Shown: positions 1-43,979 of the stretch, one piece after another
How positions within the stretch are numbered: the stretch's first letter is position 1
Layout: each line of letters starts with the position of its first letter
NCBI RefSeq assembly: GCF_014201465.1
Contig: NZ_JACHEP010000026.1
Location: 1-43,979, forward strand
Direction: 5' to 3'
DNA: 43,979 nt
Source of the DNA: Anoxybacteroides tepidamans
Lineage (GTDB): Bacteria; Bacillota; Bacilli; Bacillales; Anoxybacillaceae
Notes under the pieces: model-generated
Databases searched by the model: none
What the model saw: only the letters and a program-made list of their open reading frames with translations
Told to the model about the DNA's origin: nothing
Position numbers and translations under genes: made by a program

Positions 1-421
1 AATGGGCAAGGGCTGCTTTCCTATGCCCTTTTTTTCTGCCCTTGCCCTTACTGACCCTTTCTTTCCTTTGGCGAGTGTTGGTCAAGGGCGAATCCCTTTC
101 CGCAATCTCCTTCATTTTCCTTCAAAAGGTAGCTCACAGGCATTTTTCATAGATTTTTTGACGCTACCCTCTTTGATTATCATATAACAATATACTTATA
201 TAAGCAAGTAAAAATAATTTGCCGATCGGTCCCCTCTTTCCTAAGTCCGATACACTTACTAGGCAAACCAATCATTCCTCAGCTTTATATAAGAAATGAC
301 GAGAGTAGTGTTGAGCGAAAAAAGAGAGCCGCTCATAGGATATAGTCGATGAATAAAACCTAATAGTTCCTTATATTTCGGTTTTTATAGGAAAAGGAAA
401 CATTTGTTTTTGCTAACATAA
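1..421. other. Intergenic stretch without a supported gene
   Basis: I see no convincing gene here. A 10-bp inverted repeat (4-13 with 38-47, GGGCAAGGGC) makes a hairpin with a 24-base loop; it is not followed by a good T-run on either strand, so it is not called a terminator. The rest is AT-rich. Confidence 0.4.
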
Positions 422-648
422 AATTGAGCCACTTCGCTCGTAAAAACGTGAGCCACTCCATTTCCAGCGAAAACACTGTCTTGATATGGAGTGAGAGGCA
501 TGATAGGCTTGTTGCCTATCGAAACACCTTGATGTGTCGCCTTTCGAGTGAAATCATGCCTCTAGAGGCTCCATGTCAAGACGCCCCAAATTTACCATTT
601 GTCAATTTTTAAGTGGCTCACAAGGATGTAATCGGAGTGGCTCAAAAT
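422..648. mobile_element. Small non-autonomous element with IS21-like ends
   Basis: Both ends carry two copies of TGAGCCACT (425-433 and about 449-457; inverted at 612-620 and 636-644). Doubled end repeats of this kind are typical of IS21-family elements. No transposase is present. The interior is a large imperfect palindrome: the segment around 478-506 pairs with the segment around 554-582, and a small GATAGGC/GCCTATC hairpin lies inside. I read it as an IS21-derived MITE. The family assignment rests on end-sequence style only. Confidence 0.55.
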
Positions 649-802
649 TCAATTAGCAAATACAACATTTCAAAAATGTATGTCTTGCTTAGGATTTTGT
701 ACCTCAAGCAAGTTGTCACTTCGTTTTTTTTCTAAGGATCATCGGAGCGTGACAGGCACTTAATGTAAACGAGAGCAATCATCTACGAGAAATCGGTAAA
801 AA

Positions 803-829
803 TAAAAAAGAGCCGAACACTCCGGCTCT
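803..829 (-). terminator. Rho-independent terminator of the ybjQ-like gene
   Basis: The stem AGAGCCG/CGGCTCT (809-829) is followed on the minus strand by a T-run (801-808). It lies 44 bases after the stop of the YbjQ-like gene. Confidence 0.75.
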
Positions 830-872
830 AATTCACGTTTCATTCGAATTCATCAAAAGCAACAAGCGGCTA

Positions 873-1187
873 TTATTTTATTTTTACCGCCGTTCCGGTT
901 GCGATGCACATCATCATGCCGTCTCTTAATGTTTCAAAATCAAGATCCACACCAATAACGGCGTTGGCTCCCATGTTTTTTGCTTTACTTACCATCTCTC
1001 GTATTGCCATTTCTCTCCCTTCTGCAAGTTTGCTTTCATACGTTCCGCTTCGTCCGCCAATAATATCGGTAATGCTGGCTAAAAAATCACGTACAACATT
1101 CGCACCCAATATCACTTCACCCGCAACGATTCCTAAATATTCTTCAATTTCTTTTCCTTCAACGTTATTTGTAGTTGTTACAATCAT
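873..1187 (-). CDS. YbjQ/UPF0145 family protein
   Basis: This 104-residue protein belongs to the YbjQ (UPF0145, 'heavy-metal-binding domain') family, small soluble proteins that form pentamers and whose biochemical role is not settled. The family pattern is clear: an N-terminal TTTNNVEG-type strand, a central segment rich in G and A ([13 protein letters not shown]), a helix with REMAIREM, and the C-terminal pair of strands [11 protein letters not shown] and [11 protein letters not shown]. The start is ATG at 1187 because a strong AGGAGGG lies 8 bases upstream; an in-frame ATG six codons earlier would overlap that ribosome site. It is a single gene with its own terminator. Confidence 0.9.
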
Positions 1188-1303
1188 CTTGTTCGCCCTC
1201 CTCATGTCTTAAAAAAGTAACTTTATTACGATATTCTACAAAACATAAGAAAATACCTCTCGTTACTACTAGTTTTTCGCTTGTATCACAATTAGGCCAA
1301 ATC

Positions 1304-2221
1304 TTACGGCAAGCGATTTCCTGCCGCACGATAAATCTCATACCATTCTGGCCGTGATAGCTGTACGTTGCTTGCTGCGCAAATCTCCTTTAAGCGAGCA
1401 ATGTTCGTCGTTCCAATGATGACTTGCATGTTCGCCGGGTGCCGTAAAATCCAAGCGACCGCAATCGCTGACTTACTTACCCCTTTTTCCTCGGCTAGCC
1501 GTCCGAGTACCTCATTTACCTCCGGAAATTTCTCGTTGTCGATGAAAACCCCTTCAAAAAAGCCGTATTGAAACGGCGACCACGCCTGTAGCGTAATATT
1601 TTTGAGACGACAATACTCTAAAATGCTGCCGTCACGGTCGATCGCGCCATCAAATAACGTGTTGGCTTGAATGCCGCTTGTGACCATATTCGCATGCATC
1701 ACGCTAAACTGCATTTGGTTAATAATAATCGGCTGTTGCACATAAGATTTCAATAGCTCAATTTGCATGCTGTTAAAATTACTGACACCAAAATGGCGAA
1801 CTTTTCCGCTTGCTTGTAGCCGTTCAAATGCCTCCGCTACTTCCTCAGGCTCCATTAATGTATCTGGCCGGTGAAGAAGCAAGATGTCTAAATAGTCGGT
1901 TTGGAGCCGCCGTAAAATCCCATCTACCGAAGTTAAAATATGCTCTTTCGAAAGATCGTAATAGCCATCACGAATCGAACATTTGCTTTGGATTTGGATG
2001 CGTTCACGCAAATCAGGGCGAGAGGCGAGCACTTCACCAAACAACTCTTCGCAACGCCCTTTGCCATAAATATCCGCGTGGTCAAACATCGTAATTCCTG
2101 CTTCGAGCGCTTCGTCTACATAACGCGACAGTTCTGAAACCGACATATTCGCAATTCTCATGCACCCTAGCACAATTTCCGAAGCCATGAGCCCAGATTT
2201 CCCAATATTGACTTGTTCCAT
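1304..2221 (-). CDS. Aldo/keto reductase (YdhF-like)
   Basis: A 305-residue NAD(P)H-dependent oxidoreductase of the aldo/keto reductase superfamily, a cytosolic TIM barrel that reduces carbonyl substrates. All four catalytic residues are visible: Asp47 and Tyr52 (FDHADIYG), Lys80 (QSKCS) and His117 (LLLHRPD). The later GVSNFN and cofactor-binding region (GTTN...RLKEI) are present, and the length is normal. AAGGAGG precedes the ATG at good spacing. The overall pattern resembles E. coli YdhF. The natural substrate cannot be told from sequence. Confidence 0.92.
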   Translation of the reverse strand: MEQVNIGKSGLMASEIVLGCMRIANMSVSELSRYVDEALEAGITMFDHADIYGKGRCEELFGEVLASRPDLRERIQIQSKCSIRDGYYDLSKEHILTSVDGILRRLQTDYLDILLLHRPDTLMEPEEVAEAFERLQASGKVRHFGVSNFNSMQIELLKSYVQQPIIINQMQFSVMHANMVTSGIQANTLFDGAIDRDGSILEYCRLKNITLQAWSPFQYGFFEGVFIDNEKFPEVNEVLGRLAEEKGVSKSAIAVAWILRHPANMQVIIGTTNIARLKEICAASNVQLSRPEWYEIYRAAGNRLP

Positions 2222-2268
2222 TCCTCCATCCTCCTTGTGAAACTAATCATTCTCCATGAAAGATTAAA

Positions 2269-2305
2269 CATACACAAGATCTTTTCGATAAAACCCTTGT
2301 GTATG
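2269..2305 (-). terminator. Possible terminator of the Uma2-family gene
   Basis: The 10-bp stem CATACACAAG/CTTGTGTATG encloses a 17-base loop just after the stop at 2312. The T-run is short, so this is tentative. Confidence 0.4.
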
Positions 2306-2311
2306 TCACAA

Positions 2312-2875
2312 CTAACTAAAAATCTTTGTTACATCAAGCGAAAATGCGGGAAAAACAGATGAACATATGTTTCCTTTTTCCTTGATCACATCAATCTGGT
2401 CGTATTGACCTCGTTCGTTTAGCGCATAAACTTGTATGCTATTTAGCATCGGATTGACAATCCAATATTCTTTTACTCCATAGCGCATATAAATATTTAG
2501 CTTAAAAACTAAATCATGCGCTTGATTGGATGGACTTAAAATTTCTATGATCCATGTAGGCACACCAACATATTTCTGATCTTGCAACCCTTCTTTATCA
2601 CAAATGACGCATAAATCAGGAATGACAATATGTTTTTCGTCAATCTCATCGCTGTACAACTCAACATCAAATGGGGCATGAAACACTTCACAATCTGTTC
2701 CTTCAAAAAAGTGAAAAAGTTTAACGTATATGCGTCCAGATATTCGCTGATGCTTTGTAGACGGTGAAGGAGTCATACATACAACCCCATTCATATATTC
2801 CAACCGTTTATCTGTTGCCTCTTTTAATTTATAATACTCCTCCAACGAGATCAAACGTTGCTTAGCGACGTTCAC
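2312..2875 (-). CDS. Uma2-family (DUF820) PD-(D/E)XK endonuclease-like protein
   Basis: About 187 residues. The Uma2/DUF820 family adopts a restriction-endonuclease-like fold and is expanded in cyanobacteria and some Firmicutes; the biological role is unknown. Visible features are the N-terminal LISLEEYYKLKE helix, RLEYMNGVV, the HQRISGRIYVKL helix, the core VIPDLCVICD (acidic catalytic residue), VPTWIIEILSPSN (second acidic position) and KEYWIVNP. AAAGGAG lies 7 bases before a GTG at 2875; a TTG one codon earlier is less well spaced. It is a single gene, with MITE copy 1 just upstream. Confidence 0.85.
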   Translation of the reverse strand: MNVAKQRLISLEEYYKLKEATDKRLEYMNGVVCMTPSPSTKHQRISGRIYVKLFHFFEGTDCEVFHAPFDVELYSDEIDEKHIVIPDLCVICDKEGLQDQKYVGVPTWIIEILSPSNQAHDLVFKLNIYMRYGVKEYWIVNPMLNSIQVYALNERGQYDQIDVIKEKGNICSSVFPAFSLDVTKIFS

Positions 2876-2924
2876 CAAATCACTCCTTTTTTACTCCATT
2901 ATACTTTCCCTTTGGAATTGCTTC

Positions 2925-3166
2925 TATATAAATACAGCTGGGAAGTTTAACTTATGGCGGACGAAAAAGTAGACTCCCTATTTTTTCGACTGTCGGAGGT
3001 AAGTCTGTGACTGGCCTTCGTCACGCCTTCGCGTGACAGAGGACCGAACAACCAACCGCTTCACCGACAAATGCATTTGTCTGGAAGCGGTGTTGTTCGG
3101 TCATACGACAGTCGAAACATACCGATTACTCCATAAAAGGCGAAAACGTCAAATTGCATTTATATA
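2925..3166 (+). mobile_element. MITE copy 1 (TA-targeting, about 242 bp)
   Basis: The ends are imperfect inverted repeats beginning TATATAAAT(A/G)CA. The interior folds back on itself: GACTGTCG pairs with CGACAGTC, and a near-perfect hairpin (about 3043-3101) has GACCGAACAAC and GTTGTTCGGTC as its arms. Copies 2 (9657-9904) and 3 (41425-41675, inverted) are closely similar. This copy lacks about 10 bases next to its right end. No coding capacity. Confidence 0.8.
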
Positions 3167-3233
3167 TAGCGAACTGTGTCCCGATTCACTCAACGGCACG
3201 CAAAATGAAAATAAATAACTAACGATCTCCTCT

Positions 3234-3863
3234 TCATTTACGCGAAAATACATACGACTGTATCATCATATAAATCGTGCCGACAAATACGATCATTATA
3301 AGGAGAACAAAGCGCCATACACTTTCTACAAATATTGTTAGCATAATCAGTACGCCCATGATGACAAATACTTTGCCGCCAAGGCGGTGCGTTTTTTGCC
3401 AAACCGTTTCGTTTTCTAACGTCCACGGGGTGCGAATGCCGATGAAATAGTTCGGTTTAATTTTTGGTAGATAGTTTCCAAGGACAATAAATAATACTCC
3501 TATTCCAATCGGAATAAATAGGTCAATTTGAACAGGAATCCCGACATTGTATGCAAGCGTACCGAGATGAAGCGTGAAAAAGAAAGTGACGAGCACGTTT
3601 AAAAAAAGACGATATACCCCTTGAAACTTCTCGTAATTTTCTTTTCTCGGATCTAATTTCGGGAGGGCGGCCAACAACACAACGATGCCTGTTAAAAAAA
3701 GTGGAAATAAAAGTGCTCCCCACCATTTGTTCGCAAAGCCGTCTGCTTCTCCGGCGGCGTTCCAATGAATCGCTACCTCGTTTGGCAAATACGGAATCGC
3801 CACGAAGCTCACAACATAACTACATACAATCAAACTGATGACGAACACGTTTTTCTTCATCAT
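3234..3863 (-). CDS. sdpI: SdpI-family membrane protein
   Basis: A 209-residue polytopic inner-membrane protein with an N-terminal DUF1648 segment (IPYLPNEVAIHWNAAGEADG) and a C-terminal SdpI domain (YFIGIRTPWTLENETVWQKT), about six hydrophobic segments. In Bacillus subtilis SdpI gives immunity to the SdpC killing factor and relays its presence to the repressor SdpR. The first codon overlaps the last bases of sdpR by four bases (ATGA), so the two are translationally coupled. No sdpABC toxin genes are visible nearby, so here the pair could protect against foreign SdpC-like peptides or serve another membrane-stress role. Confidence 0.88.
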   Translation of the reverse strand: MMKKNVFVISLIVCSYVVSFVAIPYLPNEVAIHWNAAGEADGFANKWWGALLFPLFLTGIVVLLAALPKLDPRKENYEKFQGVYRLFLNVLVTFFFTLHLGTLAYNVGIPVQIDLFIPIGIGVLFIVLGNYLPKIKPNYFIGIRTPWTLENETVWQKTHRLGGKVFVIMGVLIMLTIFVESVWRFVLLIMIVFVGTIYMMIQSYVFSRK

Positions 3864-4135
3864 TGTTCACCTTCTTTTTGTAATATATCGTAAAACCAGC
3901 TCATTAAGTCTTGGAAAACGGTCGTATTTAATGAATAGTAAATATGCTGGCCGACGCGCCGGTCTTCAATTAAGTCCGCTTGCTTTAATATTTTTAAATG
4001 ATGAGAGACGCTCGGCTTTTGCATCGCAAAATGATCAGCAATTTCCCCTGCTGTTAAGTCCCCTTTTTTTAATAGCGAAAGGATTTTTCTTCTGTTCGGA
4101 TCGGCAATCGCTTTAAACGCCTCATTAAACGACAT
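3860..4135 (-). CDS. sdpR: ArsR/SmtB-type repressor, SdpR-like
   Basis: A 91-residue winged-helix repressor. It matches B. subtilis SdpR closely in pattern: FKAIADPNRRKILSLL, then the recognition helix region KPSVSHHLKILKQADLI, then HIYYSLNTTVFQD near the C terminus. There are no metal-binding cysteines, as expected for SdpR rather than metal sensors. I take the ATG at 4135, which has GGTGA seven bases upstream; a GTG one codon earlier is possible. It is the first gene of sdpR-sdpI and probably represses its own promoter through the repeats at 4155-4226. Confidence 0.9.
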   Translation of the reverse strand: MSFNEAFKAIADPNRRKILSLLKKGDLTAGEIADHFAMQKPSVSHHLKILKQADLIEDRRVGQHIYYSLNTTVFQDLMSWFYDILQKEGEQ

Positions 4136-4154
4136 CACACGCTCACCAACTTTC

Positions 4155-4226
4155 CTTTAGATATTTAGACAAATTTCTAAATATCGATCAAAAAAATTAG
4201 ATATTTAGATAAATTTCTAATTACAT
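4155..4226 (-). promoter_or_regulatory. Paired operator-like repeats upstream of sdpR
   Basis: Two near-identical copies of TTAGATATTTAGA(C/T)AAATTTCTAA lie in tandem about 20-90 bases upstream of sdpR. Each has dyad symmetry (TTAGAAATTT ... AAATATCTAA), typical of ArsR-family operators. Autoregulation by SdpR is inferred. Confidence 0.65.
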
Positions 4227-4456
4227 GATATTCCATAACGTGTTTGTATGTCAATCATTTTTCCACGACATAAGAAAAGAGCAGCAAACAAGGTGCCCTT
4301 TATAGCAGACTAAGCAATGCTTTACATAAGACAAAACGCATGGTAATGAAGGTAAAAGTCCCCCCTCCACTATGCGACTTTAGACAATACAAAGATACAT
4401 TATCCGCACTTAAAATTCCGACAAATGCGATATGCTCGTCCTTACGCCCATCTTTC

Positions 4457-4492
4457 CAAAAAAAGAGAGCCATCATTGTGATGTGGCTCTCT
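4457..4492 (-). terminator. Rho-independent terminator of ahpCF
   Basis: The stem AGAGAGCCA/TGGCTCTCT (4464-4492) is followed on the minus strand by eight T residues. It ends the ahpC-ahpF unit, 14 bases after the ahpF stop. The 4250-4455 region beyond it holds no gene I can support. Confidence 0.85.
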
Positions 4493-4505
4493 GAACAATA
4501 AATAT

Positions 4506-6035
4506 TTAATTTCGAATGAGATAGTCAAACGCCCCTAATGCTGCTGTAGCACCTGACCCCATTGAAATAATGATCTGCTTATAGGCACTATCCGTGCAGT
4601 CCCCTGCCGCAAAGACGCCTGGAACATTTGTCGCACCATGTTTATCGACAATAATTTCGCCGAAACGATTGCGTTCCACTGTTCCGTCTAACCAATCGGT
4701 ATTTGGCACAAGACCGATTTGAACAAATACCCCTTGCAATTCAATATGATGCTCTTCTCCTGTTGCTCGGTCGATATACGTGATGCCATTGACTTTATCT
4801 GTACCCGTAATTTCTTTCGTTTGCGCATTTTTGATGACCGTCACGTTCGGCAAGCTATACAAGCGGTCTTGTAACACAGCGTCCGCTTTTAATTCTGGCG
4901 CAAATTCAAGAACGGTGACATGTTTGGCAATTCCTGCAAGGTCAATCGCTGCTTCGATACCAGAGTTACCGCCGCCAATGACCGCGACATGTTTTCCTTC
5001 AAACAACGGACCGTCACAATGCGGGCAGTAGGCGACGCCTTTGTTTTTGAACTCCGCTTCGCCCGGTACACCAAGGTTGCGCCAGCGCGCACCTGTGGCG
5101 AGTATGACCGCTTTGCTTTTTAAAACAGCGCCATTTTCAAGCTCCACTTCAATCAAGTCTTTCTTTTCTAACCGTTTCGCACGCTGCAAGTTCATAATGT
5201 CGACGTTGTAATGTTTCACATGTTCTTCAAGGCTTGCGGCAAGCTTTGGACCTTCTGTATATTTGACGCTAATGAAGTTTTCAATGCCTAACGTATCTAA
5301 AATTTGCCCGCCAAAGCGTTCGGCAACAATGCCTGTACGAATGCCTTTACGGGCCGCATAAATGGCGGCCGTTGCCCCCGCAGGTCCGCCGCCGACAACA
5401 AGCACATCAAACGGTTCTTTTTCAGCAAACGCAGAGGCATCTGGCGCACTTCCCAATTTTGCGAGAATTTCCTCAAGCGACATGCGACCGCTAGCGAACG
5501 GTTCGCCGTTTAGGAATACGGTCGGAACTGCCATAATGCCTTTGCTTTCTGCTTCGTCCTTAAAGGCAGCACCATCAATCATCGTATGCGAAATGCCAGG
5601 GTTTAGGATGCTCATCAAGTTCAACGCTTGAACAACATCAGGACAATTATGGCATGTCAAACTAACGTAAGATTCGAAACGATATGTGCCTTTAATGTTT
5701 TTAATTTGGTCAATGACCGCTTGATCGACTTTTGGCGGTCTTCCGCTTACTTGAAGCAACGCGAGCACTAATGAAGTAAATTCGTGCCCTAAAGGGACAC
5801 CGGCGAATGTTACACCAGTATCTTCGCCGATACGATTAACACTAAAGCTTGGCGTTCTCTGCAGCTGCGTTTTCTCTACTTTAATTTTCGGTGACATTGT
5901 CGCTAATTCATCGACTAAAGCGAGCATGTCGCGGGAAACACGATCGTCTCCCGCGCTCACTTTTAGAACAATGTCATTTTCTATCAATTGTAGATATTGG
6001 GCTAATTGCGCTTTTATTTCTGCATCCAATATCAT
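4506..6035 (-). CDS. ahpF: Alkyl hydroperoxide reductase subunit F (NADH:peroxiredoxin reductase)
   Basis: A 509-residue flavoprotein that passes electrons from NADH through FAD and two disulfides to AhpC. Domain order is normal: an N-terminal double thioredoxin-fold domain with CHNC at 128-131, the FAD site [10 protein letters not shown] at 215-224, the redox-active CPHC at 337-340, the NAD site [10 protein letters not shown] and the closing FAD motif VFAAGDCTD. Length is typical. AAGGGG precedes the ATG. It lies 12 bases after ahpC in the same transcript, under the PerR-type promoter of ahpC. Confidence 0.96.
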
Positions 6036-6047
6036 GGCGATATCCCC

Positions 6048-6611
6048 TTAAATTTTCCCTACAAGATCAAGGCTTGGTTTAAGCGTTTCAGCCCCTTCTT
6101 GCCATTTCGCTGGGCAAACTTCCCCTGGATGGTTGCGAACGTATTGTGCCGCTTTAATTTTGTTAATAAGCGTGCTTGCGTCACGGCCAATACCGTCAGC
6201 ATTAATTTCAACAGCTTGGATGACGCCGTCTGGATCGATGATGAACGTACCGCGTTGCGCAAGGCCTGTTTCTTCATCAAGCACATCAAACATGCGAGAT
6301 AGCTTTTGCGAAGGGTCGCCGATCATCACGTACTCGATTTTGCTGATGGCTGGAGACGTATCGTGCCATGCTTTATGTGTGAAGTGTGTGTCTGTTGAAA
6401 CAGAATATACTTCAACACCAAGCTCTTTTAATGTCGCATATTGATTTTGTAGGTCTTCTAATTCTGTTGGGCATACGAATGTAAAGTCCGCTGGATAGAA
6501 GCAAACAACACTCCATTTTCCTTGGAAGTTTTGTTCCGTAACATCAATAAACTCCCCATTATGATACGCTTTTGCTTGGAATGGTTGTACTTGTTTTCCG
6601 ATTAAAGACAT
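6048..6611 (-). CDS. ahpC: Alkyl hydroperoxide reductase subunit C (2-Cys peroxiredoxin)
   Basis: A 187-residue typical 2-Cys peroxiredoxin that reduces hydrogen peroxide, organic peroxides and peroxynitrite. The peroxidatic Cys47 is in [12 protein letters not shown] and the resolving Cys166 is in GEVCPAKWQ near the C terminus; the catalytic Thr/Pro of PxxxTxxC are in place. AGGAGGT stands before the ATG. First gene of ahpC-ahpF. The partner reductase AhpF is directly downstream. Confidence 0.97.
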
Positions 6612-6647
6612 TGCTCATCTACCTCCTGAAAATAGTGGTTTGTTAAA

Positions 6648-6662
6648 TTATAATAATTTTAA
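6648..6662 (-). promoter_or_regulatory. PerR box of ahpCF
   Basis: TTATAATAATTTTAA differs at one position from the PerR consensus TTATAATnATTATAA. It lies just downstream of the -10 element, so bound PerR would block the start region. It implies peroxide-induced expression. Confidence 0.75.
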
Positions 6663-6672
6663 TTCGATATTT

Positions 6673-6701
6673 ATTATCATATAGTAGTATCTATTTGTCA
6701 A
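6673..6701 (-). promoter_or_regulatory. SigA promoter of ahpCF
   Basis: On the minus strand TTGACA (6696-6701) and GATAAT (6673-6678) are separated by exactly 17 bases. Confidence 0.8.
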
Positions 6702-6756
6702 TACATATGATTTAATTTCTTTCGATCTTAGTTATGGAATGTGCAAAACTATTGTT

Positions 6757-8181
6757 TCACTGCATCCACGTATACACCGCTTCCGCTTCTTTTTCGTCAA
6801 CGTCCGTGACTTTGGAAAACATTTTGGGCATAACAGCGACGGCAAGCGTACTAAGCTGCTTCCGTTTCTGAAGCCACGTTGCGGATGTTGCGACAGATTG
6901 GATGCGGTATTTTAGCATATAAATCGTTTGGATACGGAACATACCGCTTCGCAAAGCCAGTTGATTCGCCGAAATCGCCCATCCCGCCATTTGATAGCTT
7001 TTATAGCCAAGATAACTAACGATCGGCAATAAAAGCAGCAGTCCCATTCCCCATGGCCGTAAAACATAAGCGACCATACCTATCGGAATCGCAAACACGT
7101 ACACAGGACGAAGCATATAGCGAACACGTGCCCGTTGAGGTAGCGCCTGAAATTCATGATGAATATGGTACTCTGGAAGGCAAGCAGCAATAACGGAAGC
7201 AGCTCGTTCCTTTTTCATAAACGGACAAAAGACGACACTCCCACTCTCTCCGCCGTCTAACGAACCTCCGGCATGAATGATATGCACAGAGACATAACCA
7301 AGCAAGCGTTGAACCACGTTTTCTTTTATTATAATCCCCTGTACTCGCTTCCTTGATACGGTGAGAAGTTGTTTTTCAAATAATCCCCGTGAAATAACAA
7401 TCATGTCTTCTTGTTTTCGAACCGTAAAAAACGCGTAGCGCAGCAGATGACGCCCGACAGAAATAGCATAGGCCACTACGAACAAAACAAAAATTGCCAC
7501 TACGCCAGACAATGTATTGCGGACAAACCCAAGCGCTTGCACCTTGCGATATAAAGCATCGTACGAAATAAAATCGTCCAACTGAGAAATAAAGGCGGCG
7601 ATTGCTGCTAGTACGCCAAACACTCCGCCACTTGTGACCGATAATAAAAACACGTCGCGAAAACGAAGAGAGAAAACAATATCGTTTGGCTGTTCCGAAC
7701 GATTAATTAATTCGATCGTTTCATCATGAACGACACCTTCTTTCACTTTTCGAATTTGTCGCGCGATTTGCTCTGCCTCTTTTTTTGTCACTGCCGTTAA
7801 AATCGCTTCTGCTTTCCCTAATTCATTGCCCGCCGTTTCGATGCGTACTTGAACCACTCCGACCAACCGCTGGAAAAAACCTGCCGAAATCGAAATCCCT
7901 TGAATGCGCTCAAAAGGAATGGAACGTTTTTTTCGAAGGAATACACCTTGTTCAATACATAACTCTCGTTCGTTTAGCTGGTACGTGAAACGAAGCCAAG
8001 TGAAAAATCCAATCAATGTCGTATACAAAAGAACAACGGTCGGAACCGCAATATTCCAGCCAAGCGAAACAGTACGGGCTTTCATCACTACTAGCACGAG
8101 CAGCGGAAACAACGTATCGATCAATTGTTTAGCAATATGGGAAATGATCGAAATCGGATGAAGCCTCTTTTTTTCAAACAT
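6757..8181 (-). CDS. ydbT: YdbT-family membrane protein with bacterial PH (bPH2) domains
   Basis: About 474 residues. Paired hydrophobic segments near the N terminus, middle and about residue 380 alternate with bPH2/DUF304 domains (for example RKKRSIPFERIQGISIS, SRKRVQGIIIKENVVQRLLG and LKYRIQSVATS). In B. subtilis the SigW-controlled ydbS-ydbT pair contributes to resistance to antimicrobials made by other bacilli. I choose the ATG at 8181 because AAGGTGG lies nine bases upstream; an upstream TTG has no ribosome site. It overlaps the end of ydbS by 8 bases, so they form one operon. Confidence 0.88.
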   Translation of the reverse strand: MFEKKRLHPISIISHIAKQLIDTLFPLLVLVVMKARTVSLGWNIAVPTVVLLYTTLIGFFTWLRFTYQLNERELCIEQGVFLRKKRSIPFERIQGISISAGFFQRLVGVVQVRIETAGNELGKAEAILTAVTKKEAEQIARQIRKVKEGVVHDETIELINRSEQPNDIVFSLRFRDVFLLSVTSGGVFGVLAAIAAFISQLDDFISYDALYRKVQALGFVRNTLSGVVAIFVLFVVAYAISVGRHLLRYAFFTVRKQEDMIVISRGLFEKQLLTVSRKRVQGIIIKENVVQRLLGYVSVHIIHAGGSLDGGESGSVVFCPFMKKERAASVIAACLPEYHIHHEFQALPQRARVRYMLRPVYVFAIPIGMVAYVLRPWGMGLLLLLPIVSYLGYKSYQMAGWAISANQLALRSGMFRIQTIYMLKYRIQSVATSATWLQKRKQLSTLAVAVMPKMFSKVTDVDEKEAEAVYTWMQ

Positions 8182-8650
8182 CTCGATCGTCCACCTTGAC
8201 AAATGCTGAAATCACATGGCGCAACTTCTCGGCTTCTTGTTCATCAAGCGCCGGAATTTCATGTACCGTTGCAGCTGTAAAAATAGTGATGGAAGCGAGT
8301 TTATACTTTTTTAACAACGGTCCTTGTTTTAAATCGACGTGTTGGACACGGCTCATTGGAATGAGCGTACGTTTGATGATCCATACCCCGTGCTCAATTT
8401 CAATTTCTTGTTCGCGTACATCGTAACGCCACCGTTGCCAACGCCAGCGCGGCCACAACAGAACAAACAAAAACAAATCGGCGAGAAACAAAACAGCGAG
8501 CAAAAAAACAACCCATTTTGGCCCATCGAATTTCATAAGCAAAAAACAAACGATGATATACACAAGTAGAAATATAGTGAACCGAATCAACGCGTATATT
8601 CGCCAAACCGATACCGCCCGCTCGGAGATCCTCTTCGAAAGCTGTGCCAT
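8174..8650 (-). CDS. ydbS: YdbS-family membrane protein with one bPH2 domain
   Basis: 158 residues: a short cytoplasmic N terminus, two transmembrane segments (about 23-43 and 48-68), then one bPH2/DUF304 domain (QEIEIEHGVWIIKRTLIP, MSRVQHVDLKQGPL, and the LASITIFTAA strand). It is the small partner of YdbT and precedes it as in B. subtilis. AAAGGATG stands before the ATG. I looked for a SigW promoter (TGAAAC-N16-CGTA) upstream and found none. Confidence 0.88.
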   Translation of the reverse strand: MAQLSKRISERAVSVWRIYALIRFTIFLLVYIIVCFLLMKFDGPKWVVFLLAVLFLADLFLFVLLWPRWRWQRWRYDVREQEIEIEHGVWIIKRTLIPMSRVQHVDLKQGPLLKKYKLASITIFTAATVHEIPALDEQEAEKLRHVISAFVKVDDRDV

Positions 8651-8744
8651 ACTTTTTACATCCTTTCACCAACTGCAATAATTTTCATCGACAAAAGTTC
8701 GTCTCACTCCTATATTTCTTTATTTTACCATAAATGACGGCTAA

Positions 8745-8816
8745 AACGTTCATGAACAAGCTTTGCTCGCCACCCAAGCATGAAAATATTCACACACGGA
8801 TCGTTATTTTCACAGA
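8745..8816 (+). repeat. Dispersed repeat, copy A
   Basis: This segment, with CATGAACAAG, the CCACCCAAGCATGAAAATA block and TTATTTTCACAGAAAA, recurs with about 80% identity at 28530-28605. In the second copy the ends pair (ATCCATGAGC with GCTCATGGAT). Function unknown. Confidence 0.6.
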
Positions 8817-8878
8817 AAACAGAGAGCCACGCTACGACTCTCTGTTTCTACAAATCTCGACAATCCTTGTGGGGCGAC
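8817..8878. repeat. REP-like hairpin repeat (copy 1), also a likely bidirectional terminator
   Basis: AAACAGAGAG/CTCTCTGTTT is followed by CTACAAATCTCGACAATCC and a GGGGCGACA end. The same unit recurs at 21060, 28401, 29836, 32581 and 37562. Here it sits directly after the ypiB/reoY stop and may end that transcript. Confidence 0.7.
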
Positions 8879-8881
8879 AAC

Positions 8882-9421
8882 CTAATCATATTTTTTCAAT
8901 TCCTCTGTTAACTTTTGAAACAGGGCGACATCTTTTCGATCAAGCGCTTGGTCAATTTGCATCTTCAAAATCGAAACTTCATGGCGCTTTAACGCTTCGT
9001 CCAACACTTGCTCGGCGGCTTTAGCCATTTTTTCATTGTATTCGTGCCTCCGGACATTTTCAAACGCCCGATGATCAATGAGCCTAAGATAAGAAAAATT
9101 TCTTGTCTTTCCAGGAAAATGGAGCGTCAAATAAAGCGGTTCATTCAGATGCAAAGCAAGGTCTCCTATAATCGTTGCCAAGCTGGTGCTTTTTTGACCG
9201 CGGCGATAAAATACGAGCCCTTCTTCCTCCGACATCATGGTCGAAATAATTAGCCACCGCGAGCTTTTTTGGTCTTTTTCAGTAAAATGGACAATTTCGA
9301 GCAGATGGTTATGTTGAAGCAAATAGTTCAACACAAATCGTGCATCTGGGTGCTTTAGACGGTAATTTTGCAAAAAGGAAGTTAAAAAATTGCGTTTTTC
9401 CAAACACGACACCCACTTCAT
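8882..9421 (-). CDS. YpiB/ReoY family protein (UPF0302)
   Basis: 179 residues. The N-terminal UPF0302 domain runs to about residue 105 (KRNFLTSFLQNYRLKHPDA, ARFVLNYLLQHNHLLE), followed by a short charged C-terminal helical domain (QIDQALDRKDVALFQKLTEEL). In Listeria the homologue ReoY helps target MurA for ClpCP degradation, so a role in controlling peptidoglycan synthesis is possible. I chose the ATG at 9421 because AGGAGGT lies six bases upstream; a GTG two codons earlier overlaps it. The sequence is rather diverged from the B. subtilis protein, so a paralogue is possible. Confidence 0.82.
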   Translation of the reverse strand: MKWVSCLEKRNFLTSFLQNYRLKHPDARFVLNYLLQHNHLLEIVHFTEKDQKSSRWLIISTMMSEEEGLVFYRRGQKSTSLATIIGDLALHLNEPLYLTLHFPGKTRNFSYLRLIDHRAFENVRRHEYNEKMAKAAEQVLDEALKRHEVSILKMQIDQALDRKDVALFQKLTEELKKYD

Positions 9422-9471
9422 CGCCACACCTCCTCATATAACTTATCCGTTAACAGCCGCAAAGCTTGCCA

Positions 9472-10066
9472 TCATTGTTTCTCTCCGCCTGACAACTTCA
9501 CATATGTTTCAAAAAAGCCGATTAACAGCCTCTGTTTAACTTCACCCAGCTCTAAACGAACATGAACAAAAATTGTTTTTCAGTTCGATCCGTTCACTTT
9601 CAGTATAACCCATTTTGCTCAGCAGCGCAGCAGCGATTGAGTTGTCGTTGCGAATGTATATAAATACAACTGGGAGGTTTAACTTATGGCTGACGAAAAA
9701 GTAGACTCCCTATTTTTTCGACTGACGAAGGCAAGTCACAGACTGGCCTTCGTCACGCCTTCGCGTGACAGAGGACCGAACAACACCGCTTCACAGACAA
9801 ATGCATTTGTCTGGAAGCGGTGTTGTTCGGTCACCCGACAGTCGAAACATACCGATTACTCCATAAAAGACGAAAACGTTAAAGTTCCAAATTGCATTTA
9901 TATAGTTGCTCCATTTTGTTTGCGTAGTTCGACGGTGAAAAAGCGAAAATCAAGGATCGCGCCAAACGGCGATTGAAGCGTAAACGTAGAAGGTTTGTCG
10001 CAGAGGGTGTCGTAGCTAAAAACAGCGATCGGAACGATTAAACAAACGTTCGTGGTTCACGGCCAT
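9472..10066 (-). pseudogene. Second-type Rpn/PDDEXK nuclease-transposase-like gene, decayed and split by MITE copy 2
   Basis: Minus-strand fragments read in order: a good start (GAGGTGATTCG then ATG at 10066, MAVNHERLF), then AVFSYDTLCDKPSTFTL and FRFFTVELRKQN, then, beyond the MITE, RNDNSIAAALLSKMGYTE and LLIGFFETYVKLSG to a stop at 9472. These strings are typical of the Rpn/PD-(D/E)XK transposase-like family common in Bacillus. A large internal deletion follows the first codons and there are frameshifts. If the MITE and one TA are removed, the reading frame across the junction becomes continuous (SNYIRNDN). Recognition of the family is from memory. Confidence 0.6.
9657..9904 (+). mobile_element. 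MITE copy 2 (TA-targeting, 248 bp)
   Basis: Most complete of the three copies. The left end TATATAAATACAACTGGGA is matched by the right end read inverted (TATATAAATGCAATTTGGA); both continue to TTTAAC, giving about 26-bp imperfect inverted repeats. The central palindrome 9774-9832 has a 28-base arm. It disrupts the Rpn-like pseudogene at a TA dinucleotide. No coding capacity. Confidence 0.85.
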
Positions 10067-10079
10067 CGAATCACCTCAC

Positions 10080-10172
10080 ATACGAAATTTCGGATAGTTG
10101 ATCAAGCTCCATTCGCACAATCATGCGTAAAAATTGCTTTTTTAATTCCACTCGTTCACTTTCAGTATACCC
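10080..10172 (-). pseudogene. C-terminal fragment of another second-type Rpn-like gene
   Basis: The minus strand reads LGYTESERVELKKQFLR then MIVRMELDQ, matching the GYTESERIELK segment of the neighbouring pseudogene. It is therefore a separate, second copy reduced to its tail. Confidence 0.5.
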
Positions 10173-10345
10173 CAAAATGTCCTTGACGCACCCAGTCACT
10201 AATATTAAGTCTAGAAATCAGGTCTGCAATATCTACATCTTCTTTGCCAATAATTTTTTTCTAAAATTTCTTTTTTATCAAACGAATCCACAGCATTTAT
10301 TGTAGGGATCAATTGTAAAAGATCTTTTTTCTCGTTAAATACAGA
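10173..10345 (-). pseudogene. Possible fragment of an AAA-type ATPase gene
   Basis: Two frames of the minus strand give VFNEKKDLLQLIPTINAVD then, after a frameshift, IIGKEDVDIADLISRLNISD and WVRQG. This reminds me of the AAA_13-type ATPases seen in RloC-like proteins, but the match is from memory and short. The remaining 10346-10490 holds nothing I can name. Confidence 0.3.
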
Positions 10346-10491
10346 TATTTTTCTCTTCTATATTTCTTCAAGAGTATGCAACTCTCTTGTGTTATTATCC
10401 CCCTTTTGACGCTTATCACCATGCCAAAGACCCTGCCATTGGCGATCAAAATAGCGGGCGCTGGATGCTGATCCATCTGCCCGCTGAGCAT

Positions 10492-10788
10492 TTATTCATT
10501 TCTCTCATAAATCACCATTCCATCGCGTTCGATTTGCCGCTCGATTTCTTGATTCAACGAATCGCAAAATAGCACATCGCACGAATAAACGCCGACAATG
10601 TCGTCGATATCACTGATCACTTTTCCTTTTTGCTTTCCCTTATAATCAATGCATAAATCAATATCGGAATGATGCCGCGCCGTATCTTTTGCGCGCGAGC
10701 CAAATAAAATTACTTTTTGAATCTCTTTCTCGCTTTGAAAATACGCGATTAGGCGCTCAAAGACATTTTTGTTAATTCCATGCGTCAT
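10492..10788 (-). CDS. MNT-type minimal nucleotidyltransferase antitoxin
   Basis: A 98-residue minimal nucleotidyltransferase. The catalytic signature GSRAKDTARHHSDIDL is at 30-45, with Asp42 and Asp44 as the metal ligands, and Asp72 (SCDVLF) as the likely third acidic position. In HEPN/MNT toxin-antitoxin systems this protein neutralises the HEPN ribonuclease, in studied cases by adenylylating it. The gene overlaps the upstream HEPN gene by 17 bases, so the two are coupled. No strong ribosome site, consistent with coupling. Confidence 0.88.
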   Translation of the reverse strand: MTHGINKNVFERLIAYFQSEKEIQKVILFGSRAKDTARHHSDIDLCIDYKGKQKGKVISDIDDIVGVYSCDVLFCDSLNQEIERQIERDGMVIYERNE

Positions 10789-11227
10789 GATCGATCACTT
10801 CTTCTTTAATTTTTTGCAACAACACTTCGATTTGCTGAACGTATTCATCAACAATTTTTTGCTTGATTTGTTCATAATCCTCTTCATTATATATATGAGC
10901 CGTTGCATTGCGCGAGCTTAATATATCGTTCCATATATCGATATTTTCAATCCATCCTTGCTTGAAAGCTTGCCGATAGCACGCTCTTGGGCTATGCAAC
11001 TCCAATCCAGACGCCTTGAAAATCTTCGACAACAGCTTCCAAAGCTGATCTTCAAGAATCTCGTATTTTTTGACAATCGAATCTCTATACACTTCCCTCA
11101 TCAATTTATCTTCGGTTGTGGCTTGTTGGGAAGCTGAAATAACGTTTTTTAAATGCAGCAATAGGCGAAACGCATATTGGTATGACAAAACGATCGATTC
11201 TTTATATTTGTCGAATAAGTCGCTCAT
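10772..11227 (-). CDS. HEPN-domain ribonuclease toxin (HI0074/NTase-substrate-binding family)
   Basis: A 151-codon alpha-helical protein. The HEPN RNase motif RNATAH (Arg106 to His111) is intact, in the pattern R-N-x3-H used by HEPN toxins. The AAGGAGATG ribosome site fixes the start at ATG 11227; an in-frame TTG overlaps that site. It is the first gene of the HEPN/MNT pair, an order known for the HI0074/HI0073 type. Such pairs act in plasmid maintenance or phage defence, and they are frequent neighbours of other defence genes, as here next to the pPIWI-RE operon. Confidence 0.85.
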   Translation of the reverse strand: MSDLFDKYKESIVLSYQYAFRLLLHLKNVISASQQATTEDKLMREVYRDSIVKKYEILEDQLWKLLSKIFKASGLELHSPRACYRQAFKQGWIENIDIWNDILSSRNATAHIYNEEDYEQIKQKIVDEYVQQIEVLLQKIKEEVIDHDAWN

Positions 11228-11611
11228 GGATGCATCTCCTTCCAAATTTTTAACTTTCTCCGTCCACTTCTAGTGCCTTTTAAAAATTGCTCCATTAATT
11301 CATATATCGTTTCGTCTCTGACGCTTTCGGGGAGAAGTCCGTCTTGAAGAAGCAAGAGAATCGCTTCCATATGTTCATAAACAACATCTTCTTTTTCCTC
11401 GGACCTGCCGCCGTACATATTAAATTACTTAATAATACCGATTGCTTCCGCAAATTTCTTCCGATATTCGCGGTCATGTTTTTGTGCCGTTTCTTTGGCA
11501 GTCAAGCACCCTTTGCATTCTAAAAAAATCCAGCGCCCGTTCTTGAACACGTTTGTCCGATTGAATCAAGTTCAGCGCAAGCTCCAACAGTTCATCGTGG
11601 GAAAGCCGCTG
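11224..11611 (-). pseudogene. Decayed gene of unknown family
   Basis: Two overlapping minus-strand pieces look like one broken gene. The first (ATG 11611) reads VQRLSHDELLELALNLIQ and stops after about 47 codons; a shifted frame continues as GRWIFLECKGCLTAKETAQ to a stop near 11424. A second piece from 11418 (VVYEHMEAILLLLQDGLLPE) runs to 11224 and ends four bases inside the HEPN gene start. I do not recognise the family; a frameshifted nuclease-like gene is one possibility. Confidence 0.35.
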
Positions 11612-11668
11612 AACCATTTTTTGTATATTTATGCACATCATTCCTTACGATCTTCCTGTTTTTTCGTT

Positions 11669-14023
11669 CTACAACACCATCTTAGCATATTCTTTCGCCT
11701 TTTGTGCAAGGTGTAGTGGCAACGGCATTAACGTGTCCATGTCATCGTATTGCAAGCTCGTTTGATTTCGCAGCTCATACGTGAGTAGAGCGAGTGTTTC
11801 CGGTGATTGTCCCTCTGCACAAATCGGGATGGTCAATTCTACGGCGGTCGATCGTGGCAAATTTTTGTTCGGTTGTTGAAGCTTTGTTTTTTTCGGATTG
11901 ATTCCTTGTCCCACACCCTTTGGCTTTGAGCCGATATTAAAAAAGACGCGGTCATTGAACTGGAATACGCCCGTTGGAAACGAGCTTGCGATTTCCGTCA
12001 TTTCACTGTATTCGTCGATGCTGTCAAACACCGTCCACTCCGGTGTTTCCCCTCCTTCTTCATCACGCAGGCGGACGATACTCACATTGCGAAATAGAGC
12101 AAACGGATGGACAGACGTATGAATGTGTTTATTTTGAAACCATTTCGTTGAGCCGCGGATGTTTTGCGCTTCGGCAAACAGTACGATGTGATCCGCCTGT
12201 ACTTGCTGCAATGCGCCGCAAAGGAATGTATTCACCTCTTGCTCAGGCAGACGGTCGCTTTCTTTCGCCAGCATAAGCAGCCCTTCATGATACGGCATCC
12301 ATCCTTTATGGGGAAGCGCCATTTTGATTTCGTTCGCATCGACTTGCACCATGATTGGATAATCGATTTGCTTTTGGCTCGTGCGTTTATTTCGCTGAAT
12401 ATTGTACAAGCCTATAAACGCCGTATTCTCATGCCGTTCCAACACCGCTTGTCCCCTTCGCGAAACAACGCCTGCTTGCCTAAACAAGTCTTCCACCGCT
12501 CTTTTAAAACGGTTTTCCGATGTAGTGTCATCTTCTGCCGGATCAATAGGGCGAATAAATTGCGTCCATTTGTTGTGATTGACGAACATATGCCTAATAA
12601 AATCTTTTGGGTCGATGCTATGGCGAAATTCGTCTTTATCCTTTAATTCAAAGAAGCAAAACGCTGGAGAAGCGTCGTTGTTCAACATTTTCCCGATGCG
12701 TTGGACTAAAAGCTTCTTTCCATTCGCCTCGTTGCTCTCGATATCCAACGACTCCGTAATGGCGCGTTCTTTTACAATAATTTTAGAGGATCCGTATGCA
12801 TAAACGTTTTGTTCGTTCGGCGCTTCAATATCTAACGATTGAAACAATGTTTCTTTCACTTTCGCAAGCCATTCGGCATCGGAGTACCATATTTCAATCG
12901 TCATAGCAGGCGGTAGCTTTAATTGTGTTTTTTTTCTATTTTTTGAAGATGATTGAATTCTTTGGCAAACAGGAAACGGATCAACGTTGGATAACTGTTG
13001 GGCGATTGCCTTGGCAATCTCGATCCGCTCCTGAAAACCTGCCCCCGCACCGATTGGATGAGTCCCCCATAGATGAGTACCGTATGGTATAAATGTGTTA
13101 AATTCGTGGTTCTTTTCCCCTTCCAAATGGAGGCGTGGATTGTCAAACACCGCTTCAATCTCAGGCAGCAGCCTTCCATATCCCATTTCTTGCAACACAT
13201 CGTTTGCTTGATGTTTCCACCTCAAATGCCCATTTCGTTTTTTCACCGATGCTTTGACCATCGGGGCCACATCAGCGATTCCGCTAATCCACGGGTACGT
13301 TCCTTGTAAATATACAGTAGCGCCTGTCTCTCGCAAAGAAGCTTTATGAGCCATCCAACGCACGGCGCTGACATAAATATAGAGGTAAGGAACCGATTCG
13401 AACGGGATGGTTTGCATTTTGAATGTCACTTTATATGAAAAATATTCGCGTTTTTTTCGAATCGTTACTTGTTCCGGTGGCCAGCTGATCCACTCGGCGC
13501 CTTGCGATAGAGGAACGCATACGTCAACAAAATGCAAATGCTTGCCCAAAGATGGGATGAACAGATTCTTATTAAGTTTTACAGAAATGATTTTCGGCAC
13601 ATATTGATAAGCAAAACCGTCGCTCAAGTCGGCTGTTCCTTGCTCATTAATGACGATATTCGCCACTCTTTCTTCCTCTTTCATCTCCATGCCACTTAGC
13701 ACATCAGGAGGAAGGGGTTTGTGAAAATGAACAATATACCATGACTCGATGATATGCTTTAATAAATCAAGATCAACTGGATGACGAGAAAAGAGCCACG
13801 GCTCATTTGGATTAAAAAAAGCTCGGTTATTGACAAACAATAAATCCATCAATAACATTTGCATGGTGTCATGCAGCGAAACAACTGGCACTTTGTAATG
13901 CTTATGTTGCTCTATGAAATGCTTCCATACATACGGAACATAAACGCTGTATCCTTTAATTACATGGCTTTCTTTCATTGGAACGGCAAGTACTTTAATG
14001 AAGTTGCGCTGTTTCTTTCGCAT
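11669..14023 (-). CDS. pPIWI-RE family PIWI protein
   Basis: A 784-residue protein of the prokaryotic PIWI-RE family, distantly related to Argonaute/PIWI. The N-terminal two thirds match the pPIWI-RE-specific N-terminal and MID-like regions (YSVYVPYVWKHFIEQHK, WISGIADVAPM); the last 250 residues are the RNase-H-like PIWI module with LFAEAQNIRGSTKWFQN (615-631) and PRSTAVELTIP (723-733). The latter probably carries the conserved Arg and Glu that name the family, Arg724 and Glu729. The family is predicted to act in RNA-guided or R-loop-directed interference. The ATG at 14023 follows directly after an in-frame stop and overlaps the helicase gene by 29 bases, so it is translationally coupled. Confidence 0.88.
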   Translation of the reverse strand: MRKKQRNFIKVLAVPMKESHVIKGYSVYVPYVWKHFIEQHKHYKVPVVSLHDTMQMLLMDLLFVNNRAFFNPNEPWLFSRHPVDLDLLKHIIESWYIVHFHKPLPPDVLSGMEMKEEERVANIVINEQGTADLSDGFAYQYVPKIISVKLNKNLFIPSLGKHLHFVDVCVPLSQGAEWISWPPEQVTIRKKREYFSYKVTFKMQTIPFESVPYLYIYVSAVRWMAHKASLRETGATVYLQGTYPWISGIADVAPMVKASVKKRNGHLRWKHQANDVLQEMGYGRLLPEIEAVFDNPRLHLEGEKNHEFNTFIPYGTHLWGTHPIGAGAGFQERIEIAKAIAQQLSNVDPFPVCQRIQSSSKNRKKTQLKLPPAMTIEIWYSDAEWLAKVKETLFQSLDIEAPNEQNVYAYGSSKIIVKERAITESLDIESNEANGKKLLVQRIGKMLNNDASPAFCFFELKDKDEFRHSIDPKDFIRHMFVNHNKWTQFIRPIDPAEDDTTSENRFKRAVEDLFRQAGVVSRRGQAVLERHENTAFIGLYNIQRNKRTSQKQIDYPIMVQVDANEIKMALPHKGWMPYHEGLLMLAKESDRLPEQEVNTFLCGALQQVQADHIVLFAEAQNIRGSTKWFQNKHIHTSVHPFALFRNVSIVRLRDEEGGETPEWTVFDSIDEYSEMTEIASSFPTGVFQFNDRVFFNIGSKPKGVGQGINPKKTKLQQPNKNLPRSTAVELTIPICAEGQSPETLALLTYELRNQTSLQYDDMDTLMPLPLHLAQKAKEYAKMVL

Positions 14024-17000
14024 TTTCGTCCACTAAAACTCCTTTCACATTTTTCAACCCTTGAATGATGGGTTCATACAATTTTTGCAAAATAAAAGAA
14101 TCGTCTTGACAAGCAAATCCTTCTACTTCATCTTTCCAAGTCAAAATCAAGCTCGTTGCACAAGTGTCACGATTGGCGATTACGGTTTCAGGCGCAAAGC
14201 TTGCATCACATAACACGATTTTCGCTGGAACATTTCCGCGAATGAGACGGCCTGTAAGCTGCCATACAGGAACGAACAAATCCATCGTTAAATGCCTTCG
14301 CTCGGTCATATCCAAATACCGAAATCCTCTCTCGTTTAAAAGCATGCTTTTTTGGATCGCGTAAGCCGTCTTTCGCTGATGCAATATGGCTTCTCTAATG
14401 GTGTCATGCTTTTCACCTAGATGTAGAATTTGCTCTATCGTATAAGCGTTGAGTCGACTCACAATCCTTGACATATCAAAAGGTCTTGGATAAGGACGTA
14501 CAAGAAACATAGCCGTATGAAAAGCGGCGACCTTCTTCGAATCAACCGTGCATAAAATATTGTGCCCGCGCTCTAACGCCAACAGCGGAACGACTAAAAC
14601 AGATCCGTTCGATTTGACAAACGATGCGACTTTTTGTCTCGGCCATGCGCCTTCATCAAGTGATGCCCCATATTTCTTAGTTAAATAGTAAATGTCCTTT
14701 CGTTCAAACATGTTTCTCATCTCTTGACCAACAAGCTCTGCCTCTTCGTACGAACCAACCACCATAAGTAAACGCTTCCTACCGTCGCTTGCGCTTTCAA
14801 GTTCCTGATCAACAATTCCTGTTCGTTTGAGAGCTGCTACCGCTTCTTGAAGAGCTTGATTACGTTTATCTCCTTCTTTCCCAGAAACGCTAATTGGTTC
14901 GTTGTTTTGATTGTAAAGCGGCGCAAATACGACCTCCACTTTCGGAGGCTCTTCCCCTTCCTTTTCCATGAAGTAATGAACCGGCAATTGAATCTCGTAC
15001 TTGGCGGAAAGTGGCGCTCTGCTTGTGCCTGATAACAAGATGACGGCCGCTCCCTTTTTTCCGTCTAGTGGCTCAAAAAAGCGATCGAGATGCGTAAGTA
15101 TATACCGACCAACGCCGATGATTCGGGTGAACTTTAAAATTCCTCCTTTTGCATAAGCCTGTTCCTCGCTTTCATAGCGAAAACCCATTCCAATGCCGGT
15201 CGGCGAAATTGGCATAAGCCCTTCATAATCTTTCGGAGGACCTTGAAAGACCGATGCCATTTGTTCGATATCAATATGTTCAAATTCCGCTGAAATCACA
15301 TCGAAACGCCGCACTAAATAAAACAAACATTTTTCAAGAAGAAGAATCGTTAAGGCAAACCGCAATTTTTTCTCTAACAAATATTTTCGATTTTGAAGTG
15401 TTAAGTTAAAACGTTTGCTTGTCAGTTCCAACCATTCCTTAATTAAAGCGGATGACTCTTCATCATCTTGGATCAGCTGGTTTGTAATTGACTTTAGCAA
15501 TCGTAAAGAAGTGCTTTTTGACAATTTTCCACTTTCTTCGTCGTCTTGATAGAAACGAAGGAAATCATTTAACTCTCCCCAAAGCTTCTGAAACGCTGTG
15601 CTCACTTGATGCTGTTCATCATCGTTCTTTATATTCAACAAAGAAAGCGTAAATTGCAGCAACAATTTATAAGCAGTGAAATACTGTTTTCCAACAAAAG
15701 TGTAAATACCCCGTTCTTGTTGCAGCTGCGAATAGGCAAGATAAACGGCTGACATCGCATTTTGCAACGTGCGATTCCACTTGTCAATTTGCGGGTTTTT
15801 TAAAGCGAGCTTCGATTTATACAGTTCTTCATTCATTTTTCTATGAAGCCGCTCTAACCAGCTTGTCGGTGACCCAGCCACCTCTTCCTCAGGCGCAAAG
15901 ATTTGATCCAACTGCGACTGCACCCGATCGGCCTCATCGACAAGAATCAAATGAGAACGACGGTACACATACTCCAACATCCTCATGCGAATGCCTGAAA
16001 GCGCTGGGGGAAATTCGCTATAAACAAGTCCTTGTATCGTCGCCACGAAAATCGTCGCATCCGATAAATCATGATAAGCATAATGATATGGGCATTCGAA
16101 AAAGTATGGGCAAATAACCGAGCGATTGTTTTGTTTGAGATGAAAGCACGGTGGTGGTCCATCCACGTCATGCTCTTGCATTTCTTGTATCATGCAAATG
16201 TCACATAAATAGCGCATCGCATGTTTTTGAAAGTTTTGAAGCGACGTGAACGATTCATCGATCGCTTGCATATAGTCATGAATATGCTGTTTTCGTTGGC
16301 GATAGCTGATGATTGGCACCGCTTTTATGCCGAGCGATTGAAAGTAATCGACCTTTGTTAAGACAGTGGCTACATCTCCAACAACAAGAGTCGTCACTTT
16401 GTTTTGGGTGTGTAAATAAAACGCCAATACATCCATCATCGTTGATTTGCCCGAAGAAAGCGTCCCAGCCCAATGCTGCGTCCCAGCAAGATACAATACA
16501 TCTGTACGCGAATGTGATTGGATGCATTCGTGAAACACGAGCGGCTCAATTCGTTCTCGAAAGCGATGTTTGGCCTCCCCGAAAATCTCCCTTTCAAGCT
16601 CGTCAAGACTTCCTGCTGCTTCCAATAAATCTTTTTTTGTAATGAAAAACTCCTCTTTCGGCGTATAGTTTGTATCAAGCTTCTTTGTTTGTGATGATTG
16701 GATGTATGTAGGAATTTGAAATGAAAATTCTCGATGCATGTCTTTAAACTTCGTGTTAACATCGTGTGTTGCTATTTCTTTCGTCGCAGAAACATGTGGG
16801 ATCACACCTGTAAGCAATTGTTCGTAAATCGCTGTACGGTCCGAATATTGAGTTAAGTTGTTCCATATGAGCTTTCCATCTTTATGAGAGAGATGGAGAA
16901 AGGTGTTCGGCACTTGCAAATGAAAATATTGTTCATACAAATGCGTGACGATGCCTTTTGATTTCCATGACGGCAACAGCACTTTCAAGTTGCTCCAAAT

Positions 17001-17246
17001 TCTTTTTTGCCGATCGGAAAAACGTTGAAACAACGGCAAGTAAGTTCCTGAATACAAATAGGAAAGCTGTTCAACCGTCCACATTTTTTCAGGCAATAAT
17101 TGCAATAAGCCATATGCAGCCGCTTCCCCTTTCACGATAATCCGCGCAACAGCACACGCTTCATCTTGTGGAAGTGACGTTTGTTCAAGACGCGTCTTTA
17201 CTTCTTCTATTAAAGTGGAAAAATATTTTTCAAATCCTACTCGCAC
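13995..17246 (-). CDS. DinG/XPD-like superfamily 2 helicase of the pPIWI-RE system
   Basis: A 1083-residue SF2 helicase. Walker A is GTLSSGKST (261-269) and Walker B is LILVDEADRV (around 433-442). A cysteine cluster between them (Cys348, 351, 367, 379, 385) fits the iron-sulfur domain of DinG/XPD helicases. The C-terminal RecA-like half ends in WQLTGRLIRGNVPAK, the motif VI region. The first 240 residues are specific to this system. The GTG start at 17246 has AGGAGGT eight bases upstream and overlaps the nuclease gene by 17 bases. In the known three-gene arrangement the helicase is proposed to unwind or remodel target duplexes for the PIWI protein. Confidence 0.88.
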   Translation of the reverse strand: MRVGFEKYFSTLIEEVKTRLEQTSLPQDEACAVARIIVKGEAAAYGLLQLLPEKMWTVEQLSYLYSGTYLPLFQRFSDRQKRIWSNLKVLLPSWKSKGIVTHLYEQYFHLQVPNTFLHLSHKDGKLIWNNLTQYSDRTAIYEQLLTGVIPHVSATKEIATHDVNTKFKDMHREFSFQIPTYIQSSQTKKLDTNYTPKEEFFITKKDLLEAAGSLDELEREIFGEAKHRFRERIEPLVFHECIQSHSRTDVLYLAGTQHWAGTLSSGKSTMMDVLAFYLHTQNKVTTLVVGDVATVLTKVDYFQSLGIKAVPIISYRQRKQHIHDYMQAIDESFTSLQNFQKHAMRYLCDICMIQEMQEHDVDGPPPCFHLKQNNRSVICPYFFECPYHYAYHDLSDATIFVATIQGLVYSEFPPALSGIRMRMLEYVYRRSHLILVDEADRVQSQLDQIFAPEEEVAGSPTSWLERLHRKMNEELYKSKLALKNPQIDKWNRTLQNAMSAVYLAYSQLQQERGIYTFVGKQYFTAYKLLLQFTLSLLNIKNDDEQHQVSTAFQKLWGELNDFLRFYQDDEESGKLSKSTSLRLLKSITNQLIQDDEESSALIKEWLELTSKRFNLTLQNRKYLLEKKLRFALTILLLEKCLFYLVRRFDVISAEFEHIDIEQMASVFQGPPKDYEGLMPISPTGIGMGFRYESEEQAYAKGGILKFTRIIGVGRYILTHLDRFFEPLDGKKGAAVILLSGTSRAPLSAKYEIQLPVHYFMEKEGEEPPKVEVVFAPLYNQNNEPISVSGKEGDKRNQALQEAVAALKRTGIVDQELESASDGRKRLLMVVGSYEEAELVGQEMRNMFERKDIYYLTKKYGASLDEGAWPRQKVASFVKSNGSVLVVPLLALERGHNILCTVDSKKVAAFHTAMFLVRPYPRPFDMSRIVSRLNAYTIEQILHLGEKHDTIREAILHQRKTAYAIQKSMLLNERGFRYLDMTERRHLTMDLFVPVWQLTGRLIRGNVPAKIVLCDASFAPETVIANRDTCATSLILTWKDEVEGFACQDDSFILQKLYEPIIQGLKNVKGVLVDENAKETAQLH

Positions 17247-18357
17247 TCTCTGACACCTCCTGTTCCATGATTCTTTTTATATAACGAACAAAATCTTTGT
17301 CGGTCATGATCGTATATTCTTGTCGGCATAACACTTTTAATTTTTCGACATATTTTGTTCCACGGTAACTCGGTACGATTAAAAATGCACGATCATATTT
17401 CGTTGTTTCGGAAAACGGTTTGACATGGAATGCCAATTGATGCGGCGTCGCCCAATCTTTGACATCGATCGCCCAATTTTCTCCTTGTTGAAATTTGATC
17501 GCGATGTCGTACTCATCTTTGTCAGGATATAGCTCAAGCGCAAACGGTCCGCCATTCCTTCTCATTTTGTCAAGCTGATTATACAAATCGATTTCACTCA
17601 CTCCCGGATCAACGATATAACGTCTAATGCCGCGCTTTACTCGCAATAAGCTGTTGCTATCTTCAAGAAAGCGGATATTTCCTTCCCAATTTCTCGTTAG
17701 TTTTTGGCATTTGTCGGTATCACATTGGTAACGACCATATACATCTTGATGTAACGTCCAGCCGCATCGTGGACAAATAGGAACGACAGACGTTAGCGGG
17801 ATTCGTTCATAAAATAAATTGCACAGTTGCTGAAAAGAACAAGAGGGGAATTGTTTCACTTTCTTTAAAATCTTCGTATCCGCAACGCGAACAACCGGAT
17901 GTTGAATCAAAAAGGTGCGTAAATGGCGATATTCCTCTTCACTCATTTTCCTTTTCATCTCTATAAACTCCGCCGTATCCTGCTCCAATACCGGATTCAC
18001 GCCCTCCTGCGCAACCATGATACAAAAATCAGTAACCGAAATATCATATAAAACAGGCTCGGTGAAATCTTCTTCTAATGAAAATAATTCTGTAAATCGA
18101 GGATACGGCCAAGTTGTTAAAGGCGTACCTAGCCATTTCATTTGTCGATCCAGTGTAAGCGGAAATAAATCACCCGGAGCGACTCCATACTTTAACCCGA
18201 TAAGATGCAAACGAGCCGAGGCTTTTTTCCAAGCAGAAGGCAACTCTTCCAATGTCCCTTCTTTATATTGCCGATCAAAATCTTGAATACCGCGCGCCAA
18301 CAACGCCACCGTTTTTAATACTTGCTGTTGGTAGCTTTCTTCTTCCAACGGATGCAA
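17230..18357 (-). CDS. pPIWI-RE system restriction-endonuclease-like protein with zinc ribbon
   Basis: About 375 residues. An N-terminal helical part is followed by a four-cysteine zinc ribbon (CPRCGW ... CDTDKC) near residue 210 and a C-terminal PD-(D/E)XK domain: DEYDIAIKFQQ, then the catalytic WAIDVKDWA. This is the REase component of pPIWI-RE operons. Start choice: GGAGGTG lies six bases before a TTG at 18357; an ATG at 18390 has no ribosome site, and an ATG at 18417 lies inside a terminator hairpin. First gene of the operon. Confidence 0.85.
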   Translation of the reverse strand: MHPLEEESYQQQVLKTVALLARGIQDFDRQYKEGTLEELPSAWKKASARLHLIGLKYGVAPGDLFPLTLDRQMKWLGTPLTTWPYPRFTELFSLEEDFTEPVLYDISVTDFCIMVAQEGVNPVLEQDTAEFIEMKRKMSEEEYRHLRTFLIQHPVVRVADTKILKKVKQFPSCSFQQLCNLFYERIPLTSVVPICPRCGWTLHQDVYGRYQCDTDKCQKLTRNWEGNIRFLEDSNSLLRVKRGIRRYIVDPGVSEIDLYNQLDKMRRNGGPFALELYPDKDEYDIAIKFQQGENWAIDVKDWATPHQLAFHVKPFSETTKYDRAFLIVPSYRGTKYVEKLKVLCRQEYTIMTDKDFVRYIKRIMEQEVSESASRI

Positions 18358-18406
18358 CAAATCCACCTCCACTTGACTATAATGATGCATGTATAAAAAC
18401 ACGAAC

Positions 18407-18444
18407 AAAAAAGGCATCTCAGAAATTTCGTTGTCTGAGATGCC
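18407..18444 (-). terminator. Leader terminator upstream of the pPIWI-RE operon (possible attenuator)
   Basis: The 10-bp perfect stem GGCATCTCAG/CTGAGATGCC (18413-18444, 12-base loop) is followed on the minus strand by six T residues. It lies between the best promoter (18465-18492) and the first gene, so transcripts from that promoter would have to read through it. Confidence 0.7.
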
Positions 18445-18464
18445 GGAGTGATGTAGTTATTGTT

Positions 18465-18492
18465 ATTATAATTTATTTTTGGTTTTGGACAA
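18465..18492 (-). promoter_or_regulatory. Probable SigA promoter of the pPIWI-RE operon
   Basis: The minus strand has TTGTCC (18487-18492), a 16-base spacer and TATAAT (18465-18470). The predicted start is near 18458, about 15 bases before the terminator hairpin. Confidence 0.5.
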
Positions 18493-18541
18493 GGGGGTTA
18501 TGTTATAAACACAGGTGCGTTAAAATCTGATAACAAAAGCA

Positions 18542-19200
18542 TCATTTTGTAATAACCTTCCAATCATCAGTTGTTAACTCTATTGTTTCGATCGCTTGTA
18601 CACAAAAACGCTGTATACTTTGAGCACTTAAGTTCACCTCAATATACGCCCCATTTTTTAACTGACGTATAGCGCGAAACTTTTTGGGATCTCTTCCTAA
18701 CCAATCTCGGGAACTGAACCATGATTTGTTCAAATTTTTCTGGCTCCAAATCTGCAATCGTATTCCTTGTATTTTTCCAAAACATCTCTCCATGAATGTA
18801 CTTCAAATTGCTGACCTAATATAGTTCTTTTGGATTTGTTTCTGTCACTCTAACGTCATCATCTGTTCTTTCATTATCCAAAGTACGGCTAAATTTTCAA
18901 ACATAGTTCAGCTAAATGCTTGGCTCTCTGTTCTATATCTTCTTTTTTCCGAAAATTACCTTTTCAAAGTATTTATTTATTTCAAGATGGCTTGCTTTTA
19001 ATTTTTCTTTATTTTATGTCAAAATCATCATTTGATAATTCTGGGTTATATCCTGTCAGTGTATGATTTCTGAGCGTGTGCAAATACAAATTATGCACCA
19101 ATTGCCATTCTTCCCCTAGATATTCCTGCCATGATTGTGTGAGTGTCTGCGGCATTATGTGTTCAATAGTCAAATCGGGGCATAACAGGCATCGCATCAA
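18542..19200 (-). pseudogene. 3' remnant of a GmrSD-type (DUF262/DUF1524) restriction gene
   Basis: The fragment reads LTIEHIMPQTLTQSW ... LYLHTLRNHTLTGYNPELSN, the HNH-like DUF1524 (GmrD) signature with His and Asn in place. It then continues in shifted frames as EKLKASHLEINKYFEKVIFG, then EDIEQRAKHLAELCLKI with TAG where a Trp is expected, then QQFEVHSWRDVLE and finally AYIEVNLSAQSIQRF to the stop at 18542. At least three frameshifts and one nonsense codon are visible. The whole N-terminal DUF262 half is missing; the break coincides with a 26-bp perfect palindrome. GmrSD enzymes restrict DNA with modified (glucosylated hydroxymethyl) cytosine. Confidence 0.75.
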
Positions 19201-19223
19201 GTTGAGCGCTAGCGCTCAACTTG
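19198..19223. repeat. Perfect 26-bp palindrome
   Basis: CAAGTTGAGCGCT is followed by its exact reverse complement with no loop. It sits exactly where the GmrSD remnant is cut off, so it may be a scar or protein-binding site. No T-run follows. Confidence 0.7.
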
Positions 19224-19323
19224 CACCACAGGTAATACAAAATACAAACAACAATCTTTTGTTTTAAAACAGTGCATTTTTCTATAGACTTATCCAAATT
19301 TATTTCAAATTTATTTAATGGAT

Positions 19324-19617
19324 TTAAACCATAATTGTAGCTGAATGTTCGTCTTTTGTCTTCTTATCAACAATTGTTATTTCTAAATCTAAAGCACGCG
19401 CAAGCTTAAGAAGAGTTGATAATTCTGGTACATCTTTTCCATTTTCGATCCTAGATATTGTTTTTTGAGCCACTCCTGTCATTCTTGAAAGATCACGTTG
19501 AGACAACTTTTTCCGATCACGTGCAGCTATTAATTTACCTACGATCTCCAATAGGAAGTACTCTTCTGGATCTTGCTGCATTAACTCTTTACGGAGATCG
19601 TCAAAAGATTTCATCAT
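19324..19617 (-). CDS. XRE-family helix-turn-helix regulator, probable antitoxin
   Basis: 97 residues. The HTH spans about residues 28-82: AARDRKKLSQRDLSRMTGVA, KTISRIENGKDVPELSTLLK, LARALDLEITI. The first 25 residues form a helix (DDLRKELMQQDPEEYFLLEI) typical of HigA-type antitoxins. The start overlaps the stop of the upstream 65-residue gene by four bases (ATGA). It is the second gene of a two-gene unit, the position of the antitoxin in higBA systems, but the upstream protein does not look like HigB. Confidence 0.8.
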   Translation of the reverse strand: MMKSFDDLRKELMQQDPEEYFLLEIVGKLIAARDRKKLSQRDLSRMTGVAQKTISRIENGKDVPELSTLLKLARALDLEITIVDKKTKDEHSATIMV

Positions 19618-19811
19618 AAAATTCTCCTCGTATGATACACGAGTTCGTTTCCTTTCGATTGCAACAACTCGCGAGTGGCATTCTCATCGGGAACTGTACC
19701 AACAACAGCTACTTCTTCAACAATCTCTTTGTCTCCATGTAAACGAGATTTCAATATGTGTAGCTTTACAAACTGATTTGGATACAATGTACGCACTTCC
19801 TGCCATTTCAT
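19614..19811 (-). CDS. Small unknown protein paired with an XRE regulator
   Basis: A 65-residue soluble protein I cannot place in a named family. It reads MKWQEVRTLYPNQFVKLHI ... SRLHGDKEIVEEVAVVGTVP and ends in a basic HTRRIL. Its pattern (beta-rich, with a charged middle) is one I associate with small proteins next to XRE genes in Firmicutes. GAGGTGA stands before the ATG at 19811. It is coupled to the XRE gene by a four-base overlap. A toxin-antitoxin role is possible but unproven. Confidence 0.6.
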   Translation of the reverse strand: MKWQEVRTLYPNQFVKLHILKSRLHGDKEIVEEVAVVGTVPDENATRELLQSKGNELVYHTRRIL

Positions 19812-19881
19812 TGTTATCACCTCGAAGAAAGAATGATAGCCGATGAACTCTTTAACAAACGGGATCGCAGAAACCCTTTCG

Positions 19882-20850
19882 TTATTGATTTTTCACTCTT
19901 CCTTTCACTTCTTCTTCCGTCAAGTCAAGCATGTTTGCAATCTCGGCAATGCTCATCCCTTTTTCGATCATTTTCCTAATCATTTCCCGCTCTTTTTGCT
20001 TCATGCCTTCTTTCAGTCCCTCTGCCCGTCCTTGTTCCAATCCTCTTTTCAAACCTTCTTTCAAACCTTCTTTCAAACCTTCTTCTCGTCCTTCTTCCCG
20101 ACTTCCGCGAATGTTCGATAATTGATCAAGCAGCCATTTCAGCCGCATTTCGTATGCATAGCGGTTTTCTGGGTCAACGCTTAAACTTTGCCACTCTTCC
20201 AATGCTTCTAAAATTTCTTGTTCTGTCATCGCGACTCCCTCCAATTCGCGAACCATTTCTTCATCCACCTTTTTTGTCCGACTATCTACAGCCGATAGCA
20301 TCGTCAGCCATGGCCATTCGGGCAATTGTTTTACATCCCGACGGTATTTCTTCCATTTTACCATAAATTGTGACAAATCAAGCACATGAAATTCAAGGTG
20401 ATGGCTCCAAAGGAACTGTTCTTCATCTTCACGAATGTGAAAAACGGTGTGGAAGCGGTCGGTTTCGTGTGGAAAGAGCGGATAGTTGAGGATGGCGATC
20501 ATAATCGTTGGAGGAAGTGTTTCGTACCGTTCTCCTTTTGATAGCGAAGACGAAAATAGCCGCGCCCAGTAATACAATAGCCGTTCCGGCATGCCGTATT
20601 GCGGGATAATTTGAATCTCGACATGAATGCGCTCGCCAAGATTCGTACGGACAATGACATCTAACCGCCCTGTTTTTCCGTCTTCTGTTTCTTTCGTTAG
20701 CTCAGTATTTTCAAACTGCACATCGACGATTCGCTCGTCCCCTGTCCGATGCAAAAGCGCGTTTAAAAACGCCATCGTAATCGACTTTCGGCTCGGATGG
20801 CCAAACAGCTGCTTAAACATAAAATCCATTTTCAAATCGAGGTATTGCAT
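19882..20850 (-). CDS. Rpn-family recombination-promoting nuclease/putative transposase, intact copy 1
   Basis: 322 residues. The N-terminal PD-(D/E)XK core (PDDEXK_2) includes DFMFKQLFG, then Asp64 (GRLDVIVRT) and Glu78-x-Gln80 (HVEIQI). E. coli Rpn proteins are DNA endonucleases that promote RecA-independent recombination. The tail has tandem EGLKEG repeats (about 258-290) encoded by a 12-bp DNA repeat, then an EIANMLDLTEEEV end. AAAGG precedes the ATG at 20850. Near-identical genes lie at 27088-28043 and 31449-32372, mostly differing in the tail. Confidence 0.9.
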   Translation of the reverse strand: MQYLDLKMDFMFKQLFGHPSRKSITMAFLNALLHRTGDERIVDVQFENTELTKETEDGKTGRLDVIVRTNLGERIHVEIQIIPQYGMPERLLYYWARLFSSSLSKGERYETLPPTIMIAILNYPLFPHETDRFHTVFHIREDEEQFLWSHHLEFHVLDLSQFMVKWKKYRRDVKQLPEWPWLTMLSAVDSRTKKVDEEMVRELEGVAMTEQEILEALEEWQSLSVDPENRYAYEMRLKWLLDQLSNIRGSREEGREEGLKEGLKEGLKRGLEQGRAEGLKEGMKQKEREMIRKMIEKGMSIAEIANMLDLTEEEVKGRVKNQ

Positions 20851-21123
20851 GAGGATCATCCTTTCGTGGAATGTAGAGGGACAACTTGATTAAAACCTGG
20901 AAATATGGGAAATGCAAATGGGGAAAATGGATTTTCTAGCGTTCTTTTTTTGCGATAAAAAGCGAAAAAGTCAGGGAAATTGGCTTTTTTAATGAGGGGA
21001 AAATGAATTTTGCGTTTATTTGTTTGGCAAGGGAACAGATTTTGAGGAGCACACATGCAAAACAGAGAGCCACGCTATGACTCTCTGTTTCTACAAATCT
21101 CGACAATCCTCGGGGAGTGACAT
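20851..21123 (-). repeat. Rpn-associated leader repeat, copy 1, ending in a REP-like hairpin
   Basis: The region upstream of Rpn copy 1 is repeated upstream of copies 2 and 3: a TTGATTAAAA block, GGAAATGCAAATGGGGAAAA, AATTTTGCGTTTATTTGTTT and then the CAGAGAG hairpin (21060-21090) followed by CGACAATCCTCGGGG and GTGACA. Gene plus leader look like one dispersed unit of about 1.25 kb. Confidence 0.75.
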
Positions 21124-21430
21124 AACTAAGAGCCGAAATATCGGTCCGATTCTACAGGTAAATTAGTAAACACCCTTGGAAAGACAGTTAACACCAATCG
21201 TATCAATGAACATACCGGGAAGTGCGATAAACATAGCAGCTTTTAAACGTTCATTTTTTGTTAAACCTTTAAGTTTGTATAGCGGATAGGTTTAGAAAAA
21301 TGGCGGGAACAACAAACAGATAGGACAGAAGAAGTAAAGCATTTTCTGGGTTGAAGAAAAAATGTCCAAGAAATCGAAAAATGAGCGTGGCTCCTAACCA
21401 AACAAGAAAGCCCCAAATTAAAAAATACAT
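21124..21430 (-). pseudogene. DUF5367-like membrane protein gene, frameshifted and truncated
   Basis: From ATG 21430 (GAGGTG upstream) the frame reads YFLIWGFLVWLGATLIF and LLLSYLFVVPAIF, then breaks. A second frame gives LYKLKGLTKNERLKAAMF and ALPGMFIDTIGV, and a third gives FTNLPVESDRYFGS. Together this resembles DUF5367 small membrane proteins (about four membrane helices). The last part of the gene is replaced by the REP-like end of the Rpn leader repeat at about 21124. The 21431-21753 stretch further on holds only weakly coding-like scraps. Confidence 0.55.
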
Positions 21431-21753
21431 GAATGACACCTCTATTTCTGCTTTTTAAATTATTACGGTTATCACCAAAAGATGCACTTGACTTTTGCAT
21501 CAACATGTGATGGAGGTCTCTAACGCATACGAAAAGTAAGCTTTGGGTATTTTCGGTATCCATCCTCCCACCGTTTGATCAATGTTGTCAATTTCTTTCA
21601 TTGGGTTTGTTTCTTTCTGCTTGTTATGCGCACTACTTCAATCCATTCATTTATATTAATAAACGTCTGCCTAACTTCTTGGTGTAAACAACATCACAAA
21701 AACCAATGATATCTTGAGGATGAATGATGACGCCATAACTAAGGGAACGTGGA

Positions 21754-22497
21754 TCATTCTAGCGATCTACACTCTGCATTTTGCAAGGATACCCATCTGT
21801 CTTTCAACGTCATTATATTTTCTGTTACAAAGAGCGGCTTATGCTCACTCGGCTGCTTATTACACTTTGGATTAATCCAAATAGCAGACATCCCCGCATT
21901 GATAGCACCGACTACATCGTTGTTCCAAGAATCGCCTACGAATACAGCTTGTGCATGTTCCATTCCATATTGTAAGAGTGGCAGATGAAAAGCTTCTAAT
22001 TGCGGCTTCTCAAACCCTGTCTCTTCTGAAATAAAAATTTCTTCCTCTGTAAATACCTCATACAGACATAACTTCTCGAGTTTGGATCGTTGTTCACTAG
22101 CTTTTCCGTTTGTGATGATACCTATTTTATAGGTTTTCTTTAGCTCCCTCAGAAATACATTAACCTCCTCATCTGGCTTCAGCAAATGAATGAGATAGCT
22201 AAAGAACTCACGGAAGTAAATATCCGCCTCCTCCATGCTAATATGTTGGTCAAAATGTTTCAGTGCATAAATGAGACGCTGCTGTCTAACTTCATCCAAG
22301 GAAATGTGCCCCTCATGATGCAACTTCCAAAAATAATGGTCATAGTGCTGGTAATAGGTGAAAAATTCATCAAACGGCAGATGCTTCGTGAGACTAAATC
22401 GATAAAAAGTTTCCTTGGTTGCTCGTTCCCAATAAAATTCAAACGGAAATAAAGTATTATCCAAGTCAAAAAGTATGATCTTTATATCTTGTAACAT
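21754..22497 (-). CDS. HAD-superfamily hydrolase (YjjG/5'-nucleotidase-like)
   Basis: A 247-residue phosphatase. Motif I is FDLDNTLF (Asp11 nucleophile, Asp13), motif II is IGIITNG, motif III Lys is in EKPQLEAF and motif IV is VFVGDSWNND. The helical cap after motif I makes it subfamily I. Related enzymes dephosphorylate nucleotides or sugar phosphates. GGAGGAG precedes the ATG. Last gene of a four-gene operon (PP-loop, NUDIX, EamA, HAD), 29 bases after the transporter, which suggests processing of a small nucleotide- or purine-like molecule. Confidence 0.88.
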   Translation of the reverse strand: MLQDIKIILFDLDNTLFPFEFYWERATKETFYRFSLTKHLPFDEFFTYYQHYDHYFWKLHHEGHISLDEVRQQRLIYALKHFDQHISMEEADIYFREFFSYLIHLLKPDEEVNVFLRELKKTYKIGIITNGKASEQRSKLEKLCLYEVFTEEEIFISEETGFEKPQLEAFHLPLLQYGMEHAQAVFVGDSWNNDVVGAINAGMSAIWINPKCNKQPSEHKPLFVTENIMTLKDRWVSLQNAECRSLE

Positions 22498-22526
22498 GCT
22501 CTCCTCCTCTATCTCAATAATAATAT

Positions 22527-23438
22527 TTACGAGCTAACTTTCGTCGCAGAAGGTATGATTGACCGTGACTGTTCAAACTTGAGCCATAAAATAGCAATGA
22601 CCATAATGATTAACCCTAAAATTCGCACCACATTTGGAAATGGACCCCATATTAACCATGTTAACAGCATTGCCACCGGCAACTCGGACGTTGTTAATGT
22701 AGCCATTATAACAGTGCTTACATTTTTTGCTGCATAGGATAGAAGCTCAAAAGCTATAATTTGTCCGAGTATTGCTGTAATAAACCCGAACGACACAGCA
22801 CTTGTCGTAAAAAGACGTAATTTTTCATACTGTGCTAAACAGAAAACTAAAGCGATAGCCGTCGCAATAAGGAAGATAAATACCCTCGTAAACGGATAGT
22901 TCGTTATTTTTTGCAAACTAAATAAATTCGTTGCAAAAGATATTCCTGCTACAAATCCAAAAAATAAACCTAGAACTGTTACGTGGCCTAACGTTCCACC
23001 AATCAGCAAGAGAGTCCCTATCCATAGTAGTACAATGGCTACGATATGCTTGACTGCCACCCGCTCTTTGTTAAACAAAACGCCAAACAAAAACAGAATC
23101 CAAGGGTATTGGAATAATCCTAATGATGCGATACTTGGATCTGTTATTTGAATAGCGGAATAATAAAACAGTCCCGTTGACACCATAGTAATACCCGCTA
23201 TCCAATTATACGGGTTTTTGATTAACGGCATATATGATTGTGTATTGCTTTTTTGATTGTTAACGAACAGGAACCTGCCAATAAAATAGATCATCGCAAA
23301 CACGAATTGATAGGCAAGTAAATCTAACGTTGTTAATCCCATATTGTTTGCTACTTTAACGACATTGGAATTCACTCCAAACACAATACCTGCGATAAGA
23401 GCTGCCCACGCCCCGAGAGCAGGATTTACTGTGTGCAT
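22527..23438 (-). CDS. EamA/DMT-family transporter
   Basis: A 303-residue inner-membrane protein with ten predicted hydrophobic segments in two EamA halves (AALIAGIVFGVNSNVVKVAN ... WIAGITMVSTGLFYYSAIQI; then FFGFVAGISFATNLFSL onward). DMT transporters move small metabolites, often as exporters. GGGAGGTGA fixes the ATG at 23438; a start 12 codons earlier has no ribosome site. It overlaps the NUDIX gene by 13 bases. Substrate unknown; the context suggests the product of the neighbouring enzymes. Confidence 0.88.
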   Translation of the reverse strand: MHTVNPALGAWAALIAGIVFGVNSNVVKVANNMGLTTLDLLAYQFVFAMIYFIGRFLFVNNQKSNTQSYMPLIKNPYNWIAGITMVSTGLFYYSAIQITDPSIASLGLFQYPWILFLFGVLFNKERVAVKHIVAIVLLWIGTLLLIGGTLGHVTVLGLFFGFVAGISFATNLFSLQKITNYPFTRVFIFLIATAIALVFCLAQYEKLRLFTTSAVSFGFITAILGQIIAFELLSYAAKNVSTVIMATLTTSELPVAMLLTWLIWGPFPNVVRILGLIIMVIAILWLKFEQSRSIIPSATKVSS

Positions 23439-23824
23439 ACTCGTATCACCTCCCGTAAGGCAGGCAGTGTACACTTAGTAATGCCGGTACCTAAATTTTC
23501 CGCCTCCTGTGTTTCAATTGGAATCCACTTATACGCACCAATTTCGTTATTTGGTACCGGTTCTCCTCTTACTTTTACTACATACACCGTTAAAAACATA
23601 GATTCCTTTCCAAACATGGAGGTCGTTTCAAAATTCCCCAAAAGTGTACTCGATACGAGTTCCAACTGAAGTTCTTCTTTTAGTTCCCTAGCTAATGCTT
23701 CTAAATCTGTTTCTCCCTCTTTTGGCTTGCCTCCGGGTAGGATGTAATGGTCAGGAAATTTCTTCTTACTAACTACTAATAGCTGATGATCTTTTACGAT
23801 TGCCGCCCCAATTTTTTGAATCAT
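23426..23824 (-). CDS. NUDIX hydrolase
   Basis: 132 residues. The Nudix box lies at 32-54 (GKPKEGE ... ARELKEEL), with Glu47, Glu50 and Glu51 available for metal binding; the usual final Gly is Gln53. The enzyme should hydrolyse a nucleoside diphosphate linked to another moiety. GGAGCGG stands upstream of the ATG. It follows the PP-loop gene by 25 bases and overlaps the transporter gene by 13, so all are co-transcribed. Confidence 0.9.
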   Translation of the reverse strand: MIQKIGAAIVKDHQLLVVSKKKFPDHYILPGGKPKEGETDLEALARELKEELQLELVSSTLLGNFETTSMFGKESMFLTVYVVKVRGEPVPNNEIGAYKWIPIETQEAENLGTGITKCTLPALREVIRVCTQ

Positions 23825-23849
23825 GGTTCCTGCCGCTCCTTAACTCGAT

Positions 23850-24545
23850 CTATGATACAACAGGTTCTTTATATTTAAATCTGTTGACAATATCCTTAGT
23901 TTCTGTCATAAATCTTACATGTTCATGGCAAATTGGAAGTTTATCTTTCATATATTCCTCTACCATTTGGTCAGTTGGTTCAGTAAATGCATCCCCAAAC
24001 ACAGACACTCCTTCTAGTGATTTGGAAGACAAGCCAATTGTCAATAATGCATATTTCACATCATCTTGGCTACCGAAATGATAAATAGGACACTCATATA
24101 TAATGCCATACTCTGCTTCAAATTCTCTCAAAATCTCAATTGCTACACTTTTCTGTTCTGCTAAATCCTTTTGATAGCCCACACATCCATCTACAAGGCG
24201 TTTAATCCCGTTTTGTACACAATACACAGTAGCAGCTGCGTGAATAGCTAATTTATCCCCTAATAATACTAGGTTAACTCCCCAGCGTTTAAAATCTTCC
24301 TCCAGTCTTGCAATGGCAATACTTCTAAATAATCCGTATGTAGGTAATACTGTACGACCAACAATCTGTTCTGGGAAGAGGCTTTTTAATTCCTGTACCC
24401 GAAATTCGGACAACTCACTCTTAATGCCAATGCCACTGTTACATGTTAATAAATGAACTTCTCTTCCTTGTAACGCTTCTAGACATGCTACTAATGATGA
24501 ATCGCGACCTCCAGTAAATAGCACAGCTACTTTTTCTTTATTCAT
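23850..24545 (-). CDS. PP-loop ATPase (ExsB/QueC-like adenylating enzyme)
   Basis: About 231 residues. The N-terminal PP-loop is VLFTGGRDSS (residues 8-17), the adenylate-binding signature of N-type ATP pyrophosphatases. It is followed by a Rossmann-like core with LLTCNSGIG and VNLVLLGDKLAIHAAA. The cysteines are not arranged like the QueC zinc site, so a family related to but distinct from preQ0 synthase is likely. AAGGGAG fixes the ATG at 24545; an upstream in-frame ATG cluster would read through the promoter. First gene of the operon. Confidence 0.8.
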   Translation of the reverse strand: MNKEKVAVLFTGGRDSSLVACLEALQGREVHLLTCNSGIGIKSELSEFRVQELKSLFPEQIVGRTVLPTYGLFRSIAIARLEEDFKRWGVNLVLLGDKLAIHAAATVYCVQNGIKRLVDGCVGYQKDLAEQKSVAIEILREFEAEYGIIYECPIYHFGSQDDVKYALLTIGLSSKSLEGVSVFGDAFTEPTDQMVEEYMKDKLPICHEHVRFMTETKDIVNRFKYKEPVVS

Positions 24546-24603
24546 TAAAATCGCTCCCTTACACTTTTTCATAGAAGAATTGACACTATCTCTTCTATCC
24601 CAA

Positions 24604-24632
24604 ATTATACCTATCATTCCTTTATTTTTCAA
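24604..24632 (-). promoter_or_regulatory. SigA promoter of the PP-loop/NUDIX/EamA/HAD operon
   Basis: TTGAAA (24627-24632) and TATAAT (24604-24609) are separated by exactly 17 bases on the minus strand. The predicted leader is about 52 bases. Confidence 0.75.
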
Positions 24633-24642
24633 CGCCAACATG

Positions 24643-24702
24643 GTGTCGGAATCCCGCCATTTTTGGCGGAGTACCGACGTCAAGTGTCGGAATCACCGAC
24701 AC
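24643..24702. repeat. Two adjacent hairpins upstream of the promoter
   Basis: Hairpin 1 has the stem pairs GTCGG/CCGAC and CCGCCA/TGGCGG (24645-24678). Hairpin 2 is GTGTCGG-AATCA-CCGACAC (24684-24702). Both share the GTGTCGGAATC core, so they look related. They could be a binding site for a regulator, or remnants of a decayed gene (a 68-codon minus-strand frame, 24622-24828, runs through them and is not called). The following 24829-25005 holds only the apparent tail of a plus-strand gene (VWLTKEAFDPIVEKYRRKG). Confidence 0.45.
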
Positions 24703-25000
24703 AACATGACGGGCTAAAAGAAAAACGCCTTCATCAATCAATCTAATGAGGACATCGGTAGCAGCATGTGAAACTTTGAAATAAGACCAAGCGTGTTGAC
24801 TAACCAATTTTTCCGCCTCAGTCGGCAAAGCGTAAACGTCAAATAGATCCCACCTTTTGGAAGATCGGAGCTTGAGGTATTATTTAGTTAGCTGATTAAA
24901 AGCAATACATGTAACAGGGAGTGTGGTTGACCAAGGAAGCATTTGATCCAATAGTAGAGAAGTATAGGAGAAAAGGAGCATTAATTAAGTACGAAAAAGA

Positions 25001-25034
25001 ATAAAAATCCACAGCTTCGAAAAGCTGTGGATTC
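25001..25034 (-). terminator. Terminator downstream of the HipA-like/HIRAN operon
   Basis: The 12-bp stem AATCCACAGCTT/AAGCTGTGGATT is followed on the minus strand by TTTTTATTC. It lies about 125 bases after the HIRAN gene stop. Confidence 0.65.
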
Positions 25035-25158
25035 ATTCGATTTCGCAAAGCTTTAGGTGGGGTGGCACTCCCACATCTCCAACAAGGGCGATCGCTGCCT
25101 GTTCCATCCACTGAAAGCTTTACGTTATTTCTGTCTACTACACCGAAAGCATAAACAT

Positions 25159-25911
25159 CTACGTGATGACCAGCTCCAGATCATGTAACATATCTTGCTG
25201 AACCTGCTTCATCTTTGGTGTCAGCGTCCCACATACACAAATGTTTACTTTTAACTGTGGATTTGCCTTCGGGTGAATAAATTGAATGTTAGCTTTATAT
25301 ACCCCACCACCTTCTTCAATAAGCCGAAACATAAATTCGCTATAAAAAGCAGGGATATATCCTAATTTTTCTCCTTGTTTCGTCAATACCACAACCGCTT
25401 TTGGATCTTGTTCATTTTTCGGCTCTCGTTGAAATTTCACATCGTCCCCAACCTGCAACTGATCAATCACTCGTTCCCCTTCATAGTATCTCCATCCGGC
25501 AATGTAAAAGTCGAAGTCAAACTCATTTCCGTATACATAAATGGGTGCTACAAACTCATATGGGTCAGTCGCAAGCCTTCCACCAGTAGCACGCAATAAA
25601 TCCATATCTGTATAGTCATTTGATAAGCCGTGTGCCTTTAAAATTTCTTGGAAATCTGGACGGCGGCAATCAGGCAAACGTCGTTCGAAAGGACCAAATA
25701 ATCGATCGGATACATAAATTTTATCAATATCTGGAAAAGCTAGATGCAGGCGATATCCGTTTTTTAATGCTTCGATGACTCCTCTTCTCTGTGCATGTTT
25801 CTCATAATAAAACATATATTTTCCTTCATGATGCACTAAATTGCCCACATGATATCGCTGACGAGTACGTTCGTTTTGCCAAATAAGCCAAAGTACAAAA
25901 GGGCGAATCAT
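25159..25911 (-). CDS. HIRAN-domain protein paired with a HipA-like kinase
   Basis: 250 residues. The first 150 are a basic, WYL-free region I do not recognise (FVLWLIWQNERTRQRYHVG, GYRLHLAFPDIDKIYV). The C-terminal part is a HIRAN domain: FYIAGWRYYEG, then LQVGDDVKFQREPKNEQDPK, AVVVLTKQGEKLGYIPA and the FRLIEEGG segment. HIRAN domains bind single-stranded DNA ends, as in the HLTF remodeller. GGAGGTGG precedes the ATG at 25911, which overlaps the kinase stop by four bases (ATGA), so the proteins are made together. No HipB-type HTH antitoxin is present. Confidence 0.82.
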   Translation of the reverse strand: MIRPFVLWLIWQNERTRQRYHVGNLVHHEGKYMFYYEKHAQRRGVIEALKNGYRLHLAFPDIDKIYVSDRLFGPFERRLPDCRRPDFQEILKAHGLSNDYTDMDLLRATGGRLATDPYEFVAPIYVYGNEFDFDFYIAGWRYYEGERVIDQLQVGDDVKFQREPKNEQDPKAVVVLTKQGEKLGYIPAFYSEFMFRLIEEGGGVYKANIQFIHPKANPQLKVNICVCGTLTPKMKQVQQDMLHDLELVIT

Positions 25912-26756
25912 TTTCCTTCCACCTCCATATACCAGTTGATTAACCATTCTTTCCGATATCGTAATAATTGTGATACCCACTGTTTGTAAGTTTCATTCAT
26001 ACAATCGTCTGGAATCTCATCCAAAACAACAGCAATTTTTCTTTCATCTATGTGGCTAATTCGCTCCATCATCTCTTTTATTTCCTGAGGATATAGCCGA
26101 TAAATGAAACTTAATAGCTCCTTATACTTCGGTTTCTTTTTATTCGGCAATCCAATTAAAGAATGGCTACGATTTGTAAAGGCATCAAACATTTTTTGAT
26201 CTTGAAACATTTTTATAATGCGCTCTTCATTTAGTTGATAGCCTAACGATGCCCCGTTATCATACACCGGGGCAAGTTGATAACTTGATTCCTCTACAAT
26301 AACTCCCCAGTTATCGCAATGGCGATCTTGGTTAGCAATAAATGCGTCAAATATAGGAATTTGAACAAATGCTCTGTCAAGCTCAAATGGAGATAGTACT
26401 TTTATTATATTCGAAAAATCGTAATAATTTAAGTTATACCGATCAAAATCGTCAGCAATCGTAAAAAATAGATCACCGCCCTCGTAAAACTCTGCATTAG
26501 CAGCAACGAAATTTTCCAGCAAACAACCTGTTAAACCATTATAACTTGCTAAATGCGCCTTCATTGTGTTAATCCCTATGAATTCTCCTATTTTTGAGGC
26601 AACAACTTCTGCCCAAGCTTCTCCCGTATTTTCTTTAGGAATTTTGAACAAATATCGTTTCTGGTTATGTGGACTAACTAACCAAAACTTTTGTCTTGTT
26701 CCAGATGCTTGCCTTTTATCATCTTTTTCCCAATGACTAACGTCTAGTATATTCAC
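25908..26756 (-). CDS. HipA-like serine/threonine kinase
   Basis: About 282 residues, shorter than HipA (about 440), in the size range of HipT-type kinases. The catalytic loop is FIANQDRHCDNWG (Asp144 and Asn149 in this numbering) and the metal-binding motif is APVYDNGASLG (Asp166). An N-terminal GxxxxK-type ATP region is LFKIPKENTGEAWAEV. HipA-like kinases phosphorylate translation or other targets and can cause dormancy. I take the GTG at 26756, which has AAGGA nine bases upstream; an ATG three codons earlier abuts the ribosome site. Confidence 0.82.
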   Translation of the reverse strand: MNILDVSHWEKDDKRQASGTRQKFWLVSPHNQKRYLFKIPKENTGEAWAEVVASKIGEFIGINTMKAHLASYNGLTGCLLENFVAANAEFYEGGDLFFTIADDFDRYNLNYYDFSNIIKVLSPFELDRAFVQIPIFDAFIANQDRHCDNWGVIVEESSYQLAPVYDNGASLGYQLNEERIIKMFQDQKMFDAFTNRSHSLIGLPNKKKPKYKELLSFIYRLYPQEIKEMMERISHIDERKIAVVLDEIPDDCMNETYKQWVSQLLRYRKEWLINWYMEVEGK

Positions 26757-26815
26757 AAACACCATTCCTTATTTGTTAGTTCAGCGGCTAAAGAAATGAT
26801 AGAATAGCAATATTC

Positions 26816-27075
26816 TTACCATTTCCCCTGAACTTCTTCTGTCAAATCAAATATATTGGCAATTTCGGCAACGTTTAGAATTTCCTACTTTTTTCCTTCA
26901 TACCCCTTCTTTCACTCCTTCATCCAATTAAAATAGGGGAATAAGAGAGACGCAAATAGAGAAGAATGAATTTTGCTTTTACTTGTTGGTGAGGGAATGG
27001 ATTTTGACGAGCGCACATGCGAAAACAGGGAGTCACATCATGGATATATATGTAAATTTCGGATATTTTCAGGGG
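26816..27075 (-). pseudogene. Rpn copy 4: internally deleted remnant with its leader
   Basis: The minus strand shows only the tail of an Rpn gene (NVAEIANIFDLTEEV, stop at 26816) joined directly to the degenerate leader repeat (AATTTTGC, GCGCACATGCGAAAACAGGGAG). The nuclease core is gone. Confidence 0.6.
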
Positions 27076-27087
27076 GAGGTACCTCGA

Positions 27088-28043
27088 CTAGGAAGATTCC
27101 ACCATTCCCCTAACATCTTCTTCATCTCTGTCTAGGATATGAGCAATTTGTGCAATGCTCATCCCTTTTTCGATCATTTTCCTAATCATTTCCCGCTCTT
27201 TTTGCTTTATGCCTTCTTTCAGTCCCTCTGCCCGTCCTTGTTCCAATCCTCTTTTCAAACCTTCTTTCAAACCTTCTTCTCGTCCTTCTTCCCGACTTCC
27301 GCGAATGTTCGATAATTGATCAAGCAGCCATTTCAACCGCATTTCGTACGCATAGCGGTTTTCTGGGTCGACGCTTAAACTTTGCCACTCTTCCAATGCT
27401 TCTAAAATTTCTTGTTCCGTCATCGCGATTCCCTCCAATTCGCGAACTATCTCTTCATCAATCTTTTTCGTCCGACTGTCCACCGCCGACAACATCGTTA
27501 GCCATGGCCATTCGGGTGATTGTTTTACATCCCGGCGGTATTTCTTCCATTTTACCATAAATTGTGACAAATCAAGCACATGAAATTCAAGATGATGGCT
27601 CCAAAGAAACTGTTCTTCATCTTCACGAATGTGAAAAACGGTGTGGAAGCGGTCGGTTTCGTGTGGAAAGAGCGGATAGTTGAGGATGGCGATCTAATCG
27701 TTGGAGGAAGTGTTTCGTACCGTTCTCCTTTTGATAGCGAAGACGAAAATAGCCGCGCCCAGTAATACAATAGCCGTTCCGGCATGCCGTATTGCGGGAT
27801 AATTTGAATCTCGACATGAATGCGCTCGCCAAGATTCGTGCGAACAATGACGTCTAGCCGTCCTGTTTTTCCGTCTTCTGTTTCTTTCGTTAGCTCAGTA
27901 TTTTCAAACTGCACATCGACGATTCGCTCGTCCCCTGTCCGATGCAAAAGCGCGTTTAAAAACGCCATCGTAATCGACTTTCGGCTCGGTTGGCCAAACA
28001 TCTGCTTGAACATAAAATCTATTTTCAAATCGAGGTATTGCAT
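27088..28043 (-). pseudogene. Rpn-family nuclease, copy 2, frameshifted
   Basis: This is almost identical to copy 1 over about 245 codons. A single-base deletion near 27694 (GATCTAATCG where copies 1 and 3 have GATCATAATCG) shifts the frame after ERYETLPPTI, leaving an N-terminal piece (27552-28043) with both catalytic motifs and a C-terminal piece (27088-27579). The repeat tail has fewer EGLKEG units than copy 1. It ends AQIAHILDRDEEDVRGMV. Programmed or sequencing-error frameshift cannot be excluded. The start is the ATG at 28043. Confidence 0.85.
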
Positions 28044-28090
28044 GAGGATCATCCTTTCGTGGAATATAGAGGGACAATTTGATTAAAACC

Positions 28091-28234
28091 GGTTCATCAC
28101 CACAAAATGTACTTGACAAGCGATAGGTTCTCCTGAACAATGATGTGCAAAAATCATTGATTTACTGATTTTTCCTCACAAGCGTAAGTGGGGCATGTTA
28201 TGAAAAAATCAAGCACAACTTTTGGTGAAGATCC
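28091..28234. mobile_element. 144-bp MITE with ISL3-like ends
   Basis: The ends GGTTCATCACCA and (inverted) GGATCTTCACCA extend as about 26-bp imperfect inverted repeats. A direct repeat TAAAACC flanks it (28084-28090 and 28235-28241). Rpn leader copies 1 and 3 lack it, so it is an insertion in leader copy 2. The ISL3 link rests on end style and a 7-8 bp target duplication. Confidence 0.75.
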
Positions 28235-28241
28235 TAAAACC

Positions 28242-28460
28242 GGAAAATAAGAAATGCAAATGGGGAAAATTCCATTTTCATGCACATTTCCTACAATAAA
28301 AAGCAAAGAGAGCCGGGGGAAATTGGCTTTTAATGACGGGAAAATGAATTTTGCGTTTATTTGTTTGGCAAGGGAACAGATTTTGAGGAGCACACATGCA
28401 AAACAGAGAGCCACGCTTGACTCTCTGTTAAATAATTCTCGGTGTGGGACAGGTACCACG
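28242..28460 (-). repeat. Rpn-associated leader repeat, copy 2 (distal part), with REP-like hairpin
   Basis: It continues the leader of Rpn copy 2 beyond the ISL3-like MITE: GAAATGCAAATGGGGAAAA, the TTTGCGTTTATTTGTTTGG block, then the CAGAGAG hairpin (28401-28430). The terminal CTCGACAATCC part is altered, but a GGGACAGGTACCACGAC end is visible. Confidence 0.7.
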
Positions 28461-28529
28461 ACCTAACATCCAGCTGATCACTTGCCACGTTATATCATAT
28501 CAGCTTGTATGGAGAAGAAAACGGAAACA

Positions 28530-28605
28530 AAACATCCATGAGCAAGTTTTGCTCACCACCCACGCATGAAAATAACCGCTCATGGATCCGTTATTTTCAC
28601 AGAAA
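28530..28605 (+). repeat. Dispersed repeat, copy B
   Basis: Second copy of the segment at 8745-8816. Here the ends form a stem (ATCCATGAGC/GCTCATGGAT) around the CACCACCCACGCATGAAAATA block. It lies upstream of the VapBC-like pair. Confidence 0.6.
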
Positions 28606-28742
28606 AAATCGGAAATTCTTTATTGCAACCTATGGAGAAGAAACTCGTGAAAAAAGGGAATATATTTTAAAAGGTATAATCGATATGACTTCTTGAAACA
28701 TGATATAATATGTATAAAACCTCAACCAAGGTGGGGATGCAA

Positions 28743-29039
28743 ATGAGAACTAACAAAAAAAGGAACCGTGGCGCATATCATATAACAACAGGAACAGCAA
28801 AACGCCCAATTTTAAAGAGAATAGTGCGTCAAAACCGTCATCATTACCGAATTGGAGCATCTGTTCTAACAGAAGAGCAAATGAAGGAGGTCATTCAAGT
28901 GCGACCTGAAAAGAAGAAGCTAACCAAGGAAGAAAAGAAAGCGTTACACAAACGTCTGGCTGGTAGTGCAAAGTTATTTAGCAAAGAAGGCGTGTTGGAA
29001 TCATTAAGAATTGCAAATAGAGAAGAGTGGGAGGATTAA
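28743..29039 (+). CDS. Probable antitoxin of the PIN toxin
   Basis: 98 residues, very basic (RTNKKRNRGAYHITTGTAKR, KKKLTKEEKKALHKRLAGS) with a C-terminal helix ending LRIANREEWED. I do not recognise a standard VapB DNA-binding fold; the call rests on its place three bases before the PIN toxin gene and its size. AAGGTGGGGATG precedes the ATG at 28743. The first strongly coding plus-strand gene after a long minus-strand stretch, consistent with an independently acquired cassette. Confidence 0.65.
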   Translation: MRTNKKRNRGAYHITTGTAKRPILKRIVRQNRHHYRIGASVLTEEQMKEVIQVRPEKKKLTKEEKKALHKRLAGSAKLFSKEGVLESLRIANREEWED

Positions 29040-29042
29040 GCA

Positions 29043-29540
29043 TTGTCAACCAAAGTACTAATCGATACAAATATATACGCAGCACATGAAATGGGTTACC
29101 CTGATGCAGTGGAGTTCATTGAACAGCTGATTGAAGATGAGGCAGAGATTATTATGACTACCTTGATTGAGATGGAAATCATGTCTCATTTCGAAATCGA
29201 AACAGATCCTGATATAAGAGAAAATAGAAAAGGATATATTCAAATGGCTGATCAAATCTATGACGTCACTAGAGAAGATACGGAGCTAGCAGCTGACATA
29301 AGAAGAAAAGCAAGAGCCGATCGTACACGCAAAAAGAGTATTAAAGCACCAGACGCTCTTGTTGCAGCTGCGGCTCTTATACATAATGCCATATTAATTA
29401 GTAATAACGATAAAGACTTTCATTGGATTCGAGATAACTATACTTATAAAGATCGAAAGTTAGATTATGTGAATCCTATAATAGATAAGAAAGCTTACGG
29501 CGAATTTGTCAAAACCTATACCGAAAGCAGATGGTTTTAG
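29043..29540 (+). CDS. PIN-domain ribonuclease toxin (VapC-like)
   Basis: 165 residues with the acidic PIN active site: Asp8 (LIDTNIY), Glu43 (TLIEMEI), Asp104 (KAPDALVAAAAL) and Asp123/Asp125 (SNNDKDF). VapC toxins cut tRNA or rRNA. The TTG start at 29043 is set by GGGAGGAT over the antitoxin stop. It forms a pair with the upstream basic protein. A decayed partial copy lies at 37250-37400. Confidence 0.85.
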   Translation: MSTKVLIDTNIYAAHEMGYPDAVEFIEQLIEDEAEIIMTTLIEMEIMSHFEIETDPDIRENRKGYIQMADQIYDVTREDTELAADIRRKARADRTRKKSIKAPDALVAAAALIHNAILISNNDKDFHWIRDNYTYKDRKLDYVNPIIDKKAYGEFVKTYTESRWF

Positions 29541-29835
29541 AAGGAACATCAGCATTTTTATTCGAACGCATTGCGTGAAAACCCAATTAACGACATTCTT
29601 GACCGCATCACCAAAATATTTTCAAAATACGTCTTCTGCAACAAGATATTTCCCAATCCGATTACTGCAATATGAAAGCGCAAAATACACTTCTTCCTTC
29701 GACAGCGAGAACAAAAACATCCGTACCTAATCGTATAGCAGGCGTTCCTAAGGAAACGATTTAAATTTCAAAATGTTGTGAAGCATTTCGCACAATAAAA
29801 AGCAAAGAGAGCCGAAGATCGCAGCATACATGCAA
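29541..29835 (+). other. Repeat segment downstream of the PIN gene
   Basis: Sequence 29570-29835 (AACCCAATTAACGACATTC, then CACCAAAAT, ACAGCGAGAAC-like and TCGTATAGCAGGCGTTCCTA blocks) recurs, shortened, at 37395-37560. One frame gives NPINDILDRITKIFSK, so it may be the tail of a lost gene. Confidence 0.5.
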
Positions 29836-29905
29836 AAACAGAGAGCCACGCTATGACTCTCTGTTTCTACAAATCTCGACAATCCTCGGGGAGTGACAGT
29901 GGCAC
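29836..29905. repeat. REP-like hairpin repeat (copy 4)
   Basis: AACAGAGAG/CTCTCTGTT hairpin, then CGACAATCCTCGGGG and GTGACAGTGGCACC. It lies between the PIN region and the next minus-strand gene, and could terminate either side. Confidence 0.7.
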
Positions 29906-29926
29906 CGCATCAGCCTCTTTCCTCCC

Positions 29927-30622
29927 TTACTGATTTAACTCTGAATAATCGGCGCGTAAATAAATTTTATAATCACTAATCTTTAAGTTGTATTCTTTCA
30001 AAAGTTTAATAACTAAGTTTCGGAATCCGTTACTGTTCATCAGCGTTTCAATATACATTTTCCCTTTAATACTCACTGGTTCCCTCATGCCATCCGAACT
30101 AACAGAAAAATATTTTCTTTTCTTACCATTCATTTTGTCTAAATGTTCAAAACTCAAAAACTTTTCCTCATCCTTTTCCATCAATATCTCACAAGTTTTA
30201 ATTAGCATCTCTTTCCATGTGCTCACTTCGATACGTGGATTATCATTCATTTTAAACGCGCATGGTCGGCGATGAGTATAATCTTCATATAAAGTATGTT
30301 CCACATTGGAATCCACTAGATAATCGGAATAATTCGGCAACACCCGTCTTTCCATTTCACTTTCTTTCACCGTAACATCCAAGTCTAATTCTTCGATAAT
30401 TTGCGCAATCCTCTCTTCAATTGGAACAATTTGATCGATTAGACGGTTAAGTTCATTCCATTTTGTCAAGTTTCTTTGCTGGAATGCTGTATGGCTTTTC
30501 TTCAATATTTCCGTTAACGTATCAGCGATTGTTTCCTTTAGCAATTCTAAGCTATCCATTAAATCAATTGCTTTATTTGGGACTTCTTCTTTAATGAGCG
30601 AAATAAGTTCTTTTACGTTCAT
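29927..30622 (-). CDS. Unknown protein with N-terminal coiled coil and a GmrSD-tail-like C-terminal domain
   Basis: 231 residues. Residues 1-85 are helical and charged, probably a coiled coil (ELLKETIADTLTEILKKSHT, IEERIAQIIEELDLDV). The C-terminal half, from TWKEMLIKTCEILM to YIETLMNSNGFRNLVIKLLK and KISDYKIYLRADY, resembles the tail of the GmrSD remnant (HSWRDVLE ... YIEVNLSAQSIQRF), so both may carry the same accessory domain. GGAGG precedes the ATG. Second gene of a two-gene unit, 36 bases after its partner. No catalytic motif seen. Confidence 0.7.
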   Translation of the reverse strand: MNVKELISLIKEEVPNKAIDLMDSLELLKETIADTLTEILKKSHTAFQQRNLTKWNELNRLIDQIVPIEERIAQIIEELDLDVTVKESEMERRVLPNYSDYLVDSNVEHTLYEDYTHRRPCAFKMNDNPRIEVSTWKEMLIKTCEILMEKDEEKFLSFEHLDKMNGKKRKYFSVSSDGMREPVSIKGKMYIETLMNSNGFRNLVIKLLKEYNLKISDYKIYLRADYSELNQ

Positions 30623-30658
30623 TTCTATGCCTCCGTTTGCTAAAAATCGGTACTATCT

Positions 30659-31174
30659 TTATAGAGTTTTCAACCGATTTCTCTCAATTCTAATCGTATT
30701 GTCTTTGCCATCAAGCATATCAGCACGTTTGCTTCCATAAATGCGAAAACGTGGAGAGCCTTTCACTGCTTTCACCGATAAACGTGGTGTTCCACGGGAT
30801 TGCTTTTTATTTACATCCACGCATGCAACAAATTCATCCCAGTACACAATAGCAATAATTTGATTGTAGTCGATTACTTGCTTCTGACCGCAAATAAAAG
30901 CAAAAATTAGCGTTTTATCTGAATTACCTTGATGAACATTTATAATTTCTTGCATTTCGTTGTCACTAAATGTGAAAGACCATGTGAAATCTTCGGAGCC
31001 AGATGGGGTAGTATGATACTTCGTGTAAATAATATAACTCGCTTTATTTGTCGTAACCGTATATATTTGCCGACTGTCGTTTTCTTTTTCAAACAACGCT
31101 GGTGCTAATCCACCATTTACTAGTGCAGAAAGCAACGCACCATAATAATAATCCGCTTTGCAAATCGTCGTCAC
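30659..31174 (-). CDS. Unknown protein, first gene of a two-gene unit
   Basis: About 172 residues, not recognised. It looks globular and mixed alpha/beta: YYYGALLSALVNGGLAPALF, SYIIYTKYHTTPSGSEDFTW, NQIIAIVYWDEFVACVDV and a basic tail (FRIYGSKRADML ... IRIERNRLKTL). I choose the GTG at 31174, which has GGGGAGG eight bases upstream. A decayed partial copy is present at 41150-41424, so this gene has been duplicated or transferred within the genome. The tail could bind nucleic acid; that is inference. Confidence 0.65.
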   Translation of the reverse strand: MTTICKADYYYGALLSALVNGGLAPALFEKENDSRQIYTVTTNKASYIIYTKYHTTPSGSEDFTWSFTFSDNEMQEIINVHQGNSDKTLIFAFICGQKQVIDYNQIIAIVYWDEFVACVDVNKKQSRGTPRLSVKAVKGSPRFRIYGSKRADMLDGKDNTIRIERNRLKTL

Positions 31175-31344
31175 TCCAATCCCCTCCCCTAAAATTGAGC
31201 ACATTCCCCGATTCAATTGTACTGAAAGAAAATGGAGAATACTGTCGAATATTGTAGAAACCAACAGGAAAGTTTGATCATTTTTTGCTAAATAAGAGTC
31301 GGTTTTTCCTTCTTACTGACACACACGCATACATGATTAAAGAG

Positions 31345-31362
31345 AGCCGGATGGCTCCCTTG
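31345..31362 (-). terminator. Weak terminator after Rpn copy 3
   Basis: GGAGCC-ATCC-GGCTCT hairpin followed by TTTAATC on the minus strand, about 90 bases past the Rpn copy 3 stop. A short plus-strand start (GGGGGAAC, GTG near 31406, QNPRVSLDFDKQ) beside it looks like the cut-off 5' end of another gene. Confidence 0.35.
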
Positions 31363-31448
31363 GTTATATAAGGTCATGTTCATGTTTAAAAAAGGGGGAA
31401 CAAGCGTGCAAAATCCACGAGTTTCTTTGGATTTTGACAAGCAAGATA

Positions 31449-32372
31449 TCACTTCAGCTTCTCAATCTCTTCCCAAGACAACTCCGTCAGTTCATGAATC
31501 GTCTGTACGTCGTACCCTTTTTCCAGCATCTTTTTCGCGATCTGGCGTTTTTCTTGCTGCAGGCCTTGTTGCAATCCTTGTTGTAATCCTTTTTCCAATC
31601 CTTCTTTCAACCCTTCTTCCCGACTTCCGCGAATGTTCGATAATTGATCAAGCAGCCATTTGAGCCGCATTTCGTATGCATAGCGGTTTTCTGGGTCGAC
31701 GCTCAAACTTTGCCACTCTTCTAACGCTTCTAAAATTTCTTGTTCTGTCATCGCGACTCCCTCCAATTCGCGAACCATTTCTTCATCCACCTTTTTTGTC
31801 CGACAATCTACAGCCGATAGCATCGTTAGCCATGGCCATTCGGGCAATTGTTTTACATCCCGACGGTATTTCTTCCATTTTACCATAAATTGTGACAAAT
31901 CAAGCACATGAAATTCAAGGTGATGGCTCCAAAGAAACTGTTCTTCGTCTTCACGAATGTGAAAAACGGTGTGGAAGCGGTCTGTTTCGTGTGGAAAGAG
32001 CGGATAGTTGAGGATGGCGATCATAATCGTTGGAGGGAGTGTTTCGTACCGTTCTCCTTTTGATAGCGAAGACGAAAATAGCCGCGCCCAGTAATACAAT
32101 AGTCGTTCCGGCATGCCGTATTGCGGGATGATTTGAATCTCGACATGAATGCGCTCCCCAAGATTCGTACGGACAATGACATCTAATCGCCCTGTTTTCC
32201 CGTCTTCTGTTTCTTTCGTCAGTTCGGTGTTTTCAAACTGCACATCGACGATTCGGTCATCTTCTTTCCGATGCAACAACGCGTTTAAAAACGCCATCGT
32301 AATCGACTTGCGACTCGGTTGACCAAACATCTGCTTGAACATAAAATCCATTTTCAAATCGAGGTATTGCAT
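31449..32372 (-). CDS. Rpn-family recombination-promoting nuclease/putative transposase, copy 3 with a different tail
   Basis: 307 residues. The first about 245 are nearly identical to copy 1, with the catalytic Asp64 and Glu78-x-Gln80 intact; a few changes cluster near residues 35-40 (HRKEDDRIVDV). The C-terminal third is replaced: EKGLQQGLQQGLQQEKRQ, then IAKKMLEKGYDVQTIHELTE and SWEEIEKLK. The start is the ATG at 32372 with AAAGG upstream. The swap of the tail at the repeat suggests recombination within the EGLKEG/GLQQG repeats. Confidence 0.9.
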   Translation of the reverse strand: MQYLDLKMDFMFKQMFGQPSRKSITMAFLNALLHRKEDDRIVDVQFENTELTKETEDGKTGRLDVIVRTNLGERIHVEIQIIPQYGMPERLLYYWARLFSSSLSKGERYETLPPTIMIAILNYPLFPHETDRFHTVFHIREDEEQFLWSHHLEFHVLDLSQFMVKWKKYRRDVKQLPEWPWLTMLSAVDCRTKKVDEEMVRELEGVAMTEQEILEALEEWQSLSVDPENRYAYEMRLKWLLDQLSNIRGSREEGLKEGLEKGLQQGLQQGLQQEKRQIAKKMLEKGYDVQTIHELTELSWEEIEKLK

Positions 32373-32653
32373 GAGGATCATCCTTTCGTGGAATGTAGGA
32401 GAGTACAACTTGATTAAAATAGAGGAATAAGGGAAATGCAAATGGGGAAAATGGATTTTCTAGCGTTCTTTTTTTGCGATAAAAAGCAAAAAAGTCAGGG
32501 AAATTGGCTTTTTAATGGGGAAAATGAATTTTGCGTTTATTTGTTTGGCAAGGGAACAGATTTTGAGGAGCACACATGCAAAACAGAGAGCCACGCTTGA
32601 CTCTCTGTTTCTACAAATCTCGACAATCCTCGGGGCGTGACAGGCACCACGAC
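32373..32653 (-). repeat. Rpn-associated leader repeat, copy 3, ending in a REP-like hairpin
   Basis: Closely similar to leader copy 1, including GGAAATGCAAATGGGGAAAA, TTTGCGTTTATTTGTTTGG, the CAGAGAG hairpin (32581-32610) and CGACAATCCTCGGGG. The end here is CGTGACAGGCACCACGAC. Confidence 0.75.
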
Positions 32654-32674
32654 AATGTTCCTGCTTTGGAAAAG

Positions 32675-32745
32675 GAAAAAACAGAGAGGAGGGCTCTCTG
32701 TTTTTGTGAAACTTGGGTAATATTCGGGGCGTAAACAGGCACACA
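32675..32745 (-). terminator. Terminator of the Ycf46-like operon with a REP-like end
   Basis: CAGAGAG-GAGGG-CTCTCTG (32682-32700) is flanked by A6/T5 runs, giving a good terminator on the minus strand. TATTCGGGGCG and TAAACAGGCACAC follow the same end pattern as the other REP-like units. Confidence 0.7.
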
Positions 32746-33372
32746 TCATCTTTTCTTTTCGACCTTATATTCTTTCTCTAACAAAATTTCCTTTAATGAG
32801 TCAAGCGTGACCATGCCATTCACGGAAACTGACCCGTCTATATTTAACCGAACCTCAATTTTATTTGGAATCTCCAATAATTGTTCCTTTAAGTATTCAT
32901 ACCTTGGTGTTAAGAAATGATATCTTTGATTTGAAGAACCTACCCATGGTCGACTTACATCCAATTTTTCTTTCATAAATGGACCGTCGATAAGTAAATC
33001 AGTCATTTGCAAAAGTTCCATATAATGCGGATTGTTTAACGATATAATATCTTCGTATAGATACCCGGTAAAAGTCATCACGGATAAACCGATTTCCCTC
33101 ACCATCGCAGCTAACCTTGCTAAAGGCAGAGCTTGATCAAACGGTTCTCCCCCGAGAAACGTAACGCCTTCAATGCCATTTTCCCTCTTGCTTTTTTCGA
33201 TTTCAACAAACAACGCTTGAATCTCTTTTTCCTCCCCATTGTTGTGGTTCCATGTCCAAGGGACCGCACACCCATCACAACGGATTGAACATCCTTGCAC
33301 CCAGAGGCAAGCCCTTTTCCCTGGGCCTTCTACCATTGTCAATGGTAAAAAGCGATGAATCATGAGCTTCAT
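32746..33372 (-). CDS. 4Fe-4S single-cluster (NrdG-like radical SAM) protein
   Basis: 208 residues of the radical-SAM activase type. The cluster motif CSIRCDGC is CX3CX2C (Cys28, 32, 35), and the SAM-binding GGEP motif is at 74-77 (TFLGGEPFDQ). This resembles NrdG-type activating enzymes, but no anaerobic ribonucleotide reductase is nearby. It is the last gene of the Ycf46-like operon and overlaps the HhH gene by one base. Its substrate is probably one of the operon's own products, or a small molecule; not testable from sequence. Confidence 0.82.
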   Translation of the reverse strand: MKLMIHRFLPLTMVEGPGKRACLWVQGCSIRCDGCAVPWTWNHNNGEEKEIQALFVEIEKSKRENGIEGVTFLGGEPFDQALPLARLAAMVREIGLSVMTFTGYLYEDIISLNNPHYMELLQMTDLLIDGPFMKEKLDVSRPWVGSSNQRYHFLTPRYEYLKEQLLEIPNKIEVRLNIDGSVSVNGMVTLDSLKEILLEKEYKVEKKR

Positions 33373-34076
33373 TAAAAGTCGACTACCCTTCCTTCATGTT
33401 TATTTTGTTTCGGTGGCACCTCAGCTTCAGGGAATTTAATAAACGGCTTTATTTTTTCGATTACATGCGGTTTTAGTTGTAAACAATTCGAAAAATGCTC
33501 CAAAGATTGAAAACCGCCTTCCTTTTCGCGAACAGCAACTACTTTTTTAGCTAATAGCCCCCCAATAGCAGGAATAGAGGCAATTTCTTCTTCTGTTGCT
33601 GTATTGATGTCAACTAATCGATCCGTGACAGGTTCTTCCATGTCCCGGTTTACGTGCTCTGCATTTTTTGCAGTTTCGTTCATCAATGTATCAACTTTAT
33701 ACTCTTCTTTAATCAATGTTTTCAATTGCTCAAGTTCGCTTGCTTTTGATAGAGACCTTGCTTCAAGACGAAGCAAATACTCGGCTCTCATGTTGAAAAC
33801 ATGGATGATTGATACAACCCAAGAAAAGAAAAGGGCTATAAATGACAAATCATTCAACCAATGGTTTTCATCAACTATTTCGTCCACAATCCAAAACAAA
33901 ATAAACGGAATCGAATAGAGCACCCCGGCAATAAACCATTTTCTTTGTTTTACTCTATAGGAGGCGTAAAAGAAAGAAATATAGTTAAAAAATCCAAACG
34001 GGAAAAAAGTCCAAAGCATCCAAAAGGAATTCATCATTTCCCACTTTCTTCCCTTGTTCGTAATCTGTTTTCTCAC
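33372..34076 (-). CDS. Membrane-anchored helix-hairpin-helix (ComEA-like) protein
   Basis: 234 residues. There are two to three N-terminal transmembrane segments (FWMLWTFFPFGFFNYISFF; WFIAGVLYSIPFILFWIV; LSFIALFFSWVVSIIHVF), then a charged linker, then a helix-hairpin-helix domain (VDINTATEEEIASIPAIGG, LAKKVVAVREKEGGFQSL) of the ComEA/ SLBB-HhH type that binds DNA non-specifically. GGGGGAG fixes the GTG start at 34076. Order and overlap put it in the Ycf46-like operon. A role of tethering nucleic acid at the membrane is inferred. Confidence 0.8.
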   Translation of the reverse strand: MRKQITNKGRKWEMMNSFWMLWTFFPFGFFNYISFFYASYRVKQRKWFIAGVLYSIPFILFWIVDEIVDENHWLNDLSFIALFFSWVVSIIHVFNMRAEYLLRLEARSLSKASELEQLKTLIKEEYKVDTLMNETAKNAEHVNRDMEEPVTDRLVDINTATEEEIASIPAIGGLLAKKVVAVREKEGGFQSLEHFSNCLQLKPHVIEKIKPFIKFPEAEVPPKQNKHEGRVVDF

Positions 34077-34080
34077 ACTC

Positions 34081-34293
34081 TCACTCCCCCTTAATGATTT
34101 GTTGTTGTGTCCGATTGATTAAAACATTTGTTTCAAAATACTCATGCGTAAATTCGGAATCGACCGTTTCAGCTTCAAGTAACTCTTCTAATACGTGAAT
34201 ATAGTCAAGACATTGCTTGCCTTTAATCCCTACTGTCTCAGCGAAAATCTTTCCATCTTCTGTGATTTTGATAATAACTTTTTTCTCGCCCAT
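34081..34293 (-). CDS. DUF2997 family protein
   Basis: 70 residues. DUF2997 proteins are short: KVIIKITEDGKIFAETVGIK, then GKQCLDYIHVLEELLEAETV, then a FTHEYFETN segment. Members are known next to ycf35/DUF1257 and ycf46-type AAA genes in cyanobacteria. AAGGTGA fixes the ATG at 34293. It lies 4 bases before the HhH gene. Function unknown. Confidence 0.8.
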   Translation of the reverse strand: MGEKKVIIKITEDGKIFAETVGIKGKQCLDYIHVLEELLEAETVDSEFTHEYFETNVLINRTQQQIIKGE

Positions 34294-34303
34294 ATCGATC
34301 ACC

Positions 34304-34759
34304 TTATGAATTTACTCTTAAAGTCAGCACAATCGTTCGATCTTGCTGTATTTCTTCTGCTTCTAAAATAAACCCTTTTTCTCTCGCTCTCTCGATAACT
34401 TTTTTATATGTTTCTTGTTGAAGGACATATTTGTATTCACTCGTAAGATTTTCAATAAAAACGGTTGCGTCCTCCACTTTTACCTCTTCAGGAAAAATGG
34501 CTTCAAAAACTCCATCCTCATTTTTTTCAAAAAAGATTTTCGTTGTTGCTATTTCCGTTTCATAGTTATCGTTTGTCAACACGTTTACATGGCACCCGTA
34601 TTGCTCTAATGCCTTTTGCAACAACGTTTCATCCTTCATGACCGTTATAAGCTTGAAACTTCGATCTATTCCCATATTCTTTCCAAGCATAGAACTGATA
34701 GATTGCGTAACTGCAATTCCGATTGGAATTAACACAAGCTCAATACTCATCTCACTCAC
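34304..34759 (-). CDS. DUF1257/Ycf35-like small protein
   Basis: 151 residues. A hydrophobic N-terminal helix (ELVLIPIGIAVTQSISSML) precedes a fold like the Ycf35/DUF1257 proteins: KLITVMKDETLLQKALEQYG, CHVNVLTNDNYETEI, KYVLQQETYKKVIERAREKG and a final LTLRVNS strand. The match is by pattern and by its place between a Ycf46-like AAA gene and a DUF2997 gene, the same trio seen in cyanobacteria and plastids. The N-terminal membrane helix is not part of plain Ycf35 and would put it at the membrane. Confidence 0.65.
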   Translation of the reverse strand: MSEMSIELVLIPIGIAVTQSISSMLGKNMGIDRSFKLITVMKDETLLQKALEQYGCHVNVLTNDNYETEIATTKIFFEKNEDGVFEAIFPEEVKVEDATVFIENLTSEYKYVLQQETYKKVIERAREKGFILEAEEIQQDRTIVLTLRVNS

Positions 34760-34773
34760 CTTTAAAATTTATT

Positions 34774-36417
34774 TTAGAAATCTATTGTTCTCCCTCCACG
34801 CAATCGGCGTATATCATCATGGTTATTTGAATCGTTTGCTACATACTCCTCTAAATCTTCTCGAGGGGTAGCTGTTACAGCTCGAACGTTCGCCCATTCA
34901 CGAATCTTCTGAATTTGTTCTGCCTGCGTAACAGAGAGAGGAACAATTTTTTTACATGCTTTTTCAAAATCCTCGAATGTCACACTTCGATCTTCGGAAA
35001 ACGCTTCAAACAATCCATCGATGACGATTTGTTCAATTTCTGCCCCAATAAACCCTTCTGTTAAATTAGCGAGTTTATTTAAAATTTCCTCAGAAACAGT
35101 AAAAGTACCTATCGCTTTGGGGTCTTTTAATCTTTTATTTAAATGAACCCGGAAAATCTCAATCCGCTCTCGATAGGTTGGAAGATCAACGAAAAACACT
35201 TCGTCAAACCGTCCCTTCCGCAAAAACTCCGGCGGTAAACCAGCAATGTTATTCGCGGTCGCAACAACAAACACTGGCTTCGTTTTTTCCTGCATCCATG
35301 TTAAAAAATGTCCAAAAACCCGTGACGTTGTGCCGCTATCACCAGCAGATTGTACCCCGCTAAACCCTTTTTCAATCTCATCAATCCAAAGAATAGAAGG
35401 TGCTATCGCTTCAGCTGTTTTGATGGCTTTCCTCATATTTTCCTCGCTACTGCCAACAACTCCACTGAAAATTTTCCCTATATCTAACCGAAGCAATGGA
35501 AGTTGCCACATCGCACTAATTGCTTTACTGATTAAGCTTTTTCCGCATCCAGGAACACCGGTAATTAATACTCCTTTTGGAGAAGGAAGACCGTACCGTT
35601 GAGCTGATTCGAGCCACGATTTATTTCGCTTCTTCAGCCATCTTTTTAAATTTTCTAACCCACCCACATCATCCATATTGAAGTCGCTATGTATAAACTC
35701 TAAAATTCCTGTTTTTTTGATAATTTGTTCTTTTTCTTTTAAAATCACTTCCACATCATTGATATCAAGCCGACCGTCCTCTACCATTGCCCTCGCAAAG
35801 GCATTTTCTGCTTCCGAAAGAGTCAGACCTAACGCTGCCTTAGCCAATTTTTCTTTTTCATTATCTTTTAAGTTGATCGTAATCCGCCCGTTTTGCTTAT
35901 TCACATCAATCATTTCTTCTAAAATGCGCATAATCTCTTCGAAAGTAGGAAGCTCGAAATCGATAATAGTAACATCTTTTTGAAGTTCTAGTGGAAGCAG
36001 AAGAATCGGAGAAACAAAAACAACATTTTTCGGATAGGCACTTTGTTTAATATTTATAGCCATATCTCTTAATTTCCTGATAATTTGAAAATCTGGACAC
36101 CTATTTTGTTCGCCAAAATAAATATGAAAATCGTGAAGCACAAAAATGGCTGGCTCTTCATAATTTTCTATAAACTCCAACGCTTTCATTGGATTTTTTG
36201 TGTCATGAAATAATTTCTCATTGGTCGCGAGCCCTGTCGTCAACTTCCATGTAATCACTTCCCTAGACGTTTTGATTAACGAAATATCAGAAGCAATGGA
36301 ACGAATAAATGAGAGGACTCTTTCTTCCTCCCATGTAGAAATATACAGAAATGGGAAACGAGCCCGGAACAAATTGGCGATCATTTTTTTCATATTTATA
36401 TTCTGATAGCTTGCCAA
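34774..36417 (-). CDS. Ycf46-like AAA+ ATPase
   Basis: 547 residues. The first about 240 form a degenerate ATPase-like and helical part ([35 protein letters not shown]), as in Ycf46. The C-terminal AAA core has Walker A GVPGCGKS (287-294), Walker [11 protein letters not shown] (342-351), sensor 1 [10 protein letters not shown] and the arginine-finger region [13 protein letters not shown]. The classic FtsH/Cdc48-type substrate pore residues are not obvious. TTG at 36417 has AAGGGGGG seven bases upstream. First gene of the five-gene operon. Confidence 0.85.
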
Positions 36418-36639
36418 CGGAATCCCCCCTTCAATTATATAAAAATAGGTTTATTGGTATGCCCTTAACACCTAACAACCCATTACCCTGCATTTTCCTT
36501 TATAACCAAAGTGCAAATCGTTGTCCATCAGGTGTAACAGTTGAACGTAACTCAGAAAGAAGTAAAATCGTTTTTATGTCCCATATTCTTCGTTCATGTT
36601 TCCATATTACCAATTTTATCATTTAACGACAACAAAATA

Positions 36640-36705
36640 ATGGCTTGTCATGACAAACGTAATCACGCCAGTTTTGTTTGCGTAATTCAACGGTCAGAAA
36701 TCGGA
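36640..36705 (-). pseudogene. Third remnant of the second-type Rpn-like family
   Basis: The minus strand reads FLTVELRKQNWRDYV, which matches FFTVELRKQN of the 9472-10066 pseudogene. Only this scrap remains. The rest of 36418-36639 has no gene. Confidence 0.45.
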
Positions 36706-36763
36706 ATTTTTTCAAGCTTTTCTGCAAAAATGGTGACATTCCTGCTGCCGATGGAGTGGTAGT

Positions 36764-37168
36764 ATGAAAGTACAAACAGCAATCGATACTTTAGAAAAAG
36801 TGCTGGCGATTTTAAAGCAGTATGAATCGGTCACCGTTGACGAGATGTTGACAGATTTATCCGTAAGACTCTCGAGCGCCCGTACGAACAAACCAGCGCA
36901 GCAACCGAAGGTAGACGACATACCAGATTACACAGCTGTTATCCAAAAAATAAAAACGATGAACAAAGAAGAAGCCATTTCATTTTTATCCCGCTTCAAA
37001 AAAGACGATATTATCGCCATCGGGCGGCAAATGAATATTAAATTGAAAGGGAAAGACCAGAAGAAAATTTTGATCGAGACGATTATTAACCATTATGGTT
37101 TTATCCATTTACATACGCAGAGGGGGAAAAAAGAAACAGCGCATGAAACGCTTCTCAAAACAAAATGA
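36764..37168 (+). CDS. Unknown protein with SAP/HeH-like C-terminal helices
   Basis: 134 residues, not recognised. An N-terminal helix (TAIDTLEKVLAILKQYESVT) is followed by a variable linker, then AISFLSRFKKDDIIAIGRQM and KLKGKDQKKILIETIINHYG, which looks like a SAP/Rho-N-like nucleic-acid-binding helix-extended-helix. GGAGTGG precedes the ATG. Single gene on the plus strand between two minus-strand operons. Its role is unknown; DNA or RNA binding is only suggested. Confidence 0.55.
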   Translation: MKVQTAIDTLEKVLAILKQYESVTVDEMLTDLSVRLSSARTNKPAQQPKVDDIPDYTAVIQKIKTMNKEEAISFLSRFKKDDIIAIGRQMNIKLKGKDQKKILIETIINHYGFIHLHTQRGKKETAHETLLKTK

Positions 37169-37234
37169 AGGCTGTGTATAAACACGAACGAGGATGTTTT
37201 ATCAGCATTTTTTCGAATAGCCGCGAGGAAACCT

Positions 37235-37500
37235 CTCGCAATAAAAAAGCATATCCAAATGGCTGATCAAATTGATGACGTCACTAGGGAAGATACGGAG
37301 CTAGCAGCTGACATGAGAAGAAAAGCGAGAGCGGATCATACACGCTAAAGCACTAGGCGCTCTTGTTGCAGCTGCGGCTCTTATACAGCGACACAACCCG
37401 ATTAACGACATTCGTGACTCCATCACCAAAATGTGTTCAAAATATGCTTCTTCCTTCAACAGCGAGAACAAAAACAGCCAAACCTAATCGTATAGCAGGC
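37235..37500 (+). pseudogene. Decayed partial copy of the PIN toxin region
   Basis: 37250-37385 matches the middle of the PIN gene (29238-29385): ATGGCTGATCAAAT, GACGTCACTAG, ACGGAGCTAGCAGCTGACAT. It is cut after GCGGCTCTTATACA and joined to the downstream repeat (NPINDIRDSITK). There are stops and deletions. Confidence 0.7.
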
Positions 37501-37561
37501 GTTCCTAAGGGAACAATTTGAATTTCAAAATGTGAAGGCACATTTCCTACAATAAAAAGCA

Positions 37562-37651
37562 AAGAGAGTCAAAGATCGCGGAGAAGTACACGCGCTATGA
37601 CTCTCTATTTCTGCAAATCTCGCCAATCCTCGAGGAGTGACAGTGCACCGT
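37562..37651. repeat. REP-like hairpin repeat (copy 6, degenerate)
   Basis: AGAGAGTC ... GACTCTCT pairs across a longer loop than in other copies, then CGCCAATCCTCGAGGAGTG and ACAGTGCACC. The same order as at 29740-29905 shows both regions derive from one duplication. Confidence 0.65.
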
Positions 37652-37702
37652 ATCCAGCTAGGCATCCATCCTAGCACCTAGATACACGCCTGAAGTATGC
37701 CC

Positions 37703-37745
37703 AAATGCCTCTGAGCCCTTTGGTATCAAGGGATTAGAGGCATTT
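37703..37745. repeat. Two-tier hairpin
   Basis: AAATGCCTCT pairs with AGAGGCATTT, and inside CCCTT pairs with AAGGG around TGGTATC. It lies between the REP-like unit and the terminator of the next operon; function unknown. Confidence 0.6.
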
Positions 37746-37787
37746 TGTTTGCCTAGCCACTGTCGAACTCGGGTTACGGTTGCGAAT

Positions 37788-37821
37788 ACAAAAAGAAGCG
37801 ACACGATGTCGCCTCTTTTTT
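37788..37821. terminator. Bidirectional terminator after the PD-(D/E)XK membrane protein gene
   Basis: GCGACA-CGA-TGTCGC hairpin (37795-37815) is flanked by A5 and T6, so it can work on both strands; on the minus strand it follows the stop at 37877. Confidence 0.7.
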
Positions 37822-37876
37822 GACTTGCCATAACACACCACAAAAATACGCCGTCTTTAGGCTGAGTAGTTACATT

Positions 37877-39172
37877 TCATAACATCTTTTCTCTCAGTTT
37901 TATAAATCTATCATTTGTAAACTCTAACTCAGATTGATAATTGCGAGGATGAACACCTATTTTCGGTATCGTTTTTATTATCTCCTTATACCCGTCTAAT
38001 ATATATATCCGACCAGTTTGGATATCGCGTAGTATTTTCTCCAACTCTTTTCTTTTATATGTAATATACTGTATGTCTTCGTGCTGCATTGTGGCTAGAT
38101 TTTGAAACAATATTTCATTTGCACAACTTTTCCCTAACACTTCTTTAAGTCTACAAAGCTTATGATGTCTAATTTCGATTTTTTCATCCACTTTTTTCAA
38201 TATCGGTTCTGATAGATAGAAGACTGAGTCTTTTAGTTCTTTTTCTTCCTTTCTTGACAGCGCTTTTTTAATAAAATTTGATGCATAACGGCTTTGAGAA
38301 CCAAAAAGTATGGCACCTATGCCTGCTGACAAAATTCCATACTGTGGACCAAATAATGCAACACCAAGGGTTGTTCCTATCATTTTTCCTAAACCTGCAA
38401 ATGCAATCTTTGCGGTAGAATCAACTAAAATATTTATAACAGCTTGCTCAATTGTAAGATCATTTCTCCATACTCTCTTTACATTTGAAGCAGTATAAAT
38501 AATAAACGTAATATAAGGAATCTCAAAATCAGTTAAATCGGCTGCGTGAGAAAGCGTCTGCTTTGTTGCATTGATAACCTCTTCATGTGAAACGGAAGTA
38601 ACATATACCTGAGGATTCCCTCCAAAATATTTACCTAGTTCCTCATTAACATAAACAGGAATATTAGGATATCTCTCTAAATGCTCTCGTACTCCTTGTG
38701 GATTAATTAAATTTTTTACTTGAAATGGTTCCCCATCCACAAGAAGATCATAACCAGCTTGATTAGAAGTAGCAGGAAATTCGACATCATGCCCCCGTGC
38801 TTGAAGTTCGCTTCCTATCATTCGCTCTGCTACATACCCTTGTAGTTGTGCCATATCTCCAGTTAGTGAAGTAGTATCAACTGTTTTGGCGAATTCACTT
38901 AAGGAAAAAAGATGGGATAAGTCTTCTTCCCTAGCAAAATCAATCCCTTCTACTGCCATGTGATCCAGCATGATGAAATCATAGAAAAACTCACCGACAC
39001 TAATGGTAGAAATAGCTACTGTCTCTTGAATTTGTTTTTTTCCTCCAAATAATAGATTACGTACACGCTGTTCTTTGGATGCCACTGTTGGAACAACCGA
39101 ACACGATAATGCCTCTTCATAGTTTTTTTGTCTCCATAAATTCCAAAATTGCTCGTTTTTTATACCCTTCAT
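37877..39172 (-). CDS. Membrane protein with a PD-(D/E)XK-like nuclease core
   Basis: 431 residues. A helical N-terminal part (about 1-105) is followed by a restriction-endonuclease-like core: Glu116 (GYVAERMIGSELQARGHDV), Asp142 (GYDLLVDG) and Gln151-Val-Lys153 (PFQVKNL), the E...D...QxK pattern of PD-(D/E)XK enzymes. A glycine-rich hydrophobic stretch (about 255-290: IAFAGLGKMIGTTLGVALFG) follows, and a long helical C-terminal part. I do not recognise the family. It lies 22 bases after the 516-residue coiled-coil gene. Weak AGAGATG upstream of the ATG. Confidence 0.7.
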   Translation of the reverse strand: MKGIKNEQFWNLWRQKNYEEALSCSVVPTVASKEQRVRNLLFGGKKQIQETVAISTISVGEFFYDFIMLDHMAVEGIDFAREEDLSHLFSLSEFAKTVDTTSLTGDMAQLQGYVAERMIGSELQARGHDVEFPATSNQAGYDLLVDGEPFQVKNLINPQGVREHLERYPNIPVYVNEELGKYFGGNPQVYVTSVSHEEVINATKQTLSHAADLTDFEIPYITFIIYTASNVKRVWRNDLTIEQAVINILVDSTAKIAFAGLGKMIGTTLGVALFGPQYGILSAGIGAILFGSQSRYASNFIKKALSRKEEKELKDSVFYLSEPILKKVDEKIEIRHHKLCRLKEVLGKSCANEILFQNLATMQHEDIQYITYKRKELEKILRDIQTGRIYILDGYKEIIKTIPKIGVHPRNYQSELEFTNDRFIKLREKML

Positions 39173-39194
39173 AATCGTTCATCTCTTCTTTCTG

Positions 39195-40745
39195 CTAGTT
39201 TAATACGATATGTTCTAATCCATATGTTTCGATTTCCTTGTTTTTTATTTTTTTTTGAATTTCACGTTCCTTTATTTGTAAATCAGATAATTCTTTATTT
39301 TTTTCAGACAACTGAATTTGCAAAGTGGAAATTTGCTGGAGTAATTCTTGTATCTCCAATTGCAAGGAATTGACTTGACCACATTGGTCGTTTGCATACT
39401 CCAACTTTCCCTGCAAAATAATCTCCACCATTTGCTCAAAGGTTTGATCAATTCTTCTTTTTAAACTAGCAATCTCTAATCGATAGTTACTCGTTTTTAA
39501 TGCTGTTTTTATGAATCTCCCAAAACCGGTTGATGAACGTTTTTCAATTTTAATTTGTTCTTCTAAGTCGACGATTTGATTCTGCATTGAATGAAGTTGG
39601 TTCGTTAGTCCTTCTATATAAGGGCGGCCCTCATCATTTTTTAGCTTTTCTTTTAATTTTTCTTTTATTGCAGAAACTTTGCTCTCTTTTTCTTTTTTAT
39701 CTGCTTCTGCTGCTTGCAATTTTGTATTCAATGCAGAAATCTCTCTATTTAGTTTCCTTTGTTTTTCTTGATTAAGCTTTAATTTACGGTATAACTGTTT
39801 ATATTTATTAAATTTTGGAATCCATTCATTCGAGATAACAGATAAGTCATAATAGGATATTTCAGGATTTGTTAAATATGGCAAGGAGATCTGCATTAAA
39901 ACGATTGGAACTAACCGTTTTTGTAATGATTTATTTTGATGATTAACTAGCAATACTCCCCCGCCTAAGATCAAAGGCAGAATAAATAACGGGTTTGCTA
40001 GAAACGCGATTGTTGAAGTAAGTGTGGTATATACACCGAAAGGCAACGAGATTCCAAATAAACCTATAAATGCTGCCAACATCGATGTCGCAGTTGTATA
40101 AAAAGCAAAACCACTTACCTCAACAATTGTTGCAAAAAGAATGCTTGCACCACTTTGAACCACTATATTCTTGACTACTTTATTCGATATTTCCTGAACA
40201 CCTAATTTTTCCTTAATTTTTTCTTGTTGATCTGAAGGAAGTGAGTTCACAAACTCCAATACTTTTTCAGCCAATTGATCCTGTTCGTACTCAGATAAAT
40301 CTGTTAACTTCAGGTCCAATTCCTTAAACACTTGGTTCATTTGCCAATGTATCATTGCTTCTAACTTGTCTATATTTTTTTCTTTATAGTATTGTTGGAA
40401 TTCTTTATTCTTTTTCTGAAACTCATTGAAAGCCCAATCCACAATCTCTTGACACTTATCCTCTATTTCTTTTTTTAAATCGTATCTCCCACCTTTTAAC
40501 TGTGCAATTTTTGTTAATTCTAGAAATAATGACAAACGAATTTCTTCATTTGTTTTAGATAGCAACTTTTTCGCTTCTTCTTCGAGATGTTTTGAAAAAT
40601 GATTTGATTCGTCAGATGATAATAAGTCCTTAGTCTTTGTGGAAATAAGATTGAAAATATTTGTTTTACAAAGTAAAGCATAAACTAATCGCAAATCATG
40701 TCCTGAAAGTTTTGCTAATGCCTGACTTAATATTTGTCCACTCAT
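39195..40745 (-). CDS. Membrane coiled-coil protein, YaaW/UPF0174-like core
   Basis: 516 residues. The N-terminal about 190 are helical (KKEIEDKCQEIVDWAFNEFQ and following), then two or three membrane segments (199-270) including LPFGVYTTLTSTIAFLANPL, which resembles the C-terminal membrane part of E. coli YaaW (UPF0174). From about 325 to 510 it is almost continuous coiled coil (LNREISALNTKLQAAEADKK; QLEIQELLQQISTLQIQLSE). GGAGGTAA precedes the ATG. First gene of a two-gene unit with the nuclease-like protein. A membrane-tethered sensor or scaffold that controls the partner nuclease is possible; inference only. Confidence 0.65.
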   Translation of the reverse strand: MSGQILSQALAKLSGHDLRLVYALLCKTNIFNLISTKTKDLLSSDESNHFSKHLEEEAKKLLSKTNEEIRLSLFLELTKIAQLKGGRYDLKKEIEDKCQEIVDWAFNEFQKKNKEFQQYYKEKNIDKLEAMIHWQMNQVFKELDLKLTDLSEYEQDQLAEKVLEFVNSLPSDQQEKIKEKLGVQEISNKVVKNIVVQSGASILFATIVEVSGFAFYTTATSMLAAFIGLFGISLPFGVYTTLTSTIAFLANPLFILPLILGGGVLLVNHQNKSLQKRLVPIVLMQISLPYLTNPEISYYDLSVISNEWIPKFNKYKQLYRKLKLNQEKQRKLNREISALNTKLQAAEADKKEKESKVSAIKEKLKEKLKNDEGRPYIEGLTNQLHSMQNQIVDLEEQIKIEKRSSTGFGRFIKTALKTSNYRLEIASLKRRIDQTFEQMVEIILQGKLEYANDQCGQVNSLQLEIQELLQQISTLQIQLSEKNKELSDLQIKEREIQKKIKNKEIETYGLEHIVLN

Positions 40746-41149
40746 ATTTACCTCCGAAATGATTATGGATTATCCGACCTCTGTATAGAAAAAGCCTACA
40801 AAACAGTTCGGACTTTTTCATTCCTTCCTTATTCATACTAATACTATCAACAAACATGGTAACAAAAAGATAACATCAAGTGCAAAAATCGGAAAACTTA
40901 GATCGAGCCAAGACTTTGCGGGAGATTTTTTTGTTATATATGGTTTTTAAAAACCTATTTTAGACACTTTTATTTCTTCTCATCCTTCAAGTATGTGCTT
41001 CCCCCTGTTTTTCAAAAACCTTTTAGCGCTTGTAATACCTTATAAATCGGTGTTCCAGCCGGTTGTTGTAGATACGGGATATTCCCATGAACCAATACTG
41101 TGTTGCCAACTCTATGGTTTGATTAGTTGACAAGCATCTAAACGAATGT
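40746..41149. other. Intergenic stretch with gene scraps
   Basis: No intact gene. On the minus strand around 41030-41100 a coding-like string reads VGNTVLVHGNIPYLQQPAG then TPIYKVLQALKGF and a stop, perhaps the tail of a lost gene I cannot name. The rest is AT-rich and must contain the promoter of the 39195-40745 gene, which I could not place. Confidence 0.35.
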
Positions 41150-41424
41150 TTACAACTCTCTCAATCGATTTCTTTCGATTCTAATTGTATTATCTTTCAA
41201 GTATATCCGCTCGTTTGCTTCCGTAAATACGTGGCGTAGTCACTTAATTGCTTCTGACCGCAAATCAACGCAAAAATTAACATCTCATCTTGTGGATTTT
41301 AGATTTATCAATCTGCCATAATCTGCTTTGCAAACGGTCGTCACTTCAATTTCCTTCCTGTAAACTGGATATACTATCCAATTTTATTGTACTGAAAAGA
41401 AAGAGAAAATGGTGTCGAATATTG
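41150..41424 (-). pseudogene. Decayed partial copy of the unknown gene at 30659-31174
   Basis: Segments matching the 30.7-31.3 kb gene occur in order with internal deletions: the 3' end (CGATTTCTTTCGATTCTAAT, CGTTTGCTTCC), a middle part (GCTTCTGACCGCAAATC) and the 5' flank (AATTTTATTGTACTGAAA, GTGTCGAATATTG). MITE copy 3 is inserted just beyond, after TGTCGAATATTGTA. Confidence 0.7.
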
Positions 41425-41675
41425 TATATAAATACAATTTGGAACTTTAACGTTTTCGTCTTTTATGGAGTAATCGGGATGTTTCGACTGTCGGATGACC
41501 GAACAACACCGCTTCCAGACAAATGCATTTGTCTGTGAAGCGGTTGGTTGTTCGGTCATCTGTCACGCGAAGGCGTGACGAAGGCAAGTCACAGACTTGC
41601 CTCCGACAGTCGAAAAAATAGGGAGTCTACTTTTTCGTCAGCCATAAGTTAAACCTCCCAGTTGTATTTATTATA
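41425..41675 (-). mobile_element. MITE copy 3 (TA-targeting, inverted)
   Basis: Reverse orientation relative to copies 1 and 2, with the same 26-bp-type ends and central GACCGAACAAC/GTTGTTCGGTC hairpin. Left of it is ATATTGTA and right of it TAGAAGG; the uninterrupted sequence at about 31247-31262 reads ATATTGTAGAAAC, which fits insertion at TA with duplication of TA. Confidence 0.85.
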
Positions 41676-41771
41676 GAAGGAGATTCGGGGCGTGACAGTG
41701 GAGTGAGCCTTTGAAAGTAGACATGTATAAATCGGGAAAAAGATGTCCATACAGAAGACAGGAAGGAGCCG

Positions 41772-42086
41772 ATGAACATGTCAAAAAAACAAAGAACTTA
41801 TAAAAGCTATTCTCCAGAATTGAAGATGGAAGCCGTTCAAAGAGCCTTGGCGGGAGAGAGTGTAAAAGTCATTGCACATCATCTTGAGATTACAGATCCT
41901 GACTATATTTATAAATGGATAGATCAGTATGAAATGTATGGGGAAGTAGGACTAAAACGAAAAGTTAGAAATCATCCTGAAATGGACAAGGATTTCATCA
42001 TACGAGAACTAGAGATGGAGAATGAAATTTTAAAAAAGTATCTGCAAATTCTGAAAAGGGAGGGAAGACAGCGAAGTTCAAAGTAG
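41772..42086 (+). CDS. IS3-family transposase orfA (helix-turn-helix)
   Basis: 104 residues or 102 if the second ATG (41778) is used, which has better spacing to GGAAGGAG. The HTH is YSPELKMEAVQRALAGESVK ... IYKWIDQYEMYGEVGL, with a leucine-zipper-like end (IRELEMENEILKKYLQILK). It binds the element's ends. At 42032-42038 the heptamer A-AAA-AAG can cause a -1 frameshift into orfB to give the full transposase. Confidence 0.88.
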   Translation: MNMSKKQRTYKSYSPELKMEAVQRALAGESVKVIAHHLEITDPDYIYKWIDQYEMYGEVGLKRKVRNHPEMDKDFIIRELEMENEILKKYLQILKREGRQRSSK

Positions 42087-42946
42087 TAGACGAACTGAAA
42101 ACGAAATACCCGATTGCTAAAATATGTGAAAAACTAAATATTTCAAGAGCTGGTTACTATAAATACTTGAAAACAAAGGGGAAGAAGAGAAGAAAAGAGT
42201 CTAAGAAAGACCAACAATTAAAAGAATATATCTCTTTGATTTTCCATGAACACAAAGGGAGATATGGATATCGAAAAATTCACGCAGTATTAAACAATCA
42301 ATATCAACTACCTGTAAGTGAAAAAGTTGTACGTCGACTAATGAGAGAATTAGGATTAAAATGTCAATCTCGTATGAAACGAAAACAACCCGCCAAAGTG
42401 AAAAAAGCAACTTCCGCTGGATATATTTATGAAAATCTATTAAAAAGAAACTTTTCCACGACACGTTTGAATGAAAAATGGGTCACAGATGTCACGGAAA
42501 TTGCCGTGGAAGATAAAAAGCTATTTGTTTCTGCCGTTATGGATTTACACAACAATGAAATTATCGGGCATCAGATTTCATCAACACACGATGTTCAACT
42601 TGTGGAAGATTCCCTATTATATGCATTAGAAATCAGACACATCAAGGATTCCTTAATTCTTCATTCAGATCAAGGAATGCCATATCGATCAACAAGATGG
42701 AAAACGCTGATGGATACATTTTCGATCACACCAAGTATGTCGAGAAAAGCGAATGCGCTTGATAACGCATGCATAGAAAGCTTTTTCTCCTACCTTAAAA
42801 CAGGGATGGAGCAGGACTTGCGACGTACGAAAAGTGTGGAAGAGGTAACACAGCTTATCCATGATTACATTCGCTATTACAACCACCAACGTATACAAGG
42901 TGTTCTTCATTATCAGACACCGACTCAATATGCAAAGGCTAGTTAA
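42038..42946 (+). CDS. IS3-family transposase orfB (DDE integrase core)
   Basis: About 302 residues counted from the frameshift site; an internal ATG at 42167 is also in frame. An HTH_21-like N-terminal segment (GRYGYRKIHAVLNNQYQLPV) is followed by the integrase core: Asp in WVTDVTEI, Asp in LILHSDQGMPY and Glu in NACIESFFSYLK, the D,D(35)E triad, with a KT-rich end (YNHQRIQGVLHYQTPTQYAK). Appears intact, so the element may be active. Confidence 0.9.
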   Translation, partial: VSANSEKGGKTAKFKVVDELKTKYPIAKICEKLNISRAGYYKYLKTKGKKRRKESKKDQQLKEYISLIFHEHKGRYGYRKIHAVLNNQYQLPVSEKVVRRLMRELGLKCQSRMKRKQPAKVKKATSAGYIYENLLKRNFSTTRLNEKWVTDVTEIAVEDKKLFVSAVMDLHNNEIIGHQISSTHDVQLVEDSLLYALEIRHIKDSLILHSDQGMPYRSTRWKTLMDTFSITPSMSRKANALDNACIESFFSYLKTGMEQDLRRTKSVEEVTQLIHDYIRYYNHQRIQGVLHYQTPTQYAKAS

Positions 42947-43275
42947 CAACGAGCACAAGTGGGCTATATTTCCTCCTTCTCGTCTTACCGACCTCTCCTC
43001 AGAACTCCGTGGGGCTGTCAAGTGCTCTCCTTAACAGTTTCACGGGGTTCTGAGACACTAGGAAAAAGACGAGAAAAGGAAAGGAACCAGAGCTTTATCA
43101 CTCTGATTCCTTCACGTTAACTGAATTTATACTGTCTACTTTTCGGATCGCAGTGCACAGGCACCACGAAAAATAAGTTCATCCACCAACTATTTGGAAT
43201 GGTTGCTTAAAGTCAGATTCCATGGGAATCTATATGATGTCTCTTTCAAACGAATACATTTTTTGCACCAGAACC

Positions 43276-43737
43276 TTATTGTTGATAAGGGGATTTACGA
43301 AGTTTTATCATGAATAGTTCTGGATTATCAATCGGCTCAAATCCATATTTGCTATATAATGAATGTGCGTCTTTAGTAGCTAACATGAACCTACGAATGC
43401 CTTGTAGTTCGTGATGATTGGTAATAATTTCCATTAACCATTTTGATAATCCTAATTTACGATAGTCTGGTAATATAAACACATCGCAAAGATACGCATA
43501 TGTCGCTAAATCTGTTATCACCCTTGCAAATCCAACTTGTTCACCAACTTCATTACTTATTTCACCTTTATAAACCCCAAAACATAAGGGTGTATTTTCA
43601 ATTGACTTTATTACTATTTCTTTCGGTATCCCCTTTGACCAGTAAGCTTCTTGGCTCAAAAAATTATGTATTAAATCTACATCTAAGTATTTTTTATTAG
43701 TAGAAATCGAAAATCCTTTATTTATCCATATATCCAT
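43276..43737 (-). CDS. GNAT-family N-acetyltransferase
   Basis: 153 residues. The acetyl-CoA binding region is CDVFILPDYRKLGLSKWLME, the V-x-x-x-x-[RQ]-x-x-G-[LI] pattern in slightly relaxed form; it is followed by RRFMLATKDAHSLYSKYGFE, the usual C-terminal strand. AGGGGGG precedes the ATG. A single gene at the edge of the island. Substrate unknown. Confidence 0.85.
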   Translation of the reverse strand: MDIWINKGFSISTNKKYLDVDLIHNFLSQEAYWSKGIPKEIVIKSIENTPLCFGVYKGEISNEVGEQVGFARVITDLATYAYLCDVFILPDYRKLGLSKWLMEIITNHHELQGIRRFMLATKDAHSLYSKYGFEPIDNPELFMIKLRKSPYQQ

Positions 43738-43748
43738 TGCAAGCCCCC

Positions 43749-43979
43749 CTAAACCTTTTTGGTACTGTCAAAAGTTTTAAAGACATACCCTTGATTTTTG
43801 TTGATTTTACGCAATCAATGATAAAAAAAGCTTGCCACCCCTGTTGTTTGCGGTATGATTGAGGTAACGACACCTACCAACCAAAAACAAAGGAGTGACA
43901 AGCTTGTTACCTCAATTATTAGCGTATTTGTTTGAAATAATCAAGACCCAATATCAAATTATTATTTATTTGATGGGTG
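43749..43979 (+). mobile_element. 5' end of a probable insertion sequence, cut by the window
   Basis: A reading frame starts at TTG 43904 after AAAGGAG and continues to the edge (LLPQLLAYLFEIIKTQYQII ...). The upstream GGTACTGTCAAAAGTTTT (about 43761) looks like an element end. The family cannot be named from 25 codons. Confidence 0.4.

Follow-up and report, generated by a model that had tools for sequence, protein, structure and literature searches.

A complete pPIWI-RE operon in Anoxybacteroides tepidamans whose PIWI protein probably lacks nuclease activity of its own

The window analysed herein, a stretch of 43,979 nucleotides from contig NZ_JACHEP010000026.1 of Anoxybacteroides tepidamans, carries three minus-strand open reading frames that encode, in the order of transcription, the proteins PprRE, PprDinG and PprPIWI and that overlap by 17 and 29 bases (Table 1). 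The same three genes, order and overlaps had been described in an earlier note on this DNA, and the coordinates of the reading frames agree with that description.

Table 1. The pPIWI-RE genes of the window and the features flanking them
Feature	Coordinates	Strand	Description
PprRE	17230..18357	-	Y domain, four-Cys zinc ribbon, PD-(D/E)XK nuclease; start at TTG 18357
PprDinG	13995..17246	-	1083 aa, GTG start; N-terminal Z-like region and DinG-type helicase with four-Cys cluster
PprPIWI	11669..14023	-	784 aa; X, MID and RNaseH-like domains; Arg651 and Glu729 kept; Tyr540 in place of the first-strand Asp
Leader elements	18403..18492	-	Promoter-like TTGTCC-16-TATAAT (18492-18465), then 11-pair T-tailed hairpin; before the ribosome site
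HepT-like HEPN and MNT nucleotidyltransferase pair	10492..11245	-	RNATAH motif in the HEPN gene; downstream of the trio

The start of the first gene merits some attention. The longest PprRE reading frame spans 17230-18417 and gives 395 aa from ATG 18417, while about 375 aa result from TTG 18357. Since a GGAGGTG lies 6 bases 5' of the TTG and the ATG falls inside the T-tailed hairpin, TTG 18357 looks the better start, and it is also the one that the earlier note had chosen. The hairpin itself is unusually stable, with a z score of -4.55 and none of 200 shuffled sequences as stable, and it can be regarded either as the terminator of the upstream region or as an attenuator of the operon. As to the promoter-like site, the scan by which such sites were counted gave 18 of them against a shuffle mean of 24.9, that is, no excess. 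A conserved leader RNA was also considered and given up, as nothing alike was seen by eye upstream of the four closest relatives among the best 80 of 236.

The assignment to the pPIWI-RE family is based on several searches. The profile search that the earlier note had proposed as a check yielded four Pfam matches above their cut-offs, namely pPIWI_RE_X (2.3e-44), MID_pPIWI_RE (4.3e-14) and RNaseH_pPIWI_RE (3.3e-33) in PprPIWI and pPIWI_RE_REase (4e-27) in PprRE, together with two under them: pPIWI_RE_Y in PprRE (9.1e-6; 26.5 bits, just under the cut-off of 26.7) and pPIWI_RE_Z in PprDinG (5.3e-4; 20.4 bits, cut-off 25). PADLOC names all three proteins, at 6.5e-119 for PprPIWI, 3.5e-125 for PprDinG and 4.6e-25 for PprRE. 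The Pfam helicase models gave no match to PprDinG at E up to 1, and its DinG label would accordingly be read as one based on PADLOC and on motifs. Among the NCBIfam models, no relevant one matched the three proteins; the solved structures in the PDB gave no match to the PprDinG profile at E up to 0.01, and sequence searches of the PDB with PprRE and PprPIWI returned only chance-level matches (E 0.46 to 0.77). Neither did any classical Piwi model match PprPIWI in the Pfam search, and when the PIWI alignment was compared with three classical pAgos by hhalign, no alignment resulted, the probability being 0.2 percent in a stretch outside the PIWI part. The motifs that had been pointed out from the letters, namely Walker A and B, the zinc ribbon, IDVK and PRSTAVELTIP, were all found, together with the four cysteines of the helicase. 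The gene order is that of the trios in the available text of Burroughs et al. 2013 (PMC3702460). Thus the operon is a genuine and complete pPIWI-RE trio, as had been claimed, and a new member of a family which is itself already known and poorly tested.

The trio lies among other conflict genes, as the earlier note had stated. Upstream of it are found a C-terminal piece of GmrSD type, an HTH gene whose neighbour matches PADLOC PDC-M08A, and a PD-(D/E)XK transposase-family gene, which we take to be of the Rpn type; genes of HipA-like and PIN type lie farther away. Downstream, the HepT/MNT pair keeps, by eye, both its RNATAH and its GSRA..DID motifs. The idea that the HEPN gene makes guides for the trio was rejected, for no like gene was found at the other loci examined by single-sequence phmmer with E up to 1e-4; the pair is therefore treated as a neighbour and not as a conserved partner, although distant HEPN genes would escape phmmer. 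Defence-type genes also occur near the trio at two of the four closest loci among the best 80 of 236. In Paenibacillus thalictri, an OLD-type ATPase, a UvrD helicase and a PD-(D/E)XK nuclease lie directly upstream, and the same nuclease is upstream at the locus of a Bacillus metagenome-assembled genome. At one relative's locus (L012) the corresponding upstream stretch follows a chaperonin gene identified by Pfam, and the stretch at a further locus (L014) is like it by sequence and ORF size. Insertion at a chaperonin site was nevertheless rejected for the present genome, where groEL is on another contig and no trio follows within about 1.5 kb after it.

Comparison within the genus suggests how the region behaves. 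A neighbour of the trio, encoding UPF0302 and IDEAL domains, is matched by a close relative (79 to 84 percent identity) in four of the six other genomes of the genus, and by a distant paralogue only in the remaining two. Beside this gene, no match to the trio genes was found in the two genomes on which the comparison rests, G010 and G015, the contig of G013 ending beside the gene. This places the trio in a variable region. Moreover, the G010 region holds several stretches like the transposase-family genes of the window, and in G015 a stretch of 352 bases resembles window positions 11281-11632, just downstream of the trio.

On a larger scale, the trio is rare near its host. The RNaseH domain was found in the host only, among 41 genomes of its family, and a draw of 398 genomes from the phylum gave three matches, one of which was discarded as false (a PF13032 match to a translation-factor-like protein with an NYN domain), leaving two, one of them the host. 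A draw of 249 genomes from the family to which a Streptomyces genome belongs gave 73 matches to the RNaseH model. Relatives of the window PIWI occur on seven plasmid records, and those of a more distant PIWI on 15 Streptomyces plasmid records; the phage records searched with the PIWI protein gave no match, and the viral contigs searched with this protein and the DinG alignment gave none that was confirmed. Such a patchy pattern, with relatives carried by plasmids, is in keeping with a conflict system that has moved horizontally.

To compare residues, relatives were collected by a scan of genome contigs with the DinG alignment, and the best 80 of the 236 found, representing 79 distinct loci, were used. 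To these we added the window itself, one genome locus (L010) and five loci on plasmids, and we dropped the duplicate L074 as well as L001-L004 (partial, own or false), so that 85 loci were examined. All three genes are present at 81 of these loci from the sample of the best 80 of 236, with PIWI missing from the available stretch at two and RE at two, and every one of the 81 complete trios has the order RE-DinG-PIWI on one strand, a few of them with one gene in two frames or interrupted by a contig end. The closest relatives among the best 80 of 236 are those of Halalkalibacter hemicellulosilyticus and Oceanobacillus massiliensis (helicase 45 percent; PIWI proteins 38 percent identical to that of the window), followed by those of Paenibacillus thalictri and a Bacillus metagenome-assembled genome (helicase 41 percent). 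As the sample was selected by likeness of DinG, the best 80 of 236 may fail to include lineages which, like PsPIWI-RE, have kept the Asp.

In the REase and the helicase, the motif residues are kept almost throughout this sample of the best 80 of 236. For PprRE, all four zinc-ribbon cysteines are present in 83 of 83 rows, E275 in 82, D301 and D304 in 80, and the D and K of DVK (D318, K320) in 79; the four rows that lack the D or the K of DVK count against reading PprRE as a cutter. For PprDinG, Walker A K267, the four cysteines and D437, E438 and D440 of Walker B are invariant in 85 rows, 84 rows have the glycine of Walker A as well as G999, R1000 and R1003, and there is conservative variation at S268 (78/85), T741 (82/85) and H895 (77/85).

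The PIWI protein behaves differently from the kept REase. In the window, Tyr540 stands on the strand AFIGLYNI where the Asp of the first RNase H strand is expected, and Glu618 lies near the second catalytic site, so that, by sequence alignment, the RNase H catalytic aspartates appear to be absent. The alignment for this part has 84 rows, 81 of them with a residue at 540, one plasmid locus (L005 and L074) being counted twice. In these rows from the sample of the best 80 of 236, column 540 holds W in 43, H in 16, Y in 7 and others in the rest, with Asp in a single row, L076, which has Asn618, and hence no row has Asp at both positions. Elsewhere in 536-544 an Asp occurs in two further rows of this sample of the best 80 of 236, both in other columns, and from 530 to 575 acidic residues stay below half of the rows in every column, with a maximum of 49 percent at 532. 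The second site is less clear, for column 618 holds H 36, D 18, E 14, N 8 and others (Asp in 18/81), and column 621 holds N 59, D 13 and others (Asp in 13/81), again among the best 80 of 236; from the alignment it is uncertain whether the site is at 618 or at 621-622. A separate draw made through the Pfam RNaseH model from the family of a Streptomyces genome, consisting of the 30 best-scoring loci and a second system of one genome, has Asp at 540 in none of 31 rows, two of which (L109 and L110) are apparently in wrong frames and uninformative.

R651 and E729, on the other hand, are kept in 78 and 77 of the 81 rows from the best 80 of 236. For PsPIWI-RE of Pseudomonas stutzeri, Huang et al. 2022 (PMC10991935) describe two catalytic aspartates, D525 and D610, and two residues typical of the family, R639 and E718, that are dispensable for cutting; counted by spacing from Arg651, these four come near 537, 622, 651 and 730, in agreement with the spacing in the window protein. 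By this spacing Glu729, within PRSTAVELTIP, would be the family E and Arg651 the family R. Considering that Tyr540 stands instead of Asp and that the loss is common to nearly all of the sampled rows, PprPIWI is probably without nuclease activity of its own, and the PIWI nuclease site appears to be lost across nearly all of the branch sampled by the best 80 of 236. The earlier note had called the operon intact, which is right for the reading frames and for the motifs of REase and helicase and apparently fails for the catalytic site of the PIWI protein. That the catalytic residues are kept in a subset only of pPIWI-RE proteins, and are not required by the definition of the family, is already stated in the part of Burroughs et al. 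that describes it (PMC3702460); what is new here is the residue count for this branch and its contrast with the kept REase.

The earlier note had presented the trio as a predicted interference system whose guide and target are unknown. The prediction stands, and the second part is partly outdated, as PsPIWI-RE has been reported to be an RNA-guided nuclease of single-stranded DNA and a DNA-guided nuclease of RNA, its cleavage being confined to DNA/RNA hybrid pairs (PMC10991935, as far as its available text goes). According to the same text, deletion of PIWI-RE in P. stutzeri altered survival in ciprofloxacin, which is not a defence phenotype. For the present operon, we lean, with modest confidence, towards a PIWI protein that is a guided binder which does not cut, and that recruits the DinG helicase together with PprRE as the DNA cutter. 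PprPIWI would bind a short guide and base-pair with invading DNA or with an RNA/DNA hybrid, leaving it uncut; the bound complex would recruit or load the DinG helicase, which would open the duplex or move along it; and the PD-(D/E)XK nuclease of PprRE would then cut the DNA. Guide binding is suggested by the MID and RNaseH-like domains and by the biochemistry of PsPIWI-RE, the putative helicase step by what the accessible text of PMC10450177 and PMC3702460 reports of DinG-type helicases, and the possible role of PprRE as the cutter by its kept residues as against the lost Asp of the PIWI protein; the order in which the proteins are recruited and act is likewise a presumed one. The target would most likely be plasmids or phages. 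No source of the guide was found. No guide-making gene is kept near the trio in our neighbour survey, which was a coarse one; generic clustering of the neighbours was swamped by overlapping high-GC frames.

Other explanations have to be weighed against this one. Burroughs et al. proposed, in the part of their paper on mechanism (PMC3702460), a surveillance of R-loops without a stored guide, in which foreign DNA under heavy transcription or in replication is recognised by the PIWI protein through its RNA/DNA hybrids, DinG tracks along these and PprRE restricts the DNA. That DinG-type helicases act on R-loops (available text of PMC3702460), that PsPIWI-RE cuts in DNA/RNA hybrid pairs only (PMC10991935) and that no guide-making gene is kept near the trio in the coarse survey are all in line with such a model. 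However, the MID domain is kept, and its conserved residues are placed in the pocket for the 5' end of a guide in the 2013 text seen (PMC3702460), which argues for bound guides, and we regard surveillance without a guide as rather unlikely.

It has also to be asked whether the PIWI protein itself cuts under guidance as PsPIWI-RE does, the operon then serving as an aid to the replication or repair of the host DNA. The activity and the ciprofloxacin phenotype reported in the available text on PsPIWI-RE (PMC10991935) speak for it, but Tyr540 and Glu618 in the window and an Asp540 in 1 of 81 rows from the best 80 of 236 speak against the activity, and a housekeeping role agrees poorly with the patchy spread (the host only of 41 genomes of the family, and 2 of 398 of the phylum), so that this explanation seems improbable. 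A decayed or silent copy without present function seems very improbable: the T-tailed hairpin between the promoter-like site and the first gene, and remnants nearby such as the C-terminal GmrSD piece, would be expected of one, but the three long frames, the coupled overlaps and the intact motifs of REase and helicase are not.

Returning to the non-cutting binder, it may tentatively be extended, though somewhat short of a probable claim, to the branch of pPIWI-RE systems that includes this operon, which could consist of guide-directed recruiters with a cleavage-dead PIWI protein, a helicase and a REase that are almost invariant, and the PprRE nuclease acting in trans, in the manner of type IV-A CRISPR or of Ddm. 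If so, the guided-nuclease model of P. stutzeri would not fit most trios near this one; and if the REase cuts under the guidance of PIWI, an inactive PIWI with a DinG helicase would be a recurring design for the control of plasmids and phages. Since 2013 pPIWI-RE has been a named prediction that is little tested. A literature search that left aside preprints and most subscription papers found no challenge of a pPIWI-RE trio with phages or plasmids, and within that scope PIWI-RE terms occur more than six times in no papers but the prediction of 2013 and the P. stutzeri study of 2022. Since this trio is compact and appears to have lost the PIWI site but not that of the REase, its division of labour is directly testable, and biochemistry on PprPIWI would be better aimed at guided binding and the recruitment of partners.

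As to known systems, the operon is like the trios of 2013 (PMC3702460; PprRE, PprDinG and PprPIWI of PADLOC) in order and overlaps and in the arrangements X-MID-RNaseH, Y-zinc ribbon-REase and DinG with its Cys cluster; as far as the available description goes no structural difference is seen, while the catalytic Asp appears to be lost here. With PsPIWI-RE it shares the family R and E at similar spacing and a DinG helicase nearby, and differs in that D525 and D610, needed there for cutting (available text of PMC10991935), have Tyr540 and Glu618 near them here, a mapping by spacing only. Type IV-A CRISPR would likewise combine a guided binder with a DinG helicase, and its CasDinG, which plasmid clearance requires, unwinds RNA/DNA hybrids as well as double-stranded DNA, according to PMC10450177; the trio has no Cas gene and has a separate REase, and is not a member of that type. 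The same REase family is reported on Tn7-like transposons in the available part of a published table. In Ddm, as a review describes it, a helicase-nuclease is brought to plasmids by an inactive pAgo, and the trio may be analogous in joining a catalytically inactive PIWI-type protein to such recruitment; compared by description, the helicase and the nuclease are here on separate proteins, and the trio is not filed as a member of Ddm.

The window carries six copies of a repeat of about 95 bases, all in a single orientation, in which a conserved GTCACTCCCCGAGGATTGTCGAGATTTGTAGAAAC is followed by a terminator-like stem. With the window counted in, the repeat is found at 20 places in the host genome, and some of the copies are clustered, as on the contig C40 with three in about 5 kb; it is also present in the two stretches from other genomes of the host's genus that were read. 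Genes of transposase families or of toxin-antitoxin systems adjoin several copies, and no Rfam family matched the repeat at the gathering score. These repeats could be recombination sites of a cassette type.

Upstream of the pPIWI-RE trio, a remnant of 63 aa matches the domain at the C-terminus of restriction enzymes of the GmrSD type. A skipping-rope RNA (RF02924; 38.7 bits against a gathering score of 36.7) adjoins a HIRAN/HipA-like gene pair.

Elsewhere in the host genome, the locus L130 (contig C24, 34000-45604) encodes a classical pAgo (PF02171, 3.3e-14) adjoined by a gene that looks SIR2-like, whose coding region is apparently split by genes resembling those of a transposase, a metal-transport ATPase and a regulator of the ArsR type (all but the pAgo named by eye). 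A similar-looking pair in another genome (L132) is unbroken.

Coordinates of the features (repeat, RNA and remnant in the window)
Feature	Position	Strand
~95-base repeat	8801-8897, 21046-21140, 28387-28475, 29818-29917, 32567-32662, 37575-37667	-
GmrSD-type remnant	19009-19200	-
Skipping-rope RNA	25049-25119	-
pAgo/SIR2-like locus (L130 coordinates)	2344-3165, 3497-6812, 7120-8388, 8403-9461	
OLD-type ATPase, UvrD helicase, PD-(D/E)XK nuclease (P. thalictri locus)	3797-8521	

Among the four closest trio loci, that of Halalkalibacter is immediately preceded by a chaperonin gene (confirmed by Pfam) with its terminator, and in Oceanobacillus the trio likewise lies directly 3' of a chaperonin gene (assigned by likeness) and terminator; the site behind this gene is possibly an insertion site common to both. 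In Paenibacillus thalictri, an OLD-type ATPase, a UvrD helicase and a PD-(D/E)XK nuclease stand immediately upstream of the trio, the nuclease being found upstream in the Bacillus MAG too, and the ATPase with the helicase we take to be Gabija-like.
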